From assembly GCA_030054175.1 (NCBI GenBank), contig JASGCM010000008.1, positions 62,001 through 126,000 on the forward strand: a DNA stretch of 64,000 nt. Direction: 5' to 3'. Position numbers and translations under genes: made by a program. How positions within the stretch are numbered: position 1 is the stretch's first letter; every line of letters begins with the position of its first letter. The notes under the pieces are model-generated. The model saw nothing but the letters and a program-made list of their open reading frames with translations. It was not told the DNA's origin and did not search any database. Shown piece after piece: positions 1 to 64,000 of the stretch. Source of the stretch: Alphaproteobacteria bacterium. Its GTDB lineage: Bacteria; Pseudomonadota; Gammaproteobacteria; Burkholderiales; Burkholderiaceae_C.

Positions 1-594
1 GCCGAAACCTTGGGCCGCACGGTAGCGTACAGGCGGCTCCTGCAAGAAGGGCTGGGTGTCTCGGACGCTCTGCGCCGGGCGATGCGTCTCAAGGCTCATG
101 AAGCCCTGGCGCTCGCTGAGCAGTACCGTCGCCACGCCAACGGTGTGATCAGCGACATGATCGTGGCCAGCACCGAGATCACCGAGGTCGACTTTGCAAG
201 CATCGTCAAAGCGGGCCATCCCCCGGGCTACACGGATTTTCGGGACTTCATTCAGGGGGACTACACCTACCAGCGCGCCTTGTTTAGGGCCATCTTGAAG
301 TCCAGAAACTCCGACCGGGGTTTTATTGACGCGCTACGCGTGACGGTAGACGTGCCCGATGTCTTTGACCGGGGCACTGTGCAGATCACCGATGCGCAGG
401 CAGGTGCTGTGATTGGCTTTGCCCGAATTTTTAGGGTGCCGCCCGAGGTGACCATGACCCACAAGGGCGGCACGGTGGTCGCCATCCCGCGCCTGTCCAG
501 TGCGGTCACCCGAACAGGCTTCACGGCAGTTTTAGAAAACACCGCTGGCGCTCGCGTGACCGGCACCTTCACCTGGATCGCTCAGGGGTACTGA
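1..594 (+). CDS. Phage tail-tip/host-specificity protein, C-terminal part (5' end outside window)
   Basis: The reading frame is open to the left edge, so the TTG at 10 given by the ORF track is probably not the true start and this is the C-terminal end of a longer protein. The visible 190-odd residues have a helical stretch rich in Ala and Arg, then a beta-rich C-terminus ending FTWIAQGY. This layout resembles the C-termini of central tail fibre (lambda J-like) proteins of siphophages. It sits directly upstream of a tail-fibre gene and a lysis cassette, which supports a structural role at the tail tip. The family assignment is by general character and context, not by a diagnostic motif. Confidence 0.55.
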   Translation, partial: AETLGRTVAYRRLLQEGLGVSDALRRAMRLKAHEALALAEQYRRHANGVISDMIVASTEITEVDFASIVKAGHPPGYTDFRDFIQGDYTYQRALFRAILKSRNSDRGFIDALRVTVDVPDVFDRGTVQITDAQAGAVIGFARIFRVPPEVTMTHKGGTVVAIPRLSSAVTRTGFTAVLENTAGARVTGTFTWIAQGY

Positions 595-634
595 CAGCTC
601 CCATGTACCTCAGTCACTTGCCCACCCATTCACC

Positions 635-1570
635 ATGCAAAACTTCACCGACATACCGTCGTCGCGCACGCTGTCTGACTCGCTGATTGAGATCCTGAAC
701 AACGACAAGACGGCGATCTCCTGCAACAGTGGCACTACGTTTCCAACGACCAACCAGCAAGTGGGCATGCTGTGCTACCGCACGGATCAGCTCAAGCTCT
801 ATCAGTTGATCGGCACCAACCCAGACAACTGGCGCTTCATCATGGATCTGGCCAGTGGGATCGACGCCCAGTTTGCGGCCAAGCTCAATGCCGCTGCGTA
901 CACCGCTGCCGATGTGCTCGCCAAGCTGCTTACATTGGATGGCGCTGGCTCCGGGCTCGATGCCGACCTGCTCGACGGCCAGCACGCCAGCGCTTTTGCA
1001 TCGGCTTCACACAACCACAACTCGGCCTATCTGGGCATCAGCGCCAAGGCGACGGACGCAGACCGGCTGGACGGCTACGACGCCTCGGCCTTCGTCCGCT
1101 CAGTCAATGGCGGCGGACCCGATGCCAACGGCAATGCCACCGTCAATATCGATTTGTCAGGACGCGTAGCACGTACGGGTGACAGCATGAGTGGGCGCCT
1201 GACACTGCCCAGCCAGACCGTACAGAGCACCTCGCCCACGATCGACTTTTACGACACAGACCAGGGCAGCACCCGCTACCTGCACGTCAACAGCAACCTG
1301 ATGGGATTTCTGAAAACTGACGGCAACTGGGACATGTACATGAACAACGGCGGCTCCATGTGGACCGCCAACTATGGCTGGCTGCACGACTACTTCTTCA
1401 GGCAAGTGGCCAATTGCGGTGGTACTGGTTACGCCATCAATTGCTATGGCAGCGGCAACATCACCAGTCGGCATGACTACGAGTTGATTGATGAAGGTGG
1501 ACAGGTGAGGTTGCGCACGGTGAACGTGCTGACCAATTGCAACTGCAATTGCAACTGCTGTGGCTGCTGA
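635..1570 (+). CDS. Phage tail-fibre protein with Cys/Asn-rich C-terminal tail
   Basis: A 311-residue protein with the repeats typical of side tail fibres: LLDGQHASAF near residue 110 and RLDGYDASAF near 145, separated by an SHNHNSAYL segment. The last residues are very unusual. After a glycine-rich fibre domain the chain ends TNCNCNCNCCGC, five Cys-containing steps in a row followed directly by the stop. Such a tail could bind metal, form disulfides or be a substrate for modification. A radical SAM/SPASM enzyme and two oxygenase-like proteins lie 2-4 kb downstream on the same strand, so enzymatic modification is a reasonable hypothesis. The ATG at 635 lies about 40 bp after the preceding gene. 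Confidence 0.75.
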   Translation: MQNFTDIPSSRTLSDSLIEILNNDKTAISCNSGTTFPTTNQQVGMLCYRTDQLKLYQLIGTNPDNWRFIMDLASGIDAQFAAKLNAAAYTAADVLAKLLTLDGAGSGLDADLLDGQHASAFASASHNHNSAYLGISAKATDADRLDGYDASAFVRSVNGGGPDANGNATVNIDLSGRVARTGDSMSGRLTLPSQTVQSTSPTIDFYDTDQGSTRYLHVNSNLMGFLKTDGNWDMYMNNGGSMWTANYGWLHDYFFRQVANCGGTGYAINCYGSGNITSRHDYELIDEGGQVRLRTVNVLTNCNCNCNCCGC

Positions 1571-1583
1571 AAGGGATCTGCTC

Positions 1584-2378
1584 ATGAAAACCATCCGCAT
1601 GCCTTATCCGCTGCAAAGCCCTGCGAGCACAACAAACGCGCACCGAACCAACCTCATTCGCATTCAGAAGGTGGAGGCCGATTTCTTGATCGAACACCTC
1701 ACGCCCGCTTTTGAGCAAGCCTTGGATGAAAGTGGCCGGGTCATTGATGAGTCGTCTGCGCCCATGTTGGTCGGCCATCAAAGTGCATTTGTCCACGCTG
1801 TCATAGTAAGTGACCTGCAAAACCTCGCGCAAGATCCCGGCAATGCCCACACCGTCTGGCTCTTTGCACTGCGTCGAGGGGAGAGCGAGCCGGTGTGGAT
1901 CAACAAGTTCGCGCAAACTGCCTTGTCTAAAGAAGGGTTTCGGCAGTACTGGAACCAGCAGCCCATGCTGGTCTTGGCCCAGCTTTGGATTCCACCCTTG
2001 GCCTTGGAGCCTTCGCTGGTGCTCATGTGTTCGCCACAGGCGGGTCAAACCGAGGTGATGGGTTTTGAGTTTGACCAAGAGTGGGAAAGCAATTCGGTTG
2101 CCATGGCTCTGGCGTTTCCCTCGTTTCGCTTGGTCGATGAAGGTGGTGATCCCCGGCGCATCCGCATCACGGCGGTCAATCACCAGGGGATGGTGCTCCC
2201 GGCGTCAGGGCAGGTGCTTCTGAGCACCACAGCTGGAGCCCTGAGCAACAGCCGCCCAAACCTGGAGCAAGGGCAAGCCCTTGTCACGCTCTTTGGCGCA
2301 GACCCTAGTGCCCTGGCCAAGATCAAGCTGGGGTTCAAGTGGTTCAGCGGTGTCGAAGAGCTGGAGGTGCGGGTGTGA
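1584..2378 (+). CDS. Uncharacterised phage structural or accessory protein
   Basis: A 264-residue protein that I do not recognise. I take the ATG at 1584 as start, instead of the upstream codon in the ORF track, because AAAGGGA lies 7-8 bases before it and the upstream part overlaps the fibre gene. The sequence has no signal peptide or membrane segment. The C-terminal ~90 residues (from about VDEGGDPRRI) look beta-rich and could be an immunoglobulin-like or decoration domain: they contain a VTLFGADPSALAKIKLGF stretch. It lies between the tail fibre and another unknown gene with which it overlaps by four bases, so the two are probably translated together. Confidence 0.6.
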   Translation: MKTIRMPYPLQSPASTTNAHRTNLIRIQKVEADFLIEHLTPAFEQALDESGRVIDESSAPMLVGHQSAFVHAVIVSDLQNLAQDPGNAHTVWLFALRRGESEPVWINKFAQTALSKEGFRQYWNQQPMLVLAQLWIPPLALEPSLVLMCSPQAGQTEVMGFEFDQEWESNSVAMALAFPSFRLVDEGGDPRRIRITAVNHQGMVLPASGQVLLSTTAGALSNSRPNLEQGQALVTLFGADPSALAKIKLGFKWFSGVEELEVRV

Positions 2379-3364
2379 GGGGTGCTGAAATAGTCCGTGC
2401 GCGCTTCGTGCAGCGGGTCGATGAGTTGACACAACCGCTGGCTGTGGAGGTCCTGGCTGAAGCGGATCGCCTGACCTGGCGGCTGTGGGAGCCATTGGAG
2501 GCGCTCAGGCCAGACCGTCCGATCGGCAAGGTGACCCAAAAGCAGTATCGGGTCCATCCTTCGGGCGTCTCAATCCCCAAAGCGCATTCATTGCCCAGAC
2601 GCGGCCAGCCCAGTCCCTATATCTTGCCAGTCAGACTGGACATGCCATCCGGCCACACCGAGACCATTGATGGCGTGCCGTGGGGCCTCGTTGATGAAAT
2701 CGCGCTGGACCCACAGGACATGCGCGCCAAGCCTCGCATGTATGGCGAGCACCTGAGTGATTGGGCCGCCTGGATGTTTGTGATGTGCACAGATACATGG
2801 CGCTTCATGGCACCCTTCAACCGCCATGTGCTCACCCGCAGCAGCCTGGTAGACAGCGAGGGCTTTACCGCCTTGTCTTTGCCGCTCACCAAGGCGCGTC
2901 AGACGCACTTGGTTGCCGGGTCATGCCTGGTGCCATGGCATGAATCGCCGCTCAGCGCTCAGATGGTGCTGCGCATCAACGCTCACCCAGGCGGACCACT
3001 TTGGACCAACCTTCAAGTGGATGAGCACGTGACTTATGCCAAGCCAAGTGACGCATTGACCCAGCATGCCCACACCATTACCCGGCTGCATGAATACATG
3101 CCCAAGCTCACCGTGCAAGCTCCGCCAGTGGTGTCTCCAGACCAGTGGGTGGAGTTGGAAATACGGGCTTCAGAGCCCGCCGATGCCTGGCTGCATGTGC
3201 ACGCCGTCTCGGGCTATGTCCCACACCAGCGCGTTCGCATGCAATCAGGTCGCGCCCAAGTGCGGGCCCTGGCCCAGGGCCTGCGTGCCGGAGAAAACCT
3301 GCACCTTCAATTTGGATTCGGGGCCGTCACCGCACTGGCCCAAGGAGTGATTCATGTCATTTGA
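2375..3364 (+). CDS. Uncharacterised phage tail-region protein
   Basis: About 329 residues. The start is placed at the GTG at 2375, which overlaps the stop of the previous gene (GTGA) and has GGAG eight bases upstream. The N-terminal half is mixed and contains a Trp-rich segment (SDWAAWMFVM). The C-terminal ~100 residues (TVQAPPVVSPDQWVELEI onward) resemble a beta-sandwich, as in carbohydrate-binding or Ig-like modules of phage surface proteins. No catalytic motif is evident. The gene overlaps the next one by 11 bases. Role unknown; a virion surface protein is the best guess from position. Confidence 0.6.
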   Translation: MRGAEIVRARFVQRVDELTQPLAVEVLAEADRLTWRLWEPLEALRPDRPIGKVTQKQYRVHPSGVSIPKAHSLPRRGQPSPYILPVRLDMPSGHTETIDGVPWGLVDEIALDPQDMRAKPRMYGEHLSDWAAWMFVMCTDTWRFMAPFNRHVLTRSSLVDSEGFTALSLPLTKARQTHLVAGSCLVPWHESPLSAQMVLRINAHPGGPLWTNLQVDEHVTYAKPSDALTQHAHTITRLHEYMPKLTVQAPPVVSPDQWVELEIRASEPADAWLHVHAVSGYVPHQRVRMQSGRAQVRALAQGLRAGENLHLQFGFGAVTALAQGVIHVI

Positions 3365-4073
3365 CGCATCAGCGCACGCCCCGCCACCTACCATGGCGGT
3401 GGCCACACAAGCCAGCCCGTATCCGTTCGCGTCAGCCGATGCATCAGAAAACCACCCAACGTCACTCCAACGTTGGGTTTTTTCTTTGTGGCCCAGCACC
3501 GTGTACGTCCAGCCGTCGGGCTTGCCGCCGGAACGGCTTGAGCAACTGGCGGAGGCTGTCTTGCGGGAAGACGCCGAGCATCGCTGGGGTCCCGAGGCCT
3601 GGCAGTGCCGCAGCCATGACTTGCTGCAGGGGGGTGTATCCCCGGCGGATGGTCTGCATGACATGTTGGCGGTGGTCCGTGAGCACCTGCAAACCATCTG
3701 GGGCACATACCGCTACCGGCTGAGCGCACACATCATGCGCTGTCAGCCGGGTTTTCATGTGGCTGAGCACATTGCCAGCTCACGTGCGGGGCTCAACACG
3801 GTGCTGTTTTTGCAAGCTGACTACCCAACGACCGATAGCCCCAATGTGCGAACTCCGGGTTGTATGGTCATTGGCAATCCGGCCAAACGCGTCAATGAAA
3901 AACTGTTGCCCTGGGAAACACCGGTGCATTTCCCGATCACGCCCCAGCCGGGCCTGCTCGTGACCATGCCCTTGTGCACGCCGCATGGCTACTTTCCGCT
4001 GCGCACCCAGATGCGCGACACCCTGGCCATCGAGTTTCACTCCGTAGCAGAACCGGAGGTTGGTCATGCTTGA
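3354..4073 (+). CDS. Oxygenase-like (double-stranded beta-helix) phage protein
   Basis: Up to 239 residues. The ATG at 3354 has AAGGAG just upstream. However, a perfect terminator-like hairpin with a T-run lies inside codons 35-44, so translation of the functional enzyme might instead begin at TTG 3486 or GTG 3501. The C-terminal part has the layout of an iron/2-oxoglutarate oxygenase: GFHVAEH in place of HxD, a distal His in CTPHGYF, and an Arg in MRDTLAIEF. The metal site is not canonical, so activity is uncertain. It overlaps the clearer 2OG oxygenase gene that follows and, with the radical SAM gene, forms a three-gene block. Confidence 0.55.
   Translation: MSFDASAHAPPPTMAVATQASPYPFASADASENHPTSLQRWVFSLWPSTVYVQPSGLPPERLEQLAEAVLREDAEHRWGPEAWQCRSHDLLQGGVSPADGLHDMLAVVREHLQTIWGTYRYRLSAHIMRCQPGFHVAEHIASSRAGLNTVLFLQADYPTTDSPNVRTPGCMVIGNPAKRVNEKLLPWETPVHFPITPQPGLLVTMPLCTPHGYFPLRTQMRDTLAIEFHSVAEPEVGHA
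3454..3484 (+). terminator. Rho-independent terminator-like hairpin inside an ORF
   Basis: CCCAACGT, a six-base loop and ACGTTGGG (with one extra A) form a stable stem followed directly by a run of six T. It lies about 100 bases into the ORF that starts at 3354. Either the tail operon ends here and the oxygenase gene starts later, or the terminator has become part of the coding region. Confidence 0.6.
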
Positions 4074-4674
4074 CGCCCGTAGTCCCGTTTCATTTACCGA
4101 TGGCGTTCTGGATCCGAAAGCAGCGCAGGGACTTGTCGACTGGCTGCAGCACCTGCAATACCGCTACTACCGCATCACCAACAAAAACGAGCCGGAGCCG
4201 TTTCCGATCTGGCACTGCGAATTGTTGGGTCGGGACTGGCCCATCAACCAAGCGTCTGACTACAGCTGCACGCCGCAATTTCTGCAGGAGCAGACGGGCG
4301 TGCTCTCTGATGTTTGGCGGTCATGCATGCGGGCGCTGCACCTGCCTGTCATGACCCAGTGCCATGGCGTCTACGCCAATGCCAACACCCATGGCAACGA
4401 AGGCAATGTCCACATCGACAGCCAGCACCCGCTGGACAGAACCCTGTTGATCTACGGCGTGCGGCAGTGGCAGGCGGGGTGGGGCGGAGAAACAGTTTTC
4501 TACGACCAGGAGGATCGCCTGCTGGGCTCGGTCATGCCTGCACCCGCTCGGGTGGTGTTCTTCGCTGGGCACATCCGCCATGGCGTCAACCCCATCTCTC
4601 GTGCCTGCCGCGATCTACGGCCGGTCCTGGTGTTCAAAACGCGGCTGCAGGAGCCGCAAAAGGCCCTCTCATGA
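4066..4674 (+). CDS. 2-oxoglutarate/Fe(II)-dependent oxygenase family protein
   Basis: A 202-residue protein with a recognisable 2OG-Fe(II) oxygenase core. The HID (HxD) motif lies in the middle, followed by a WGGETVFYD strand. The distal His is in GHIRHGVNP and the 2-oxoglutarate-binding Arg follows within the next ten or so residues. This arrangement matches prolyl-hydroxylase-like enzymes that hydroxylate proteins or small molecules. The start is the ATG at 4066, with CGGAGG seven bases upstream; the TTG at 4060 is less likely. It overlaps the previous gene by eight bases and the radical SAM gene by four, so the three are translationally coupled. The substrate is unknown; a neighbouring tail protein is a plausible one. 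Confidence 0.75.
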   Translation: MLDARSPVSFTDGVLDPKAAQGLVDWLQHLQYRYYRITNKNEPEPFPIWHCELLGRDWPINQASDYSCTPQFLQEQTGVLSDVWRSCMRALHLPVMTQCHGVYANANTHGNEGNVHIDSQHPLDRTLLIYGVRQWQAGWGGETVFYDQEDRLLGSVMPAPARVVFFAGHIRHGVNPISRACRDLRPVLVFKTRLQEPQKALS

Positions 4675-6029
4675 AGTTTCAAATTCACGCCTTGCGTCAA
4701 GATGGCCAGAAAGTCTTGCTGTACTACGACAACCACTTGTCCACGCTGACCTGGCAGGACGGCACGCCCGTGGTGCCGGTTCAGCCCGGCAGTTTCCGGG
4801 ATGCCACGGTGGTGTCGGTCAACCAACCCGGCCGCAAAGGCCAGGTACGCGTTCTCAAGATCAGCCTGGGGCTGTCATGCAATTACGAATGCAGCTACTG
4901 CAACCAGCGGTTTGTGCCGCATGCGGATGCGAGCAACCCGGATGACATTGAGCCGTTCATCATTCAACTCACGGACGCGCTGATTGAGCCACCCGAGCGC
5001 ATCGAATTCTGGGGTGGCGAGCCCTTGGTGTACTGGAAGACGCTCCAACCGCTGGCAGAACGTCTTCGCGGCTTGTATCTGGATGTTCCGTTCAGCGTCA
5101 TCACCAATGGCAGCTTGCTCGACGCCCAGAAGAACGAGTGGCTCGACCGCATGGGGTTTTCTGTGGGCTTGTCACACGACGGTCCGGGCCAGTCGACCCG
5201 TGGACCCGATCCGCTGAACGACCCTGAGAAATACGCCGACATCTTGGACCTGTATGCCCGATTGCATCCTCAGGGCCGTATCAGCATCAACGCCATGGTC
5301 CATGCCAGCAACCAAAGCCGGGCGCAGATTCAGGCTTGGCTGCAGCAGCGCTTTGGCCAGGATGTGAACATCGGGGAGGGCGCCTTCATTGACCCCTACG
5401 ACGAAGGCGGCTTGGCAGCAACCTTGCAAACCCAGCAGGACCATGTGCGTTTCAGGGCCTTGGCTTACAAAGAACTGCGCCAGGGCCTGGCTTCGCGCAT
5501 GTCGGTGGCGCAGCAGCGGATCATGGATTTTGTGCAGTCCATCCGCACCGCACGCCCAGCGTCCTCGCTGGGTCAAAAGTGCGGCATGGACAAACCGGAC
5601 AACCTGGCGGTGGACCTGCACGGCAAGGTTCTTACCTGCCAGAACGTCAGCGCAGCAGCCACTGCGCCCAATGGCCAACCCCACCACATTGGCTATTTGT
5701 CCAATTTGCAGGCAGTCAAGATTCGCAGCGCCACGCACTGGAGCCACCGATCAGACTGCCCCAGTTGCCCGGTCCTGCAATTGTGCAAAGGCTCATGCAT
5801 GTTTTTGCAGGGGCCACTCTGGGATGTGGGTTGCGACGCAGCCTATTCGGACAACGTGCCGTTTCTGGCTGCCGCCATCGAGTACCTCACGGGTTGCATT
5901 CCGTACTGCATAGACGGCGATTTCCGTGAAGACCGCAAAGACATCTTCGGGCAAGTTCATGGGGTCCCCGAACAAAGTGCCAGACGCGTGATTCCGATCC
6001 TGGCCTACGACCGAACTGTTACAGCCTGA
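4671..6029 (+). CDS. Radical SAM/SPASM domain protein (possible peptide maturase)
   Basis: About 452 residues from the ATG at 4671, which overlaps the oxygenase stop as ATGA; the longer ORF-track version is an upstream shadow. The radical SAM cluster motif is CNYECSYC (CxxxCxxC) near residue 70, followed by a WGGEPL strand as in anSME and peptide-maturase enzymes. The C-terminal third has a Cys-rich SPASM-like region: LTCQNV, then CPSCPVLQLC and KGSC, which would hold auxiliary iron-sulfur clusters. SPASM enzymes often modify ribosomally made peptides. The Cys/Asn-rich tail of the fibre protein at 635-1570 is the most striking nearby candidate substrate, but no sequence evidence links the two directly. 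Confidence 0.85.
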   Translation: MKFQIHALRQDGQKVLLYYDNHLSTLTWQDGTPVVPVQPGSFRDATVVSVNQPGRKGQVRVLKISLGLSCNYECSYCNQRFVPHADASNPDDIEPFIIQLTDALIEPPERIEFWGGEPLVYWKTLQPLAERLRGLYLDVPFSVITNGSLLDAQKNEWLDRMGFSVGLSHDGPGQSTRGPDPLNDPEKYADILDLYARLHPQGRISINAMVHASNQSRAQIQAWLQQRFGQDVNIGEGAFIDPYDEGGLAATLQTQQDHVRFRALAYKELRQGLASRMSVAQQRIMDFVQSIRTARPASSLGQKCGMDKPDNLAVDLHGKVLTCQNVSAAATAPNGQPHHIGYLSNLQAVKIRSATHWSHRSDCPSCPVLQLCKGSCMFLQGPLWDVGCDAAYSDNVPFLAAAIEYLTGCIPYCIDGDFREDRKDIFGQVHGVPEQSARRVIPILAYDRTVTA

Positions 6030-6045
6030 GTCAAAACACAATTAG

Positions 6046-6079
6046 TTCAACAGTCCATTCAACAGTCTATTCAACAGTC
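6046..6079 (+). repeat. Three tandem copies of a 12-bp unit
   Basis: TTCAACAGTC occurs three times with a period of exactly 12 bases (6046, 6058, 6070), separated by CA and TA. It lies between the radical SAM stop and the terminator. Function unknown; it could be a protein-binding array or a slippage product. Confidence 0.8.
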
Positions 6080-6092
6080 AACCCAACACACA

Positions 6093-6123
6093 CCCGCCTG
6101 GCTTCGGTCAGCGCGGGTTTTTT
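6093..6123 (+). terminator. Rho-independent terminator after the radical SAM gene
   Basis: CCCGCCTGGC, a TTCG tetraloop and GTCAG-C-GCGGG form a long GC-rich stem with one bulge, followed by six T. It separates the tail/modification block from the lysis cassette. Confidence 0.85.
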
Positions 6124-6138
6124 ACTTTGGAGATTCGT

Positions 6139-6522
6139 ATGCCTGAACCGACAAGCTCTGGCGTGGCAGGGGCGGCCGTCGTCTACAAGGCCTTTGGCGG
6201 CACCGCAGCAGCCGTGGCCAGTGGGGCCACTTTGGCCGCCGTGGTGGTCATGCTCATGACGCCACCGCGCGACAAACGCGAATGGGCCGTGGGGCTCATC
6301 AGCACGGTGGTCTCCAGCATTGGGGGCGGTGCCATCACGGTGGAGCATTTTCATTTGCACCACTGGGCGTTTTCTACGGTGGGTCTGTGCGCCCTGGGCG
6401 GGCTCATGTTCGCCTGCGGCTTGCCTGGCTGGGCCATGGTGCGCTGGGTGTTCAACTTCATCGGTCAGCGCCGGGATGCCTCCATCGACCAGGTGGCCAA
6501 GGACGTGAAGGAGATGCTTTGA
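6139..6522 (+). CDS. Holin-like phage membrane protein
   Basis: A 127-residue protein starting at the ATG at 6139 with GGAG nine bases upstream. It has at least three hydrophobic segments: AAVASGATLAAVVVMLM, a Gly/Ser-rich one around VVSSIGGG, and VGLCALGGLMFACGLPGWAM. It ends in a short charged tail (QRRDASIDQVAKDVKEML), as holins do. It is the first gene of the lysis cassette and overlaps the endolysin start. Holins are too diverse for a motif call, so the assignment rests on membrane topology and position. Confidence 0.7.
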   Translation: MPEPTSSGVAGAAVVYKAFGGTAAAVASGATLAAVVVMLMTPPRDKREWAVGLISTVVSSIGGGAITVEHFHLHHWAFSTVGLCALGGLMFACGLPGWAMVRWVFNFIGQRRDASIDQVAKDVKEML

Positions 6523-7001
6523 AACCGCAAGACTTCATCGCGCTCATCGCTCCAGCTGCCCAAGCCAGCCGCTTACAGACAGGCATCCCCGCCAGCTTCG
6601 TGGTGGCTCAAGCCGCTCTGGAGTCTGGCTGGGGTGAGTCGGGCCTAGCTAAGCGGGCCAAGAACCTCTTTGGCATCAAGGCTGACCACAGCTGGACGGG
6701 CCAGCGCATCACGCTCAACACCCGAGAGTTTCTGAACCAGCAGTGGGTGGTCATCCCGGCCGACTGGCGTGCCTACCCCGATTGGCAGGCCTGCTTGGTG
6801 GACCATGGGCAGTTTCTGCGCCGCAACAAACGCTACGCCGCCTGTTTCGCCTGCACCACAGGCAAAACCTTCGCCCAAGCCGTGGCCAAGGCGGGCTATG
6901 CCACCGACCCGCGTTATGCAGACAAGTTGATCGCCATGATCGATAACTACCAGCTTGAGGCGCTGGACCTACCGCTGAACCTATCACCGGAGGCCACATG
7001 A
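6519..7001 (+). CDS. Endolysin, glucosaminidase (FlgJ-type muramidase) family
   Basis: A 160-residue protein starting at TTG 6519, which overlaps the holin stop and has AAGGAG five bases upstream. It contains the glucosaminidase fold signature: VVAQAALESGWGESGLAKRAKN, where the Glu is the expected catalytic residue, then NLFGIKAD and a RAYPDWQACLVDHGQFL segment. The family cleaves the glycan backbone of peptidoglycan. No signal peptide is present, so release would depend on the holin. Overlap with the spanin gene follows. Confidence 0.88.
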   Translation: MKPQDFIALIAPAAQASRLQTGIPASFVVAQAALESGWGESGLAKRAKNLFGIKADHSWTGQRITLNTREFLNQQWVVIPADWRAYPDWQACLVDHGQFLRRNKRYAACFACTTGKTFAQAVAKAGYATDPRYADKLIAMIDNYQLEALDLPLNLSPEAT

Positions 7002-7579
7002 GTGCGTGGCTATTACCTTGGCTTGGCGCCTTGCCCCTGAGATGGATCGTCTCAAGCCTGCTGGCTGCGGGCCTGTTTTGGGCTGGCTATCAGCTGGGGC
7101 AGCAAGGTGTTCAGCTAGCGTGGAACGCAGAGCGATTGCAGCAACAAACCGCCGCCTTGCAGCAATCCCTGCAGGTGGCCCAGGTCCAAACCCGGCAAGA
7201 ACAGATTAACCAGCGCATTACCACCGATCATGGCATCCGCAAAACCCAACTTCAGCGCCTGTGGCAACCCCCAAAGGCTTCCGCCATTGCAGCTACTGTT
7301 TCTCCTGATGCGCAGTCTGTGCCTGCTGACCTTCGCACTGACGCTGACCGCCTGTGCAATTCAGCCGCCAGCTCCAAGAGTCTCGGCCCCGTGCCCGCCC
7401 ATGCCCAGCCTGCCACAGGTGTTGATGCAGCCGCCGCCCACGTTGTACCTGATCCCACCATCGCTCAGATCCCCGTGAGTTGCGAACAACTTGCCAGTGA
7501 TGCGGCCGAGGCCACGCTCATGGTCTTGTCATTCCAGCGTTGGTACACCGAGCAGGCCAAAGCCACAGAAAAGCCATAG
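6998..7579 (+). CDS. Rz-like inner-membrane spanin subunit
   Basis: A 193-residue protein with one N-terminal transmembrane helix (IVSSLLAAGLFWAGYQLG). A long Gln/Ala-rich predicted coiled coil (NAERLQQQTAALQQSLQVAQ) follows, as in i-spanins that join the inner membrane to an outer-membrane lipoprotein. The start overlaps the endolysin stop (ATGA). A second gene with a lipobox is nested in another frame, which is the classical Rz/Rz1 arrangement and strengthens the call. The C-terminal region after residue 85 is Ala/Pro-rich and probably shaped by the overlapping frame. Confidence 0.82.
   Translation: MSAWLLPWLGALPLRWIVSSLLAAGLFWAGYQLGQQGVQLAWNAERLQQQTAALQQSLQVAQVQTRQEQINQRITTDHGIRKTQLQRLWQPPKASAIAATVSPDAQSVPADLRTDADRLCNSAASSKSLGPVPAHAQPATGVDAAAAHVVPDPTIAQIPVSCEQLASDAAEATLMVLSFQRWYTEQAKATEKP
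7308..7478 (+). CDS. Rz1-like outer-membrane spanin lipoprotein, nested in Rz
   Basis: A 56-residue ORF in a different frame inside the Rz-like gene. From the ATG at 7308 it has a short signal peptide (MRSLCLLTFALTLTAC) with a lipobox (LTAC) and a Pro-rich mature part (QPPAPRVSAPCPPMP). This matches o-spanins. The ORF-track start at 7230 is upstream of the signal peptide and unlikely. Confidence 0.8.
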   Translation: MRSLCLLTFALTLTACAIQPPAPRVSAPCPPMPSLPQVLMQPPPTLYLIPPSLRSP

Positions 7580-7727
7580 AACGGTGGCATTAGCCATACC
7601 CCTTTAAAACAGCGCTCCCCTAGGAGTCAACCTCCTTTTGAGAGCGGTAGTTAAATTTTCTGATGCGCACTCGGCACACTTCATCTTGTGGTGATTTCGG
7701 CGGTTTTTTTTGCCGCCGAGAACAAAG
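7580..7727. other. Intergenic boundary between prophage and biosynthetic cluster
   Basis: No gene seen. It holds two hairpins. One has CGCTC/GAGCG arms enclosing AGGAG/CTCCT (7613-7646). The other is TCGGCGG/CCGCCGA with an 8-T loop (7697-7719), which lacks a T-run after the stem. Either may end lysis-cassette transcription. Confidence 0.5.
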
Positions 7728-7747
7728 ACCTACTATTTTTAGTAGGT
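7728..7747 (+). promoter_or_regulatory. lux-box-like 20-bp palindrome (putative LuxR-AHL operator)
   Basis: ACCTACTA-TTTT-TAGTAGGT is a perfect 8+8 inverted repeat of 20 bp with the ACCT...AGGT ends seen in classical lux boxes. Its centre lies about 43 bases before the start site predicted from the adjacent -35/-10 elements, which is the classical position for LuxR class II activation. Confidence 0.65.
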
Positions 7748-7774
7748 TGCACAAAGAAAATAATTGAATACAAT
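7747..7774 (+). promoter_or_regulatory. Predicted sigma-70-type promoter of luxI and the cluster
   Basis: TTGCAC at 7747-7752 and TACAAT at 7769-7774 are separated by 16 bases. The weak -35 touches the end of the lux-box-like palindrome, as expected of an activator-dependent promoter. The luxI ATG follows 25 bases after the -10. Confidence 0.55.
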
Positions 7775-7799
7775 ATGTTCATATGTGTAGAGGTTGTGT

Positions 7800-8372
7800 A
7801 TGCTTTTGGTGGATTTAATACGAGACGACTTGCCGTCGCACCTGATGGAAGCGGTGGGGCGCTATCGTCACAAGGTTTTTGTCAGTCACCTTGGTTGGTC
7901 GTTGCGATCCTCGGGAGAGGTTGAGGCAGACGAGTTCGATGGGCATGACGCTGTTTACGTCTCCTCGCAAGACAAGCATGGTCACGTTAACGGCGTAGCA
8001 CGCCTATTGCCGACAACGACCCCTTACTTGTTGGAGAAAGTATTTCCATCGCTTTGGGGTGGATTTGAGTTACCGCGCAGCGCTGAAGTATGGGAGTTGT
8101 CGCGATTTGCTGCAGTCGATTTTGATACTTGCGCATCCCTGGCAAATCAGGCTTCTCCAGGTCATGCGGCAAGTCTATTTCAACAGGTGGTTCGGATTGC
8201 AACAGAGCACGGAGCCCGCACTTTGATTACCGTATCGCCGGTCGGAATGGAGCGTCTGCTCCGAGTCAATGGATTTCGAGCTACTCGAGCAGGTGTTCCT
8301 GCGCAACAGGGCGGGTGCTCTGTTGTTGCGCTCAGTATTCCCCTTGGTGCATACATGGAGATGTGGCAATGA
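7800..8372 (+). CDS. LuxI-family acyl-homoserine-lactone synthase
   Basis: A 190-residue protein. Start ATG 7800 is chosen because AGAGG lies just upstream; the TTG at 7794 is less likely. It has the invariant LuxI residues: YRHKVF (Arg and Phe), a Trp in LGW, the acidic pair in EADEFD, GVARLLPTT, and WELSRF with Glu and Arg. The enzyme joins an acyl chain to S-adenosylmethionine and releases an N-acyl-homoserine lactone. It overlaps the next biosynthetic gene by four bases (ATGA), so the signal synthase is co-translated with the cluster. No LuxR gene is in the window. Acyl specificity cannot be read from the sequence. Confidence 0.92.
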   Translation: MLLVDLIRDDLPSHLMEAVGRYRHKVFVSHLGWSLRSSGEVEADEFDGHDAVYVSSQDKHGHVNGVARLLPTTTPYLLEKVFPSLWGGFELPRSAEVWELSRFAAVDFDTCASLANQASPGHAASLFQQVVRIATEHGARTLITVSPVGMERLLRVNGFRATRAGVPAQQGGCSVVALSIPLGAYMEMWQ

Positions 8373-9169
8373 ACCGTTCAAAGCTAACTCGCTGGTCACG
8401 CGTCGTGAACCCTCAGACCAATCGCGGGCTGCTCATCCCGATTGATCATGGCCTTACGTCGGGAGAGATGGACGGTCTCCTCCACTCGTCGATGCCGGCA
8501 CGCTGGTTGAGTCACCCAGCGATAACTGCGGTGGTGGCGCATAAGGGTATGGTCGCCCGGCTGAATGAAACAGGCTGCCTCCTGGGGAAAGGTGTCATCT
8601 TGCAGCTGAACGGGATGATCTCGAGTGCTGCTCAGCCTCACCGCAAGGAGTTGCTGACCTCTATCGATGCGGCGCTGCGCATCGGAGCTGATGCGGTGAG
8701 TCTTGACCTCGTCTTCGATGGTGAACAGGACAGCCATAACTTGAAGCTTCTCGGATGCGTGGCAGACGAAGCAGTCGCCTATGGATTGCCGATCCTCGTG
8801 ATGGTCAAGTGCCTCGGCGCGCAGGCCTCTGGCGATTCGGCAATTCCTCGTCTGCGCCGGGTTGTGAGGTCACTCTGGGAGCTAGGCGCAGACGCCGTCA
8901 AGCTACAAAAGCCTGATTCGATGAGCGACATCCCTGTTTTGCTTGATGGGCTCACAAAGGACATCGACGTCTTCTTCGCTGGTGGTCCACGAAGCAGCGA
9001 CGATGAGATCGCTCGTCTTCTGACTCTGGGACTGAACTCGGGTGCCAGGGGCTTGTGTGTTGGACGTAATGTGTTCCAGAACGCTCATCCGGAGAAGTTC
9101 CTGACTGCACTGGGCTTGCGAGCGGCAAGGCAGTCTGACCAGAGCCTATCCCTGGTCAGCGCAGTTTGA
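8369..9169 (+). CDS. DhnA/GriI-type class I aldolase (2-amino-4,5-dihydroxy-6-oxo-7-phosphoheptanoate synthase-like)
   Basis: A 266-residue protein from the ATG at 8369. The longer ORF-track version begins inside luxI. The sequence shows the DeoC/LacD-type aldolase barrel: LLIPIDHGLTSG near the N-terminus, GADAVSLDL, ILVMVK and GADAVKLQKP (Lys expected to form the Schiff base), FFAGGPRSSD and GARGLCVGRN phosphate-binding loops. The family includes archaeal ADH synthase and streptomycete GriI, which condenses dihydroxyacetone phosphate with aspartate semialdehyde. A dehydroquinate synthase II homologue, the usual partner, lies at the far end of the cluster (38836-40197), so the GriI reaction leading to 3-amino-4-hydroxybenzoate is favoured over sugar metabolism. 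Confidence 0.85.
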   Translation: MNRSKLTRWSRVVNPQTNRGLLIPIDHGLTSGEMDGLLHSSMPARWLSHPAITAVVAHKGMVARLNETGCLLGKGVILQLNGMISSAAQPHRKELLTSIDAALRIGADAVSLDLVFDGEQDSHNLKLLGCVADEAVAYGLPILVMVKCLGAQASGDSAIPRLRRVVRSLWELGADAVKLQKPDSMSDIPVLLDGLTKDIDVFFAGGPRSSDDEIARLLTLGLNSGARGLCVGRNVFQNAHPEKFLTALGLRAARQSDQSLSLVSAV

Positions 9170-9194
9170 TGTACGAACGAGAGGACCGAACGGA

Positions 9195-10847
9195 ATGAGC
9201 CAGAACAGCGACGATCAGCCTACCTCCGTACTCAGCGATGCGCAGCGCTATTGGCTAAAACTGAATCCGGCCCTGGGTGCTGGCAACTTCCTGCATGTTG
9301 CGCACGGTCTCAACACTGCATCGGACGTGCCGCTGGTGTGGACCGACGAGCCGTTCAACCTGGGCGGACAGGTGGTCGAAGGGCCGCTGTCTCTGAACCA
9401 GCTGAAGGCGGCGGCCGATGCCCTGGCCCGCTGGCATGTAATGCAGGACGTGCGTGCTAAGGACCCGGTTGGTGTCTACGGCAGCAACGGGCTGCACTAC
9501 CTGCTTCACTACATGGCGCTCACCGCACTCGGCGCGATCCCGGTGCTCACCAACGGGGCGATGCCGCATGCCACCGCGTTGGCGCACATGCGTCGTGTTG
9601 GCGCGGTCGGTGTGGTGGCCGATGAAGCCCAGCACGCCGCGCTGACCGAGAGCGCGACCGCCGGTGAGTTCCGCTTCCTCGCACGCATGGATCAAATCGT
9701 CGCCCCGGGTGCCGAGGTTTCGCTGCCGCAGCCGTACCCGTTCGTCCACGACGAGCTCGACCCGGTGATGATCACCCACAGTTCCGGTACCACCGGGGTA
9801 CCAAAGCCGGTGCTGCTGCAGCATGGCAAATGGTTCCACGGCATCCGCCACCTGCTCGGCCTGCCGGCCGCGCAGGGCGCCGAGCGTTACCTGTCGTGCT
9901 TGCCGGTGTCGCACAACGCGGCCATTGCCTATGCGATGCACGCCATCCTGTGTGGTGCCGCGCTGATGATTTTGTCGAAGCAGCGCGCCGAGGTTCTGCT
10001 CGAAAGCATCGAACGCTTCAAGCCTTCGACGGTCGTCTCGTTCCCGGCGAACTATGTGGCGATGGTGGCCGGTGGCCTGGAGGGCCGCGCGCTGGAGTCA
10101 GTCAGCAACTGGATCAACAGCGGCGACGCGGCGCACGAGGCCCACATCCGCCAGCTGGTGCGCCACGGCCACCATTACCGGGGCGCGCAGCGGGTGACGG
10201 GCTCGCAGTTCATCGACGGTCTCGGCTCGTCGGAGATGGGCCACTCGAGCTTCCGGGTGGTCTACACGTCGGCCGACCAGAACTTCGATCGCTGCGTCGG
10301 CCTGCCGCAGGAATGGGTCGACGCCAAAGTGCTGGGCGAGGACGGCCGCGAGCTGCCGGTCGGCCAGGTCGGCCGGCTGGGCATCAAGTCGCCCAGCGTG
10401 ACCAGCGGCTACTGGAACGACTCACTGCTCACCCACCGCAGCCAACTGGCCGGCTACTGGCTCACCGGTGACCTGGTCTACAAGGACCGGATGGGCTGCT
10501 TCTTCCACGTCGACCGGACGACCGACCCGATCCGCACCGAGCAAGGCACGCTGTACAGCCTGCAGACCGAGGAGTTGATCCTGAAAATCTGCCCGGAACT
10601 GCTCGACTGCACGGTGCTGGGCCATTCAGTCGGCGAGTTCTTCGAGCCGGTCGTCTACGGCTACCCGTACCCCGGCGGCGCCGTCGACGAGGCGGCGCTG
10701 CTGGAGCGCATCAACGCCGCGCAGCAGCGGCTGGGCCGCCCCCGGCTGGTTCGGCTGAAGCAGGTCGATGCGGCCGACATCCTGGTGGGTGTCACCGGCA
10801 AGGTCACCAAGCAGGCGATGCGCCAGCGCATGGCCGAGACCGCCTGA
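9195..10847 (+). CDS. Stand-alone acyl/aryl-AMP ligase (ANL superfamily)
   Basis: A 550-residue adenylate-forming enzyme. Motifs in order: the P-loop-like HSSGTTGVPKP (residue ~193), GSSEMGH, YWLTGDLVYKD, and a C-terminal TGKVTKQ with the catalytic Lys. Cores differ enough from NRPS A domains to suggest a carboxylic-acid ligase that activates a free acid for CoA or a carrier protein. Possible substrates are the aryl acid made by the GriI/GriH-like pair or an acyl group. It starts 25 bp after the aldolase and is in the same operon. No carrier domain is attached. Confidence 0.85.
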   Translation: MSQNSDDQPTSVLSDAQRYWLKLNPALGAGNFLHVAHGLNTASDVPLVWTDEPFNLGGQVVEGPLSLNQLKAAADALARWHVMQDVRAKDPVGVYGSNGLHYLLHYMALTALGAIPVLTNGAMPHATALAHMRRVGAVGVVADEAQHAALTESATAGEFRFLARMDQIVAPGAEVSLPQPYPFVHDELDPVMITHSSGTTGVPKPVLLQHGKWFHGIRHLLGLPAAQGAERYLSCLPVSHNAAIAYAMHAILCGAALMILSKQRAEVLLESIERFKPSTVVSFPANYVAMVAGGLEGRALESVSNWINSGDAAHEAHIRQLVRHGHHYRGAQRVTGSQFIDGLGSSEMGHSSFRVVYTSADQNFDRCVGLPQEWVDAKVLGEDGRELPVGQVGRLGIKSPSVTSGYWNDSLLTHRSQLAGYWLTGDLVYKDRMGCFFHVDRTTDPIRTEQGTLYSLQTEELILKICPELLDCTVLGHSVGEFFEPVVYGYPYPGGAVDEAALLERINAAQQRLGRPRLVRLKQVDAADILVGVTGKVTKQAMRQRMAETA

Positions 10848-10880
10848 TCCCGATCAGGCGACAACGAAGGATTCAGGGCG

Positions 10881-11357
10881 ATGGCAAAGCAACACGTTTT
10901 CGAATGCGAAGGTCAATGGAACGGCGCGCTGATGCGCGGCAAGGGCCAGTTCCGGACCGGTTCGCTCCAGGGTGAGTTTTCGGTCCCGCGGGATATGACG
11001 GGCCCGGGTGTGGGGACCAACCCCGAAGAGCTGCTCGTCGCCGCGGCCCACACCTGCTACCTGATGACCCTGTCGGCCCTGCTGAGCGCCGAGGGCGTCA
11101 GCTACAACGAGCTGTCCAACCGCACCAGCGCCATCTTCGACAGCGCGCCGCAAGGCCCGGTGCTGGTCGCCTTGCAGCACGCCCCCGTCGTGCGGATGGC
11201 GCCCGATGCCCGCATGCTGTTCGGCGGCACGGTGCAGAGCTGCATGCTGCAGGCCGAGACGGCCTGCATGGTGGCCAAGACGATGGCGGGCAACGTCACA
11301 GTGAAAGTGCAAGGGCGCGTCGAAGCCGCGCTCGAGACCGCTGGGACTCGGCCATGA
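10881..11357 (+). CDS. OsmC/Ohr-family protein
   Basis: A 158-residue protein with the OsmC fold signature NPEELLVAAAHTCYLM, in which the Cys is at the peroxidatic position, and a second Cys in AETACMVAKTM at the resolving position. OsmC/Ohr enzymes are thiol peroxidases that reduce organic hydroperoxides. Here the gene is wedged between the ligase and the first assembly-line gene and overlaps the latter by four bases, so it is likely part of the cluster. It may protect against a reactive product or have been recruited for a biosynthetic step; the sequence cannot tell which. Confidence 0.82.
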   Translation: MAKQHVFECEGQWNGALMRGKGQFRTGSLQGEFSVPRDMTGPGVGTNPEELLVAAAHTCYLMTLSALLSAEGVSYNELSNRTSAIFDSAPQGPVLVALQHAPVVRMAPDARMLFGGTVQSCMLQAETACMVAKTMAGNVTVKVQGRVEAALETAGTRP

Positions 11358-14300
11358 CCAGACTGACAGATTGGCTGCAGGCCACAGCGGCTCGACTTCG
11401 CCCGCTTGCGGCATCGATCGCCGCACACGGCGCCTCGAACGCGACGCCTCGGCCGCCGCTGACCGAGGTGGCCACGGCTGCCTCGTGCATGCGCGGCCCC
11501 GTGCGGCCCTATCCGTTCGACCAGCGTCTGGAGAGGCTCTATTTTGCCAACAGCGCGGCGTGGCTGGACCGGGTGGCCCTGATCGACTCACAGGCACCGG
11601 GCGTTCGCCGTGAACTCAGCCACCGTGAGCTCGGCCACCGGGTGGTGGTGCTGGCCCATCGGCTGCGCGCCGCGGGCGTGCAACCGCAGCAGACCGTGGC
11701 GGCTCATGTCGAGCGCACGAGCGATCTGGTGGTCGTCGTCCTCGCGACCTGGCTGGTCGGGGCGGTCTACCTCCCGCTGGACCGGGCGTTCCCACCGGCT
11801 TACCTGGCCTCGCTGTGCGAGATCTCACAGCCGAGCCTGGTGCTGACGTATGGCGGCGACGCAGCCGAGCTGGTCGCTGCCGGCGTTCCGCGCCTGGACC
11901 TGGCGTCGATCGACTTCGATGCGGCGGCCGCGGGCAGCACCAGCCTCGAGCCGTTCGCGCAGGTCTCGCCTGATGCGCCGTCGCTGCTCATGTTCACCTC
12001 CGGCTCGACGGGCCAGCCCAAGGGGGTCGTGCACAGCCAGCGCCAGCTGATCAACCGGCTGCACTGGATGTGGGAGGACTACCCCTACGAGCCCGGCGAT
12101 GTGCAGGGGCAGCGATCCCCGATGAACGTGATGCCGTCGATGTGGGAGCTTCTCGGCGGCGTGCTCGCCGGCGTGCCGACGGCGCTGGCGCCCGACCGGG
12201 TGCTGCGCGAGCCGAGTGCGCTGTTCGGATGGTTCGCCGACCAGGGCGTGAGCCAGCTGACGCTGACGCCGCCGCTGATCAAGCTGCTGCTCGACCTCAA
12301 GCGCCGCGGCGCGCAGCACCCGTCGCGCTTGCGCCGGGTGATCAACGGCGGGCCGATGAGCGCGGGCTTGCAGGAGCGCTTCCACGCCGAGCTGTCCGGC
12401 GTCAAGCTGCTGCACGACTTCGGCTGCACCGAAACCAACACCTACCTGCACGACGCGAGGCCCATCGTGCCCGGTGCGGCCGACGGCATGGGCGGCTACC
12501 GCCCGATCGCCAACACCACCATCCACCTGCTCGACGAGCAGGGCGCGCCGGTCGCGCCCGGCGTCGAGGGCGAGGTCTACATCCACGGCCCGAGCTTGGC
12601 GTTGGGCTATCTGGGGCGGCCCGAGCTGAGCGCAGAGCGCTTCATCGCCGGTGGGCCGGCGGGTTGCCGGGTCGAAGGGCATCTGTTTCGCACCGGCGAA
12701 ATGGCGGTGCTGCAGCCCAACGGCACGCTACGCATGACCGGCCGCTTCGACCACCAGGCCAAGGTCAACGGGTTGCGGGTCGAGCTCGAGCATGTCGAGC
12801 TGGTGCTGGGCGACCACCCCGGCGTGTCCGAATGCGCCGTGGTGGCCCAGGCAACGTCCGAGCTGCACACGCGGCTGACCGCCTTCTGGGTCGCGCGTGA
12901 GAGCCAGCCGGCGACCGCCGAGGCGCTGCAGCAGTTCCTAGCCGAGCGGCTGCCCACCCACATGGTGCCCGGCCACTTCCAGCTGCAATCGGCGCTGCCG
13001 CGTCGCCCCAACGGCAAGGTCGACCGGATGCTGCTGAAGCAGCAGGCAGTGGACACGGCACCTCAGGTCGCGGTCGTGGCCGCGCCGATCATCGGCGTGC
13101 CGTTGCTGCGCGAGGTGGCGGCTGGCGTGCTGGGTGTTGCGGTGGACAGCATCGACCCGCAGGTCGAGTTTGCCAACCAGGGCTTCGACTCGGCGTTGCT
13201 GATGAGCTTTGCCGAGGCCGTCTCGGCGCGCACCGGCATCGAGCTGCAGGTGGCGAGCTGCTTCGACCACCCGAGCATCGAGCTGCTCGCCCGCCACCTC
13301 GGCCCGGGCCAGCTGGCCGGTGGCCACCGCGTGCCGGCGGCGCCCGTGCTGCCGGCGGCACAAGACGGCATCGCCATCATCGGCATCAGCCTGCGTGTGC
13401 CGGGTGCCGCCGATCGGCTTGCGTTCTGGCGCAACCTCGAAGGTGGCGTCGAGAGCGTCGGCGAGATCCCCCCTGAGCGCTGGAACGCCGAGGCCTGGTA
13501 CGACCCCGACATCTCCGTCCCCGGCAAGTCCAACAGCAAATGGGGCGGCTTCCTGCGCGATGTCGACCAGTTCGAGCCGCTGTTCTTCCACCTGTCGCCG
13601 AAGGATGCGGCGGCCATGGACCCGCAGCAGCGCATGTGCCTGATGGAGTCGTGGCGTGCGCTGGAAGACGCGGGTTATGCGCCCGACAGCCTCGCCGGCC
13701 GGCCGGTCGGTGTCTATATCGGTGCCCGCGAGCCCGAATACCCGGTGCTGGCCGCGCGCCAGGGGCAGCCGGCGAATGCCGGGCTGATGCTGGGCGGCGA
13801 CATGTCGCTGATCGCGGCGCGCTTGTCCTACTTCCTCAACATCGACGGCCCCAGCGTCGTGGTCGACACCGCCTGCTCGTCGTCGATGACCGCCTTGCAC
13901 CTGGCCTGCACGGGCCTGCGCCAGGGCGACGCCGAGATCGCGCTGGTCGGCGGCGTCTGCCTGACGCTGGACCCGTCGTTCTACGTGGCCAGCAGCAAGC
14001 TCGGCATCTTCTCGCCGACCGGCCATTGCCGCGCGTTCGACGCCGCGGCCGACGGGTTCGTCCACGGCGAAGGCGTGGCCTTCGTGGTGCTCAAGCCGCT
14101 GGCCGCCGCGCAGCGCGACGGCGACTCGGTGTACGCGGTGATCCGCGGCACCGCGATGAACCAGGACGGCCGCTCCAACGGCATCACCGCGCCCAACGGG
14201 CTGGCGCAGACGCGGCTGCAGACAGGGCTGTACCGCAAGCTCGGCATCGACCCCGCGAGCATCGGCTATGTCGAGGCCCACGGCACCGGCACCGCGCTGG

Positions 14301-15598
14301 GTGACGTGGTCGAGCTGCAGGCCTTGGTGCGCAGTTTCGAATCCGCGCCGCTCGCGCCGCGCTCGGTGGCCATCGGTTCGGTCAAGCCGAATGTCGGTCA
14401 TCTGACGGCCGCCTCCGGCCTGGTCGGTGTGATCAAGGCCGCGCTGTGTGTCCACCACGGCCGGCTCGTGCCGTCGATCAACTACCGCGAGCCCAATCCG
14501 AAGATCGACTTCGACCGCACGCCGTTCTACGTCAACACCGTGGCCCGGCCGTGGCCGGCGCCGGCAGGCGACGTGCGCCGCGTGGCGATCAACTCGTTCG
14601 GCATCGGCGGCACCAACGGCCACTGCGTGATCGAGGGCCTTGTGCAGCGAGACGCCGCGCTGCCGGAGCGGACGCGCTGGCTGCTCGCACCGGTCAGTGC
14701 GCGCACCGAGCGCGCGCTGGCCGCCCGGTTGCGGCAACTGCGCGACTGGATCGACGAGAACCATGACGTGGCGCTGCACACGGTTGCCTTCACGCTGGCC
14801 TGCGGTCGCAGCCGCTTCGCCGACGGCCATGTCTTCGCCTTCCGCGATCGGCAGCAGTTCCGCGCCCAGCTGGATGCGGCGATCGCCGGCCGATCCCATG
14901 ACGGCGTATGGCCGTTGGCGCCAATTGAACAGCGCCGCGCGATCGACCCGTCGGCGCTGGCCGAAGGCGTGCGGCGCTGGCGGCTCGCGCTCGACGCCGA
15001 GCCCGATCAGCCGGCCGTCGAACAACTCGGCCGCCTGATCGCCGCCGGCTTCGAGCCGCGGTGGGAGGAGTGGTTCGCCCGCGACGAGCGCCGCCGCACC
15101 GCGCTGCCGGCCTACCCGTTCGACACCGAAAGCTGCTGGCTGTTGCGCCGCGACGTGGCCGCACCGACCCGGGCCGTGCCGGCGCCGACCGCGGTCGCAC
15201 CGCAGCCGGATCGGGCATCGGCCGCAGCGATAGCAGCCGTCCTGGCGACGGTGCGCACGGTGCTGGCGCATGAGCTGGGCATGGACCCGGCCGCGATCGA
15301 CCCGAATGCCGCGCTGTCCAACTACGGCATGGAGTCGGTCAAGGCCATCAACCTGCGCTACGTGTTCGAGGCGCAGTTGGGCGTGGACCTGTCGGTGCAG
15401 GACATCGTCGGTGCCGACACCGCACGCGACCTTGCCGTGCTCGCGCACACGTTGTCGTCCCGGTCGACAGCCGTCTGCACCGCGGGCGATGACGACGCCT
15501 TGCCCGCCGATATCGAGCACGCCTCCGACGCCGAACTGATCAAGCTGTTCCAGCAGCTGTCGAACTCTACCGAATCGAACCAGAGCCATGCAAGTTGA
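11354..15598 (+). CDS. Hybrid loading/extension protein: A-ACP-KS-ACP (no AT)
   Basis: A 1,414-residue assembly-line protein. An adenylation domain spans about 45-565 (FTSGSTGQPKGV at ~213, PNGKVDR near its end). A carrier domain with active Ser 613 (GFDSAL) is followed by a ketosynthase at about 670-1095, with Cys 841 in DTACSSSM, His in EAHGTGTALGD and VKPNVGHLTAASG. A post-KS linker ends in ALPAYPFDTE, and a second carrier has Ser 1328 (YGMESV). No acyltransferase is present, so malonyl units must come from the trans-acting AT at 36829. The residue aligned with Asp235 of NRPS A domains is Met (NVMPSMWEL), which argues against an alpha-amino acid and for an aryl or other acid starter. The C-terminal acidic/hydrophobic tail may be a docking motif for the next protein. 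Confidence 0.9.
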   Translation: MTRLTDWLQATAARLRPLAASIAAHGASNATPRPPLTEVATAASCMRGPVRPYPFDQRLERLYFANSAAWLDRVALIDSQAPGVRRELSHRELGHRVVVLAHRLRAAGVQPQQTVAAHVERTSDLVVVVLATWLVGAVYLPLDRAFPPAYLASLCEISQPSLVLTYGGDAAELVAAGVPRLDLASIDFDAAAAGSTSLEPFAQVSPDAPSLLMFTSGSTGQPKGVVHSQRQLINRLHWMWEDYPYEPGDVQGQRSPMNVMPSMWELLGGVLAGVPTALAPDRVLREPSALFGWFADQGVSQLTLTPPLIKLLLDLKRRGAQHPSRLRRVINGGPMSAGLQERFHAELSGVKLLHDFGCTETNTYLHDARPIVPGAADGMGGYRPIANTTIHLLDEQGAPVAPGVEGEVYIHGPSLALGYLGRPELSAERFIAGGPAGCRVEGHLFRTGEMAVLQPNGTLRMTGRFDHQAKVNGLRVELEHVELVLGDHPGVSECAVVAQATSELHTRLTAFWVARESQPATAEALQQFLAERLPTHMVPGHFQLQSALPRRPNGKVDRMLLKQQAVDTAPQVAVVAAPIIGVPLLREVAAGVLGVAVDSIDPQVEFANQGFDSALLMSFAEAVSARTGIELQVASCFDHPSIELLARHLGPGQLAGGHRVPAAPVLPAAQDGIAIIGISLRVPGAADRLAFWRNLEGGVESVGEIPPERWNAEAWYDPDISVPGKSNSKWGGFLRDVDQFEPLFFHLSPKDAAAMDPQQRMCLMESWRALEDAGYAPDSLAGRPVGVYIGAREPEYPVLAARQGQPANAGLMLGGDMSLIAARLSYFLNIDGPSVVVDTACSSSMTALHLACTGLRQGDAEIALVGGVCLTLDPSFYVASSKLGIFSPTGHCRAFDAAADGFVHGEGVAFVVLKPLAAAQRDGDSVYAVIRGTAMNQDGRSNGITAPNGLAQTRLQTGLYRKLGIDPASIGYVEAHGTGTALGDVVELQALVRSFESAPLAPRSVAIGSVKPNVGHLTAASGLVGVIKAALCVHHGRLVPSINYREPNPKIDFDRTPFYVNTVARPWPAPAGDVRRVAINSFGIGGTNGHCVIEGLVQRDAALPERTRWLLAPVSARTERALAARLRQLRDWIDENHDVALHTVAFTLACGRSRFADGHVFAFRDRQQFRAQLDAAIAGRSHDGVWPLAPIEQRRAIDPSALAEGVRRWRLALDAEPDQPAVEQLGRLIAAGFEPRWEEWFARDERRRTALPAYPFDTESCWLLRRDVAAPTRAVPAPTAVAPQPDRASAAAIAAVLATVRTVLAHELGMDPAAIDPNAALSNYGMESVKAINLRYVFEAQLGVDLSVQDIVGADTARDLAVLAHTLSSRSTAVCTAGDDDALPADIEHASDAELIKLFQQLSNSTESNQSHAS

Positions 15599-17054
15599 CG
15601 ACTTCACGAACCTGTCGTTGCCAGAGAAGCGGCGCGTGCTGGCGATGATGCAGGCGCGGGCGAACGGCAACGACGCAGCCGCAGATCGACCTGCGGGCTC
15701 GGCACCGGCCGCGGTGCGCCAGATCCATCCGCGCCTGGTGCGCGATCCGGCACCGGCCGACTCGCCGTTCGCCCTGACGGACCTGCAGACGGCCTACCTG
15801 GTGGCCAAGGTCAACCCGGTGAAGGTTGACCCGGCCGGCTGCCACGTCTACCTAGAATTCGAAGCCGACGGGATCGATCCGCAGCGCCTGGAGCGGGCCT
15901 GGGCACAGGTGGCCAAGGCGCACCCGATGCTGCGCGCGCAGGTGCTGCCGAACGGCATGCAGCGCATCGTCGACGACCGCGCATTGCCGGCCTTCGGCGT
16001 GGCCGACCATCGTGGCGACGCGGCGGCGGGCCAGCGCTGCATCGAGCGCGTGCGCGAAGAGCTCTCGCATCGCCTGTATCTGCCCGGCGACTGGCCGCTG
16101 TACGAGATACGCGTGACGCAGTTGCCCGAAGGGGCGGCGCGCATCCACGTCAGCATGGACTCGTGGATCGTCGACGCGCACAGCGCCGAGCAGATCTACG
16201 CCCAGTGGCAGGCCTGCTACGAACAGCCGGACCAGGCCCCGGCCGCGCCCGACGTCCGCTTCACGGATTTCATCCACAGCATGAAGGCGTTCCGCACGTC
16301 CGACGGCCACGCGCGCAGCCTAGCCTACTGGCAGCGGCGCCTGGCCGACATGCCCGATGGCCCCGCGCTGCCGTGGTCGGACGCGATCGACAAGGCCCCA
16401 GTGAACCCGCGCAACCGCCGGCGCGACGTGGCCCGTGTGCCGGCAGCGCAGTGGACGAAGCTGCAGGCGCTGTTCGCGCAGCGCAGGCTGTCGGCCACCG
16501 CGGGTGTGCTCGCGGTGTTCTGCGATGTGCTGCGCACCTGGACCGCGAATGACCGCTTCGGCCTGGTGCTGACGCTGCAAAACCGGCCGCCGATGCACGC
16601 TGACATCCAGCGCGTGTCCGGCCCGTTCACGTCCAGCGCGATGTTCGCCGCCGACCGTGTCGACGGCGAAACCTTGGGCGAGCGGGCACGCCGCTACGGT
16701 GAGCAACTGCTCGATGCGCTGGACCACGGGCACGTCGGCGCGATCGAAGCCTGGCGCAGCCTGGGGCCGGATCGCCCGCAGCGCAACGACCGCGTGGTCT
16801 TCACCAGCCTGTTGGCGGCCGGCGGCAGCCCGGGCGAGCAGGCGGGCTGGATGCAGCGCGTGGCCTTCGCCGCGGCGCAGACGCCGGGCACGGCGCTGCA
16901 TTGCCAGCTGCGCGCGGTGCAAGGAGCGCTGGAGATCACCTTCGATGCGGTGCCCTCGTGGTTCAAGGATGGTGTGGTCGAGCGCATGCTCGAGGCCTTC
17001 CAGGCCGCGCTGCGGCACCGAATGCATCTGCCACAGCCACCAGCGTGCCGATGA
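15588..17054 (+). CDS. Stand-alone NRPS heterocyclization (Cy) domain protein
   Basis: A 488-residue protein that is essentially one condensation-superfamily domain. It begins with the Cy-type ALTDLQTAYLV motif and carries DSWIVDAHS (Asp191, Asp196, Ser199), the DxxxxDxxS motif that replaces HHxxxDG in cyclization domains. Cy domains couple Cys, Ser or Thr to the upstream acyl group and cyclize it to a thiazoline or oxazoline. The short N-terminal helix (LSLPEKRRVLAMM) may dock to the preceding protein. The gene overlaps its upstream neighbour by 11 bases and the next one by four. The next protein begins with a second Cy domain, making a tandem pair split over two polypeptides. Confidence 0.88.
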   Translation: MQVDDFTNLSLPEKRRVLAMMQARANGNDAAADRPAGSAPAAVRQIHPRLVRDPAPADSPFALTDLQTAYLVAKVNPVKVDPAGCHVYLEFEADGIDPQRLERAWAQVAKAHPMLRAQVLPNGMQRIVDDRALPAFGVADHRGDAAAGQRCIERVREELSHRLYLPGDWPLYEIRVTQLPEGAARIHVSMDSWIVDAHSAEQIYAQWQACYEQPDQAPAAPDVRFTDFIHSMKAFRTSDGHARSLAYWQRRLADMPDGPALPWSDAIDKAPVNPRNRRRDVARVPAAQWTKLQALFAQRRLSATAGVLAVFCDVLRTWTANDRFGLVLTLQNRPPMHADIQRVSGPFTSSAMFAADRVDGETLGERARRYGEQLLDALDHGHVGAIEAWRSLGPDRPQRNDRVVFTSLLAAGGSPGEQAGWMQRVAFAAAQTPGTALHCQLRAVQGALEITFDAVPSWFKDGVVERMLEAFQAALRHRMHLPQPPACR

Positions 17055-20000
17055 CACTGCTGCAGCAAGGCTACCTCGCCGAGCGCATCCGGCAACCACG
17101 CCAGGCCAGCGGCTACATCTTCCGTTCGTTCCGCTGCGAAGCCTTCGAGCCCGCGCGCTGGCAGCAGGCGCTGGATGCGCTGCTGGCCGACCACCCGATG
17201 CTGAGGGCCTATGTGAGCCCGCGCGGCACGCTGGAATGCCCCGACGCGGTGGCGGCCTACGAGATCCCGGGCGCCGACGCGTCGGACGTCGACGCGCAGA
17301 CCCGCACGATGCTGCAGGACTTCGTCAACGACCGCGGCTGGCCCGCCTTCCGCCTGCGCCTGCTGCGCCAGGCGGACGGTTCGGCACTGCTGCTCAGCCT
17401 GCTCGACATGGCCGCGTTCGATGCCCATTCGGCGTGGAGCTTCTACCGCGAGCTGATCGGCCGCGCGCAAGGTGCGGCGGGCACGCGTGAATCGAGCGGC
17501 TGGAAGCCCTTCTTGCTGCAACGCGGCGCCGCGCGAGGCAGTGAGGCCCACCGGCGCCACTGGGCCGCACGCTGGGCCGATCTTCCGGCAGGCCCGCGCC
17601 TGGCCGCCCCGCGAGCCGCTTCGGCCAGTGCGACCGACACCCACGCCACGACGCGCTGGACGCACACCTGGGCCGACATCGGGCCGCTGGACGCGTGGGC
17701 ATCGGCGCACGGCGTCAGTCTTGAAGCGCTGCTGCTCGCCGCCTATGCCCGCGCGCTGCCGAACGACAACCAGCCATTTGCGCTGGGTGTCGTGGACTAC
17801 GGCCTGCGCAAGTCGGGCGGTTCACCGCTGATCGGCTTTGGCGATGCCACGCGCTTCGCCTGGGCGACGGCGCCGGCCGATCGTTCGCCCGTCGCGCTGC
17901 TGGCCCTCGCCACCGCGTTCGATCGCGAGCTGGCGGCGGATCGCCAGTATGCCGACGCCGAGCCGTTCCACGCGCTGCGCGCTCATCTGGCATCAGGTCA
18001 CCCCGCCGTCGTGCCCTCGGCGGTGATGACGAACTGCCTCGACGTGCCGGCCCCCGCGTTCAGCGGTGTCACCGAAGTGGATGCGGCGTCGGACACGCCG
18101 GGCGTCGCGATCGACAACATGGTGCAACCCAGCGCCGGCGGCCTGGCCGTCAGCTGGATCGTGCGCCGCGAGCAGGTCGACCTGGCCGAAGCCCAGCGCT
18201 GCTTCGACCGCTATGTCCAGGCGATCCAGTCGCTGGTCGAGACCCCGTCGCTGGCCGAAGCGGCCGGCGAGAGGATAAGCGCCGACGAGCGCGCGAAGCG
18301 TCTCGCGCAACTGGCCCGCTGGAACGCCACGGACGTGCCCTACGACCGCACGGTGTGCCTGCACACGCTGTTCGAGCGCCGCGCCCGGGCCGAGCCGTTT
18401 GCCATCGCCGTGCTGAGCGACGACGAGGTGCTGACCTACGGCGAGCTCGATGCACGTACCAACCGGCTGGCCAACCACCTGCAGGATCTGGGTGTCGGCC
18501 GCGGCACGCTGGTGGCGATGATGCTGCCGCGCACCAACCACCTGGTCATCGCCGCGCTGGCGATCATCAAGTGCGGCGGCGCGTTCATCCCATTGAACAT
18601 CGACGACCCGCAAGACCGGCTGACGCGCGTGCTGGCGCAGGCCCAGGCGACCATCTTCGTCTCGACGCGCGAACACTACGGCCGCTTCGACGATCCGGCG
18701 CGCCGCGTGGTGCTGCTAGACGCAGAAGTCGAGCAGATCGCCCGCCGTGCTGACCAGTTCCAGCCGCGTGAGGCCGTCTCGTCGGACGACCGCGCCTACA
18801 TCATCTTCACCAGCGGTAGCACCGGCACACCCAAGGGCGTGATCGTTCGCCATCGGCCGGTGGTCAACCTGATCGAGTGGGCCGAGCGTACTTTCCACTT
18901 CAACGCGACCGATCGGGTGCTGTTCGTCAACCCGCTCAGCTTCGACCTGTCGATCTTCGACCTGTTCGGCATGCTGGCCTACGGTGCCAGCATCCGCATC
19001 GTCAGCGATGCGGACCGCACCAATGCGCTGGCGGTGGCGGGCTTCCTGAAGGACGAGCCGATCACCTTCTGGAACTCGGCACCAGCCTACCTGCAGATGG
19101 TGTTGCCGTTCCTCGAAGGCGGGGTCAACCGGGCCCGCGCGCAACTGGAGCGCATGCGAGTGGTCTTTCTCAGCGGCGACTGGATCCCGCTGACGATGCC
19201 CGATGCGATGAAGGCGGTGGCGCCCTCGGCCCAGGTCATCAGCCTGGGTGGCGCGACCGAAGCGGCGGTGTGGTCGAACTACTTTCCGGTCGGGGCTATC
19301 GACCCGGCCTGGCGCAGCATCCCGTACGGGCGCCCGATCCAGAATGCGCGCTACTACATCCTCGACGAGCAGCGCGAGCCGGTGGCCGTGGGCGAGGCAG
19401 GTAACATGTTCATCGGTGGCGAGTGCCTGAGCGACGGCTATATCAACGAGCCCGGGTTGACCGCGCAGAGCTTCGTCAGCGACCCGTTCCATGAGCGCGC
19501 CGGCGCGATCATGTACCGCACTGGCGACCGGGCGCGCTTCTTCGCCGACGGCAACATCGAGTTCCTCGGCCGCGTCGACCATCAGGTCAAGCTGCGCGGC
19601 TACCGCATCGAGCTCGGCGAGGTCGAGGCCGCGCTCGAGGCCGCCGGCCTGCCGCGCGCGGTGGCGGTGGTGCGCGACGACGAAGCCGGCCGGCGCCTCG
19701 TCGGCTTCGCCGCGGCGTCGGCCGCGGTGAAGCCGGGCGAGCTGGTCGACGAAGCCTGCTTGGCGTCAATCCGCGGCCGGCTGCCGGCCTACATGGTGCC
19801 CGCGCAGGTGATCGTGCTGCCAGCCTTGCCGATCACGCCGAACGGCAAGGTCGATCGCAAGCGCCTAACGCAAGAGCGCATGGCGGTGCTCGCCGCCACG
19901 ACGGCGGTGTCCGAGACCCCGGCACCTTTGACGGCGACCGCCGGCCCGATCGACACGCGACTGGCCGAGTGGCTGACGCGCGCGGTGACCGAGATCCTCG

Positions 20001-23000
20001 GGCCGGACCAGGCCGCTGTCGACCTGGACGACAACCTCGGTCAACTGGGCTTCAGCTCGCTGCACTACACGATGCTCGGCGCCAAGCTGGCCAACGAGCT
20101 GGGCGTGGCGATGAACCCGGCGCTGTTCTTCCGCTATGTCAGCGTGGCCGAGATCCGCGACCACCTGTTGCGCGAGCAGGCGGCAGCGCTGGCGGCGGCA
20201 TTGGCCGCGCCCCCCGCTGCGCCGTTGGCTGCGGTTGCCGCGCCTGCCGCCGCCGCAAGTGATCTGTCGGGCGCGTTGGAGCGCTGGCTGCGCGACGCGG
20301 TGAACGCCGTGCTCGGCGCGACCGAGACCCCCGTGCAGCTGGACGACAACCTCGGCCAGCTCGGCTTCAACTCGCTGCACTACACCTCGCTCGCCGCCCG
20401 CCTGGCCGACGAGCTGAGCATGGCGCTGAACCCGGCGCTGTTCTTCCGCTATGTCAGCGTGGCCGAGATCCGCGACTACCTGCTGCGCGAACATGCCAGC
20501 GCGCTGGTTTCGGCGCTGCTGCCGGCGGCCGCACCTGTGGCGCCGGGCCCCGCGGTGCCGGCTGGCGAGCCGGCCGCGATGCCCGGATCGCCGGCGGCCC
20601 CTGCGGGCGCCATCGCGATCATCGGCATGAGCGGCGTGTTGCCTCAGGCCGCCGACCTCGACGCCTTCTGGCGCAACCTGCTGGCCGGCGCCGACAACAG
20701 CAGCCTGATCCCGGCCGACCGCTGGGACTGGCGGGCGGTCGACGGCGACCCGCATGGCCCGGGCAACTTCACCAACGTGCACCGCGCGGCGTTCATGGAC
20801 GACGTGGCCGGCTTCGACGCCGCCTTCTTCTCGATCTCGCCCCGCGAAGCCGAGCTGATGGACCCGCGCCAGCGCCTGCTGCTGGAGGGTGTCTGGTCGT
20901 GCCTGGAAGACGCTGCGCTGCGGCCGGGCGACCTGCGCGGTGAGTCGGTCGGCCTGTTCGTCGGGGCCACGGGCGACGAATACGCCACGCTGTCGCTGCA
21001 GCCCGGGCGCGAGATCGACCGCTTCACGCTGTCTGGCGTGTCGCGCACGATCCTGGCCAACCGGGTCAGCTACCTGTTCGACTGGCATGGCCCGAGCGAA
21101 GTGGTCGACACCGCGTGCTCTAGCTCGCTGGTGGCCGTGCACAACGCGGTGCGGGCGCTACAGCACGGTGATTGCAAGCTGGCTATCGCCGGCGGCATCA
21201 ACGTGATGATCGACCCGGTGCCGCATGTCTGCCTGAACAAGATCGGCATGCTTGCCGCCGATGGCCGGTGCAAGACCTTCGATGCGCGGGCGGATGGCTA
21301 TGCCCGCGGCGAGGGCATCGGGTTGATCCTGCTGAAGCCGCTGGCCGATGCGCTGCGCGACGGCGACCCGATCCATGCGGTGATCCGCGGCAGCGCGGTC
21401 AACCATGGCGGCCGCGCCACGGCGCTGAGCGCGCCGAACCCGGCGGCACAGGTGCAGGTCATCCAGGCGGCGATCCGCGCGGCGGGTGTCGACAGCGGCC
21501 GCATCGGCTACATCGAAGCCCACGGTACCGGCACGGCGCTGGGTGACCCGATCGAGATCGAAGCGCTGAAAGAGGTTTTCACACACCTGCAAGGCGAGCG
21601 CGGTCACACGCGCGCCGAAACGGGATCAGTGGCGCTGTCGTCGGTCAAGCCGAACGTCGGCCATCTCGAATCGGCGGCAGGCATCGCCGGCTTGCTGAAG
21701 GCGATCCTGTGCGTTAAGCATGGCCAGTTGCCGGCGACGCTGCACCTGCAGCAGCTCAACCCGAATATCCACCTCGACGGCAGCCCGTTCTTCATCGTGC
21801 GCGAACGCCAGGACTGGCCGATGCCGCGCGGCGCTCACGGCGGGCAAGGGCCGCGGCTGGCGGGTGTCAGCTCGTTCGGCTTCGGCGGCGTGAACGCGCA
21901 CGTCGTGGTCGAGCAGCATGTCGCACCGGCACCGAACCCGGCGGCGCGTGGTGGCGACGCGTGGTGGATTCCGCTGTCGGCGCAGGGTGCTGCTGAACTT
22001 CGCAGGCTGTGCCTTCGTCTGTCTGATTACCTCCGCGGACAGTGGCGCGATGTCGCACTGGCCGATGTGGCGCAGACGCTTCAGTCCGGCCGAACCAGCC
22101 TGAAGGAGCGGGCACTGCTTCGCGTCGGCTCGCTGGATGAACTGATCGATGCGTTGACGGCGCTGGCCGAGGACCGGCCGACGCCGGCCCTGCGCTGGCG
22201 CGGCAGCGTCAAGGCGGCGCCAATGCGCGGGGTGACGCGGCGTGTGGCCGGCGAGCTGCTGCCCGGCGGTGACGACGTGGCCGAGCGCTGGAGGCAGCAC
22301 GGCGACGCAGCGTGGCCACGTAGCACCGCGAACGCTGCGGGTCGCCGCATCCACCTGCCGACCTACCCGTTCGCGCACACGCCGTACTGGTTGTCGCCCC
22401 TGGCGACCGAGGCCGCCTGGGCGCCGTCTGGCCTGTTGCCGGCCAGCGTGCCCGACGGCATCGCGTTGTCGCCGACGAACACCGTGCTGTCGGCCCACGT
22501 CGTGGCCGGCCGCCCGGTGCTGCCGGCGGCCGCCTACCTGGCGCTGGTGCGGCGTGCGGTCGGCGTGACGGACCAGCGCGTCATCACGCTGGCCGACGCG
22601 GTGTGGATGCAGCCGTTCTCGGCCACCGGGCCGCAGTTGCTTCGGCTGACGTCACGCATCAGCCGTCAGGAGCTGAAGCGCTTCACCTTCGCCAGCGGCG
22701 CGGGCGATGCGCCGGCGGAGCACTGCACGGTCGACGTGCTGGCGACCGGGCATTCGGTGATCGACGGCGAGCCGGTGCAGGTGTCGGCTTCGCTGCCGCA
22801 CCGGGCGACCCACGACGGCTGCTATGCCACCTTCGAGCGTGGCGGTGTGCAGTTGGCCCATCCCTATCGCAGCGTGCAGAGCCTGAGTTTCGACCAAGCG
22901 AGCGCAGTTGCGAGCCTTCGCATCGAAGCGGGCGACGCCGAGTCGTGTTGGCTGCTGGCATTGGACGGGGCGCTGCAGGCGATCGCGCTGCACCATCAGC

Positions 23001-24697
23001 TCTCGCGGCCCGATGGCACGCCGAGCCTGCCGTTCCACGTCAAGCGGGTGCACCTGCATGGGCATGTCGGCGGCGCCGGCGTCACCGAGCTGACCGTGAG
23101 GCTGGCGGTGCAGCAAGCGGCGGCCGGCCGCCCGACCCGCGTGGCGAAGTACGACACCGATCTGTTAGATGCGTCCGGGCGCCGCATCGGGCGCATCGAG
23201 TCGTGCGCAGGCAAGAGCCTCGGCACGACGGCGCCGCCGGCACGGCCACCGAAGGCCGTTGCCACCGAAGCGCAGGCGGCGCATCTTTACGTGCCCCACT
23301 GGGAGCCGGTGAATGCCGCACGGGCCCCGTTGCCAGTGCGCGGCATGCTGGTCAGCACCGGTTCGTCGTGGGCCACGCCGGCGGGCTGGCTGCGGGCGGA
23401 ACGTTCCGGCAGCGACCATGCCGCTCCGGCGCGCTCGCTGCGCATCGATGCCGGTGCCGAGGCCGACTGGTCGGCCGTGCTGGCCGACGATGCGGCGCCC
23501 GAGCTGATCGTGCTGGACTACATGACGTGGCCGGTGGCCGGCGGTGACGCGGCACACGAGGCGGTCTACGCGCCGTTCAACGAGGCCTTCGCACTGGCTC
23601 GCGCCGCGATGAAGCTGCGTACGCGCCGTCCCTTGTCGGTGGTTGCCGTCTACAGCGACCAGGCCGGTTCGCTGCTGATGCCGGCGGTGCAGGCGCTGGG
23701 TGCGTTCGGCCGCGCGGTGCGTAACGAGTCGCCAGCGCTGCGTTTCAGTGCGCTCGCGCTGGCCGCCGATCCGCGGCGGATCGATCTGGCGGCGATCGGC
23801 GCCACCATCGCCGCGTTGCCGGGCGACGCGCAGCGGGCGGTCAACTACCGCTGTACCGCGGACGGCCGGCTGCTGGCTGAACGACTGACGAAGGCAGCGG
23901 CCGACACGGCACCATCGGCGCGGCCGCTGGCGGTCGGCAGCGTCGTCGTGGTCAGTGGTGGCGCGGGGGGTATCGGTCGCCTGATGGCCAGCTTCCTGAC
24001 CGCGCGAGGCTGTCGCGTGGCGCTGCTCGGTCGCTCCGACCCTGCTGTCGTCGCGACCGAGCTGACAACGGCCGGCTTGGCCGACCCGCGGCGGTGCCGC
24101 TACCTGCAGGCCGATGTCACGCAACGCGACCAGGTCCACCACGCGCTCGACCAGGTGCGACGCGACTGGGGCCCGATCCAGGCGGTGTTCCACGCTGCCG
24201 GGGGGCGCGCTGACGGCATGCTGTTGCGAAAGGACAGCCAGACGGCGCGCACGGTGCTCGCGGCCAAGGTGCTCGGCGCCATCGTGCTCGACGAGGCCAC
24301 ACGCGGCGACCCGCTCGAACACTTCATTGCGTTCTCTTCGCTGGCGTCGTACCTGGGGCCGGTAGGCCAGGCCGACTATGCCTATGCGAACGCCTTCCTG
24401 AACGGGTTGGTGACGGCGCGCAACGAGTTGGTCCGCCAGGGGCTGCGCCGCGGCGCGAGCTGTTCGGTGGGCTGGCCGCTGTGGCGCGAGGGCGGCATGC
24501 GCATGAGCGATGCCGAGCGCGACTACATCGCGCAGCTGCACGGCATGACCGACATGGCCACCGACACGGCCATGCAGTGCTTGCTCGCCGTTTTGGGCGG
24601 GGCGCATGAGACCGTCGCGATCGCAGTGGGCGACAGCGAAAAGATCGACCGCTCGATGCTGGGCCGCGCTGCCGGTGACCTCATCTACGCGACATGA
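17051..24697 (+). CDS. Hybrid NRPS-PKS: Cy-A-PCP-PCP-KS-DH-KR
   Basis: About 2,548 residues from the ATG at 17051 (ATGA overlap); the ORF-track start lies inside the Cy gene. Domains: Cy with DMAAFDAHS (Asp119, Asp124, Ser127); A domain ~417-935 with FTSGSTGTPKGV near 583; two near-identical PCPs (Ser 1003 and Ser 1108, each in DDNLGQLGF); KS from ~1187 with Cys 1356 in DTACSSSL; linker ending LPTYPFAHTPYW; DH with HVVAGRPVLP and DGALQ, so apparently active; KR with SGGAGGIGRL and the YAYAN Tyr/Asn. A-domain pocket segments (SFDLSIFDLFG, WNSAPA, FLSGDWIP, GGATEAAVW) closely resemble cysteine activators. No AT and no carrier follows the KR; the carrier lies at the start of the next protein. 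Expected product of the step is a thiazoline followed by an alkene unit. Confidence 0.9.
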   Translation: MTLLQQGYLAERIRQPRQASGYIFRSFRCEAFEPARWQQALDALLADHPMLRAYVSPRGTLECPDAVAAYEIPGADASDVDAQTRTMLQDFVNDRGWPAFRLRLLRQADGSALLLSLLDMAAFDAHSAWSFYRELIGRAQGAAGTRESSGWKPFLLQRGAARGSEAHRRHWAARWADLPAGPRLAAPRAASASATDTHATTRWTHTWADIGPLDAWASAHGVSLEALLLAAYARALPNDNQPFALGVVDYGLRKSGGSPLIGFGDATRFAWATAPADRSPVALLALATAFDRELAADRQYADAEPFHALRAHLASGHPAVVPSAVMTNCLDVPAPAFSGVTEVDAASDTPGVAIDNMVQPSAGGLAVSWIVRREQVDLAEAQRCFDRYVQAIQSLVETPSLAEAAGERISADERAKRLAQLARWNATDVPYDRTVCLHTLFERRARAEPFAIAVLSDDEVLTYGELDARTNRLANHLQDLGVGRGTLVAMMLPRTNHLVIAALAIIKCGGAFIPLNIDDPQDRLTRVLAQAQATIFVSTREHYGRFDDPARRVVLLDAEVEQIARRADQFQPREAVSSDDRAYIIFTSGSTGTPKGVIVRHRPVVNLIEWAERTFHFNATDRVLFVNPLSFDLSIFDLFGMLAYGASIRIVSDADRTNALAVAGFLKDEPITFWNSAPAYLQMVLPFLEGGVNRARAQLERMRVVFLSGDWIPLTMPDAMKAVAPSAQVISLGGATEAAVWSNYFPVGAIDPAWRSIPYGRPIQNARYYILDEQREPVAVGEAGNMFIGGECLSDGYINEPGLTAQSFVSDPFHERAGAIMYRTGDRARFFADGNIEFLGRVDHQVKLRGYRIELGEVEAALEAAGLPRAVAVVRDDEAGRRLVGFAAASAAVKPGELVDEACLASIRGRLPAYMVPAQVIVLPALPITPNGKVDRKRLTQERMAVLAATTAVSETPAPLTATAGPIDTRLAEWLTRAVTEILGPDQAAVDLDDNLGQLGFSSLHYTMLGAKLANELGVAMNPALFFRYVSVAEIRDHLLREQAAALAAALAAPPAAPLAAVAAPAAAASDLSGALERWLRDAVNAVLGATETPVQLDDNLGQLGFNSLHYTSLAARLADELSMALNPALFFRYVSVAEIRDYLLREHASALVSALLPAAAPVAPGPAVPAGEPAAMPGSPAAPAGAIAIIGMSGVLPQAADLDAFWRNLLAGADNSSLIPADRWDWRAVDGDPHGPGNFTNVHRAAFMDDVAGFDAAFFSISPREAELMDPRQRLLLEGVWSCLEDAALRPGDLRGESVGLFVGATGDEYATLSLQPGREIDRFTLSGVSRTILANRVSYLFDWHGPSEVVDTACSSSLVAVHNAVRALQHGDCKLAIAGGINVMIDPVPHVCLNKIGMLAADGRCKTFDARADGYARGEGIGLILLKPLADALRDGDPIHAVIRGSAVNHGGRATALSAPNPAAQVQVIQAAIRAAGVDSGRIGYIEAHGTGTALGDPIEIEALKEVFTHLQGERGHTRAETGSVALSSVKPNVGHLESAAGIAGLLKAILCVKHGQLPATLHLQQLNPNIHLDGSPFFIVRERQDWPMPRGAHGGQGPRLAGVSSFGFGGVNAHVVVEQHVAPAPNPAARGGDAWWIPLSAQGAAELRRLCLRLSDYLRGQWRDVALADVAQTLQSGRTSLKERALLRVGSLDELIDALTALAEDRPTPALRWRGSVKAAPMRGVTRRVAGELLPGGDDVAERWRQHGDAAWPRSTANAAGRRIHLPTYPFAHTPYWLSPLATEAAWAPSGLLPASVPDGIALSPTNTVLSAHVVAGRPVLPAAAYLALVRRAVGVTDQRVITLADAVWMQPFSATGPQLLRLTSRISRQELKRFTFASGAGDAPAEHCTVDVLATGHSVIDGEPVQVSASLPHRATHDGCYATFERGGVQLAHPYRSVQSLSFDQASAVASLRIEAGDAESCWLLALDGALQAIALHHQLSRPDGTPSLPFHVKRVHLHGHVGGAGVTELTVRLAVQQAAAGRPTRVAKYDTDLLDASGRRIGRIESCAGKSLGTTAPPARPPKAVATEAQAAHLYVPHWEPVNAARAPLPVRGMLVSTGSSWATPAGWLRAERSGSDHAAPARSLRIDAGAEADWSAVLADDAAPELIVLDYMTWPVAGGDAAHEAVYAPFNEAFALARAAMKLRTRRPLSVVAVYSDQAGSLLMPAVQALGAFGRAVRNESPALRFSALALAADPRRIDLAAIGATIAALPGDAQRAVNYRCTADGRLLAERLTKAAADTAPSARPLAVGSVVVVSGGAGGIGRLMASFLTARGCRVALLGRSDPAVVATELTTAGLADPRRCRYLQADVTQRDQVHHALDQVRRDWGPIQAVFHAAGGRADGMLLRKDSQTARTVLAAKVLGAIVLDEATRGDPLEHFIAFSSLASYLGPVGQADYAYANAFLNGLVTARNELVRQGLRRGASCSVGWPLWREGGMRMSDAERDYIAQLHGMTDMATDTAMQCLLAVLGGAHETVAIAVGDSEKIDRSMLGRAAGDLIYAT

Positions 24698-24727
24698 ACC
24701 ACAAGCATTGACGAACAAGGAGAAGGC

Positions 24728-27700
24728 ATGTCCAACACTGAAACGAACGGTCGTGATGCGTGGCCGAAACGAGTGGAAGAGATCGTTCGACAGGCGATCA
24801 TGCAGGAGACCAAGCTGCCGGCCCATCAGCTGGCCAGCGACACCACCTTCGAAGAATACGGCATCGAGTCGGTGATGGTGGTGGCGATCACCCGGCGCCT
24901 GGAAGAGACCTTCGGTGAGCTCGCGAAGACACTGTTCTTCGAGTTCCAGACCATTCGCGAGTTGGCGGGCTTCCTGGCCCGCGAATACCCGCAGTCGGCT
25001 GCCGAGCCCGCACCGGTCGTGGTGAAGGCCGAGCCGATCGTGGCGATGGCAGCGCCTGCCACAGTCGCCGCGTCGACTGCCTCGGTGCCGGTGCAAGCCG
25101 CAGTGCCCGCGCCGGCTGTCGACGCCCAGGAGCTGGGCGCCGCCTTGCCTTGCACCTTCTTGCTGGCCGAGGAGCCGGCCACGGCGCCCAGCCCGCAGGA
25201 CGAGCCGATCGCGATCATCGGCATGAGTGGTCGCTTCCCGATGGCCGACAACCTGGACGAGTTCTGGGCCAACCTCGTGGCCGGCAAGAACTGCGTCTCC
25301 GAGGTGCCGGCTGAGCTGTGGGACTGGCGCGAGATCTGGACGACCGAGAAGGGCGTCGAAGGCAAGTCGTACACCCGCTGGGGCGGGTTCATGAACGACG
25401 TCGACAAGTTCGACCCGCTGTTTTTCAACATCTCGAACCTCGAGGCCCAGTCGCTGGACCCGCAAGAGCGCCTGTTCCTCGAGACGGTCTACCACACGAT
25501 CGAGGACGCCGGCTATGCACGCGAGCAGCTGGCCGGTCGCAAGGTGGGCGTCTATGCCGGCGCGATGTGGAGCCAGTACCAGCTCTACGGCGTCGACTCG
25601 GCGAACGCCGGCTCGTCGTACGCGTCGATCGCCAACCGGGTGTCGTACTGGTTCAACTTCACCGGCCCGAGCATCGGGCTGGACACGATGTGTTCGTCGT
25701 CGCTGACGACGGTGCACCTGGCGTGCGAAAGCCTGCGCCGCGGCGAGACCGAGCTGGCGATTGCCGGAGGCGTGAACGTCACCGTGCACCCAAACAAGTA
25801 CATGTTCCTCAGCAAGACCGGTTTCGCATCGACCGAAGGCCTGTGCCGCGCCTATGGCGAAGGCGGCGACGGTTATGTGCCGGGCGACGGTGTCGGTGCG
25901 CTGCTGCTCAAACCCTTGAGCGCGGCCCAGCGTGACGGCGATCGCATCCTGGCGCTGATCCGCGGCTCGGCGATCAACCATGGCGGCAAGTCGAACGCCT
26001 ACACGGTGCCCAACCCGAAACTGCAGGCCTCGCTGATCAGGGAGGCGCTCGACGCGGCCGGTGTCGACCCGCGCACCATCAGCTACATCGAAGGCCATGG
26101 CACCGGCACGGCGCTGGGCGACCCGATCGAGGTGCGTGCCCTGACGCAGGTCTTTGGTGAATCGTCCGACGAGGTCGGCTACTGCGCGCTCGGCTCGGTC
26201 AAGTCGAACGTCGGTCACCTCGAATCGGCCGCCGGCTTTGCCGGTATCGCCAAGGTGGTGCTGCAGATGCGGCACCGGCAGCTGGTGCCGTCGATCCACA
26301 CCGAGGTGCTGAACAAGAACATCGACTTCGACAAGACGCCGTTCGTCGTGCAGCGCACGCTGGCGCCGTGGCGCCAGCCGGTGATCAAGGACGAGCAGGG
26401 CGGCGAGGTTCGCGTGCCGCGGCGCGCGGGGGTCAGCTCGTTCGGCGCCGGTGGCGCGAACGGCCATGTCGTGCTCGAAGAATACGTCGAGGCGCCGACG
26501 CCCGCCGTCGCGGTGCCGGCGTCGTCGCAGCTGTTCGTCTTCTCGGCGAAGAACAACGAGCGCTTGCAGGCGGTGGTGCAGCGCTTCGTCGCCAGCGCGC
26601 TGTCCGATGCACCGGCGCGCGTGGCGACCGGACCGGCCGCCGAAGAGGTGCTGGTTGTCGTCGCCGGCGCGCTGGGCGTATCGGCCCGCCTGCTGGAGGC
26701 CGACGACGCGTGGGCCGATCTGTCGATCGACTTCTGGGCCGCCGAGCGGATCGCGCGGCGCGTCAACGAAGCCTTCGAGACGGGCTTGACCGCCGACGAC
26801 GTGCTGCGCGCCGGTACGGTGGGGCAGTTGTGCGCGCTGTGCGGTGGGGCTGGCGGCGCAACGGGCGCGAACGAGCCCGAGCGCTTTGCCAACCTGGCCT
26901 ACACGCTGCAAGTGGGCCGCGAGGCGCAGGCCAAGCGGCTCGCGGTCGAAGCCGACAACTTCGGCCAGCTGCTCGAGCGGCTCGAGCGTTTCCTGACCGG
27001 TGCGCAGGAGTTCGACGGCGTGGCGACCAGCCCCGCATCGAACCGCGACCGCGTGCAGGCCGACGGCGAGCAGGACCAGGAGTTCCTGCGCTCGCTGGCC
27101 CGCGGCCGCAAGTGGGCCAAGCTGGCGCGCCTGTGGTGCCATGGCGCCAGCTTGCCGTGGGCCGAATGCCATCGGGGGTGGCCGGTGCGTCGTGTCGACC
27201 TGCCGCTGTACCCGTTCGCCAAGGAACGCTGCTGGGTCAACACCGCCGCGACGGCGAAGCCGGTGGCCGCGGCCAGCGGCCTGGCGGCCCAGTTGAACGC
27301 CCTGCAGAGCCTGGACGGCACGCTGCGTTTCGATCTGCGTTGGGACGCCGCCGCCGCCGCCGCCGCTGGCGCTGCCGAGGCCCGCATCATGGGCTGGATC
27401 GGCGAGGCGGCGGACTTCGTCGGTGAGCGCGGCAGCGCGAACGACGTGCGCTGGCAGCGCGGCGCGACGCTCGACGCCGGTGCCGCCTTGACGCTCGAGA
27501 TTGCGCAGGGCCCGGCCGGCGCCGAAGCGCCTGCGGTTCGCCTGCTGGATGCGGCGGCCCAACCGCTGGCCGGCGCGGTGCTGCGCCAGCGCGACGAGAC
27601 CGGTAGCGAGGTGGTGGCCGCGACGACGGACCTGGCCGCGATCAAGGCCCGCTGCCCGCAGGCGCTTCCGGCGTTCCGCGCGGCGGGCGTGAGCATGGAC

Positions 27701-30700
27701 GATGCGGCTACCGGTGAGCAGACCGCGGTGGCGCGGTATCAGCTCGCACAGCGCACGCTGCCGGCCTGGCAGGCAGCGTTGGCGCTGGTCGATGCGGCGG
27801 CTGGCCTGGTGGCACGCGCCTGGTCCGGCGCCGTCGGCAGCGATGCGTCGGCCTGGCGCGTCGACCATGTCCGGCTGGTGGGCGTGTCGGCGCCGGCGGG
27901 CTCGATTTTCCTGCGGATGCTGCCCGAAGGCGGCTATGCCGTCGACGCGCTCGACGCGGAAGGGCGCATCTGGATGACCGCGCGCGGGCTGCGCGCGAAC
28001 CAGGGCGACCCGGTGCTGGAGCGCATGTTCTACCGCCCCGAGTGGGTCGAGCATGCGCTGCCGAGGGCCGAGCCGACGGCTGGTGAGGCGAAGGGGGCCG
28101 TGGTGCTCGTTTACCCGAGCGCCGCTGCGTTCGTCGCCGAGGGGCTGAAGAAGCGCCTGAACCAGCCGGTGCACGAGATCGTGCTGGGCGGCAAGACGGC
28201 GGTGCTGTCGGCCCGCTCGTGGAGCGTGGCGCTGACCGACGAAGCGGCCGTGCCGGCCTGCGCGCAGCACATCGGCGCGATCGACACGGTCTACTTCCTC
28301 GGTGGCGTGAACATCGAGCATTGGCACCCGCGCAGCACCAAGGAGCTGCGCGACGTGCAGACGGCCAGCACGGCGATGCTGCTGCGCCTGGTCAAGGCGA
28401 TCGAGGCACAGAACGGGTCGCGCCAGCGCTGGTCGCTGCGGATCGTCAGCAATGCCGTCGCGAAGATCGCCGACGACGATGTGATCCAGCCGTTCACCGC
28501 CGGCCTGCTCGGCTTCGCGAAGGCGCTGACCAACGAGCTGCCGCACGTCGCGACGCAGTGGGTCGACCTGGCGCTCGGCGAAGGCGTCGTTGCGCTGACG
28601 CCCGAACTGGGCCAGGACCTCGACCGCGTGATCGCCGGCGTCGGTGACGGGCAGCAGCTGGCGTTGCGCGGCGGCATGGCCTATCGCCGCACGCTGCGGC
28701 CGGCCAGCCTGCCACAGCCTCAGGCGAGCGCGTGGCGTGACGACGGTGTCTACGTGATCGTCGGCGGCGCCGGCAATGTCGGCGTGCGCATCAGTCAATA
28801 CCTGGCCGAGCGTTGCGGCGCCAACATCGCGTGGATCGGCCGCCGCGCGGCGGACGACGCGATGCTGGCCCAGCGCGCCGAAGTGGCCGCCGGCCGCGTC
28901 CGCTACTACCAGGCCGACATCGGCGACGACAAGAAGCTGGCCAAGGCGCTGCAAAAGATCGAAGCTGAGATGGGCACCCTGCGCGGGGTGTTCCATTCGG
29001 CGATGGCATTCTCGGGCGGCCGTCTGGCGACCTTGTCCGAAGCCGAGTTCAACGACGCGCTGCATGCCAAGACGATCGGCTCGCACGCGCTGTACCGCGC
29101 GCTGAAGGGGCGCGACCTCGACTTCCTGATGTTCTTCTCGTCGGGCGAGGCGTTTGTCGGCAACAGGGGCTGGGGCGCCTACACGGTGGCCTGCAACTTC
29201 CAGGACGCCTTCAGCCTGCACCTGCGAGAAGAGACCGGCTGGCCGGTCCACGTCATCAACTGGGGCTTCTGGGAAGGCAACGACCGCGGCGACCCCGAGC
29301 TGCTGCGCGCCAAGGGCATCTACCCGCTCAACGGCGAACATGGCGGCCAGGCGATCGAACGCCTGCTGACCAGCGGCCTGGGCCAGGTGATGGCACTGAA
29401 CGTCTCGGACGCGGTGCTCGAACGCATGGGCGTCGAGCTGCCGAAGCCGGCCCAGCCGGCCCAGCCGGCACCGGCGAAGCCCACGGCGCGCCCGGTCGTC
29501 GAGTCGAAGGTCGCCGAGGCGGGCCGCGAGGCCGGCAAAGTGATCGAGCATATCTCGCAGCAGGCCAAGGTGGCGCATGTCGAGGCGGCGCTGACTGTCG
29601 ACGCGGTGGCGCAAAGCATGCGGGCGATCGTGGCTGACACGCTGATGATCGAGCGCGAGAAGATCGACTTCGATGCCGACCTGGCCGACTTCGGCGTTGA
29701 TTCGCTGATCGTCGTCAACCTGCACCGCGCACTCGAAGAGCTGGCCGGCACGCTGCCCGCGACGCTGTTCCTCAACTACCAGTCGGTGCGCGAGGTCGCC
29801 GAGTTCCTGATCAACAACCATGTCGAACAGGCGCGCCAGCTGCTGGGCGGGTCGGCTCCAGCCGCGGTCGCGGTGGACGAGACGCCGGTACAGGTCGTGA
29901 CGACCGCGGCCGGGCCGACGGCGGCCGAGCTGTCCGACCGGGCCCGCGTGCTGCGCCGCATCCCGGCCGACCAGATCGAGTCGTTCCTGTTCTCGTACGG
30001 TGACCTCTTCCGCGAAGGCGAGCTTGCCAATGCGCAAGCGAGCGGCACGGCCGAGGTCGGTGCGGACGAGCTGCTGCACCTGCTGGTCGAAGTGCCTTCG
30101 TGCCCTCAGGTCGAGGTGTTCGTCACCGGGGAGGGCTCGCCGCTGGTGCTGATGCCGGCGGTCGCGCTGACCGCGCCGGTCTGGCTGAAGCAACTGGAGT
30201 CGCTGCGCACGCAGCACCGCCTGATCGTGATCCACGCGCCGGGCTACGGGCTAAGCAAGACGATCCGCGAGTCGACCGCCGCCGGCGTGTCGCGCGTGTT
30301 CTCCGAGGTGCTGCAGCGCCTGATCGGCGCGCAGCCGGCGCACCTGGTGTCGTCGTGCTTCGGCTCGATCGCGGCGGCGCACCTGGCCCGCTTCCATCCG
30401 GAACAGGTCGCGTCGCTGAGCATGGTCGGCGGCTTCTACGACGGGTCCGACCTGCCGCCGGTGACGGCCGACAACCTCTCGATCGAAGAGGTGATGCAGA
30501 TGATCCAGACCGTCTCTGGGTCGCTGAAGCTGGACTTCGACACCGTCGCGGCGCAGTGGCCGGCCGACGATCCGCGCCGGCTCGAGACCGAGCGCATGGG
30601 CGGCCTGCTGATCGGCAGCCAATGCGCCAACCCGCTGGTCGCGATGCGCTACCTGAACGAGATGATCACGCTGTCGACGCTGGACTGGGTGCGCGAGATC

Positions 30701-30934
30701 CGCCGGCCGCTGAACTTTGTGTTCGGCGATCTGGACACCGTGATCCGCCCGGTGCACTCGCAGACGATGCACGAGGCCACGGCCGGCTCCGGCCTGGTCG
30801 AGATCAAGGGCTCGGGCCACTACCCGTTCTTGACCCACCCGGGCGAGTTCGACGACGCGCTGACCCGCTTCGTGACTCAGGTCGATGCGACGCTCACGTC
30901 GGACGCTGCGGCCGATTCCTCTGTCCTTTCCTGA
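24728..30934 (+). CDS. Terminal PKS: ACP-KS-(degenerate ACP, degenerate DH)-KR-ACP-TE
   Basis: 2,068 residues; AAGGAG precedes ATG 24728. An N-terminal ACP (Ser in YGIESV, ~46) serves the previous module. KS runs from ~160 with Cys 322 in DTMCSSSL (Met where Ala is usual), EGHGTGTALGD and VKSNVGHLESAAG. Between KS and the linker end (LPLYPFAKE, ~825) lies an ACP-like segment (~637-705) without the carrier Ser. Residues ~858-1098 look like a double hotdog lacking the HxxxG motif, so any DH is inactive. KR (~1340-1565) has GGAGNVG and retains Tyr/Asn (GAYTVACNF). ACP: FGVDSL. The terminal alpha/beta hydrolase has SSCFGS in place of GxSxG, making Cys 1877 the nucleophile, with Asp in FGDLDT and His in GSGHYPF. 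It would release the chain by hydrolysis or cyclization. Confidence 0.9.
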   Translation: MSNTETNGRDAWPKRVEEIVRQAIMQETKLPAHQLASDTTFEEYGIESVMVVAITRRLEETFGELAKTLFFEFQTIRELAGFLAREYPQSAAEPAPVVVKAEPIVAMAAPATVAASTASVPVQAAVPAPAVDAQELGAALPCTFLLAEEPATAPSPQDEPIAIIGMSGRFPMADNLDEFWANLVAGKNCVSEVPAELWDWREIWTTEKGVEGKSYTRWGGFMNDVDKFDPLFFNISNLEAQSLDPQERLFLETVYHTIEDAGYAREQLAGRKVGVYAGAMWSQYQLYGVDSANAGSSYASIANRVSYWFNFTGPSIGLDTMCSSSLTTVHLACESLRRGETELAIAGGVNVTVHPNKYMFLSKTGFASTEGLCRAYGEGGDGYVPGDGVGALLLKPLSAAQRDGDRILALIRGSAINHGGKSNAYTVPNPKLQASLIREALDAAGVDPRTISYIEGHGTGTALGDPIEVRALTQVFGESSDEVGYCALGSVKSNVGHLESAAGFAGIAKVVLQMRHRQLVPSIHTEVLNKNIDFDKTPFVVQRTLAPWRQPVIKDEQGGEVRVPRRAGVSSFGAGGANGHVVLEEYVEAPTPAVAVPASSQLFVFSAKNNERLQAVVQRFVASALSDAPARVATGPAAEEVLVVVAGALGVSARLLEADDAWADLSIDFWAAERIARRVNEAFETGLTADDVLRAGTVGQLCALCGGAGGATGANEPERFANLAYTLQVGREAQAKRLAVEADNFGQLLERLERFLTGAQEFDGVATSPASNRDRVQADGEQDQEFLRSLARGRKWAKLARLWCHGASLPWAECHRGWPVRRVDLPLYPFAKERCWVNTAATAKPVAAASGLAAQLNALQSLDGTLRFDLRWDAAAAAAAGAAEARIMGWIGEAADFVGERGSANDVRWQRGATLDAGAALTLEIAQGPAGAEAPAVRLLDAAAQPLAGAVLRQRDETGSEVVAATTDLAAIKARCPQALPAFRAAGVSMDDAATGEQTAVARYQLAQRTLPAWQAALALVDAAAGLVARAWSGAVGSDASAWRVDHVRLVGVSAPAGSIFLRMLPEGGYAVDALDAEGRIWMTARGLRANQGDPVLERMFYRPEWVEHALPRAEPTAGEAKGAVVLVYPSAAAFVAEGLKKRLNQPVHEIVLGGKTAVLSARSWSVALTDEAAVPACAQHIGAIDTVYFLGGVNIEHWHPRSTKELRDVQTASTAMLLRLVKAIEAQNGSRQRWSLRIVSNAVAKIADDDVIQPFTAGLLGFAKALTNELPHVATQWVDLALGEGVVALTPELGQDLDRVIAGVGDGQQLALRGGMAYRRTLRPASLPQPQASAWRDDGVYVIVGGAGNVGVRISQYLAERCGANIAWIGRRAADDAMLAQRAEVAAGRVRYYQADIGDDKKLAKALQKIEAEMGTLRGVFHSAMAFSGGRLATLSEAEFNDALHAKTIGSHALYRALKGRDLDFLMFFSSGEAFVGNRGWGAYTVACNFQDAFSLHLREETGWPVHVINWGFWEGNDRGDPELLRAKGIYPLNGEHGGQAIERLLTSGLGQVMALNVSDAVLERMGVELPKPAQPAQPAPAKPTARPVVESKVAEAGREAGKVIEHISQQAKVAHVEAALTVDAVAQSMRAIVADTLMIEREKIDFDADLADFGVDSLIVVNLHRALEELAGTLPATLFLNYQSVREVAEFLINNHVEQARQLLGGSAPAAVAVDETPVQVVTTAAGPTAAELSDRARVLRRIPADQIESFLFSYGDLFREGELANAQASGTAEVGADELLHLLVEVPSCPQVEVFVTGEGSPLVLMPAVALTAPVWLKQLESLRTQHRLIVIHAPGYGLSKTIRESTAAGVSRVFSEVLQRLIGAQPAHLVSSCFGSIAAAHLARFHPEQVASLSMVGGFYDGSDLPPVTADNLSIEEVMQMIQTVSGSLKLDFDTVAAQWPADDPRRLETERMGGLLIGSQCANPLVAMRYLNEMITLSTLDWVREIRRPLNFVFGDLDTVIRPVHSQTMHEATAGSGLVEIKGSGHYPFLTHPGEFDDALTRFVTQVDATLTSDAAADSSVLS

Positions 30935-30948
30935 AGGTCCTGACAACC

Positions 30949-32472
30949 ATGCGCAATTCACTTTCCTACCAGCTCGAGATGCGGCTGGACCAAGCCACGG
31001 GCTGCCTGACCGGTGCGGGCTACATCCAGAGCCTGCGCGATTCACGCGACCTGTGGCTTGATGGCCGCCGCGTCAGCGTCACCGAGCACCCGGCGTTCGC
31101 CGGGTTGCGCAACGAGATGGCGCGCCTGTACGACTTGCAGCACCGCGCCGACCTGCGCGAGGCGATGTCCGAGCCGCTCGAAGGCGCGCCGTATCGCGTC
31201 AGCCGCTCGTATGCGCGTCCCTACACCGAAGAGCAGCTGCAGGCCAAGTGGGCCAACTCGCACCTGTGGATGGAGCACAGCTGGGGCCAGCTGCCGCGGG
31301 TGCCCGACTTCATGGCCAACGTGGTGGTCGGCCTGTACGACTACCGCGAGGCGTTGGCCAAGGTCGCCCCGCAGTTCGGCGACAACGCGGCGCACTACTA
31401 CGCCTACTGCAGCCGCCACGATCTGAGCATCACGCACGCGATCGGTGACCCGCAGATCGACCGCTCGGCCGGCCCGAGCGACAACCCCGACCTGGCGCTG
31501 CGCGTGGTCCGCGAGACGCCGGACGGCGTGGTGATCCGCGGCGCGAAACAGGTCGCGACGCTGTCGCCGTTCGCGCACGAAGTGCTGATCTACATGTCGC
31601 CGACCTTCGCGATGCGCGACAAGCCGGAGTTCGTCATCTGGTGCGCGCTGCCGATGCAGACGCCGGGCCTGCGCGTGATGTGCCGCGAGGCGCTGCCGCG
31701 CACCGAGGGCAGCTTCGCCCACCCGTTCGCCGGCCGCTACGACGAACAGGACGCGATGCTGTTCTTCGAGGACGTCTTCGTGCCGCGCAACCGCATCTTC
31801 CTGCTGCGCGACGCTAAGACCGCCTTCGACGGCTTCCGGCGCCTGAACGCCTGGTCGCTCTATGTTGGCCAGATCCGCTTCTACCACCGGATGATGACCC
31901 ACCTGGCGGTCGCCGCGATGGTCAGCGATTCGATCGGCGTCAGCGGTTTCCGCGAGATCCAGGGCAAGCTCGGCGAGCTGGCCACCTATGTCGAGATGAC
32001 CCGGCTGGCGCTGCTGGGCATGGACAAGCAGACCAGCCGCACGCCAGGCGGGCTGCTGGCGCCGGGCTCGACGCTCGGGCCCGATGCATTCGCGGCGCAG
32101 ATCGGCACGCGGGCCAGCGAGATACTGCGCGAGCTCGGCGCCTCGGGCCTGCTGATGCAGCCCAGCGAAGCGGACCTGGCGACGCCCGAGCTGCGCCCGC
32201 TGCTCGAGCGCTACATGTGCGGCAAGGACATCGATGTCGACCGCAAATCACGGCTGTTCCGCATGGCCTGGGACCTTACCTGCGATAGCTACGGCATGCG
32301 TCAGGAGCTCTACGAAAAGTGGAACCGCGGTGACCTGGCACGCAATCGCATCGCCCTATTCAACACCCTGGACCGATCGGCGATCACCCAGCGCATTCAG
32401 GACGCGATCGCATCGCCGTCGTTCGGCCTGCAGGACCGTCCGGTGCCCGAGCGGGTCACCAAGGTGCCTTAG
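30949..32472 (+). CDS. HpaB-family flavin-dependent monooxygenase (4-hydroxyphenylacetate 3-hydroxylase-like)
   Basis: 507 residues from the ATG at 30949; the 790-residue ORF-track version extends back through the PKS. The N-terminus (GAGYIQSLRDSRDLWLDG, then TEHPAFAGL and ARLYDLQH) is typical of HpaB/HpcB enzymes. The acyl-CoA-dehydrogenase-like core and length of about 500 residues also match. These two-component enzymes use FADH2 supplied by a separate reductase to hydroxylate phenols ortho to an OH, or to N- or S-oxidise other substrates. No reductase gene lies in the cluster, so a general flavin reductase would be needed. A phenolic 3-amino-4-hydroxybenzoyl unit would be a natural substrate. 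Confidence 0.88.
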   Translation: MRNSLSYQLEMRLDQATGCLTGAGYIQSLRDSRDLWLDGRRVSVTEHPAFAGLRNEMARLYDLQHRADLREAMSEPLEGAPYRVSRSYARPYTEEQLQAKWANSHLWMEHSWGQLPRVPDFMANVVVGLYDYREALAKVAPQFGDNAAHYYAYCSRHDLSITHAIGDPQIDRSAGPSDNPDLALRVVRETPDGVVIRGAKQVATLSPFAHEVLIYMSPTFAMRDKPEFVIWCALPMQTPGLRVMCREALPRTEGSFAHPFAGRYDEQDAMLFFEDVFVPRNRIFLLRDAKTAFDGFRRLNAWSLYVGQIRFYHRMMTHLAVAAMVSDSIGVSGFREIQGKLGELATYVEMTRLALLGMDKQTSRTPGGLLAPGSTLGPDAFAAQIGTRASEILRELGASGLLMQPSEADLATPELRPLLERYMCGKDIDVDRKSRLFRMAWDLTCDSYGMRQELYEKWNRGDLARNRIALFNTLDRSAITQRIQDAIASPSFGLQDRPVPERVTKVP

Positions 32473-32524
32473 GCCCGCGTGCTGCCCGAACCCTATCTCC
32501 AATGACAAGAAGGATGACCCTGCC

Positions 32525-33895
32525 ATGAGCCAACAACAAGCCGCCCCTGGAGGCCCGCAACAACTGCCCCCGGTGTGGGCGATCGTGATCCCGGTGTTCA
32601 TCGAGCTGGTGCTGACGTTCTCGGTGTTTTTCTCGGATTCGTTCTTCCTCAGCCGGATCTCCGACGCCGTAGCCGCGAGTGTCGGCACCACGATCCCGAT
32701 CTTTATGGTCTGCGTGCTGGTCGCGATGATGATGGCGCAGGGCGCCAGTAACGCCGCCGGCCAGTTCAACGGCGCGGGCCAAACGAAGGAGTCTGGCCGG
32801 ATCTACTGTGCTGCGCTGGTGGTGAACGCTGTCCTCGGACTGTTGGCCGCCCTGGCGATGGGCTTCGGCGCTTCGGTGATCGCCAAGGGCTTAGGGCTTA
32901 CGGGTGACGAGCACGGCCATGCGGTCGCGTTCATGTCGGCCATCGCACCGGCGTTGATCTTCATCGGTCTGAAGTACGCGCTCGGCTCCGTGTTCGTGTC
33001 GCGCGGCCAGACGGTCTGGACGATGTTCGGCGGCGTCGTTGCGATCGCCGTCAACATCGCGCTGAACATTGTCTTCCAGCGGGCCGGCATGGGCATCGAA
33101 GGCGTCGCACTGGCCACCATCCTGGCGCAGGTGGCGGTGATCGTGTTCTATGTCGTCGTGATGCTGACCAAGGTGAAGTCGCCGCACGAGTGGCGGGCCT
33201 TCTTCGCCGCCCCGGCCGAGCCGATCCGCAACGTGCTTCGCATCGGCGTGCCGTCCGTCGTCCAGCCAGTGTCGGCCGAACTGGCGATGCTGGTGATCGC
33301 CGCGGCAGCCGTCCACCTGGGCACCGAGGCGATGGCGGCACGGGTCTACGTGATGAACCTGGCCACGGTGGCGATCTGCTGGGCTGCGGCGGTCTCGATC
33401 GGCAACCAGGTGCTGGTGGCGATCCTGGTCGGTGCCGGGCAGCCGCAGGCGGCCAACGCGGTGCTCATGTCGAACCTGCGCATTGCGGTGGTGGGCAGCC
33501 TGCTGATCGCGCTCGCGCTGTGGGCCTCGGGCGGCACGCTGGTGGGCATTTTCACCCAGGACCCTAAGATCATCGCGATCAGCACGGACCTGCTGGTGCT
33601 GGCGATCCTGCTCGAGCCGGCGCGCTCGCTCGGCACGCTGTCCAGCTTCGCACTGAAGGCGGCGGGCGACGCCAACTACCCGGCCGCCGTCGGGCTGGGG
33701 GTGACCTGGCTGGTGGCCGTGCCGCTGGCCGTCTACCTGTGCCTCTACAGTGGCCTGGGTATGGCCGGCCTGTGGGTCGGTCTGGTGGTTGACGAAACGC
33801 TACGCGGCATGATCAATTTCCGGCGTTGGCAGTCTGGTAGGTGGCAGAGTAAGGCTTTAACGATGCCTGCTTCTTCAGCCAAAGAAGCGCTATGA
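32525..33895 (+). CDS. MATE-family efflux transporter
   Basis: 456 residues from the ATG at 32525 with AGGA upstream. About twelve hydrophobic segments arranged in two halves are visible, and the protein starts with a cytosolic Gln/Pro-rich stretch. The repeated polar-hydrophobic pattern (IELVLTFSVFFSDSFFLSR in the first helix and IGVPSVVQPVSAELAMLV at the start of the second half) is typical of Na+- or H+-driven multidrug and toxin extrusion proteins. Position within the cluster points to export of the product or self-resistance. Confidence 0.88.
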   Translation: MSQQQAAPGGPQQLPPVWAIVIPVFIELVLTFSVFFSDSFFLSRISDAVAASVGTTIPIFMVCVLVAMMMAQGASNAAGQFNGAGQTKESGRIYCAALVVNAVLGLLAALAMGFGASVIAKGLGLTGDEHGHAVAFMSAIAPALIFIGLKYALGSVFVSRGQTVWTMFGGVVAIAVNIALNIVFQRAGMGIEGVALATILAQVAVIVFYVVVMLTKVKSPHEWRAFFAAPAEPIRNVLRIGVPSVVQPVSAELAMLVIAAAAVHLGTEAMAARVYVMNLATVAICWAAAVSIGNQVLVAILVGAGQPQAANAVLMSNLRIAVVGSLLIALALWASGGTLVGIFTQDPKIIAISTDLLVLAILLEPARSLGTLSSFALKAAGDANYPAAVGLGVTWLVAVPLAVYLCLYSGLGMAGLWVGLVVDETLRGMINFRRWQSGRWQSKALTMPASSAKEAL

Positions 33896-33955
33896 GTACT
33901 CTATCTTTCATTGATGCTGACTGGCGGCAAAGACTTACCTGCACGAAAAATTTCA

Positions 33956-34072
33956 CACAAGTAAGCGGCCCCGATAAATTTCGCTCCGCGACTTTTGCGC
34001 CGTCTGCTTCAAAAAACAATGACTTAGCCAAGTTTTTCGGAGCGAAACTTGTGCTAGGGCGCTTACTTTTCG
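33956..34072. repeat. Large imperfect inverted repeat (possible MITE or insertion scar)
   Basis: The left arm (33956-33988) and right arm (34038-34072) pair as AAGTAAGCG with CGCTTACTT and TTTCGCTCCG with CGGAGCGAAA, with a few mismatches between, around a 49-bp centre. The segment is AT-richer than the flanking PKS-cluster genes. It lies within the small ORF 33892-34107, which is therefore probably not a gene. Integron attC core sites were looked for and not found in the right places. Confidence 0.65.
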
Positions 34073-34096
34073 ATTTAACTGAATTTGGAGACTTTA

Positions 34097-34534
34097 ATGG
34101 AATATGAAATTGTTGATTATGGCGGCATGACAATTGTTGGCATCTCTTCCAGAGTGGACAACAGCGATGCTGGTTTCAAGAAAATAGAACTTATATGGAA
34201 GGAATTTTTTCAACGAGATATTAAGCGTAAGCTTGGTCTTGAAGGCGATTCTGAAATCTGCGAGGCATATTTTGATTATGAAAGCGATGCCAACGGCCCC
34301 TACACAATTGTCCTGGGTGCAGTGCTTCATCCGTATGTTCCTCCAATGAACGAGGAGTTGGTGATGCACCATGTTGAAAAAGGGCGTTATGCGAAGTTTC
34401 ACACTGTCAACCCAAATGGTATCCGTGATATTTGGAAACACGTTTGGGGTCGTACTGATTTGAATCGTCGCTACGCTTGCGACTTCGAGTTAATTAGCTC
34501 ACAGGGTGCTGACGTGTATGTGTCTGTGAAGTGA
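34097..34534 (+). CDS. GyrI-like/Cass2 effector-binding domain protein
   Basis: 145 residues from the ATG at 34097 with GGAG six bases upstream. The N-terminal YEIVDYGGMTIVGISSRVDN, the central CEAYFDYESDANGPYT and the aromatic residues in the C-terminal half (IWKHVW) fit the small-molecule-binding fold shared by AraC-type effector domains, GyrI and the integron cassette protein Cass2. Stand-alone members bind cationic or hydrophobic drugs. Its low GC content is unlike that of all its neighbours, so it was probably inserted into the cluster together with the inverted repeat upstream. A role in product binding is possible but unproven. Confidence 0.7.
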   Translation: MEYEIVDYGGMTIVGISSRVDNSDAGFKKIELIWKEFFQRDIKRKLGLEGDSEICEAYFDYESDANGPYTIVLGAVLHPYVPPMNEELVMHHVEKGRYAKFHTVNPNGIRDIWKHVWGRTDLNRRYACDFELISSQGADVYVSVK

Positions 34535-34540
34535 CAGGGA

Positions 34541-35242
34541 GTGAGGCTGTTGCGTAAGTCATCGAAGTTGAAAAGCATCATGCTGAAGGTACATCCCGAT
34601 CGTCCGTTGCTGGAACCTAGCATGGCACCGGAGGCGCTCGACGCGTACTACTGGTACATGCAGGAGTTGGTGACTTATTGCCGCGAGCAGGGTCTGTCGA
34701 CCCACGGGCACAAGCACGAAGTGTTAGAGAGCGTTCGCGATCACCTCTGCGGCAGTCTGGTCATGACGCCACGGGAGTCTGCTCGTGCCAAAGCGACTCG
34801 TGCAGCTACCGGCGATCACACGATCACGTTCGAAACACGGATCGGTCCCGACTACAAGTGCGATGCCAATACCCGAGCCTTCTTCGAGTCAGTCATCGGC
34901 CCGCACTTTCACTTCACTGCGCATCTGCAGAGATTTCGCCGTGCCAACACGCACCGACAACTAACCTATGGCGACTTAGCGACCGAATGGATCGCCGAGC
35001 ACGAACGGCGCAAGGACAAGAGCTACAAGTCCACGCTGATGCACACCTGGGAATACAACCGCTTCGTCCGGGACTACATGCGCGACAAGGAGCGCAACCA
35101 TGGCAAGACCCTGAAGGACGCGGCAGTCGCCTGGAACGAGCTGCGCCAGTCGTGTGGCCCACGTGACTACGCCAGCAGCATCGCCGCACGGAACGCCGAG
35201 GGCAGCCGAGCCGCGCACCTCTACCGAGACCCACAAGCATGA
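34541..35242 (+). CDS. SAP-domain/DUF6434-like protein
   Basis: 233 residues. It starts at GTG 34541 or, with better ribosome-site spacing (AGGGAG), at TTG 34550. Residues ~28-75 (ALDAYYWYMQELVTYCREQG, then STHGHKHEVLESV) resemble the SAP helix-extension-helix motif that binds nucleic acid. The middle segment FETRIGPDYKCDANTRAFFE and a later GKTLKDAAVAWNEL match a conserved bacterial family often annotated DUF6434 next to SAP. Function is not known. It overlaps the PPTase gene by four bases, yet nothing links it to the pathway chemically. Confidence 0.6.
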   Translation: MRLLRKSSKLKSIMLKVHPDRPLLEPSMAPEALDAYYWYMQELVTYCREQGLSTHGHKHEVLESVRDHLCGSLVMTPRESARAKATRAATGDHTITFETRIGPDYKCDANTRAFFESVIGPHFHFTAHLQRFRRANTHRQLTYGDLATEWIAEHERRKDKSYKSTLMHTWEYNRFVRDYMRDKERNHGKTLKDAAVAWNELRQSCGPRDYASSIAARNAEGSRAAHLYRDPQA

Positions 35243-36012
35243 TCGATTCCGCCAACCACGGTGGGGCGGCGGGCCGCTGCATGGCCTGTCCAGCCCCCCA
35301 TGACGGCCTGCACGTGTGGCAGGTCGACCTGGACGACCCGCACGCCCGCGCCGACGACTGCGCGCAAGTGCTGGACTCCCGCGAGCGCGCGCGGGCGGAC
35401 CGGTTTGCCTTTGCGCCGCTGCGCCGGCGTTACCTGGCGGCGCATGCGGCACTGCGCGGGATCCTCGGCCTGTCTCTGGGCCGCGCGCCGGACGCGATCG
35501 CGCTGCGCACCGATGCCAACGGCAAGCCCTGCCTGGCCGACGTGCCGTACCCGCTGCGCTTCAACCTGTCCCACTCGGCGGGCATGGCGCTGGTGGCGGT
35601 GTCATGGCGGCACGAGGTCGGCGTCGACCTGGAGCGCTGGTCCGAACCGGCGCACCTGATGGCGATGGTCGGGCGCTATTTCAGCGTCAGCGAGAAGGAA
35701 GCGTTCTGGACGTTGCCCGACGACCAACGCATGCACGGTTTTCATCGCTGGTGGACGCTGAAGGAGGCTTGCCTGAAGGCCACCGGCGTCGGCCTACGGT
35801 TTCCGCTGGATGCCTTTAGCGTCGAGTTCCGACCGCAGTTCCGCCCGCGGCTGCTGGACGGCCCTTCGACGATGCAAGGACTGCAACTGTGGTCGCTGGA
35901 CATGCCCGGCGTCGGCTGGTCTGCGGCGTTGGCCTGGGCGCAGCCCCAAGCTAACGGCGTGCGGTCGTCGCCCACCGTTCGGCAGTGGTCATGGCAAGGA
36001 TGGAGGATTTGA
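35239..36012 (+). CDS. Sfp-type 4'-phosphopantetheinyl transferase
   Basis: 257 residues. It has the Sfp signatures: NLSHSAGMALVAVS, VGVDLE with the metal-binding Asp and Glu, and FHRWWTLKEACLKATG, the WxxKEA motif. The enzyme moves the phosphopantetheine arm of CoA to the active Ser of carrier domains. The cluster contains at least six carrier domains with Ser, so a dedicated activator fits. It follows the SAP-like gene by a four-base overlap and precedes the type II thioesterase. Confidence 0.93.
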   Translation: MIDSANHGGAAGRCMACPAPHDGLHVWQVDLDDPHARADDCAQVLDSRERARADRFAFAPLRRRYLAAHAALRGILGLSLGRAPDAIALRTDANGKPCLADVPYPLRFNLSHSAGMALVAVSWRHEVGVDLERWSEPAHLMAMVGRYFSVSEKEAFWTLPDDQRMHGFHRWWTLKEACLKATGVGLRFPLDAFSVEFRPQFRPRLLDGPSTMQGLQLWSLDMPGVGWSAALAWAQPQANGVRSSPTVRQWSWQGWRI

Positions 36013-36013
36013 G

Positions 36014-36835
36014 ATGTCGTACCTAGACGCTTTGACAAGACCGTCGCCCGTTCCGATCGTGACCGCGCGGCCCGTTCGCTCGCCGTGGGTCGGGCTTCAG
36101 ACCGGCGCGCCTGGCGCGCGGCTGCGGCTCATCGCCTTCCACCACGCGGGGGGTAACGCGAGTTTCTTCCAGCCCTGGCTGAAAGAGTTCCAGTCGCTCG
36201 ACTGGCTCGAGTTCACTGCCGTGCAGTTGCCGGGCCGCGGTCGGAGCCTGTCTGAACCGCCGTTCACCGAACTGCCGCCACTGCTCGACGCCATGGACGG
36301 AGGGCTGCGCGAGCTGACCGACCAACCGTACGTGCTGTTCGGCTTCAGCATGGGCGCGATCCTGGCCTTCGAGCTCGCGCTGCGCAGGCAGAGGCAAGGG
36401 CGTCGCATGCCGCTGGCCCTGGTGTTGGCCGGGCGAGGCGCGCCGCGCACCGTCCGCCCCACCGTCAGCCGCGCTGCGTTCTCGCGCGAAAAGATCGTTC
36501 GCGAGCTGACGCGGCTGGGTGGCACCGACCCGGTGCTGCTGCAGGACGGGCCGTTCCTGGATGTCTTCATGCGCACTTTCCAGGCGGACTTCGCGATTGC
36601 CGACGCGCACCACTGCGCGACGCCCGAGCCGCTGCGCTGCCCGATGCATGTGTGGGGCGGCGCCGACGACCCCGAGGTGTCGATCGAGCGCATCTTCCGC
36701 TGGGACGACTTCGCTGGCGACACCTTCGTCGGGCACCTGTTTCCCGGTGGCCACTTTTTCGTGAGGAGCGCGCATGCGCCCATTATGGAGAACTTGATGA
36801 GAGTACTAGACATAGCCAGGAGGACTTCATGCTGA
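36014..36835 (+). CDS. Type II thioesterase (alpha/beta hydrolase)
   Basis: 273 residues from the ATG at 36014; the ORF-track start lies in the PPTase. It contains FHHAGGNASFFQPW, the nucleophile elbow FGFSMGA (GxSxG), an Asp in GGADDPE and the catalytic His in FPGGHFF. Type II thioesterases remove wrongly loaded or stalled acyl groups from carrier domains. It ends overlapping the acyltransferase gene. It differs from the terminal TE domain at 30.1-30.9 kb, which has a Cys nucleophile. Confidence 0.92.
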   Translation: MSYLDALTRPSPVPIVTARPVRSPWVGLQTGAPGARLRLIAFHHAGGNASFFQPWLKEFQSLDWLEFTAVQLPGRGRSLSEPPFTELPPLLDAMDGGLRELTDQPYVLFGFSMGAILAFELALRRQRQGRRMPLALVLAGRGAPRTVRPTVSRAAFSREKIVRELTRLGGTDPVLLQDGPFLDVFMRTFQADFAIADAHHCATPEPLRCPMHVWGGADDPEVSIERIFRWDDFAGDTFVGHLFPGGHFFVRSAHAPIMENLMRVLDIARRTSC

Positions 36836-37668
36836 CCTTCATGTTTCCGGGCCAGGGTGCCCAGCACCGTGGCATGGGGGCTGCCTTGTTCGAGCAGTTC
36901 CCGCTCCAGGTCGAGCAGGCCAACTCGATCCTCGGCTACGACCTGCCGGCGCTGTGCCAGCACAGCGGGCCGAAGCTGAACGACACCGCCTTTACGCAGC
37001 CGGCCCTGTTCACCGTCAACGCGCTGGCCGAGATGTCGGTGCGCCGCACCGGCGTTGAGCCGGACTTCGTGATCGGCCACAGCCTGGGCGAGTACAACGC
37101 GCTGCTGAGTGCCGGCGTGATCGATTTCGAGACCGGCCTGCAGCTGGTGAAGATGCGCGGCGAGCTGATGGCGCGGCAGAACGGCAAGGGCACGATGATC
37201 GCAGTGCTCGACCCCGACCTGGCGCAGCTGCAGGCGGTGGCCGACGAGCTGTCGCCCGATTTCTGCATCGCCAACGACAACTCGCCGAAGCAGCTCGTCT
37301 GCGCCGGCTCGCTGGCCGCGGTCGAGGAGGCCTCGCGGCGCATCACCGCCGGCAACATCGGCAAGGTCGTGCCACTGAAGGTCAGCGGCGCGTTCCACAC
37401 CCGCTTCATGGCCGATGCGGCGGCCGAGTTCCGCCAGTTCTGTGCGCGCTTCAGCTTCAAGCCCGGCCGGCTGCCGGTGGTCTCGAACCTGAGCGCCCGG
37501 CCGCACGACGGGTGCGACTGGCCCGAGCGCCTGTCCGAGCACCTGACCCGGCCGGTGCAGTGGCGCCAGACCCTGGCCTACCTGCGCCAGCAAGGGCCGA
37601 TGTTGTTCCAGGAAGTCGGCCCCGGCACCGTGCTGACCACGCTGGCCAAAGCCAACCTCACCCACTGA
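36829..37668 (+). CDS. Trans-acting malonyl-CoA acyltransferase
   Basis: 280 residues from the ATG at 36829 with a strong CAGGAGG site. Signatures: MFPGQGAQHRGMG, FTQPALFTVNAL, GHSLGEYNAL with the catalytic Ser, and GAFHTRF, where the FH pair is typical of malonyl-specific enzymes. Since none of the ketosynthase modules carries an AT domain, this protein would load malonyl units onto all of them in trans. It resembles the single-AT proteins of trans-AT systems; no second AT or acylhydrolase is seen. Confidence 0.93.
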   Translation: MLTFMFPGQGAQHRGMGAALFEQFPLQVEQANSILGYDLPALCQHSGPKLNDTAFTQPALFTVNALAEMSVRRTGVEPDFVIGHSLGEYNALLSAGVIDFETGLQLVKMRGELMARQNGKGTMIAVLDPDLAQLQAVADELSPDFCIANDNSPKQLVCAGSLAAVEEASRRITAGNIGKVVPLKVSGAFHTRFMADAAAEFRQFCARFSFKPGRLPVVSNLSARPHDGCDWPERLSEHLTRPVQWRQTLAYLRQQGPMLFQEVGPGTVLTTLAKANLTH

Positions 37669-37685
37669 ACGGGAGTCCACCTTAA

Positions 37686-38354
37686 ATGTTCGAGACCATA
37701 ACCCAGTCCCATGTCGAACGCTTGCGCGAGCATCCGTTCATCCAGCGCTGCCGCGAGGGCACCATCACGCGGCATGAGCTGAACGTCTTCCTGGCCCAGC
37801 AAGCCAAGTACAGCGGTTACTTCACCCGCTACCTGTGCGCACTGATCTCCAACCTGCGCGACAACGACGACGTGATGCGCCTGGCCGAGAACCTGGCCGA
37901 GGAGCTTGGCTTCGGCGGAGACGCCGGTGAGCCGCATGCGAAGCTGTTCTCGCGCATGCTGTCCGAACTGGGCGTGCGCCAGCACGAGGTGCCGACGTTT
38001 CCCGAGACCGAGCACCTGATCGACACGGCGCTGCACTACTGCAAGCAGCCCAACCCGGCCTACGGGCTGGGCGCGCTGTGCCTGGGCGCCGAGGCGATAG
38101 TCGCGCCGCTCTACAGCGACATCATCGAAGGCTTCCTTGCCAACGGCATCAAGCGCGAGCAGCTGAAGTTCTTCGAGATCCACGTCGATTGCGACGACGA
38201 CCACGCCGAGACGATGCGCCAGATCCTGCTGCGCATGCAGGGGGAGCGACCGCAGGATGCAGCGCTGATCCTAGAAGGCGCGCATGCCATGATCGATGCC
38301 CGCCTGGGGTTTTTCAACGGCATTCTGAATGGAGCAAATCAGGCATGTCACTGA
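37686..38354 (+). CDS. Haem-oxygenase-like diiron oxidase (TenA/PqqC-fold)
   Basis: 222 residues, all-helical. The expected metal ligands of the HDO superfamily are in place: Glu in AEELGFG, His in GEPHAKLF, Glu in GAEAIVAPLY, and HxxxDxxH in EIHVDCDDDH. This is the arrangement of CADD, UndA, BesC and related iron enzymes that carry out N-oxygenation, C-C cleavage or oxidative decarboxylation. The gene overlaps the cupin gene. Its substrate cannot be read from the sequence; the free amino group of an aminohydroxybenzoyl unit is one possibility. Confidence 0.85.
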   Translation: MFETITQSHVERLREHPFIQRCREGTITRHELNVFLAQQAKYSGYFTRYLCALISNLRDNDDVMRLAENLAEELGFGGDAGEPHAKLFSRMLSELGVRQHEVPTFPETEHLIDTALHYCKQPNPAYGLGALCLGAEAIVAPLYSDIIEGFLANGIKREQLKFFEIHVDCDDDHAETMRQILLRMQGERPQDAALILEGAHAMIDARLGFFNGILNGANQACH

Positions 38355-38797
38355 CCACTACCCATTCGTCGAAGGACTTTGCAAAGGTCCCTGCCTCACT
38401 CGATGCGACTTTGCCGGACAGGCTGTTCCACGCCGACGTAGTCGGCAGCAGCCATGACGGGAACCGTGACTTTTCCCAGGAGCGCGGGCACGCTGTCAGC
38501 GTGGTGGATCTACCGTCGAAGGTCATCAGCATGACCGTTGGCGGGCTCGAGCCGGGTCAGAGCACGCGTAGGCACCGGCACAACTACGAGACGCTAATTT
38601 ACGTGCTTGAAGGCGAGGGCAAGTCGGTCATTGGAGAGCGCGAAGTTGTCTGGAAGCGCGGCGATGCGTTCTACGTGCCGATCTGGGCTTGGCACCAGCA
38701 CATCAACCTCAGCTCGCAACAAAAGGCGACCTACCTGGCCTGCGAGAACGCGCCGCACCTGCAGAATCTGGGCGTCGCCCTGCGCGAAGAAGCCTGA
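38345..38797 (+). CDS. Small cupin protein
   Basis: 150 residues from the ATG at 38345; the ORF-track start lies inside the diiron gene. One conserved cupin barrel: GQSTRRHRHNYETLIYVLEG supplies HxH and Glu ligands, and AWHQHIN the final His. Such proteins may be metal-dependent dioxygenases, isomerases or cyclases, or act as regulators. The overlap with the diiron gene suggests they work on the same intermediate. Specific function is unknown. Confidence 0.8.
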   Translation: MSLTTTHSSKDFAKVPASLDATLPDRLFHADVVGSSHDGNRDFSQERGHAVSVVDLPSKVISMTVGGLEPGQSTRRHRHNYETLIYVLEGEGKSVIGEREVVWKRGDAFYVPIWAWHQHINLSSQQKATYLACENAPHLQNLGVALREEA

Positions 38798-38835
38798 GCG
38801 GTACTTTCCCTTGTTGTCAAAAAAGGAACCACATT

Positions 38836-40197
38836 ATGTCAAAACCTACAGAGAGCACCGCTATGCTCCAAGTCACTAATACAGACGTGGCTGTGCCACT
38901 ACCTGTCGCTGCAAAACCAAAGACGGCTCCACCTGTCGTTCTGGCGCCCAGCTCAAATCCCGCATCGAGCAAGACGAGCGAGGTGCAATGGTGGTTTGAT
39001 GCTCGAAAGCTTGCGAGCGAGCGGATCTTGCCTATTGTTGAGCAGAGCAACTGTACTCATGTTGTGATCAATCATGCCCAGCATCGTGGGTTCACGACTG
39101 CTAAGCAGAAAGTCATTGTCGTTGACGCTCCAGCTCAGTTGAAAGACCTTGAGCACGGCGTCTGGGTGATGACCCATGAGGAGTCAATCCTCCGCCAGGC
39201 CGTTAGTTCCGGCCACAAGGCCGGTTTGTGCATCGATGTGATAGATCTCGAGCGAGAGTTTCCGTACTGTATTGAAGTTTGCGAACGTGGTGACGATTTC
39301 GTAGTGATCGATATCGAGCATGCCACCTACATTCCTTACGAGCTTCTGCTGGCCAAAACGGAAGGCAAACCGACCAAGGTCCTCCGCAACATTCCAATCA
39401 GGGGGCTGCAAGGCGTGGTCGACGACATCAACCAGTCCTTAAACGCTTTTGCGACGATGGAGCATGGCATTGGAGTCGTGCTGCGTACGGAGCATGCCGA
39501 GGTGGTCGAGAACCTATCGCAGCGAATCGAGCGGCGCCAAAACACGTCCATCCACCTAGTGAAGGCGCGCGTCGAAGAGGTGCAACACACCGGGCTGGGC
39601 CATCGAGTTTGCGTCGATTGCACGTCGATGATGTCGGCCGAAGAGGGAATGATCGTCGGCTCGACTGGCTGGGGCGGACTGTTTGTCTGCTCCGAGACAC
39701 ACTACCTGCCGCACATGAATCTGCGTGAGTTCCGTGTCAATGCTGGTGCGGTGCATTCATACATCTGGGGACCTGACGATAGCGTCAAATACCTGAGCGA
39801 AATGCAGGCCGGCGCTGAGGTTTTGTGTGTGGACCTCCATGGCAACTCACGCGCTGTAACGGTAGGTCGAGCCAAGACTGAACGTCGGCCAATGCTTAAG
39901 ATTCGATGCAGTGTCGCGCTTGACAACGTAAGTCCAGAAATACAAAACGCAGTCCTAACTGCGAATGCCGCCAAACGAGCGGTGACACCTAGTCAAGAAA
40001 CTGTTTCCGTTGAGGATCCGAATCGAATTTACTTGAATGTTTTTCTGCAGAATGACTGGCATGTTCGGCTCATGGGTGCCGATAGGAAAGTACGACATGC
40101 GACTTTGGTAGAGCCCGGAGATGAGTTGTTGGCCCATGTAGAGTTGCCTGGGAGGCATACAGGATTGCGAATTTCCGAAAGTATCATTGAGCAGTAG
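38836..40197 (+). CDS. 3-dehydroquinate synthase II (AroB'/GriH-like)
   Basis: About 453 residues from the ATG at 38836 (AAGGAA upstream). The C-terminal three quarters match the archaeal-type family: VKARVEEVQHTGLGHRVCVD, AEEGMIVGSTGWGGLFVCSE, REFRVNAGAVHSYIWGP and YLSEMQAGAEVLCVD. The family oxidatively deaminates and cyclizes the aldolase product to dehydroquinate in archaea, or, as GriH, gives 3-amino-4-hydroxybenzoate. The first ~50 residues are Pro/Ala/Val-rich and look like an added tail. Base composition is visibly less GC-rich than the PKS core and similar to luxI and the aldolase. It is the last gene of the cluster. Confidence 0.88.
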   Translation: MSKPTESTAMLQVTNTDVAVPLPVAAKPKTAPPVVLAPSSNPASSKTSEVQWWFDARKLASERILPIVEQSNCTHVVINHAQHRGFTTAKQKVIVVDAPAQLKDLEHGVWVMTHEESILRQAVSSGHKAGLCIDVIDLEREFPYCIEVCERGDDFVVIDIEHATYIPYELLLAKTEGKPTKVLRNIPIRGLQGVVDDINQSLNAFATMEHGIGVVLRTEHAEVVENLSQRIERRQNTSIHLVKARVEEVQHTGLGHRVCVDCTSMMSAEEGMIVGSTGWGGLFVCSETHYLPHMNLREFRVNAGAVHSYIWGPDDSVKYLSEMQAGAEVLCVDLHGNSRAVTVGRAKTERRPMLKIRCSVALDNVSPEIQNAVLTANAAKRAVTPSQETVSVEDPNRIYLNVFLQNDWHVRLMGADRKVRHATLVEPGDELLAHVELPGRHTGLRISESIIEQ

Positions 40198-40339
40198 GAA
40201 ATATTTACTGCTGTGACGACTTGTGCATTCCATAGATCAGTAGCCTAAAAGGACGGTAGTTGTTGCAAGAGTTTTTTGTATTCAATTCTGTATTCCTCAC
40301 CAATCACCACCTGGGGGTCAATTCATTGATGAGGTTGAC

Positions 40340-40480
40340 TCCTTTCATTTGCGCGAACAGCGTGGCGGGTGCAAGTCCCGCTGCTAGCTGGTCACAGTGA
40401 GCAAAGCGAAGCGTAACTACGTGAGGGCGACCGAACGAGGTAGCTTAAGCGTGAATCCGCAGGCGATGAATAAAAACCAT
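40340..40480 (+). mobile_element. Possible group II intron 5' fragment (domain I)
   Basis: The sequence GGCGGGTGCAAGTCCCGC and the following short helices (AAGCGTAACTACGT, AACGAGGTAGCTTAAGCGT, TGAATCCGC) have the look of the 5' part of a bacterial group II intron. No domain V and no intron-encoded protein follow; the segment breaks off at another mobile-element end near 40482. Confidence 0.4.
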
Positions 40481-40481
40481 A

Positions 40482-40800
40482 GAAGGTGTTGTCAAGCCCC
40501 TGATGAGAACTCAAAGTGCTCCATTTATGGTCACCCAAATTGCTCCACCTAGCCAGGAGTGGTATGACCCACTCAATCGGGCGTGTCATAGGCCACTTGC
40601 CAGACGCAGGACATTCTTTCAACGCCTCACGAATGAAGGTGCAGCCTGAGTGAGCGTCTCGCGTGCGATACCTACTTGGGCCGGTAAAGTCTCTACAAAG
40701 TGCCGTCAGGATGTCCTCCAGACTGTGATCGGCGTGCGTCAAGGTAGTTGCCGCCTAATTTACGCAGCTAACGGCTGAATAAGCTTTTGCCCTACATGCT
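40482..40800. mobile_element. Degenerate mobile-element remnant (IS21-like terminus?)
   Basis: The segment starts TGTCAAGCCCCTGATGAG and contains two similar short units (AAAGTGCTCC and AAATTGCTCC), as in the multiple terminal repeats of IS21-family elements. No intact ORF is present. Assignment is tentative. Confidence 0.35.
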
Positions 40801-40833
40801 GCGCAATGACGGAATCACGTTCGGGGTTGAGGG

Positions 40834-41838
40834 TCACCGCACCCATGGCGTATGGCGCGCCCAGCGGGCCGGATGGCGCTGTTTTGCTTCGGTGTACAAG
40901 GCATGGCGAGCGGCCAGAATGGCATGGTCCTCACCGGCATGGCGCTGGTGTGGCGACGCATAGCGGATGCCGCTGTGCTTGTGCTCCAGGTTGTACCAGT
41001 GCACAAATGCCGCACCCCACTGGCGTGCTGCCTCCATTGTCTCGAAGCCCTTGTAGGGGAACTCCGGGCGGTATCTGGCGGTGCGAAATAGCGACTCGGC
41101 GAAGGCGTTGTCGTCGCTCAACCTCGGGCGTGAGTACGAGGGCTTCACGCCCAATCAGTTGAGCATGGCCAGCACCGCGGTGGCCTTGAGTGTGGAGCCG
41201 TTGTCGCCGTGCAATACCGGCTTGTCAGCCAAGGCCGCAATGGCCTCGGCCAAGGCGGTGCGTCGTACCAGATGCACTGCGTACTCGGTGGAGTCGTCGG
41301 CGTGCACTTCCCAGCCCACGATCCTGCGGCTGTACAGATCCAGAATCAGGTGCAGGTGGAACCAGAGGCCAATCACTGTGGCGGGCAAATAGGTCACATC
41401 CCAGCACCAGACCTGGCGTGCGGCCGTGGCGATGTGGGTGGTCAGTGGTCGTTTGGCCTTGGGTGCCTTGGCCCGGCCCCGGTGGGCGCTTTGTCCATGG
41501 GCGCGCAGCACCCGTGCGAACGTGGACTCGCTGGCTAGGTACACGCCCTCATCGGCCAGCATGGGCACGATGCGCGCCTGCGGCACCGATGCAAAGCGTG
41601 CCTCGTTGGCCACGCTCAAGAACTTGGCGCGCTTCTCAGTGCTCAAGACATGGCTAGGTAGCGGGCGCACCGCTGCGGGCCTGCCATCCCCTTTGCTCAG
41701 GCCCTCCTGTGCATTCCAGCGCTGCAGAGTGCGCTGGTCTATGCCGGCGATCTCACACACCTGTTACAGGCGTGCTCCAGCAGCACGGGCCTCGGTAATG
41801 TCTTGAGCCAAGCTGCGGCGATCTTCAAGGACGATCAT
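40834..41838 (-). pseudogene. IS3-family transposase OrfB with two in-frame stops
   Basis: One continuous frame from the ATG at 41838 encodes a DDE integrase-type transposase (WCWDVTYL, LHGDNGS, LSDDNAFAESLF). It is interrupted by TAA at 41761-41763 and by TGA at 41155-41157. The second stop falls where the family has Trp (MLN-W-LGVKPSYSR), so TGG has become TGA. The element is therefore probably dead unless complemented. Confidence 0.85.
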
Positions 41839-42166
41839 GCGTCCTCGCCCTTATTGTAGATCGCCGCGACTTTTTTGACAGTACCAAGAGGGCTGCGGTT
41901 TCTGCCAGGGCGCTGTCTTTGCGTAGCCGTTCAAGCTCCAGGTCTTTGATGCGTTTGCGGTCCTGGCGCGTGGCCTGCGGACTGGCACGCGCATCCTGGG
42001 GCTCGGCCAGCGCGCTGGTGGAACTGGCGCACCATTGCTCCAGTTCTGCCGGGTAGATGCCGTGTTCGCGGCACCAGGCGCTCTTGTCTGCTTGCGACAG
42101 TGCTGCCGTAGTAATCACGGCCTGCAGTCTGGCCGGCGCAGTCCATGCCCGCCCTCGGGAGTGCAT
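41835..42166 (-). pseudogene. IS3-family OrfA (helix-turn-helix part)
   Basis: The protein begins MHSRGRAWTAPARLQAVI and contains SAWCREHGIYPAELEQW and a leucine-rich RIKDLELERLRKDSALAE segment. At an A6G run near 41872 the frame must shift by -1 to reach the expected end (KKVAAIYNKGEDA). This is either programmed frameshifting or a lost A. The frame also reads on upstream of the first ATG. Confidence 0.65.
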
Positions 42167-42453
42167 GGACTGGACATACTCTCTCCAGCGTTCCAGCGTA
42201 CCAACCGCAATACCAACTTCAGTGTTGCGCTCTCAGGCTGCAACAGCCGAGCAATTGCCCGGTCCTTGAATGATTTTCCGTAACGTGCCACTGATTTCCT
42301 TCATCGCCGCCCCTAGGGTTATTGGTTCTAAGGAGGCGACAACTATTGTGACGCGGGGGGTGATTCAGGGAGCTAACTCACCACTGTCCGTGTCGGTTTA
42401 CCGAATTCTTCTCGATGATGGCCTGCTGGTGAAGAGATTTAGGGCTGTCGAAC

Positions 42454-43774
42454 TGAATCGCCCCGGATTTTGAGGAAGTTTCACACTTTGAGAAGATGGA
42501 GCCATGAGCAAGAAATCGAACTGTTTTCACCCGAGGTACTCGAACGCGCTGTCCGTATGGTGCTCGAACACCGCGGCGAGTACCCCTCCCTGTGGGCCAC
42601 CATTGAGTCCATTGCACCCAAGATCGGCTGCGTGCCGCAAACACTCAACGACTGGGTTCGCCAGCATGAAGTGGATGCTGGCATGCGCGATGGCGTCAGC
42701 TCTGATGAGCGAGCCCGCATAAGAGACCTTGAGCGCGAAGTCAAGGAGCTGCGCAAAGCCAACGAAATCCTCAAGCTGGCGAGTGCTTTTTTGCCCAGGC
42801 GAGCTCGACCGCCGACTGAAGTCTTGAGGTCGTTTGTCGACCAACACCGCGACACCCACGGGGTCGAGCCGATTTGCAAAGTGCTGCAAATCGCCCCGAC
42901 TGGCTATAGGTGCCATGCTGCTCGGAAACGCAAGCCCGAACTGCTTGGCGCCAGAGCTAAACGTGATGAAGCCCTGACGCCACAGATCCAAGCCGTCTGG
43001 CAGGCCAACATGCAAGTCTATGGGGCCGACAAAGTCTGGCACAAGATGAATCGTGAGGGCACCAAGGTAGCCCGCTGTACGGTCGAGCGACTCATGAAGC
43101 GCGTGGGATTGCACGGCGTTCGCAGGGGCAAGGTCGTGCGCACCACGGTGCCAGAAAAAGCAGCACCATGCCCGCTGGATCGGGTCAATCGCCAGTTCAA
43201 AGCAGACCGTCCGAACCAACTGTGGGTGTCGGACTTTACCTATGTCAGCACCTGGCAGGGCTGGCAATACGTGGCCTTTGTGATTGACGTGTTTGCCCGG
43301 CGCATCGTGTGCTGGCGCGTCAGCAGTTCCATGCGCACGGACTTTGTGTCATCGATGCGCTGGACCAGGCCCTGTTTGACAGGCAGCCCGAACGCTCTGA
43401 TGCCTTGATTTACCACTCAGACAGGGAGGCGCAATATGTTTCCATTCTCTATACCGAACGCCTTGCGCAGGCAGGGATAGAGCCCTCGGTCGGCAGCCGT
43501 GGCGACAGCTACGACAACGCCCTGGCCGAAACGATCAATGGGCTGTACAAAGCCGAATTGATCCACCGCCGTGCACCATGGAAAACCAAGGAAGCACTTG
43601 AGCTGGCGACCCTGGAATGGGTGGCTTGGTTCAACCACCACAGACTGCTCAGCTCGATTGGGTATATTCCACCGGCTGAAGCTGAGGTGAACTACTACCG
43701 GCAGCTAGCCGGGAAGATCGAGACCGAGGTCACAACTTAAACCAACTGGCCTCCACGAAATACGGGGCGATTCA
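42454..43774 (+). mobile_element. IS3-family element with terminal inverted repeats
   Basis: Terminal inverted repeats of 22 bp: TGAATCGCCCCGGATTTTGAGG at 42454-42475 against the complement of 43753-43774, about 19 matches. The element carries one transposase locus on the plus strand, broken by frameshifts. No clear target duplication is seen. Confidence 0.8.
42470..43740 (+). pseudogene. Frameshifted IS3-family transposase
   Basis: Two ORFs in different frames (to 43408 and from 43309) together encode one transposase: [20 protein letters not shown] (OrfA helix-turn-helix), [11 protein letters not shown], then the integrase core [20 protein letters not shown] and GDSYDNALAETINGLYK. A frame change is needed near 43347 (between MRTDFV and IDALDQALF). 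Another is needed near the start, since the natural ATGAGCAAGAA start is in a different frame. Confidence 0.82.
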
Positions 43775-44106
43775 TCACGCAGGATTTGGGGTGGATTTAA
43801 CGAGTCCAACTTGACGGACTGACTTCCAGGCTCCAGGGCGTCTGAAGCTTGTTCGCCGGGGAGGGAATTTCCATAATCAGTTCTGTTTAGACGGTGATGG
43901 CGCCAGTACTCCGGATTCCTGTCGGTCCATGCTTTCTGCGCACGCGACTGGTTGTCCCGGTAATCCGGGTCGGATTGAAGCTTGCTTTTTTGCCATTGCC
44001 GACGGCGCTCTTTCTGGCAGACGGGCTTGGAGCAGTACGCCTGGTTCGGTACCTGGGGGGCAGGGGTAAAGTGGATGCCACAGTGGGCGCAACTAAGCTT
44101 GGTCAT
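43775..44106 (-). pseudogene. Zinc-ribbon-like protein truncated by IS insertion
   Basis: The minus-strand frame from the ATG at 44106 reads SCAHCGIHFTPAP, then YCSKPVCQKERRRQW, a two-Cys-pair zinc ribbon, then DPDYRDNQSRAQKAW and NPEYWRHHR. This belongs to a widespread small family of unknown function, often found near transposases. The C-terminal end is replaced by the right end of the adjoining IS3 element at 43774, so the gene is cut short. Confidence 0.65.
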
Positions 44107-44445
44107 GGATGTTCTCCAGTCAGTTGAGGAACTGGAAACATCGCCCGATTGATGGGATGACGGAGGCCCCGAGGGGGAGTTGTTATATGTGGTTGATTGG
44201 CACTTGTGGATCTGGGTTCAATTCCTGAAACCGGATTTGAATTTGGGTCGGTGAAGAGTGCCGATGCAAATGTGTGCAAAACAGACATCATTGGGCTTGC
44301 ATAGACTTACCTCTGAGTGCCGAATCTGATGCGCTGCGAAAAAGATGGTGTTTTCCAACTTTACGAACTTGACAAATCAATCGTAATGATCCAAAATATC
44401 CCTCGTGAGTTGCAATAGAGCACCTCGTGAGCTGGAGAAGCACAC
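44107..44445. other. Non-coding stretch upstream of the nrdA fragment
   Basis: No supportable gene. It may contain the former promoter of nrdA, because the fragment that follows keeps its own start region. I see no clear NrdR box. Confidence 0.4.
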
Positions 44446-44600
44446 ATGTTGACTTTGAAAGAAACAGCCTTTTCGGAGCCTGCAGGCGAGAGCCAAGCAC
44501 TGGCCCATTACCAAATCATTCGCCGCAACGCCGCAGTGGTGCCGTTTGAGCCCAACAAAATTGCCCACGCTATGATGAGGGCGTTCATGGCGGTCCATGG
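44446..44600 (+). pseudogene. 5' fragment of ribonucleotide reductase alpha subunit (ATP-cone)
   Basis: The first ~50 residues (HYQIIRRNAAVVPFEPNKIA, then AMMRAFMAVHG) match the N-terminal ATP-cone of class Ia ribonucleoside-diphosphate reductase large subunits. GCTGGAGAAG precedes the ATG. After AVHG the homology stops and the frame runs into unrelated sequence (to 44802). This looks like the leftover of a recombination or insertion into nrdA; the full gene presumably exists elsewhere. Confidence 0.7.
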
Positions 44601-44826
44601 TGTCTATGCATTTGCTCGAAGCATTTGCAGTGGATGGCTTCACGGCTTTTGGCGCGCACTCAAGCCATCTAAGCTAGGTGCCCGGTCCGGCGATCGTTCA
44701 GCATGCCTTGATCGCCCAATTCACTTGATCCCACTGCAAGGCCAATCGAGGATGCAAGGATTTTTCGGTAGCAGCAAACCCGCTATGCGCAACGCACCTT
44801 AAACGGGTGTCTAAGACTCAATCGCC

Positions 44827-45297
44827 ATGAACACATTAACTTCCCCTTTTTCTGTTGCCTTTGACTCCTTCAGCACACGTCGCACCACCACAGCAGACCC
44901 ATATGCCACTGAGGCGCAGACTGCGGCGTTGCTGAGTCGTGGTGCGGATTACAGACGTCAACGAATCAATGCTTCGGACATGATTACCACCGATGAAGCC
45001 GCTGAACTAAGCGGGACGACTCGTGTCACGATCAACTCTTGGATCAAGAGTGGCCGTAGCATTGGTGTTGCGCATTTGCGTCGTGGTTTCAAGATGCCGA
45101 AATGGCAGTTTGAGCCCTATGTTTTCCCAGTGATTCAGTCACTGTCCGAAGCGTTGGGCACCACCGATGGGTGGCAAATGCTGTCGTTTTTGGAAACACC
45201 GCACGAAGCACTTGACGGACTGGCGCCACGCATTGCCCTGGAGCAGGGCGTGTCTGGCCAACGCATTGTTGACCTGGCAACAGCAGAAGGGCATTGA
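44827..45297 (+). CDS. Xre/MbcA/ParS-type antitoxin
   Basis: 156 residues. The middle (MITTDEAAELSGTTRVTINSWI) is a helix-turn-helix or excisionase-like DNA-binding segment. The C-terminal part (LSFLETPHEALDGLAPRIAL) is the conserved toxin-binding domain of antitoxins paired with RES toxins. The RES toxin gene starts 13 bases later. The protein would neutralise the toxin and repress the operon. Confidence 0.85.
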   Translation: MNTLTSPFSVAFDSFSTRRTTTADPYATEAQTAALLSRGADYRRQRINASDMITTDEAAELSGTTRVTINSWIKSGRSIGVAHLRRGFKMPKWQFEPYVFPVIQSLSEALGTTDGWQMLSFLETPHEALDGLAPRIALEQGVSGQRIVDLATAEGH

Positions 45298-45309
45298 GCT
45301 TGACTGCCC

Positions 45310-45891
45310 ATGAAATTCAAAGACCTTAACCCAACCATTATTGAACTTGCTGCCCCTTACATTTTTCACCGTATTCAGCTGATTCGGTCACGAACCACGA
45401 GCGTGCAAATCAATGGAGTGGCCATGCCGCCAGTCGGCTTGATGTATGGCCGTTATTGCTTACCGGATGAGCCCGTTGCTTATTTGGCCGACAGCCCGGA
45501 GACGGCGCTGTACGAGACACTGCTCAGGCGAGAGACGGTAAGCAGAAGCTTGTCGGAACTGCGTCGAAGGTGTCTGGTCGAATTTGTGACGACTGGCCCC
45601 TTGCGTCTTGCCGATTTGCGTGGTTTGGCTGAGCCATACCCTGTGCTGCAGTCGCTTCGCGTGGCACAAACACAGGAACTGGCGACCGACTGCAGAGCCA
45701 TGAATTTGAATGGGATGGTCTACGCTTCAGCCCAGCACCCGCATCACACATGCATCGCTTTGTTCCAGTCGGGCATCAATCAGTTGAGTAAGCGTAACTC
45801 CCAGCGACTCATCAACCCTGGCACCAACCGCATGCTGCATGTCTTGCACACCGCGCTGTGGCGATCTGGTGTCCCGTTGGATGAGAGTTGA
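45310..45891 (+). CDS. RES-domain toxin
   Basis: 193 residues with the RES-domain layout: an early Arg in FHRIQLIR, GRYCLPDEP, AYLADSPETALYETLLR with the conserved Glu, and GMVYASAQHP with the conserved Ser. RES toxins degrade or modify NAD+ by an ADP-ribosyltransferase-like fold. The paired antitoxin lies directly upstream, so this is a type II toxin-antitoxin module stranded among IS elements. Confidence 0.87.
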   Translation: MKFKDLNPTIIELAAPYIFHRIQLIRSRTTSVQINGVAMPPVGLMYGRYCLPDEPVAYLADSPETALYETLLRRETVSRSLSELRRRCLVEFVTTGPLRLADLRGLAEPYPVLQSLRVAQTQELATDCRAMNLNGMVYASAQHPHHTCIALFQSGINQLSKRNSQRLINPGTNRMLHVLHTALWRSGVPLDES

Positions 45892-45955
45892 GACAGCCCA
45901 TCACTTTTTGATGTGCATTCCGCAGAACTATGAATCTTATTTTGAGGATTTCAAA

Positions 45956-46243
45956 ATGATTATTGAAAGAGCAATTCAAAATCGCCGTCTGTTGGCGTTT
46001 ACTTACGATGGTTTTTCTCGCACGGTTGAGCCGCACACCTGTGGAATTGATTCCAAGGGACACAAAGCACTGCGAGCATTCCAAGTTGGTGGTGGAAGTG
46101 AATCCGGGGAATACATCGGATGGAAAATGTTCCATGTCGATGAAATTTTCGGCTTGTCTGAGTTGCCACGGTCTTTCGATGGTCCACGCCCTGGTTTCAA
46201 AAGAGGTGACATCGCCTTCAGGGCTATCACTGCAGAGCTTTGA
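45956..46243 (+). CDS. Short WYL-like domain protein
   Basis: 95 residues from the ATG at 45956 with GAGG upstream; the ORF-track version extends back into the toxin gene. The sequence (IERAIQNRRLLAFTYDGFSR, EPHTCGIDSKGHKALRAF) resembles the WYL fold that senses ligands or nucleotides in regulators, but there is no DNA-binding domain. It lies 65 bp after the RES toxin gene and could be a third gene of that operon. Function unknown. Confidence 0.65.
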   Translation: MIIERAIQNRRLLAFTYDGFSRTVEPHTCGIDSKGHKALRAFQVGGGSESGEYIGWKMFHVDEIFGLSELPRSFDGPRPGFKRGDIAFRAITAEL

Positions 46244-46936
46244 TCTCATCCGTTCGGTCCGGTCAAAATCTCTTCCTCGCGTTCACGCTCTGGTACTCGC
46301 TAGCATGATTGAATGCGAATAGAAAGTTCCTGAGTGGTGAACCATCCACCACCATATACGGGGGACAGATTTTCTCTGTCCCCCTTTTTCTTTCCCGGAA
46401 GGCACTGTTTCTGCGGGCTTTCGCGTTTTGCCTTGCGGACGCGACGGGTCAGATTTCCCTGGCTTTTGTCCTCAGAGAGCAAATTTCTCTCTTTTTTCTC
46501 TGTTGGCTTGTGGACGTGTCCATGAGTTGAGGCCAGTATTCATGCGGGTTTCATGGATTCGGTTGGACCTTGCCGCTGCATGAGCATTGTGGATGTGAAC
46601 TTTTTGAAGACGTCCAAATGCAGCTAGGAGGCCACCACTGAATCATCAGATGTTCTGCAGCAGTCGGTCAGAAAATACATTGAGTCAATCGCTGGTCTAG
46701 GCTGGGGGCGGTCGGTCAGGTTTGGCCGCTCAATGCCGACGGTCGCCGATACCTGACATTGGCCGACGCGCCGGGTGAGCAACTGCGATGACCAAAGGCG
46801 AACTCTGCAACCCCACGAATAGTTTGGTGCACATCACGACTGGCCGTCTTCCTTTGCGAACTGGAGTTATTCCAAAGGGAAATAAAGTATTTTTGGATGA
46901 GATTGACATCGATGATGATGGCACCGCGCAGCAGAC
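46244..46936. other. Intergenic stretch with no supported gene
   Basis: Apart from one strong terminator I find only short unsupported ORFs. The 46700-46930 part resembles decayed repetitive sequence; the ORF at 46788-46982 runs into the IS end and is not credible. Confidence 0.5.
46360..46390 (+). terminator. Strong terminator-like hairpin
   Basis: GGGGGACAG, a 7-base loop and CTGTCCCCC form a perfect 9-bp stem followed by five T. It lies 117 bp after the WYL-like gene and would end the toxin-antitoxin operon. Confidence 0.75.
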
Positions 46937-46966
46937 TTGGCATTCCCCCAAATCAGTAGACACTTT

Positions 46967-47830
46967 TCATAGCGCAGTTTGACGCTGGCGCTCGAACTCA
47001 TGGGGGCTGAGTTGATCGAGATGCTTGTGGCGTCGCACTCGATTGTAGAAACCCTCGATGTAATCGAAGATTTCTGACTTGGCTTCAGCCCTTGTTTGGT
47101 AAATCCGTTTTTTGATCTGCTCGCTCTTCAAGCTGCTGAAGAACGACTCAGCCACAGCGTTATCCCAACAGTTGCCCCGACGGCTCATGCTGGGGCTCAA
47201 CCGGTTGTCTTTGCACCAGCGATTGAACTCGTCACTGCCAAATTGACTGCCCTGATCCGAATGGATGATCACAGAATCCTTTGGTTTTCTGCGCCAAACC
47301 GCCATCGTCAGTGCATCCAGCACCAAACTCGTCTGCATTCGTGCGCCCATACTCCAGCCAACGACCGCACGCGAGTGCAAATCCAGCACGGCAGCCAAAT
47401 ATAACCAGCCCTCATGCGTGCGGATGTAGGTGATATCCGTGACCCAAGCGTGGTCTGGCTCATCGTGCTGAAATTGACGCTCCAATTGATTGGGAGCCAC
47501 TTGCGCAGGCTTGCCCACCTTGTACCTGGGTCTCTTGTACCCCCGTACCGATTTGATCTGCGCTGCGCGCATCAACCGGGCAACACGGTTTTCGCTACAC
47601 GCCACACCCGCCTCCTTGAGATCAAAGAAGATGCGAGGACTGCCGTAGATGCCCATGCTTTGGTCGTAGAACTCACGAATCTGCGTGGTCAACTTTTCAT
47701 TGGCCTTGGCCCTTGGAGAGAGCGGCTCACGCAGCCAAGCGTAATAGCCGCTGCGGTGCACCTTAAGAACACGGCACATACTGGTCAGACGAAACTCGCG
47801 CTGGTGTACCTGCATGAACGCGTACTTCAC
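46967..47830 (-). CDS. IS3-family transposase OrfB (DDE integrase core)
   Basis: 287 residues with the DDE core: WVTDITYIRT (first Asp), IIHSDQGSQFGSDEFN (second Asp) and CWDNAVAESFFSSLKSE (Glu). The GTG start overlaps the OrfA stop. The real transposase is probably the OrfAB fusion made by -1 frameshifting at the A6G run near 47861-47868. No disabling mutation seen. Confidence 0.9.
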   Translation of the reverse strand: MKYAFMQVHQREFRLTSMCRVLKVHRSGYYAWLREPLSPRAKANEKLTTQIREFYDQSMGIYGSPRIFFDLKEAGVACSENRVARLMRAAQIKSVRGYKRPRYKVGKPAQVAPNQLERQFQHDEPDHAWVTDITYIRTHEGWLYLAAVLDLHSRAVVGWSMGARMQTSLVLDALTMAVWRRKPKDSVIIHSDQGSQFGSDEFNRWCKDNRLSPSMSRRGNCWDNAVAESFFSSLKSEQIKKRIYQTRAEAKSEIFDYIEGFYNRVRRHKHLDQLSPHEFERQRQTAL

Positions 47831-48114
47831 CCGGACTGCTTGGCAAAGTACGCTGCGGCCTTTTTTAAGATGTCGCGCTCCTCTGTTGTTCGCCTGAGTT
47901 CAGCCTTGAGCTTGGTCATCTCAGCTTGCAGCGCTTTGAGGTCGCTTGACTGGGGTGCGTCTGATTTCTTGAACTTGTTGACCCAGCTGTACAGAACCCC
48001 CTCCGGAATTCCCAGCCGCTTGGCCACATCGACGACGGCATGACCTTTATCGATGACTTGTTTGACCGCCTCGGACTTGAACTCGGCGGCATATTTCGTT
48101 CGTTGCATTTGCAT
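47827..48114 (-). CDS. IS3-family transposase OrfA (helix-turn-helix)
   Basis: 95 residues: YAAEFKSEAVKQVIDKGHAV, then VDVAKRLGIPEGVLYSWV, the helix-turn-helix, then a leucine-zipper-like ALQAEMTKLKAELRRTTEER. It binds the element ends and, fused to OrfB by frameshifting, forms the active transposase. Confidence 0.9.
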   Translation of the reverse strand: MQMQRTKYAAEFKSEAVKQVIDKGHAVVDVAKRLGIPEGVLYSWVNKFKKSDAPQSSDLKALQAEMTKLKAELRRTTEERDILKKAAAYFAKQSG

Positions 48115-48205
48115 GGCTCCAATTCAGTTTTGACATCATTATTTGTCTACTAATTTGGGGGAATGCCAATGTAATGAATTACCATTGCAAGAAGATGAAT
48201 TCATG

Positions 48206-48229
48206 CAGGATCAATTTCTATTGATCCTG
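48206..48229. promoter_or_regulatory. Perfect 10-bp inverted repeat upstream of the DUF1636 gene
   Basis: CAGGATCAAT-TTCT-ATTGATCCTG. It lies about 75 bp before the DUF1636 ATG and has no T-run after it, so it is more like an operator or RNA hairpin than a terminator. Confidence 0.5.
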
Positions 48230-48302
48230 ACTTTCCTTAATGGCAAGAGCTATTTGAGATGCTGAGAACAAATGCAAAAGCGCTGACTGGGTTAGAACTG
48301 TA

Positions 48303-48668
48303 ATGACAACCGAAATCCTAGTGTGCATCACATGTCAACCGCCTGAACTGTCCCGAGATGATCCAAGAGAGGGGCAGCGCTTGTTTGAGACACTAAGGGA
48401 CAAGGCGTTTGAAGAGGAGCCCCCCTTTTCTGTCCGGCCTGTTGAATGCATGAGTGGCTGCTCTCATGCCTGCACGGTGGCTTTTCAGGCCAAAGGCAAG
48501 ACGAAGTATTTGTTCGGTGAGTTGAAGCCCGACAGGGAGACAGTAGAACAAATTCTCAAATGTGCAGAACTCCACAGCGAAGACCCCCATGGTGTGATGC
48601 CATGGTCTAGTCGGCCTGCGCTCTTCCAAAAAGGGTTGATCGCCCGACTGCCAGAGGTTTTAGACTGA
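48303..48668 (+). CDS. DUF1636 family metal-binding protein of the cobalamin locus
   Basis: 121 residues with the (2Fe-2S)-ferredoxin-like Cys pattern of DUF1636: VCITCQ at the N-terminus and ECMSGCSHACTVAF in the middle. Family members are commonly encoded beside cobalamin biosynthesis or cobW-type genes. Here it lies just upstream of the cobalamin riboswitch and btuB. A role in cobalt or corrinoid metabolism is inferred from that context; no activity can be deduced. Confidence 0.78.
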   Translation: MTTEILVCITCQPPELSRDDPREGQRLFETLRDKAFEEEPPFSVRPVECMSGCSHACTVAFQAKGKTKYLFGELKPDRETVEQILKCAELHSEDPHGVMPWSSRPALFQKGLIARLPEVLD

Positions 48669-48675
48669 TAGAACG

Positions 48676-48897
48676 ATGTACCAAGAAAAATACATTCTTC
48701 TGGGCAAGTTTGCGCCAAATGATTGGCGACCAATAGGAGCCATTTATGACGAGCTCAGAGGTATGAGCTTCACCTATGACAGCTATGAAGAAGCGAACAT
48801 GGCGCTTCGTGATCTTAAAAACTTATTAAAAACTTACAAAAAGCAAAGGAAAGTTCCGCTGACGATTCGAGCCGAATCGTTTGATTACGGTCCCTAA
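48676..48897 (+). CDS. Small conserved-looking protein, function unknown
   Basis: 73 residues (MYQEKYILLGKFAPNDWRPI start, ends RAESFDYGP), mostly polar, no membrane segment or Cys. It begins seven bases after the DUF1636 stop, with only a weak ribosome site, and is probably co-transcribed with it. I do not recognise the family. Confidence 0.5.
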   Translation: MYQEKYILLGKFAPNDWRPIGAIYDELRGMSFTYDSYEEANMALRDLKNLLKTYKKQRKVPLTIRAESFDYGP

Positions 48898-48927
48898 GCA
48901 CGCATCCGTCTGGTAGACTCTTGAATG

Positions 48928-49115
48928 TTATAGGTGCTTTGATTGCCCATGCAGTCAAAGTTAAACGGGAAAGCGGTGAGTTTCTCTTCAAGAGAAGCAA
49001 AGCCGATGCTGCCCCCGCAACGGTAAGTAAGTGCGGGCGTACCAATATGCCACTGGGTTCAGACCTGGGAAGGCGGTGCGTCAAAACTTACAAGCCCGGA
49101 TACCGGCCTATGGCA
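48928..49115 (+). ncRNA. Cobalamin (adenosylcobalamin) riboswitch
   Basis: Contains the conserved elements in order: ATAGGTGCTTTGAT at the 5' side, TTAAACGGGAAAGC, GATGCTGCCCCCGCAACGG, GCCACTGGG, CAGACCTGGGAAGG and the B12-box-like AAGCCCGGATACCGGCC. The arrangement matches cobalamin riboswitches placed before btuB. Binding would lower expression of btuB and the downstream operon. A short TGCAC/GTGCA hairpin between it and the btuB start may be part of the expression platform. Confidence 0.92.
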
Positions 49116-49225
49116 TCACCGAAGTGCTACGGGGTGTGGCTGGGCCATTAATGGTTCGTATGAATGCTCCCTGCACTTTTTTTGTGCAATACGACTGCGG
49201 GTGCGCTTAGTCGTTAGGAGATTTT

Positions 49226-51064
49226 ATGAAACCACGTCTTACGCTGGTGGCAGCTTCGCTGTCAGCCATTTTTGCTTCACAAACTTTTGCCCAAACGGCA
49301 GCGACCCTTGATCCTGTCGTTGTTACAGCTACACGTACCGCTGTATCACTGACTGAAGTGTTAGCTGATGTCAGCATTGTTGACCGCGACCAGATTGAAC
49401 GTAGCGGCGCTGCATCCGTGTCCGATGTATTGGCTCGTCTTCCCGGTATCACAATCAGCCAAACTGGTGGTCCGGCATCTACAACTGGTGTTTTCATTCG
49501 TGGCGCAGAGAGTCGTTTTACAGCTGTATTTGTTGACGGTGTGCGTATTGACTCGCAATCGACTGGCGGCGCTACTTGGGAATCCATCCCGCTGGCTCAA
49601 GTGGAGCGAATCGAGGTACTGCGAGGGCCTGCTGCAGCTGTGTATGGCTCTGATGCCATGGCAGGAGTAGTTCAGATTTTCACTCGCGATGGGGAGCCGG
49701 GATTTCATCCCTCTATTCGAGTTGGCATTGGCTCGTACAACACTCGTGAAATTAGTACCTCTTTGCGGGGTGGTGAAGGTAATGTGACTTACGCCCTGGG
49801 GCTGGCGGAAGATAAAAGTGATGGCTTCGACGCCCAGCCAAACGGAACAAATCATGACCGTGATGGCTATCGCAATAGATCTTTTTCTGGTCGATTGGGT
49901 TGGAAAGTGCAGCCAGGTCAAAAGCTAGAGCTGACAGTTTTGGACAATGATCAAAAAGTGGGTTACGACGGTTATGGTTCAGTGCCGCCTCAAAACGATA
50001 TTGCCAAGCATCATTTGCAAACAGTTGGTGTCAACTGGTCATCTCGCTGGAGTGATGATTGGTCTACTCGATTGGGCATGACCAAGGGAACAGATCGATA
50101 TGAAACAACACCTTCTGTTTACCTGACAGAAACGCAGGTTACGACCTATTTGTTTCACAATGAGTTGCGTCTGGCCTCAGGATTGTTGACTGCCGACCTG
50201 GAGCGAAGAGAAGATGAGCTTCAGAACTCGAGCACTCGTCCTAGCGCTAATACAAATCGCAGTCAAAATGCGGTCGCCCTAGGATACGGTATCAAGTTAG
50301 GTGATCATTCGCTGCAAGCCAATGCACGTCATGACGAAGACAGTGAATTTGGTGGAAAGTCTACGAGCGCTCTTGCTTATGGATACGCCATCAGCCCAAC
50401 GCTCAGAGCGACAGCTTCAACGGGCACGGCCTTTCGCGTACCTACGTTGTTCCAGCGCTTCAGCATTTATGGCACATCTAATCTGAAGGCTGAGACGTCC
50501 AATAACCATGAGATTGGACTTCGCTGGTTGTCCGGTGAAAACCGTGCTTCAGTGGTTGTGTACCACAACGATGTGGACAATCTGATCAATTATGTCAGTG
50601 GCCCTGGTACATGTATCAACGGTGTCGGCGCATACGCGGGATGCTATGGCAATACGGGTCATGCGCGCATGACGGGGACCACGATTTCGGGTGGAACTCG
50701 GGTTGGCAATGTCAATCTTGGCGCCTCGGTCGATTGGATGGCCCCCCAAAATCTGGATACCGGAAAAGTCCTCGCACGCCGCGCGCGTAATCAAGCCATG
50801 TTGACGGCTGACGCGCCTCTTGCTGATTGGCGAGTTGCAGGCGAGTTGCAGTACGTGGGAGAGCGTTTTGACAATGCCTCGAACACTACCCGACTGGCCT
50901 CATATAACTTGATCAACGTTTCGGCCAGTAAGCAAATTGACCGTGACTGGAAATTGCTGGCCAAGCTCAACAACCTCAATGACAAGAATTATGTTCTGGC
51001 CAATGGCTATGCCACGCCTGGTCGCACGTTCTATCTGGGGTTGACTTGGGCCCCGCAAAAATAA
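49226..51064 (+). CDS. btuB: TonB-dependent outer-membrane cobalamin receptor
   Basis: 612 residues. A signal peptide ends near ASQTFA-QT, then a TonB box (DPVVVTATR). A plug domain follows (ADVSIVDRDQIERSGAASVS, GVFIRGAESRFTAVFVDGVR, VERIEVLRGPAAAVYGSDAM), and then a beta-barrel ending in FYLGLTWAPQK with an aromatic-rich last strand. It imports cobalamin or other corrinoids across the outer membrane with TonB energy. AGGAG precedes the ATG. Position right after the riboswitch and before cobalamin genes supports the B12 assignment over a siderophore receptor. Confidence 0.93.
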   Translation: MKPRLTLVAASLSAIFASQTFAQTAATLDPVVVTATRTAVSLTEVLADVSIVDRDQIERSGAASVSDVLARLPGITISQTGGPASTTGVFIRGAESRFTAVFVDGVRIDSQSTGGATWESIPLAQVERIEVLRGPAAAVYGSDAMAGVVQIFTRDGEPGFHPSIRVGIGSYNTREISTSLRGGEGNVTYALGLAEDKSDGFDAQPNGTNHDRDGYRNRSFSGRLGWKVQPGQKLELTVLDNDQKVGYDGYGSVPPQNDIAKHHLQTVGVNWSSRWSDDWSTRLGMTKGTDRYETTPSVYLTETQVTTYLFHNELRLASGLLTADLERREDELQNSSTRPSANTNRSQNAVALGYGIKLGDHSLQANARHDEDSEFGGKSTSALAYGYAISPTLRATASTGTAFRVPTLFQRFSIYGTSNLKAETSNNHEIGLRWLSGENRASVVVYHNDVDNLINYVSGPGTCINGVGAYAGCYGNTGHARMTGTTISGGTRVGNVNLGASVDWMAPQNLDTGKVLARRARNQAMLTADAPLADWRVAGELQYVGERFDNASNTTRLASYNLINVSASKQIDRDWKLLAKLNNLNDKNYVLANGYATPGRTFYLGLTWAPQK

Positions 51065-51070
51065 GGGCTC

Positions 51071-52417
51071 ATGTCTCAAAGCATCCGCTGCCCTGCGCTG
51101 ATGATCGTAGCCCCTGCTTCCGGGCAGGGTAAAACCTCGGTTACTGCAGGCCTTGCCAGGCTATTGACCAAGCAGGGTATGCGGGTGCGGGTGTTCAAAT
51201 GTGGTCCGGATTTTCTGGATCCGTTATGGCACACCCTGGCCAGCGGTCATGAGGTATACAACCTTGATCTTTGGCTCAATGGCGAAGAAGATGTTCGTCG
51301 CCGCTTGTACCAAGCAGCAAAGCAGGCAGATCTGATTCTCATCGAAGGGGTGATGGGCCTTTTTGATGGAGATCCGAGTGCAGCAGATTTGTCGATTAAA
51401 TTAGGTATTCCTGTATTGGCTGTAATTGATGCATCGGCCATGGCAGGTACTTTTGGTGCCATCGCGTATGGCTTGCGTCACTACTGCCCCAGTTTGCCTT
51501 GGGCGGGCGTGCTGGCGAATCGGGTGGCCGGTGTTTCCCATGCCCGCATGCTGGCATCGGCTGTATGTGAAAACCCAATGCAAAAAAAGGCCCTTGATGC
51601 CGGTTGGTTGGGTGCTTTGTATCGAAGTGAGGCAGGTGCAATGCCAGAACGTCATTTGGGCTTGACTGTTGCATCCGAATTGGCTGATGCAACGTCTCGG
51701 TTGGATGCGATTGCCGATTTGCTGGCGACTGAGCCCGTAGGTCAGATGTCGCTGACCGATTGGCAGCGTTGGGCAGTCGAGTTTCCTGAACCCCCACCGT
51801 TGTCAATAACGCCCTATTTGGCCGGTCAGACCATTGCGGTGGCGCGAGATGCCGCGTTTTGTTTTATCTACCCATCTAACCTTGATGCCTTGCGTGAGTT
51901 AGGGGCCAACGTGGTGTTCTTCTCGCCTGTGGCAGACGAGCTTATACCTCAATGTGATGCCTTGTGGCTACCTGGGGGGTATCCAGAGCTTCACGCGCCA
52001 GCGCTATCAGGTGCCGAGAAATTTCGTGGCTCCCTTCAACTCCATTTGGAGGCAGACAAGCCGGTTTGGGCAGAATGTGGCGGCATGATGGCACTATTTC
52101 AGGGGCTCTCACTTGTTGATAGCACCGAGGTTCCTATGTGGGGCATCTTGCCGGGTTACGTGCGAATGCAAAAACGCCTGGTGGCTCTGGGGCCACAGCA
52201 ATGGGTAACGTCTAACGGTCAACTGCGTGGTCACACTTTTCATCACTCATTGACCGAAACGACACTCACACCTTTATCCCACACTAAGCCACAAGGTGTT
52301 TATGGGAAACCAGAAGCGGTGTACGGCATGGGGTCATTGCGTGCAAGTTATTTCCATGCATGGTTCCCCTCCAATCCCAAAACGACTGCCATGTTGTTCT
52401 CCAAGGCGCTGCAATGA
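51071..52417 (+). CDS. cbiA: Cobyrinate a,c-diamide synthase
   Basis: 448 residues. N-terminal P-loop IVAPASGQGKTSVTAGL, then IEGVMGLFDG. The C-terminal glutamine amidotransferase part has LWLPGGYPELHA and AECGGMMALF with the Cys nucleophile. The enzyme amidates the a and c side chains of cobyrinate (CbiA) or hydrogenobyrinate (CobB). Starts six bases after btuB and overlaps the next gene (ATGA). Confidence 0.93.
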   Translation: MSQSIRCPALMIVAPASGQGKTSVTAGLARLLTKQGMRVRVFKCGPDFLDPLWHTLASGHEVYNLDLWLNGEEDVRRRLYQAAKQADLILIEGVMGLFDGDPSAADLSIKLGIPVLAVIDASAMAGTFGAIAYGLRHYCPSLPWAGVLANRVAGVSHARMLASAVCENPMQKKALDAGWLGALYRSEAGAMPERHLGLTVASELADATSRLDAIADLLATEPVGQMSLTDWQRWAVEFPEPPPLSITPYLAGQTIAVARDAAFCFIYPSNLDALRELGANVVFFSPVADELIPQCDALWLPGGYPELHAPALSGAEKFRGSLQLHLEADKPVWAECGGMMALFQGLSLVDSTEVPMWGILPGYVRMQKRLVALGPQQWVTSNGQLRGHTFHHSLTETTLTPLSHTKPQGVYGKPEAVYGMGSLRASYFHAWFPSNPKTTAMLFSKALQ

Positions 52418-53235
52418 CTCAAATAGCATTGGGGTCACAACGCATTGTTTGCCTTACCGAGGAAACGACCGAGTGGCTATACCTGCTTGGGCAAGAATGG
52501 CGCATCGTCGGCATCTCGGGTTACACCGTGCGTCCGCGCCGTGCACGCGATGAAAAACCCAAGGTCAGTGCATTTTTGAACGCCAAGATTGACAAGATTT
52601 TGGCGTTGGAACCAGACTGTGTATTTGGATTTTCCGACCTGCAGGCCGACATCGCTGCAGCCTTGATTCGTGCCGGTGTGCAAGTCACTGTGTTTAACCA
52701 GCGCAGTGTGGAGCAGATTTTTTCTATGCTCTACCAGGTGGCGGCTATGGTGGATTGTGCTTCAGATGGGATGAAGCGCATTGCGGTCATGCGAGAGCGT
52801 TTGCAAGCTATCTGTGCCGAAATTGTGGCTTTGCAGAATTCAGGCAAACGCCGACCGAGGGTATTTTTCGAAGAATGGGACGAGCCGCACATCAGTGGCA
52901 TTCGCTGGGTGTCCGAGTTGCTCGGCATTGCAGGTGGCGATGACATTTTTCCTGAGTTGGCTGTGCAGCCGATGGGGAAGAATCGAATCATTGCGGATGG
53001 AGCAGAAATCGTTGTGAGAGCACCAGACATAGTCATCGGCTCTTGGTGTGGTAAGAAATTTCGCCCTGAAAAAGTGGCGCAACGCCCTGGCTGGCAAGAA
53101 GTTCCTGCTGTACGCAATGCTCAGTTGTTTGAAATCAAGTCGGCCGACATCCTGCAACCGGGGCCAGCCGCTTTGACCGATGGGGTGGAACAACTACACC
53201 GCATCGTGCGCCAATGGATGGTGACCTATGGTTGA
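52414..53235 (+). CDS. BtuF-like cobalamin-binding protein without signal peptide
   Basis: 273 residues from the ATG at 52414. It has the periplasmic-binding-protein (helical backbone) fold: QRIVCLTEETTEWLYLLG, VSAFLNAKIDKILALEPDCV, RPRVFFEEWDEPHISGIRWV, and a C-terminal ILQPGPAALTDGVEQLHRIV. It is clearly related to BtuF but has no signal peptide, so it may act in the cytoplasm. Similar proteins are often encoded next to cobalamin salvage genes. A second, exported BtuF is encoded three genes later. Confidence 0.8.
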   Translation: MTQIALGSQRIVCLTEETTEWLYLLGQEWRIVGISGYTVRPRRARDEKPKVSAFLNAKIDKILALEPDCVFGFSDLQADIAAALIRAGVQVTVFNQRSVEQIFSMLYQVAAMVDCASDGMKRIAVMRERLQAICAEIVALQNSGKRRPRVFFEEWDEPHISGIRWVSELLGIAGGDDIFPELAVQPMGKNRIIADGAEIVVRAPDIVIGSWCGKKFRPEKVAQRPGWQEVPAVRNAQLFEIKSADILQPGPAALTDGVEQLHRIVRQWMVTYG

Positions 53236-53803
53236 AATTGCCCGCAGCGAATTGATTCTGGGTGGGCAGCGCAGCGGCAAATCGCGTCGCGCAGAAATGC
53301 TGGCCAGTCAATGGCTCTCTCAAGATGCCCAACACCGTGCTGTCATGCTGGCCACTGCTCAAGCTTGGGATGCCGAAATGCAGGCCAGGATTGAAAGGCA
53401 TCAGGCCGACCGGGCACAGCGTTTGCCAGGCATGCAGACGGTCGAAGAACCTGTTGCGATTGCCGAAGCAATAATCAAGCTAAGCACACGCCAAACGCTC
53501 ATTGTGGTGGACTGCATGACCCTGTGGTTGACCAATTTGTTGATGCCCGCCAATGCAAGCAAAGCACTCGACGAGAAGGAGATGCAGTTGGCCGCTGGGC
53601 AACTTATTCAAGCTATTGCAGATGCATCGGCCCCGGTGGTTTTGGTCAGCAATGAGATCGGCCTCGGAGTAATCCCTCTGGGTAAGGATGTCCGCATGTT
53701 TGTGGACGCACAAGGAAGATTGAATCAACTCCTGGCTGCAGAGTGCTCGCGCGTCACACTCATGAGTGCTGGGTTGCCCTTGACCTTGAAAGGAAACCCA
53801 TGA
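53228..53803 (+). CDS. cobU: Adenosylcobinamide kinase/guanylyltransferase
   Basis: 191 residues with the CobU/CobP P-loop LILGGQRSGKSRRAE, the ATAQAWDAEMQARIERHQ motif containing the guanylylated-His region, and LIVVDCMTLWLTNLL plus VSNEIGLGVIP. It phosphorylates adenosylcobinamide and attaches GMP to give adenosylcobinamide-GDP. Overlaps both neighbours by a few bases. Confidence 0.94.
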   Translation: MVEIARSELILGGQRSGKSRRAEMLASQWLSQDAQHRAVMLATAQAWDAEMQARIERHQADRAQRLPGMQTVEEPVAIAEAIIKLSTRQTLIVVDCMTLWLTNLLMPANASKALDEKEMQLAAGQLIQAIADASAPVVLVSNEIGLGVIPLGKDVRMFVDAQGRLNQLLAAECSRVTLMSAGLPLTLKGNP

Positions 53804-54693
53804 GTTCATGGAAGGTTTTTTTACGCACCTTTGCTTGGGTATTGGTTGCCTGGACCCCTGTATCGGGGCATGCCCTGACGGTGATCGATGACCGAGGAGT
53901 TTCGGTATCCTTTGATCGCTCGCCCCAGCGGATCGTGAGTCTCTTGCCGTCGCTGACCGAGACCGTTTGTGAACTCGATCAATGCCACAGACTGGTCGGC
54001 GTTGACCGGTACTCCAACTATCCGGCCTCTGTGCAACGCTTGCCTCAGGTAGGAGGTGGACTCGATCCCAGCATCGAGGCCATTGTTGCGCTGCGGCCAG
54101 ATGTGGTGTTGATGGCCACATCGTCCAAGGTGGGGGATCGTCTGCAATCGCTGGGAGTCAAAGTTGTGGCCTTGGAGCCCAGAACTCATGCCGATGTGCA
54201 GCGCGTCTTGCTCAAAGTTGGTCAATTGCTGGAGGTGCCCGATGCTCAGAAAGTCTGGCGTGCGATCGATGCTGGGGTCTCTGCTGCTGCGCAGTCCTTG
54301 CCATCCTCGGTTCGAGGTACCCGTGTTTATTTCGAAGTGAATCAAGGACCGTATGCAGCAGGTGAGTCTTCATTCATTGGTGAAACACTGACGCGACTGG
54401 GTGTGAAGAACATTGTCTCTTCCGAGATGGGCCCTTTTCCTAAACTGAATCCCGAGTTTGTGGTTCGAGCCAACCCTGACCTCATCATGGTCGGACAACG
54501 AAGTGCGGTTGGTTTGGTCCAACGACCAGGGTGGGGGAAGATTCGAGCTATTCGAGAGAGTCGGTTGTGTGTATTTGAGGTTGATCAGTCAAATGTGTTG
54601 GTTCGACCAGGTCCTCGAATGGCTGAAGCTGCACGCATCATGGCTGGGTGTCTTACCGCCAAAGCGCAAATCATGGCAGGAAAGAAACCATGA
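53800..54693 (+). CDS. btuF: Cobalamin ABC transporter substrate-binding protein
   Basis: 297 residues from the ATG at 53800. N-terminal signal peptide (FAWVLVAWTPVSGHA), then the binding-protein fold: RIVSLLPSLTETVCEL, LVGVDRYSNYP, LPQVGGGLDPSIEAIVALRP. The first binding segment and order match BtuF. It passes cobalamin in the periplasm to BtuCD, which is encoded directly downstream with a four-base overlap. Confidence 0.9.
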   Translation: MSSWKVFLRTFAWVLVAWTPVSGHALTVIDDRGVSVSFDRSPQRIVSLLPSLTETVCELDQCHRLVGVDRYSNYPASVQRLPQVGGGLDPSIEAIVALRPDVVLMATSSKVGDRLQSLGVKVVALEPRTHADVQRVLLKVGQLLEVPDAQKVWRAIDAGVSAAAQSLPSSVRGTRVYFEVNQGPYAAGESSFIGETLTRLGVKNIVSSEMGPFPKLNPEFVVRANPDLIMVGQRSAVGLVQRPGWGKIRAIRESRLCVFEVDQSNVLVRPGPRMAEAARIMAGCLTAKAQIMAGKKP

Positions 54694-55769
54694 TGAAGCA
54701 ACGAACTCGCTGGCTGGTCTTGTTGGGCGTGGTGCTGGCATTGCTACTAACTGCAATTGGCGTTTGCGTTGGCAGTACAGGCCTGGAAAACCTAATGTTG
54801 CTGCTCTGGAGGGCTGATGTTCCTACTGAACAGGCAGCTATGGCCAGGCAAATCGTTTGGGAAATCCGCTTGCCCAGAACGGTGGGGGCGTGGGCGGCAG
54901 GGGCCTTGTTGGGGCTGGCTGGTGCCGTGGCGCAGGGCTTGTTTCGCAATGCGTTGGCAGACCCTTATCTGCTGGGTAGTGCGTCAGGGGCTTCGCTGGG
55001 TGTGGCTATGGCTTTAGCTGCATTGGGTGGTGGTGCGGGCATGCTGGGCGGGGCCAGCATGATGAATGGCGGCATGGCCATTGGCGTCTTTTCCAGCAAC
55101 CTATGGGTGCGACTGGGTTTAACAGGCGCTGCATTTGTGGGCGCCGTCTTGGCGGTGTTGCTGACGCTGCTGCTCTCGCGTGGTGTCGGGCACACCTTGC
55201 GTCTTTTGCTTTCAGGCGTTGTTGTCGGGGTGGTGCTGGGGGCTTGCACCCACTTGGTCTTGCTGTTTTCGCCGGATTCTCTTCAGGCTATGCAAGCCTT
55301 CATGCTTGGCTCCACGGCTTTTGTCGGCTGGACATCGTCGGTGTTGATGCTGGGGGTTTGGTTGATTTGCTGGTTGGTTTCCTGGTTGCTGGCGCGTGTG
55401 CTGGATGGTCTCAGCCTGGGCGATGCAACCGCTTTCAGCCTGGGCTTGCCTGTGGGGCCCATGCGTGTTGCACTGGTGGCTGTTCTGGCTCTGGCCACTG
55501 GCACGGCAGTGGCCCAAACGGGTTTGATCGCTTTTGTGGGCTTAGCTGCCCCACATTTGACGCGTTCTCTTGTCAAAACCACACACGCTAACCTCATGCT
55601 ATTGGCCAGTCTGGTGGGCGGAATCTTGCTGCTGAGTGCTGACATTTTGGCCCGTGGCCTGATTGCCCCTCAAGAATTGCCGGTTGGGGTTTTGACGGCC
55701 GTCTTGGGAGGGGGTTATCTGCTCTGGTTGATGCACCGGGGTCAGACACGTCCAGGAGAAGCCGGATGA
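54690..55769 (+). CDS. btuC: Cobalamin ABC transporter permease
   Basis: 359 residues from ATG 54690. FecCD/BtuC-type permease with about ten membrane helices; diagnostic segments are IRLPRTVGAWAAGALLGLAG, NALADPYLLGSASGASLGV and LIAFVGLAAPHLTR. Forms the inner-membrane channel with the ATPase that follows. Confidence 0.92.
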   Translation: MMKQRTRWLVLLGVVLALLLTAIGVCVGSTGLENLMLLLWRADVPTEQAAMARQIVWEIRLPRTVGAWAAGALLGLAGAVAQGLFRNALADPYLLGSASGASLGVAMALAALGGGAGMLGGASMMNGGMAIGVFSSNLWVRLGLTGAAFVGAVLAVLLTLLLSRGVGHTLRLLLSGVVVGVVLGACTHLVLLFSPDSLQAMQAFMLGSTAFVGWTSSVLMLGVWLICWLVSWLLARVLDGLSLGDATAFSLGLPVGPMRVALVAVLALATGTAVAQTGLIAFVGLAAPHLTRSLVKTTHANLMLLASLVGGILLLSADILARGLIAPQELPVGVLTAVLGGGYLLWLMHRGQTRPGEAG

Positions 55770-56563
55770 CAGCCATGAGCAATTTGCGTGCGCTGCAAGT
55801 GGACCATGTGAATGTGTTCTTGGGCCATGGTGCAGCCCGAAAGCAGGTGCTGCACGGCGTGTCACTGAGTCTTGCAGCAGGCCGATGGACGAGCATTGTG
55901 GGTCCCAATGGCGCGGGCAAATCCACTTTGTTGAAAGTGTTTGCCGGTTTGTTGCCGTGCGAGGGGGATGTGCAACTATTGGGCGCGCCATTGCGAAGCT
56001 GGACACATCGGGAACGGGCCCGCCAAATGTCATGGCTTGGACAAAATGAAGCCTCCGCCGATGATTTGACGGTTTGGGATGTGGCCATGTTGGGTCGCTT
56101 GCCGTATCAAGCGTGGTTGGCTCAGCCCAATGAGCAAGACCGCGCTGCAGTGGAGCAGGCCCTGCGAACTACCCAGGCATGGGACTGGCGTGCACGACCG
56201 TTGGGTCAACTCAGCGGAGGGGAGCGTCAGCGTGTTTTATTGGCGCGTGCTTTGGCTGTTGAAGCGACTGTGCTGCTGATGGATGAACCGCTGGCCAACC
56301 TCGACCCGCCACATCAAACAGACTGGATGAACATGGTGCAAGCTTTGGTGAAACAAGGACGCACCGTGGTGAGTGTGTTGCACGAAATCCCCATGGCACT
56401 GCAGGCTGACGAATTGGTCATCTTGGCTAAGGGGTGTGTGACCCATCAGGGTGCAAGCTCGGCAGCAGAAACCCACCGGGCATTGGAGGCGGTGTTCGAT
56501 CACCGTTTGATGGTGCGGGCGCTCGAAGGCCAGTGGGTGACCTTGCCCAGATCGCCCGCCTGA
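55766..56563 (+). CDS. btuD: Cobalamin ABC transporter ATPase
   Basis: 265 residues. Walker A GPNGAGKSTLL, signature LSGGERQRVLLARAL, Walker B VLLMDEPLANLDPP and switch His in SVLHEIPMA. Drives uptake through BtuC. Overlaps the permease gene by four bases. Confidence 0.92.
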   Translation: MTAMSNLRALQVDHVNVFLGHGAARKQVLHGVSLSLAAGRWTSIVGPNGAGKSTLLKVFAGLLPCEGDVQLLGAPLRSWTHRERARQMSWLGQNEASADDLTVWDVAMLGRLPYQAWLAQPNEQDRAAVEQALRTTQAWDWRARPLGQLSGGERQRVLLARALAVEATVLLMDEPLANLDPPHQTDWMNMVQALVKQGRTVVSVLHEIPMALQADELVILAKGCVTHQGASSAAETHRALEAVFDHRLMVRALEGQWVTLPRSPA

Positions 56564-56580
56564 TTGCGGAGTCAAATTTC

Positions 56581-57150
56581 ATGCAACTTGAAAAACCACC
56601 AACAGAAAAACCTTACGAAAAACCCGAAGGTGAGCGACGCGGCATTTTGATCGTCAACACCGGAGATGGCAAAGGTAAGAGTACGGCCGCTTTTGGTCTG
56701 GCGCTGCGCGCGCATGGGCGCGGCAAGCCGGTTAAGATTTATCAGTTCATGAAAGTGCCCAGTGCCCGCTTTGGTGAGCACCGTATGTTCGAACAGATTG
56801 GCATACCGATCGAAGGGCTGGGCGATGGCTTCAGCTGGAAGAGCCAGGATCTGGACCGATCAGCCCAGCTGGCCCGAGAAGGCTGGCTTCGAGCTAAGGC
56901 GATCATTCTTGCCGGTAAACATTTCCTGGTGGTGCTTGATGAAGTCACTTATCCTTTGATCTACGGTTGGCTTGACCTTCAAGACGTTTTGCAGACACTG
57001 CGTACCCGTCCGGCCGACGTGCATGTGTGTCTGACCGGTCGCCGCTGTCCCCCGGAAATCATCGAGCTGGCCGATACCGTGACCGAGATGCAAATGGTCA
57101 AGCACGCCTTTAAGGCTGGTATTCCGGCCCAGCGAGGCATCGAGGACTAA
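56581..57150 (+). CDS. cobO: Corrinoid adenosyltransferase (CobO/BtuR type)
   Basis: 189 residues from the ATG at 56581; the ORF-track start lies in btuD. P-loop VNTGDGKGKSTAAFGLALRA, FMKVPSARFGEHRMF, and LDEVTYPLIYGWLDL are diagnostic of CobA/CobO/BtuR. It transfers the adenosyl group of ATP to the cobalt of cob(I)yrinate a,c-diamide or other corrinoids. Confidence 0.94.
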   Translation: MQLEKPPTEKPYEKPEGERRGILIVNTGDGKGKSTAAFGLALRAHGRGKPVKIYQFMKVPSARFGEHRMFEQIGIPIEGLGDGFSWKSQDLDRSAQLAREGWLRAKAIILAGKHFLVVLDEVTYPLIYGWLDLQDVLQTLRTRPADVHVCLTGRRCPPEIIELADTVTEMQMVKHAFKAGIPAQRGIED

Positions 57151-57151
57151 G

Positions 57152-57862
57152 ATGCATTCATCATCGTCCAGTCCGCAGGCACAGGCTTTTTCTGTTGATG
57201 AACGCGAGGCCGTGTATCGGGCCATTTTCGAGCGTCGGGACATGCGCCACTTTGCCGGTGGCAGTGTGGCTCCTGAAGTATTGCTCCGTTTGCTCACCGC
57301 AGCTCATCATGCGCCCAGTGTGGGATTCATGCAGCCCTGGCGATTCATTCGTATTCAGGATCCTGCCCAGCGTCATCGTCTGCGCGACGCGGTTGAAAGA
57401 GAACGGTTGGCCACGGCACAGGCACTGGGTATGCGGCAGGAAGAATTCATGCAACTCAAGGTTGAGGGCGTGCTCGATGCTGCCGAGCTGTTGCTCGTCT
57501 GTCTGGCTGATGGGCGCGAGCAGCATGTGTTTGGTCGCCGTACCTTGCCGCAGATGGACTTGGCCTCGGCGAGCTGTGCAATCGAGAACCTCTGGCTGGC
57601 AGCCCGTGCCGAAGGGCTGGGTATGGGTTGGGTATCCTTGTTTGAACCTGCCGAACTGGCTGGACTGATGCGTTTGCCTGCGGGAGCCGAACCTATTGCC
57701 TTGCTGTGTCTGGGGCCGGTGCGCAAGTTTTATAACGAGCCCATGTTGCAACAGCAAAAGTGGGCGCGTCGCCAACCCTTGGCTGAACTGGTTTATGACG
57801 GTGTCTGGGGGCAGCCCTGCAGTCTGTTTGCTTCAAAGCAGGATGAGAAGGCTCAGCCTTGA
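57152..57862 (+). CDS. bluB: 5,6-dimethylbenzimidazole synthase
   Basis: 236 residues. Nitroreductase-fold enzyme: FERRDMRHFAGGSVAPEVLL, AAHHAPSVGFMQPWRFIRI and GLGMGWVSLFEP. BluB breaks reduced FMN with oxygen to give the lower ligand 5,6-dimethylbenzimidazole. Begins two bases after cobO. Confidence 0.92.
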   Translation: MHSSSSSPQAQAFSVDEREAVYRAIFERRDMRHFAGGSVAPEVLLRLLTAAHHAPSVGFMQPWRFIRIQDPAQRHRLRDAVERERLATAQALGMRQEEFMQLKVEGVLDAAELLLVCLADGREQHVFGRRTLPQMDLASASCAIENLWLAARAEGLGMGWVSLFEPAELAGLMRLPAGAEPIALLCLGPVRKFYNEPMLQQQKWARRQPLAELVYDGVWGQPCSLFASKQDEKAQP

Positions 57863-58827
57863 ATATGGAGGCCTTCCTGCATAACACCACGCTCGCCATT
57901 CTGGTGATGGCGGTGGCTTTGCTGGTGGATACGGTCTGGGGGGAGCCGCCTGCAGGCTGGCATCCCGTGGTTTGGATTGGACATTTCCTGGGCTGGGCGG
58001 GGACTTGGGTTGCGCCTGCAGCGCAGCAGATCACGCCCCGCATGGATGTAAGGGCTTTTGCGCGTGGCGCTCTGGCTTGGCTGGCTGGCGCTGTGGTCGT
58101 TGCCGGGTTGGCTTGGGGTGCCGCGGCTTTGCTGGCACGGTTGCCAGTTTGGGCACATGTTCTCTGTCTTGGCCTTATCCTCAAACCTTTGATGGCTTGG
58201 CGAATGCTGCGTGAAGAGGTGATGGCGGTAGAGCAAGCACTTTCGGATTCCCTGCACGCAGGGCGCAAACGGCTTGGCTGGCTGTGCAGCCGTGATGTGC
58301 ACATACTCGATGCGACGCAAGTGCGTGAAACCGCCATCGAGACCTTGGCCGAGAACCTCAACGATTCGGTCATTGCCCCACTTTTCTGGTTTGCAGTCGC
58401 CGGTCTGCCGGGGGCAACCCTTTACCGTTTCGCGAATACCGCTGACGCCATGTGGGGCTACCCCGGTAACCGTGCGGGTCGGTCCTGGACATGGGCAGGC
58501 AAGTGGGCAGCCCGAGCCGACGATGTGCTTTCTTGGGTGCCTGCGCGACTGACTGCGGTTTTGCTGGTGCTGGTTGCTGGTCGTCTATGGTTGCCAGGGC
58601 TACGCAGTGAGGCTGTGCGTACCCCTTCCCCTAATGGGGGCTGGCCCATGGGTGCCATGGCTTTGCTTTTGGGCGTGCGGCTGGGCAAACCTGATGTTTA
58701 CATGCTCTACTGTGCGGGCAGAAACGTTTTGCCAGAAGACACTGAACATGCCTGCCATTTGTCCAAGCGTGCGGTGGGGCTTGGATTGTTTGTATGCGGG
58801 GTTTTAGCAGGAATGGCACATGCTTGA
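57859..58827 (+). CDS. cbiB: Adenosylcobinamide-phosphate synthase
   Basis: 322 residues from TTG 57859 (overlaps the bluB stop, best ribosome-site spacing) or 320 from ATG 57865. Membrane protein with LLVDTVWGEPPAGWHPVVWI, the ETLAENLNDSVIAPLFW segment and MWGYPGNRAGRSWTW typical of CbiB/CobD. It attaches the aminopropanol arm or its phosphate to adenosylcobyrate. Confidence 0.92.
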   Translation: MNMEAFLHNTTLAILVMAVALLVDTVWGEPPAGWHPVVWIGHFLGWAGTWVAPAAQQITPRMDVRAFARGALAWLAGAVVVAGLAWGAAALLARLPVWAHVLCLGLILKPLMAWRMLREEVMAVEQALSDSLHAGRKRLGWLCSRDVHILDATQVRETAIETLAENLNDSVIAPLFWFAVAGLPGATLYRFANTADAMWGYPGNRAGRSWTWAGKWAARADDVLSWVPARLTAVLLVLVAGRLWLPGLRSEAVRTPSPNGGWPMGAMALLLGVRLGKPDVYMLYCAGRNVLPEDTEHACHLSKRAVGLGLFVCGVLAGMAHA

Positions 58828-59833
58828 AAAACGCATCCACGGCGGCGCAGATGCGCTGGGCCAGCCGCTCTATGATTTCTCAACAAACAGCAACGCCTGC
58901 GGCCCCTGTCCGGTTGTGCTCCAAGAGATTCAGGCTACAGATGCAAGTCATTACCCAGACCCGTTCTATGCAGAGTTGCGTCAAGCGATCGCAGCTTTTC
59001 ACAAGGTAGACGTTACACATGTGGTTTTGGCTGCAAGTGCCAGCGAGTTCATCTTCCGCATCAGTGCATGGGTGGCGCAATTTGCTCATCGGCAGCAACG
59101 CACGGCCCGAGTTGAGCTGCCCGTACATGGTTACGGTGACTATCTCCATGCCTCCACAGCTTGGGGGCTAGCGGCGTCCGAGTCGCCTGCCCAGGCTGAT
59201 CTGATCTGGGGTTGTGATCCTTCGAGCCCGCTGGGTGAGCCCCACATGAGGCTGGCAGAGCGTGTACAGGATTTATTGCCCACCCAGACCTTTGTGCTAG
59301 ATGGCGCTTACCGCCCCCTGCGGTTGGATGGCGATTTGGCACTTTCTGATCATCATCTCGATCGGGTTTGGCAATTGTGGAGCCCCAACAAGGCGCTTGG
59401 TCTGACGGGTATTCGGGCGGCTTACGCGATTGCTCCGGCTGGATTTCAGCAGCAGGTGGAACAAATCGAAGGGTTGGCTCCCTCCTGGCCTATTGGGGCG
59501 CATGGCTGCGCCATGCTGGCCGCTTGGGTGCGACAGGACGTGCAAGATTGGCTAGCAGAGAGTCGGGACATCCTTAAGCGTTGGAAACTACGCCAGCTGG
59601 CTATTTGTACTTCGTTGGGCTGGCAGCCCGGTTCAAGCGTTACCAATTTTCACTTGGCGACGCCTGACACAGCGCACATGGCGCAGGATTTGGCCACCCT
59701 GCGTGCGCAGGGCATCAAGTTGCGCGATACGAGCTCGTTCGGTTTGCCGGGACAGGTGCGCATGGGTGTGCTACCGCCCGTTGCACAGGATGCCTTGTCG
59801 CAAGCCTGGTGCCGAATAAAGGATAAAAGATGA
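58820..59833 (+). CDS. cobD: Threonine-phosphate decarboxylase (CobD/CobC type)
   Basis: 337 residues. A class I/II PLP aminotransferase-like enzyme beginning HGGADALGQPLYDFSTNSN, with the PLP Lys in LWSPNKALGLTGIRAAYAI. It makes (R)-1-amino-2-propanol phosphate from threonine phosphate for the linker of the nucleotide loop. Overlaps its neighbours on both sides. The shorter N-terminus and divergence from enteric CobD are typical of proteobacterial CobC-named homologues. Confidence 0.88.
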   Translation: MLEKRIHGGADALGQPLYDFSTNSNACGPCPVVLQEIQATDASHYPDPFYAELRQAIAAFHKVDVTHVVLAASASEFIFRISAWVAQFAHRQQRTARVELPVHGYGDYLHASTAWGLAASESPAQADLIWGCDPSSPLGEPHMRLAERVQDLLPTQTFVLDGAYRPLRLDGDLALSDHHLDRVWQLWSPNKALGLTGIRAAYAIAPAGFQQQVEQIEGLAPSWPIGAHGCAMLAAWVRQDVQDWLAESRDILKRWKLRQLAICTSLGWQPGSSVTNFHLATPDTAHMAQDLATLRAQGIKLRDTSSFGLPGQVRMGVLPPVAQDALSQAWCRIKDKR

Positions 59834-61296
59834 CTGCTCGATGCGTGATGGTGCTGGGCACCACCAGCGGCGCTGGCAAGAGCTGGTTGGTTACAGCCTT
59901 GTGCCGCTATTACGCCCGTCAGGGACTCAAGGTCGTGCCCTTCAAAGCGCAGAACATGAGCAACAATGCCCGAGTGGTGGCGAATGCAGGTGACCGGGAG
60001 GGTGAAATCGGTTCGGCCCAGTATTTCCAGGCCTTGGCCGCAAAAGCCGAGCCCGAGGTGCGGATGAACCCTTTGTTGCTCAAGCCTGAAGCAGACACTC
60101 GCAGCCAGGTCGTGCTGCTCGGTGAGGTCAGTGGAGAGCTCAGCGCCATGCCTTGGCGCGGCCGCAGCGAAAAAGTCTGGCCGCATATCGTGGCAGCTCT
60201 CGATGCGCTGAGAGCCGAAAACGATGTGGTGGTTATTGAGGGTGCAGGATCCCCGGCGGAGATTAACCTGCACGCCAGCGACATCGTCAACATGCGTGTA
60301 GCGCGTCACGCCCAAGCACAGTGTCTTTTGGTCACCGACATCGACAGGGGAGGCGCGTTTGCACATCTCTACGGTACGTGGGCGCTACTGCCTCCAGAAG
60401 AGCGGGCGCTCATACGCGGTTTTGTGCTGAACAAATTCCGAGGCGACCCCGCGTTACTTGCGCCTGCACCACAAATGGTGTACGAGATGACTGGGGTCCC
60501 GGTGGTGGCTACGCTGCCCATGTGGTGGCAGCATGGACTGCCTGAGGAAGACGGTGTGTTCGACGATAGAACCCACGCCAATGGTGCAATCACCCGCACA
60601 GTTGCTGTCATCGCCTATCCACGCATCAGCAACGTGGATGAATTCCAGCCACTCAAGAATGTACCTGGCGTGCGCCTGATCTGGGCCCGCACGCCGGCAG
60701 ATTGCGCCTTAGTTGACTGGATAGTGCTGCCTGGCTCAAAGGCCAGTGCCGCAGATCTGGATTGGCTACGTGCACAGGGCCTTGACCAGACGGTTGCAAA
60801 ACACGCTGCACAGGGCGGTGCTGTTCTCGGTATTTGCGGAGGACTGCAGATGCTGGGTGAAGCACTGATCGACCCGCACGGCATCGACGGTAACTCTCCC
60901 GGTCTGGGACTTTTGCCACTCGTCACCGTCTTCGAACCGCACAAAATCGTTTGTCGCACGCAAGCGCATTTTGGTACCTTGACCGGGCCCTGGGCGGGAC
61001 TCACTGGCGTGATTGCGGGCGGTTACGAAATTCATCACGGCCAGACAATGCAACACCTGGGCATGGCTGAACAAGGTCAGTTCGCCCGAGAGGTCATGCC
61101 CGATTTGGCTTGGCAAAATCGGAATGGAAACGTGCTGGGCTGTTATCTACACGGATTGTTCGAATCACCCGCTGTACTGAATGCCTTGTTCGGTGCTGAG
61201 GCTCCTTCGCTGGAGCGAGTGTTTGAAGGACTGGCTGATTTTCTGCAAATCCATGTCGAGCCAGGTGTGCTCGACGCTCTTATTGAAAAGGACTGA
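59830..61296 (+). CDS. cobQ: Cobyric acid synthase
   Basis: 488 residues. N-terminal GTTSGAGKSWLVTALCRYY, VPFKAQNMSNNARV, LLVTDIDRGGAFAHLYGTWA; C-terminal amidotransferase with LGICGGLQMLGE (Cys nucleophile) and GYEIHHGQT (His). It amidates the b, d, e and g side chains to give cobyric acid. Confidence 0.95.
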   Translation: MTARCVMVLGTTSGAGKSWLVTALCRYYARQGLKVVPFKAQNMSNNARVVANAGDREGEIGSAQYFQALAAKAEPEVRMNPLLLKPEADTRSQVVLLGEVSGELSAMPWRGRSEKVWPHIVAALDALRAENDVVVIEGAGSPAEINLHASDIVNMRVARHAQAQCLLVTDIDRGGAFAHLYGTWALLPPEERALIRGFVLNKFRGDPALLAPAPQMVYEMTGVPVVATLPMWWQHGLPEEDGVFDDRTHANGAITRTVAVIAYPRISNVDEFQPLKNVPGVRLIWARTPADCALVDWIVLPGSKASAADLDWLRAQGLDQTVAKHAAQGGAVLGICGGLQMLGEALIDPHGIDGNSPGLGLLPLVTVFEPHKIVCRTQAHFGTLTGPWAGLTGVIAGGYEIHHGQTMQHLGMAEQGQFAREVMPDLAWQNRNGNVLGCYLHGLFESPAVLNALFGAEAPSLERVFEGLADFLQIHVEPGVLDALIEKD

Positions 61297-61298
61297 CC

Positions 61299-62360
61299 AT
61301 GAGCTATTCCATCCCTTATATCGACGACATTGCCCAGCCCGAACTTGCCACGCGGCTTCAGTACAAGCTCGACAACAAGACCAAACCGCTGGGCTCCTTA
61401 GGGCGCATCGAATCGCTGGCTAGGCGCATCGGATTGGTGTTGGGCAGCGACGCCCCAGAGCTGCACGAACCGCAACTTGTGGTCTATGCAGGTGACCACG
61501 GCCTGGCAGCGCGCGGGGTTTCAGCCTACCCCAGTGATGTGACTTGGCAGATGGTGGAGAATTTTCTAGCCGGGGGCGCCGCAGTTAGCGTGCTGGCACG
61601 CCAGAACGGCATTGGCCTTACCGTGGTGGACTGCGGTGTGCGGCACGACTTTGGGCCACGCGCAGGTTTGTTAGTGCGCAAGGTGGCTGCTGGGACTGCC
61701 GATGCACTGCAGGGGCCTGCAATGACCGTAGCGCAACGCGACATGGCCCTTGCGAATGGGGCCGATTTGCTCCAGGACCTGCCTGGCAACGCCCTGTTGC
61801 TGGGGGAAATGGGCATTGGCAACACTTCGGCAGCATCCCTCTTGATGAGCCGTTTGACCGGGCTCGATATCGAGGACTGCACAGGCGCCGGCACTGGACT
61901 GGACGCTCCTGCGGTACTACGCAAGATTGGCATCCTGCGTGAGGTGCTGTCCCACCATGCCGATGTTCATGCGCCGCTGGATGCCCTTGCGGCATTCGGT
62001 GGTTTCGAGATCGCCACCATGGTCGGCTCTGTGCTGCAGGCCGCCGCGCAGCGGCGGCTCATCGTGGTCGATGGCTTCATTGCCACGTCTGCCGTATTGG
62101 TGGCCAGCAAGCTTCAACCTTCGGTACTGCAGCGCTGCGTATTTGCGCACCGCTCAGGCGAGCGAGGTCATGCGCTGATGTTGGCCCATCTTCAGGCTGA
62201 GCCCTTGCTGGACCTGGGTCTTCGCCTGGGAGAGGGATCGGGGGCGGCCTTGGCGTGGCCGCTGCTGGTTTCTTCCTGCGCCGTGCTGCGCGAGATGGCC
62301 AGCTTCGAGTCCGCTGGGGTGTCCCGCCAGGAGGAGACCGCAGCACTGCAGAAAGTTTGA
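61299..62360 (+). CDS. cobT: Nicotinate-nucleotide:dimethylbenzimidazole phosphoribosyltransferase
   Basis: 353 residues. Diagnostic stretches: NKTKPLGSLGRIESLARRIG at the N-terminus, VYAGDHGLAARGVSAYPSDV, LLLGEMGIGNTSAASLL, and a late Glu in GLRLGEGSGAALAW that fits the catalytic acid. It activates dimethylbenzimidazole to alpha-ribazole phosphate. Confidence 0.95.
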   Translation: MSYSIPYIDDIAQPELATRLQYKLDNKTKPLGSLGRIESLARRIGLVLGSDAPELHEPQLVVYAGDHGLAARGVSAYPSDVTWQMVENFLAGGAAVSVLARQNGIGLTVVDCGVRHDFGPRAGLLVRKVAAGTADALQGPAMTVAQRDMALANGADLLQDLPGNALLLGEMGIGNTSAASLLMSRLTGLDIEDCTGAGTGLDAPAVLRKIGILREVLSHHADVHAPLDALAAFGGFEIATMVGSVLQAAAQRRLIVVDGFIATSAVLVASKLQPSVLQRCVFAHRSGERGHALMLAHLQAEPLLDLGLRLGEGSGAALAWPLLVSSCAVLREMASFESAGVSRQEETAALQKV

Positions 62361-62362
62361 GT

Positions 62363-63184
62363 ATGTCGGTCAGGTTGGTCCGTCTTGCCCGCCACTTATT
62401 GTTGGCGCTCCAGTTTTTTACACGCATACCCGTGACAGGACGCTTGGCGCAATGGGTCGGTTATTCGCCTGCCATGCTGCGGGCCAGTGCTGCCCACTTT
62501 CCGGCAGTGGGATGGGTTGTGGGTGGGTTGACGGCGGCGGTCTTTGCAGTATGGACGATCGTGCTGCCGCCGCAGCCAGCCAGTGCCTGGCTGGCCGCTG
62601 TTCTGAGCACCTCGTTCAGTGTTGTGCTGACTGGCGCCTTTCACGAAGATGGGTTGGCCGATACCGCTGATGGCCTAGGGGGTGGGCTGACACGCGAGCG
62701 TGCGCTTGACATCATGAAGGACTCTCGCATTGGTACTTACGGCGCTATTGCGCTGATGCTGGCTCTGGGGACCAAATTGGGCCTGTTGGTGCTACTGGCC
62801 CAGATCGGCATGGCATCTGCCGTGACTTGCGTTTTTGTAGCACATGTCACGTCGCGACTGATGCCACTGTTTTTGATTCGCAATATGGTGCATGTGGGCA
62901 GCATGCCGACATCCAAGTCCAAGCCCTTGGCCGAGCAGATCGACAATGCAGGCGTGTTTGTGGGCTTGCTTTGGTGGAGCGCGTCCATGGTGCTGTCCGG
63001 CTTCTGGTTGCCGTCAGCACACTTGTTTGCAGGTACGCTGCTGTCCGCTTTTTTCGCGCTTTGTATTGCTTGGCGTTTACAGCGGCGCTTGCAAGGCTTC
63101 ACCGGTGATGGCTTGGGCGCGACTCAGCAAATGGCAGAAATCGGTTTCTTGCTTGGGGTGGCGTTGGCCGCCAACTCTGCATGA
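62363..63184 (+). CDS. cobS: Adenosylcobinamide-GDP ribazoletransferase
   Basis: 273 residues from the ATG at 62363; the ORF-track start is inside cobT. Polytopic membrane protein with LLLALQFFTRIPVTG, and GAFHEDGLADTADGLGGG, the acidic motif of CobS, followed by MKDSRIGTYGAIALML. It joins adenosylcobinamide-GDP and alpha-ribazole (phosphate) in the last step of assembly. The stop overlaps cobC. Confidence 0.94.
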   Translation: MSVRLVRLARHLLLALQFFTRIPVTGRLAQWVGYSPAMLRASAAHFPAVGWVVGGLTAAVFAVWTIVLPPQPASAWLAAVLSTSFSVVLTGAFHEDGLADTADGLGGGLTRERALDIMKDSRIGTYGAIALMLALGTKLGLLVLLAQIGMASAVTCVFVAHVTSRLMPLFLIRNMVHVGSMPTSKSKPLAEQIDNAGVFVGLLWWSASMVLSGFWLPSAHLFAGTLLSAFFALCIAWRLQRRLQGFTGDGLGATQQMAEIGFLLGVALAANSA

Positions 63185-63735
63185 AGCTTTGGTTACTTCG
63201 TCATGCGCGCGTTTTGGTGTCTTCAGGTCTATGCTACGGAATGAGCGAGGTGTATGCCGATCAGGCCGAGACCGAAGCAGTAGCGCAGCGATTTGCAGAC
63301 ATTCCAGTGTCGGGTAGCAGTCTCTGGGTTTCTCCGGCTGCGCGCGCACAGCAACTGGCGACCGCCTTGCTGAGTCGGCGCAGAGACCTGCAGGGACCGA
63401 ATGTCGATATGCGTTTGCGCGAGATGGATTTTGGAGTGTGGGAGCTTCAGCCGTGGTCGGAAATTCCACGAGAAGCCATAGACGCATGGACAGCTGATTT
63501 TGCTCATCATCGCTTTGGTGGAAATGAATGCACGCAAGAAGTGATTGACCGTGTGGCCCAAGCTCTAGATGAAACATTGTCGCAGTCGGTACCAGAAACA
63601 GTGTGGATCACACACGCAGGCGTGATTCGGGCAGTCCAGTTCTTGCAAGCTGGCGGGTATCGATCTATTCACTCAGCCAATGATTGGCCTGTAACTGCAC
63701 CGTCAATGGGGGAGTGGATTTGCGTCGATATTTAA
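63181..63735 (+). CDS. cobC: Alpha-ribazole phosphatase-like histidine phosphatase
   Basis: 184 residues. LWLLRHARV carries the RH active-site pair at the N-terminus; the other conserved parts are LREMDFGVWE and WITHAGVIRAV with the second His. In this operon position it most likely removes the phosphate from alpha-ribazole phosphate or adenosylcobalamin phosphate. Last gene of the operon in the window. Confidence 0.88.
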   Translation: MKLWLLRHARVLVSSGLCYGMSEVYADQAETEAVAQRFADIPVSGSSLWVSPAARAQQLATALLSRRRDLQGPNVDMRLREMDFGVWELQPWSEIPREAIDAWTADFAHHRFGGNECTQEVIDRVAQALDETLSQSVPETVWITHAGVIRAVQFLQAGGYRSIHSANDWPVTAPSMGEWICVDI

Positions 63736-64000
63736 TCTGATGTTTGAGACTTAATTTTCAAATAAAGCTTTTTGGGGAATAACCCATAGTTCGACCAGAT
63801 GACGAACAACAGCGGAGAAAAATGGTCATGAATGACTGTTGTCGTTTGAAGATTTGATTCAAAAAGTGACCGCTTCACCAAATCCCCAATGACTGCAATG
63901 GGTCGGACTGAGTCACTCAGTAGCGACCGGCTTCACACGACCCAAAGCCGTCACTGGTCTTTGGGTTTGGAATGTCTGCTTTCATGCTCCAGCAGGTCTT
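63736..64000. other. Intergenic stretch at the right edge
   Basis: No gene or convincing terminator seen. The final ~120 bases look like short repetitive intergenic sequence. Confidence 0.4.

Follow-up and report, generated by a model that had tools for sequence, protein, structure and literature searches.

Do an aldolase and a 3-dehydroquinate synthase II (DHQS II) homologue, encoded about 30 kb apart on either side of a set of NRPS/PKS genes, work together, and do they supply 3-amino-4-hydroxybenzoate (3,4-AHBA) to the cluster that they bracket? We examined this question in a 64,000-nucleotide stretch of DNA, referred to here as the window. Both genes are intact, start with ATG and lie on the + strand with the NRPS/PKS genes between them (Table 1), in agreement with an earlier note on this DNA, which had described them as co-directional and flanking the PKS. 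That reading overlooked the relative of AvaA6-type diazotases, the OsmC-family gene, the heme-oxygenase-like diiron oxidase (HDO) and the cupin.

The cluster is directly preceded by prophage-like tail and lysis genes (window 1-7579 and the 20 kb upstream), including an endolysin with a glucosaminidase domain (6282-7001) and an Rz-like gene (6998-7579). In the stretches 635-1570 and 3354-6029, a tail-type protein with the C-terminal end ...TNCNCNCNCCGC has a radical SAM protein (ORF 4314-6029) and a 2OG-Fe(II) oxygenase (4060-4674) nearby, and these are possibly a phage-borne protein-modification set. On the other side, broken and intact IS/transposase genes (40806-48114) lie between the cluster and the btuB/cobalamin genes. 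The G+C contents of the DHQS gene (54%) and the aldolase gene (58%) are far below that of the PKS (70%).

Table 1. Genes of the cluster, in window coordinates, with the basis of each assignment or its conservation elsewhere.
Feature	Position	Strand	Basis or remark
AHL (autoinducer) synthase-like, first cluster gene	7794..8372	+	PF00765; Duganella orthologue 52%, same place, beside LuxR gene
DhnA-type aldolase, proposed first 3,4-AHBA step	8369..9169	+	Asp26 and Schiff-base Lys178 retained; Lys147 where MJ0400 has Tyr153
Adenylate-forming enzyme, AvaA6/CreM ATP-dependent diazotase clade	9195..10847	+	NF058622 AvaA6, PDB 8ztz, tree
OsmC-family thiol enzyme, both Cys retained	10881..11357	+	PF02566; fused to diazotase relative in Sinorhizobium medicae
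A-PCP-KS-PCP starter protein	11354..15598	+	A domain with Met, no Asp235; pocket kept in Duganella and S. medicae
Stand-alone heterocyclisation-type (Cy) condensation domain	15588..17054	+	PF00668; motif DSWIVDAHS
Cy-like domain, A domain (Cys-type pocket), PCP-PCP, KS-DH-KR	17051..24697	+	Domain/motif reading
ACP-KS-KR-ACP-TE polyketide synthase	24728..30934	+	Family scan
HpaB-type flavin-dependent aromatic hydroxylase	30949..32472	+	54% to S. medicae, 81% to Duganella
MATE exporter	32525..33895	+	Family scan
GyrI-like/Cass2 small-molecule-binding protein	34085..34534	+	Family scan
SAP/DUF6434 protein	34541..35242	+	Kept in S. medicae and Duganella clusters
Phosphopantetheinyl transferase	35239..36012	+	Family scan
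Type II thioesterase	36014..36835	+	Family scan
Discrete malonyl-type acyltransferase (trans-AT)	36829..37668	+	Family scan
Heme-oxygenase-like diiron oxidase (HDO), CADD fold	37686..38354	+	Diiron ligands retained; CADD sacrificial Tyr/Lys missing
Cupin adjoining HDO	38345..38797	+	HDO-cupin pair also adjoins the DHQS II gene of Duganella and of Ramlibacter
3-dehydroquinate synthase II homologue, last cluster gene, proposed 3,4-AHBA-forming second enzyme	38836..40197	+	PF01959

We found a cluster with an identical gene order in Duganella sacchari, which runs LuxR, AHL synthase, aldolase, AvaA6-like, OsmC, PKS/NRPS, HpaB, MATE, GyrI, DUF6434, PPTase, TE, AT, HDO, cupin and DHQS II. The aldolase gene, the first after the AHL synthase gene, and the DHQS II gene, the last, are also about 30 kb apart in this genome, and the proteins are 62% (aldolase), 70% (diazotase relative) and 70% (DHQS II) identical to those of the window. 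Since D. sacchari shares the split cluster, the aldolase/DHQS II pair is no chance co-occurrence. The AHL synthase gene of the window has no adjoining LuxR gene (7579-7794), whereas the Duganella cluster has one (L091:13166-14026). Plasmids of S. medicae carry an aldolase (46%), a DHQS (33%), HpaB, DUF6434 and an AvaA6-OsmC fusion, and the co-membership of aldolase and DHQS is kept across three genera. The aldolase gene directly adjoins that of DHQS II in Klebsiella michiganensis, Paludibacterium, Pseudogulbenkiania, Acidovorax, Ramlibacter and one genome of the same order as the source genome, and the two are at most 7 kb apart in a Polyangiaceae bin; several of these neighbouring Gram-negative pairs adjoin AvaA6- and AvaA7-type genes. 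Judging from gene order, the aldolase and the DHQS II homologue of the window, though far apart, are one system. To our knowledge, none of the Gram-negative members found here has a known enzyme activity.

Two kinds of related loci were observed in addition. A plasmid of K. michiganensis isolated from a fruit fly (NZ_CP048110, L003) carries a compact operon of DHQS II, aldolase, AvaA7-like, MFS and AvaA6-like genes, possibly a full deamination route from 3,4-AHBA. In Acidovorax (L008) and Polyangiaceae (L011 and L012), DHQS II stands beside PaaK/BagE-like ligases, carboxylate reductase-like proteins or a Rieske dioxygenase, and these loci may represent several uncharacterised AHBA-type pathways.

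The gene adjoining the aldolase in the window encodes a protein with 458 bits against the AvaA6 model NF058622, which misses the cut-off of 975, with the next family at 146. It matched PDB 8ztz with an E value of 4.5e-115, as compared with about 1e-20 for CoA ligases, and its clade (100/99) includes the CreM-like enzyme encoded in a cremeomycin-like plasmid cluster (L094), an enzyme that itself scored 331 bits against the AvaA6 model. This plasmid cluster also holds 3,4-AHBA genes, CreE/CreD-type genes and an HpaB-type hydroxylase. Among 399 genomes sampled from the order, the DHQS II family and the AvaA6-like gene are present in the identical two (chance probability 1.3e-5, or 0.0025 excluding the source genome). 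AvaA6/CmaA6 of actinomycetes use nitrite to diazotise amines derived from 3,4-AHBA (PMC10777205), and we lean, on homology, towards the view that the protein of the window diazotises the amine in the same manner of pathway.

It is less likely, though a real alternative, that the pair makes 3,4-AHBA and the AvaA6-like protein is an ordinary acid-activating ligase, giving AHBA-CoA or an amide/ester and no diazo group. AvaA6/CreM-type enzymes and ligases all belong to the ANL superfamily of adenylating enzymes, the AvaA6 cut-off is missed, and our search of the source genome for the nitrite genes of the aspartate-nitrosuccinate (ANS) route (CreE/CreD) found no CreE and a single lyase match, weak at 44 bits and interrupted by a stop. 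However, roughly one in two ava-type clusters of actinomycetes has no ANS genes either (PMC10777205), the AvaA6 score exceeds that of the CreM-like enzyme in the same clade, and the far lower scores of ligases, together with the clade placement, disfavour assignment as a CoA ligase.

The aldolase (266 aa) belongs to the DeoC/LacD family (DhnA-type; PF01791, 64.9 bits, cut-off 23.8), and among the curated families it comes closest to 2-amino-3,7-dideoxy-D-threo-hept-6-ulosonate (ADH) synthase, at scores below the cut-offs (NF005556, 150.5 of 241; TIGR01949, 136.8 of 299). Its AlphaFold model (pLDDT 93) gave MJ0400, the ADH synthase of M. jannaschii, as the top PDB match (E 1.3e-21). Lys178 and Asp26 correspond to the Schiff-base Lys184 and to Asp33 of MJ0400, and both are invariant in all 116 aligned relatives. 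Tyr153 of MJ0400, which we take to be the catalytic proton donor of ADH synthase, is retained in 102 of the 116 relatives; the Duganella aldolase, like that of the window, has Lys at this position. Asn occupies it in a second Tyr-less lineage, ten Bacillota aldolases paired with DHQS II (loci L043, L045, L046, L048, L050-L053, L056 and L082), indicating that Tyr is not essential to the pairing. Identity to the actinobacterial GriI-type enzymes is about 25-30%, and the protein is no close relative of GriI.

In the phylogenetic analysis, the aldolases of the window, Duganella and S. medicae grouped together with support of 100/100, their common stem measuring about 1.9 changes per site. The best tree placed this group among the DHQS-paired aldolases of Gram-negative bacteria and Bacillota (92/95). 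The AU test rejected neither shared ancestry with the remaining Gram-negative aldolases (p-AU 0.34) nor a grouping with the sugar aldolases LsrF/FbaB (p-AU 0.10). The earlier designation of the protein as a GriI-type aldolase agrees with the fold, the catalytic Lys and Asp, and the pairing with DHQS, but Lys in place of Tyr153 and the very long branch make it only partly applicable. The enzyme plausibly works like GriI, and its placement in the GriI type is tentative.

One could suppose that so diverged an aldolase takes another donor or acceptor, in which case the pair would yield an aromatic acid (C7N or C7) other than 3,4-AHBA. The replacement of Tyr153 by Lys in both the window and Duganella, the long stem, and the differently placed clades of aldolase and DHQS from the same cluster are in line with this, but the invariant Schiff-base Lys and Asp, the loss of Tyr in the DHQS-paired Bacillota enzymes and the p-AU value for a common origin make it rather improbable. 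It is more improbable still that the aldolase acts on sugar phosphates and has no connection with the DHQS homologue, which would then act alone on another substrate: the p-AU value for the LsrF/FbaB grouping leaves some room for it, but the HMM scores fall in the order ADH synthase (150 bits), LsrF (70) and FBPA (51), 22 ADH synthase chains rank above LsrF in the fold search, with archaeal FBP aldolase also behind ADH synthase, and the cluster co-membership is kept in the three genera.

The DHQS II homologue (453 aa) scored 256.8 bits against PF01959 (cut-off 22.2) and 148.7 against the curated BagC/FevH model, below its cut-off of 750. Applied to Streptomyces, the BagC/FevH model recovered relatives but exceeded its cut-off in none of 150 genomes. 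Thus, neither the aldolase nor the DHQS II homologue attains a curated GriI/GriH-type cut-off. In the tree, the DHQS II homologue lies in a 12-row Gram-negative clade (SH-aLRT 100) paired there with the Duganella protein (100); the haloarchaeal enzymes (clade support 100) and the main Streptomyces clade branch separately. The phylogenetic comparison proposed in the earlier note hence set the DHQS apart from haloarchaeal enzymes and, in the best tree, grouped the aldolase with DHQS-paired ones, while the sugar-aldolase grouping was retained by the AU test. At 33 columns fixed differently between archaeal sequences (a mostly haloarchaeal sample) and Streptomyces AHBA-type sequences, the homologue has 10 AHBA-type residues, including H289 and those of the DWHxR segment at 407-411 (D407, W408, H409 and R411), 9 archaeal residues and 14 of its own. 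The residue comparison named in the earlier note thus gives a mixed picture, and the name GriH-type, as used earlier, fits the family but does not describe the separate Gram-negative clade.

An archaeal-type shikimate entry supplying dehydroquinate to the host, to which the family membership and the archaeal-type residues might point, can be rejected as very improbable, since the source genome has aroB (384 bits), the two genes bracket a secondary-metabolite cluster and the DHQS II family is rare in the order. Two aroB copies with equal scores were found on one contig in opposite orientation (G000:C34:126777-127769 and 167884-168876), either a duplication or an assembly artefact. With the split pair kept in D. 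sacchari, the neighbouring Gram-negative pairs beside relatives of the diazotases and denitrifying reductases of AHBA pathways, and aroB present, the 3,4-AHBA supply suggested before is well supported, and we consider it probable, with some confidence, that the aldolase/DHQS II pair supplies 3,4-AHBA.

In the first A domain, Met takes the place of Asp235 (RSPMNVMPSMWELL), which bears out the earlier statement that the starter domain does not select alpha-amino acids. The second Cy-like domain (motif DMAAFDAHS) is followed by an A domain that we take to be Cys-type, from pocket residues read by eye against the Cys code. The S. medicae assembly starts alike: its A1 pocket is closely similar and its Cys-type A2 signature identical. 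The domain order (A1-PCP-KS-PCP; Cy; Cy-like and Cys-type A; KS-DH-KR; ACP-KS-KR-ACP-TE; discrete AT) leads to a predicted aryl-polyketide-thiazoline chain, bearing or formerly bearing a diazo group. Given the AvaA6-type diazotase relative together with the OsmC, HDO and cupin genes, the starter is unlikely to end up as plain 3,4-AHBA.

The OsmC gene is directly 3' of the diazotase relative in the window and in Duganella, as well as fused to it in S. medicae. These three clusters have OsmC but no AvaA7, a homologue of which was looked for in the window cluster and not found, whereas AvaA7-bearing loci gave no OsmC match. The HDO, nearest CADD by fold, retains six metal ligands, and has Ile19 and Ile146 where CADD, a self-sacrificing p-aminobenzoate synthase, has the sacrificial Tyr27 and Lys152 (PMC11965152). 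Since both sacrificial residues are missing, a CADD-type pABA synthase was ruled out. The HDO gene directly follows the AvaA6-like gene in Paludibacterium and one genome of the same order; we know of no N-N activity for the HDO of the window. Known N-N systems involve HDO-cupin combinations (PMC11705231). The roles of HDO/cupin and OsmC in the pathway are put forward as hypotheses only. A doubtful, speculative one is that, in Gram-negative arylamine diazotisation, HDO/cupin rather than the ANS route would supply nitrite or an equivalent, and the OsmC thiol enzyme would replace AvaA7 in processing the arenediazonium, by reductive N2 loss or capture.

Taken together, we prefer, with a probability of about two in three, the following explanation. 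The aldolase and the DHQS II homologue would convert aspartate semialdehyde and dihydroxyacetone phosphate to 3,4-AHBA for the cluster; A1 would load the aryl acid, unmodified or modified, and the trans-AT PKS/NRPS with its Cy domains and Cys-type A domain would extend it; the AvaA6-type enzyme would diazotise the amine before or after chain assembly, and the OsmC protein would act on the diazo product. Of this, the analysis establishes the genes, their homology, the synteny and the fold; we consider 3,4-AHBA formation probable and diazotisation slightly more likely than not.

A literature search, mostly outside subscription journals, found no paper describing 3,4-AHBA/diazotase chemistry in a Gram-negative trans-AT PKS/NRPS cluster, such chemistry being described from actinomycetes, nor any fitting product of Duganella, or of a trans-AT line, that contains 3,4-AHBA. 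On comparative grounds, the cluster appears to be a new Gram-negative variant of the AHBA-plus-diazotase pathways, and the diazotase-related gene adjoining the aldolase suggests that it makes unusual nitrogen chemistry, undescribed in such bacteria. If this is true, AHBA-based diazotisation extends to proteobacterial plasmids and chromosomes, in plant, insect and soil bacteria, and raises testable questions as to the substitute for the ANS pathway as nitrite source and the action of OsmC on the diazonium.

The GriI/GriH (grixazone), AvaI/AvaH and CmaI/CmaH systems of actinomycetes likewise have genes for an ADH synthase-family aldolase and a DHQS II homologue within one biosynthetic cluster. 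In the window, by comparison, the two genes are far apart, the aldolase shows the low identity and Tyr153 replacement noted above, and the DHQS is 28-36% identical, with a longer N-terminus and a Gram-negative clade of its own. Clusters for avenalumic acid (ava) and p-coumaric acid (cma), as well as cremeomycin-type clusters, likewise join 3,4-AHBA genes to an ATP-dependent diazotase relative, and the cremeomycin-like plasmid cluster shares the HpaB-type hydroxylase; they differ from the present case, in which no AvaE/AvaD (CreE/CreD) was found in the source genome, AvaA7 is missing from the cluster, OsmC, HDO and cupin are present, and a modular trans-AT NRPS/PKS with Cy domains stands in place of a type II PKS. 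The uncharacterised K. michiganensis and Paludibacterium loci share DHQS II (61-62%), the aldolase and the AvaA6-like gene, with an HDO in Paludibacterium, but are compact operons with an AvaA7-like reductase and MFS and without PKS/NRPS. The S. medicae plasmid cluster (NZ_CP149880), also uncharacterised, has in common with the window the aldolase, DHQS II, AvaA6 and OsmC (as the fusion), HpaB, DUF6434, PPTase, A-PCP-KS-PCP-Cy-Cy and the Cys-type A domain; it differs in an additional KedN5-like radical SAM methylase and SagB-type dehydrogenase and has no HDO match. Finally, the N-N forming SznF/GrbD/HamA-HamB systems (PMC11705231) have an HDO beside a cupin, as does the window cluster, which may form an N-N bond, whereas the HDO of the window is a small, separate protein with CADD as its nearest fold.
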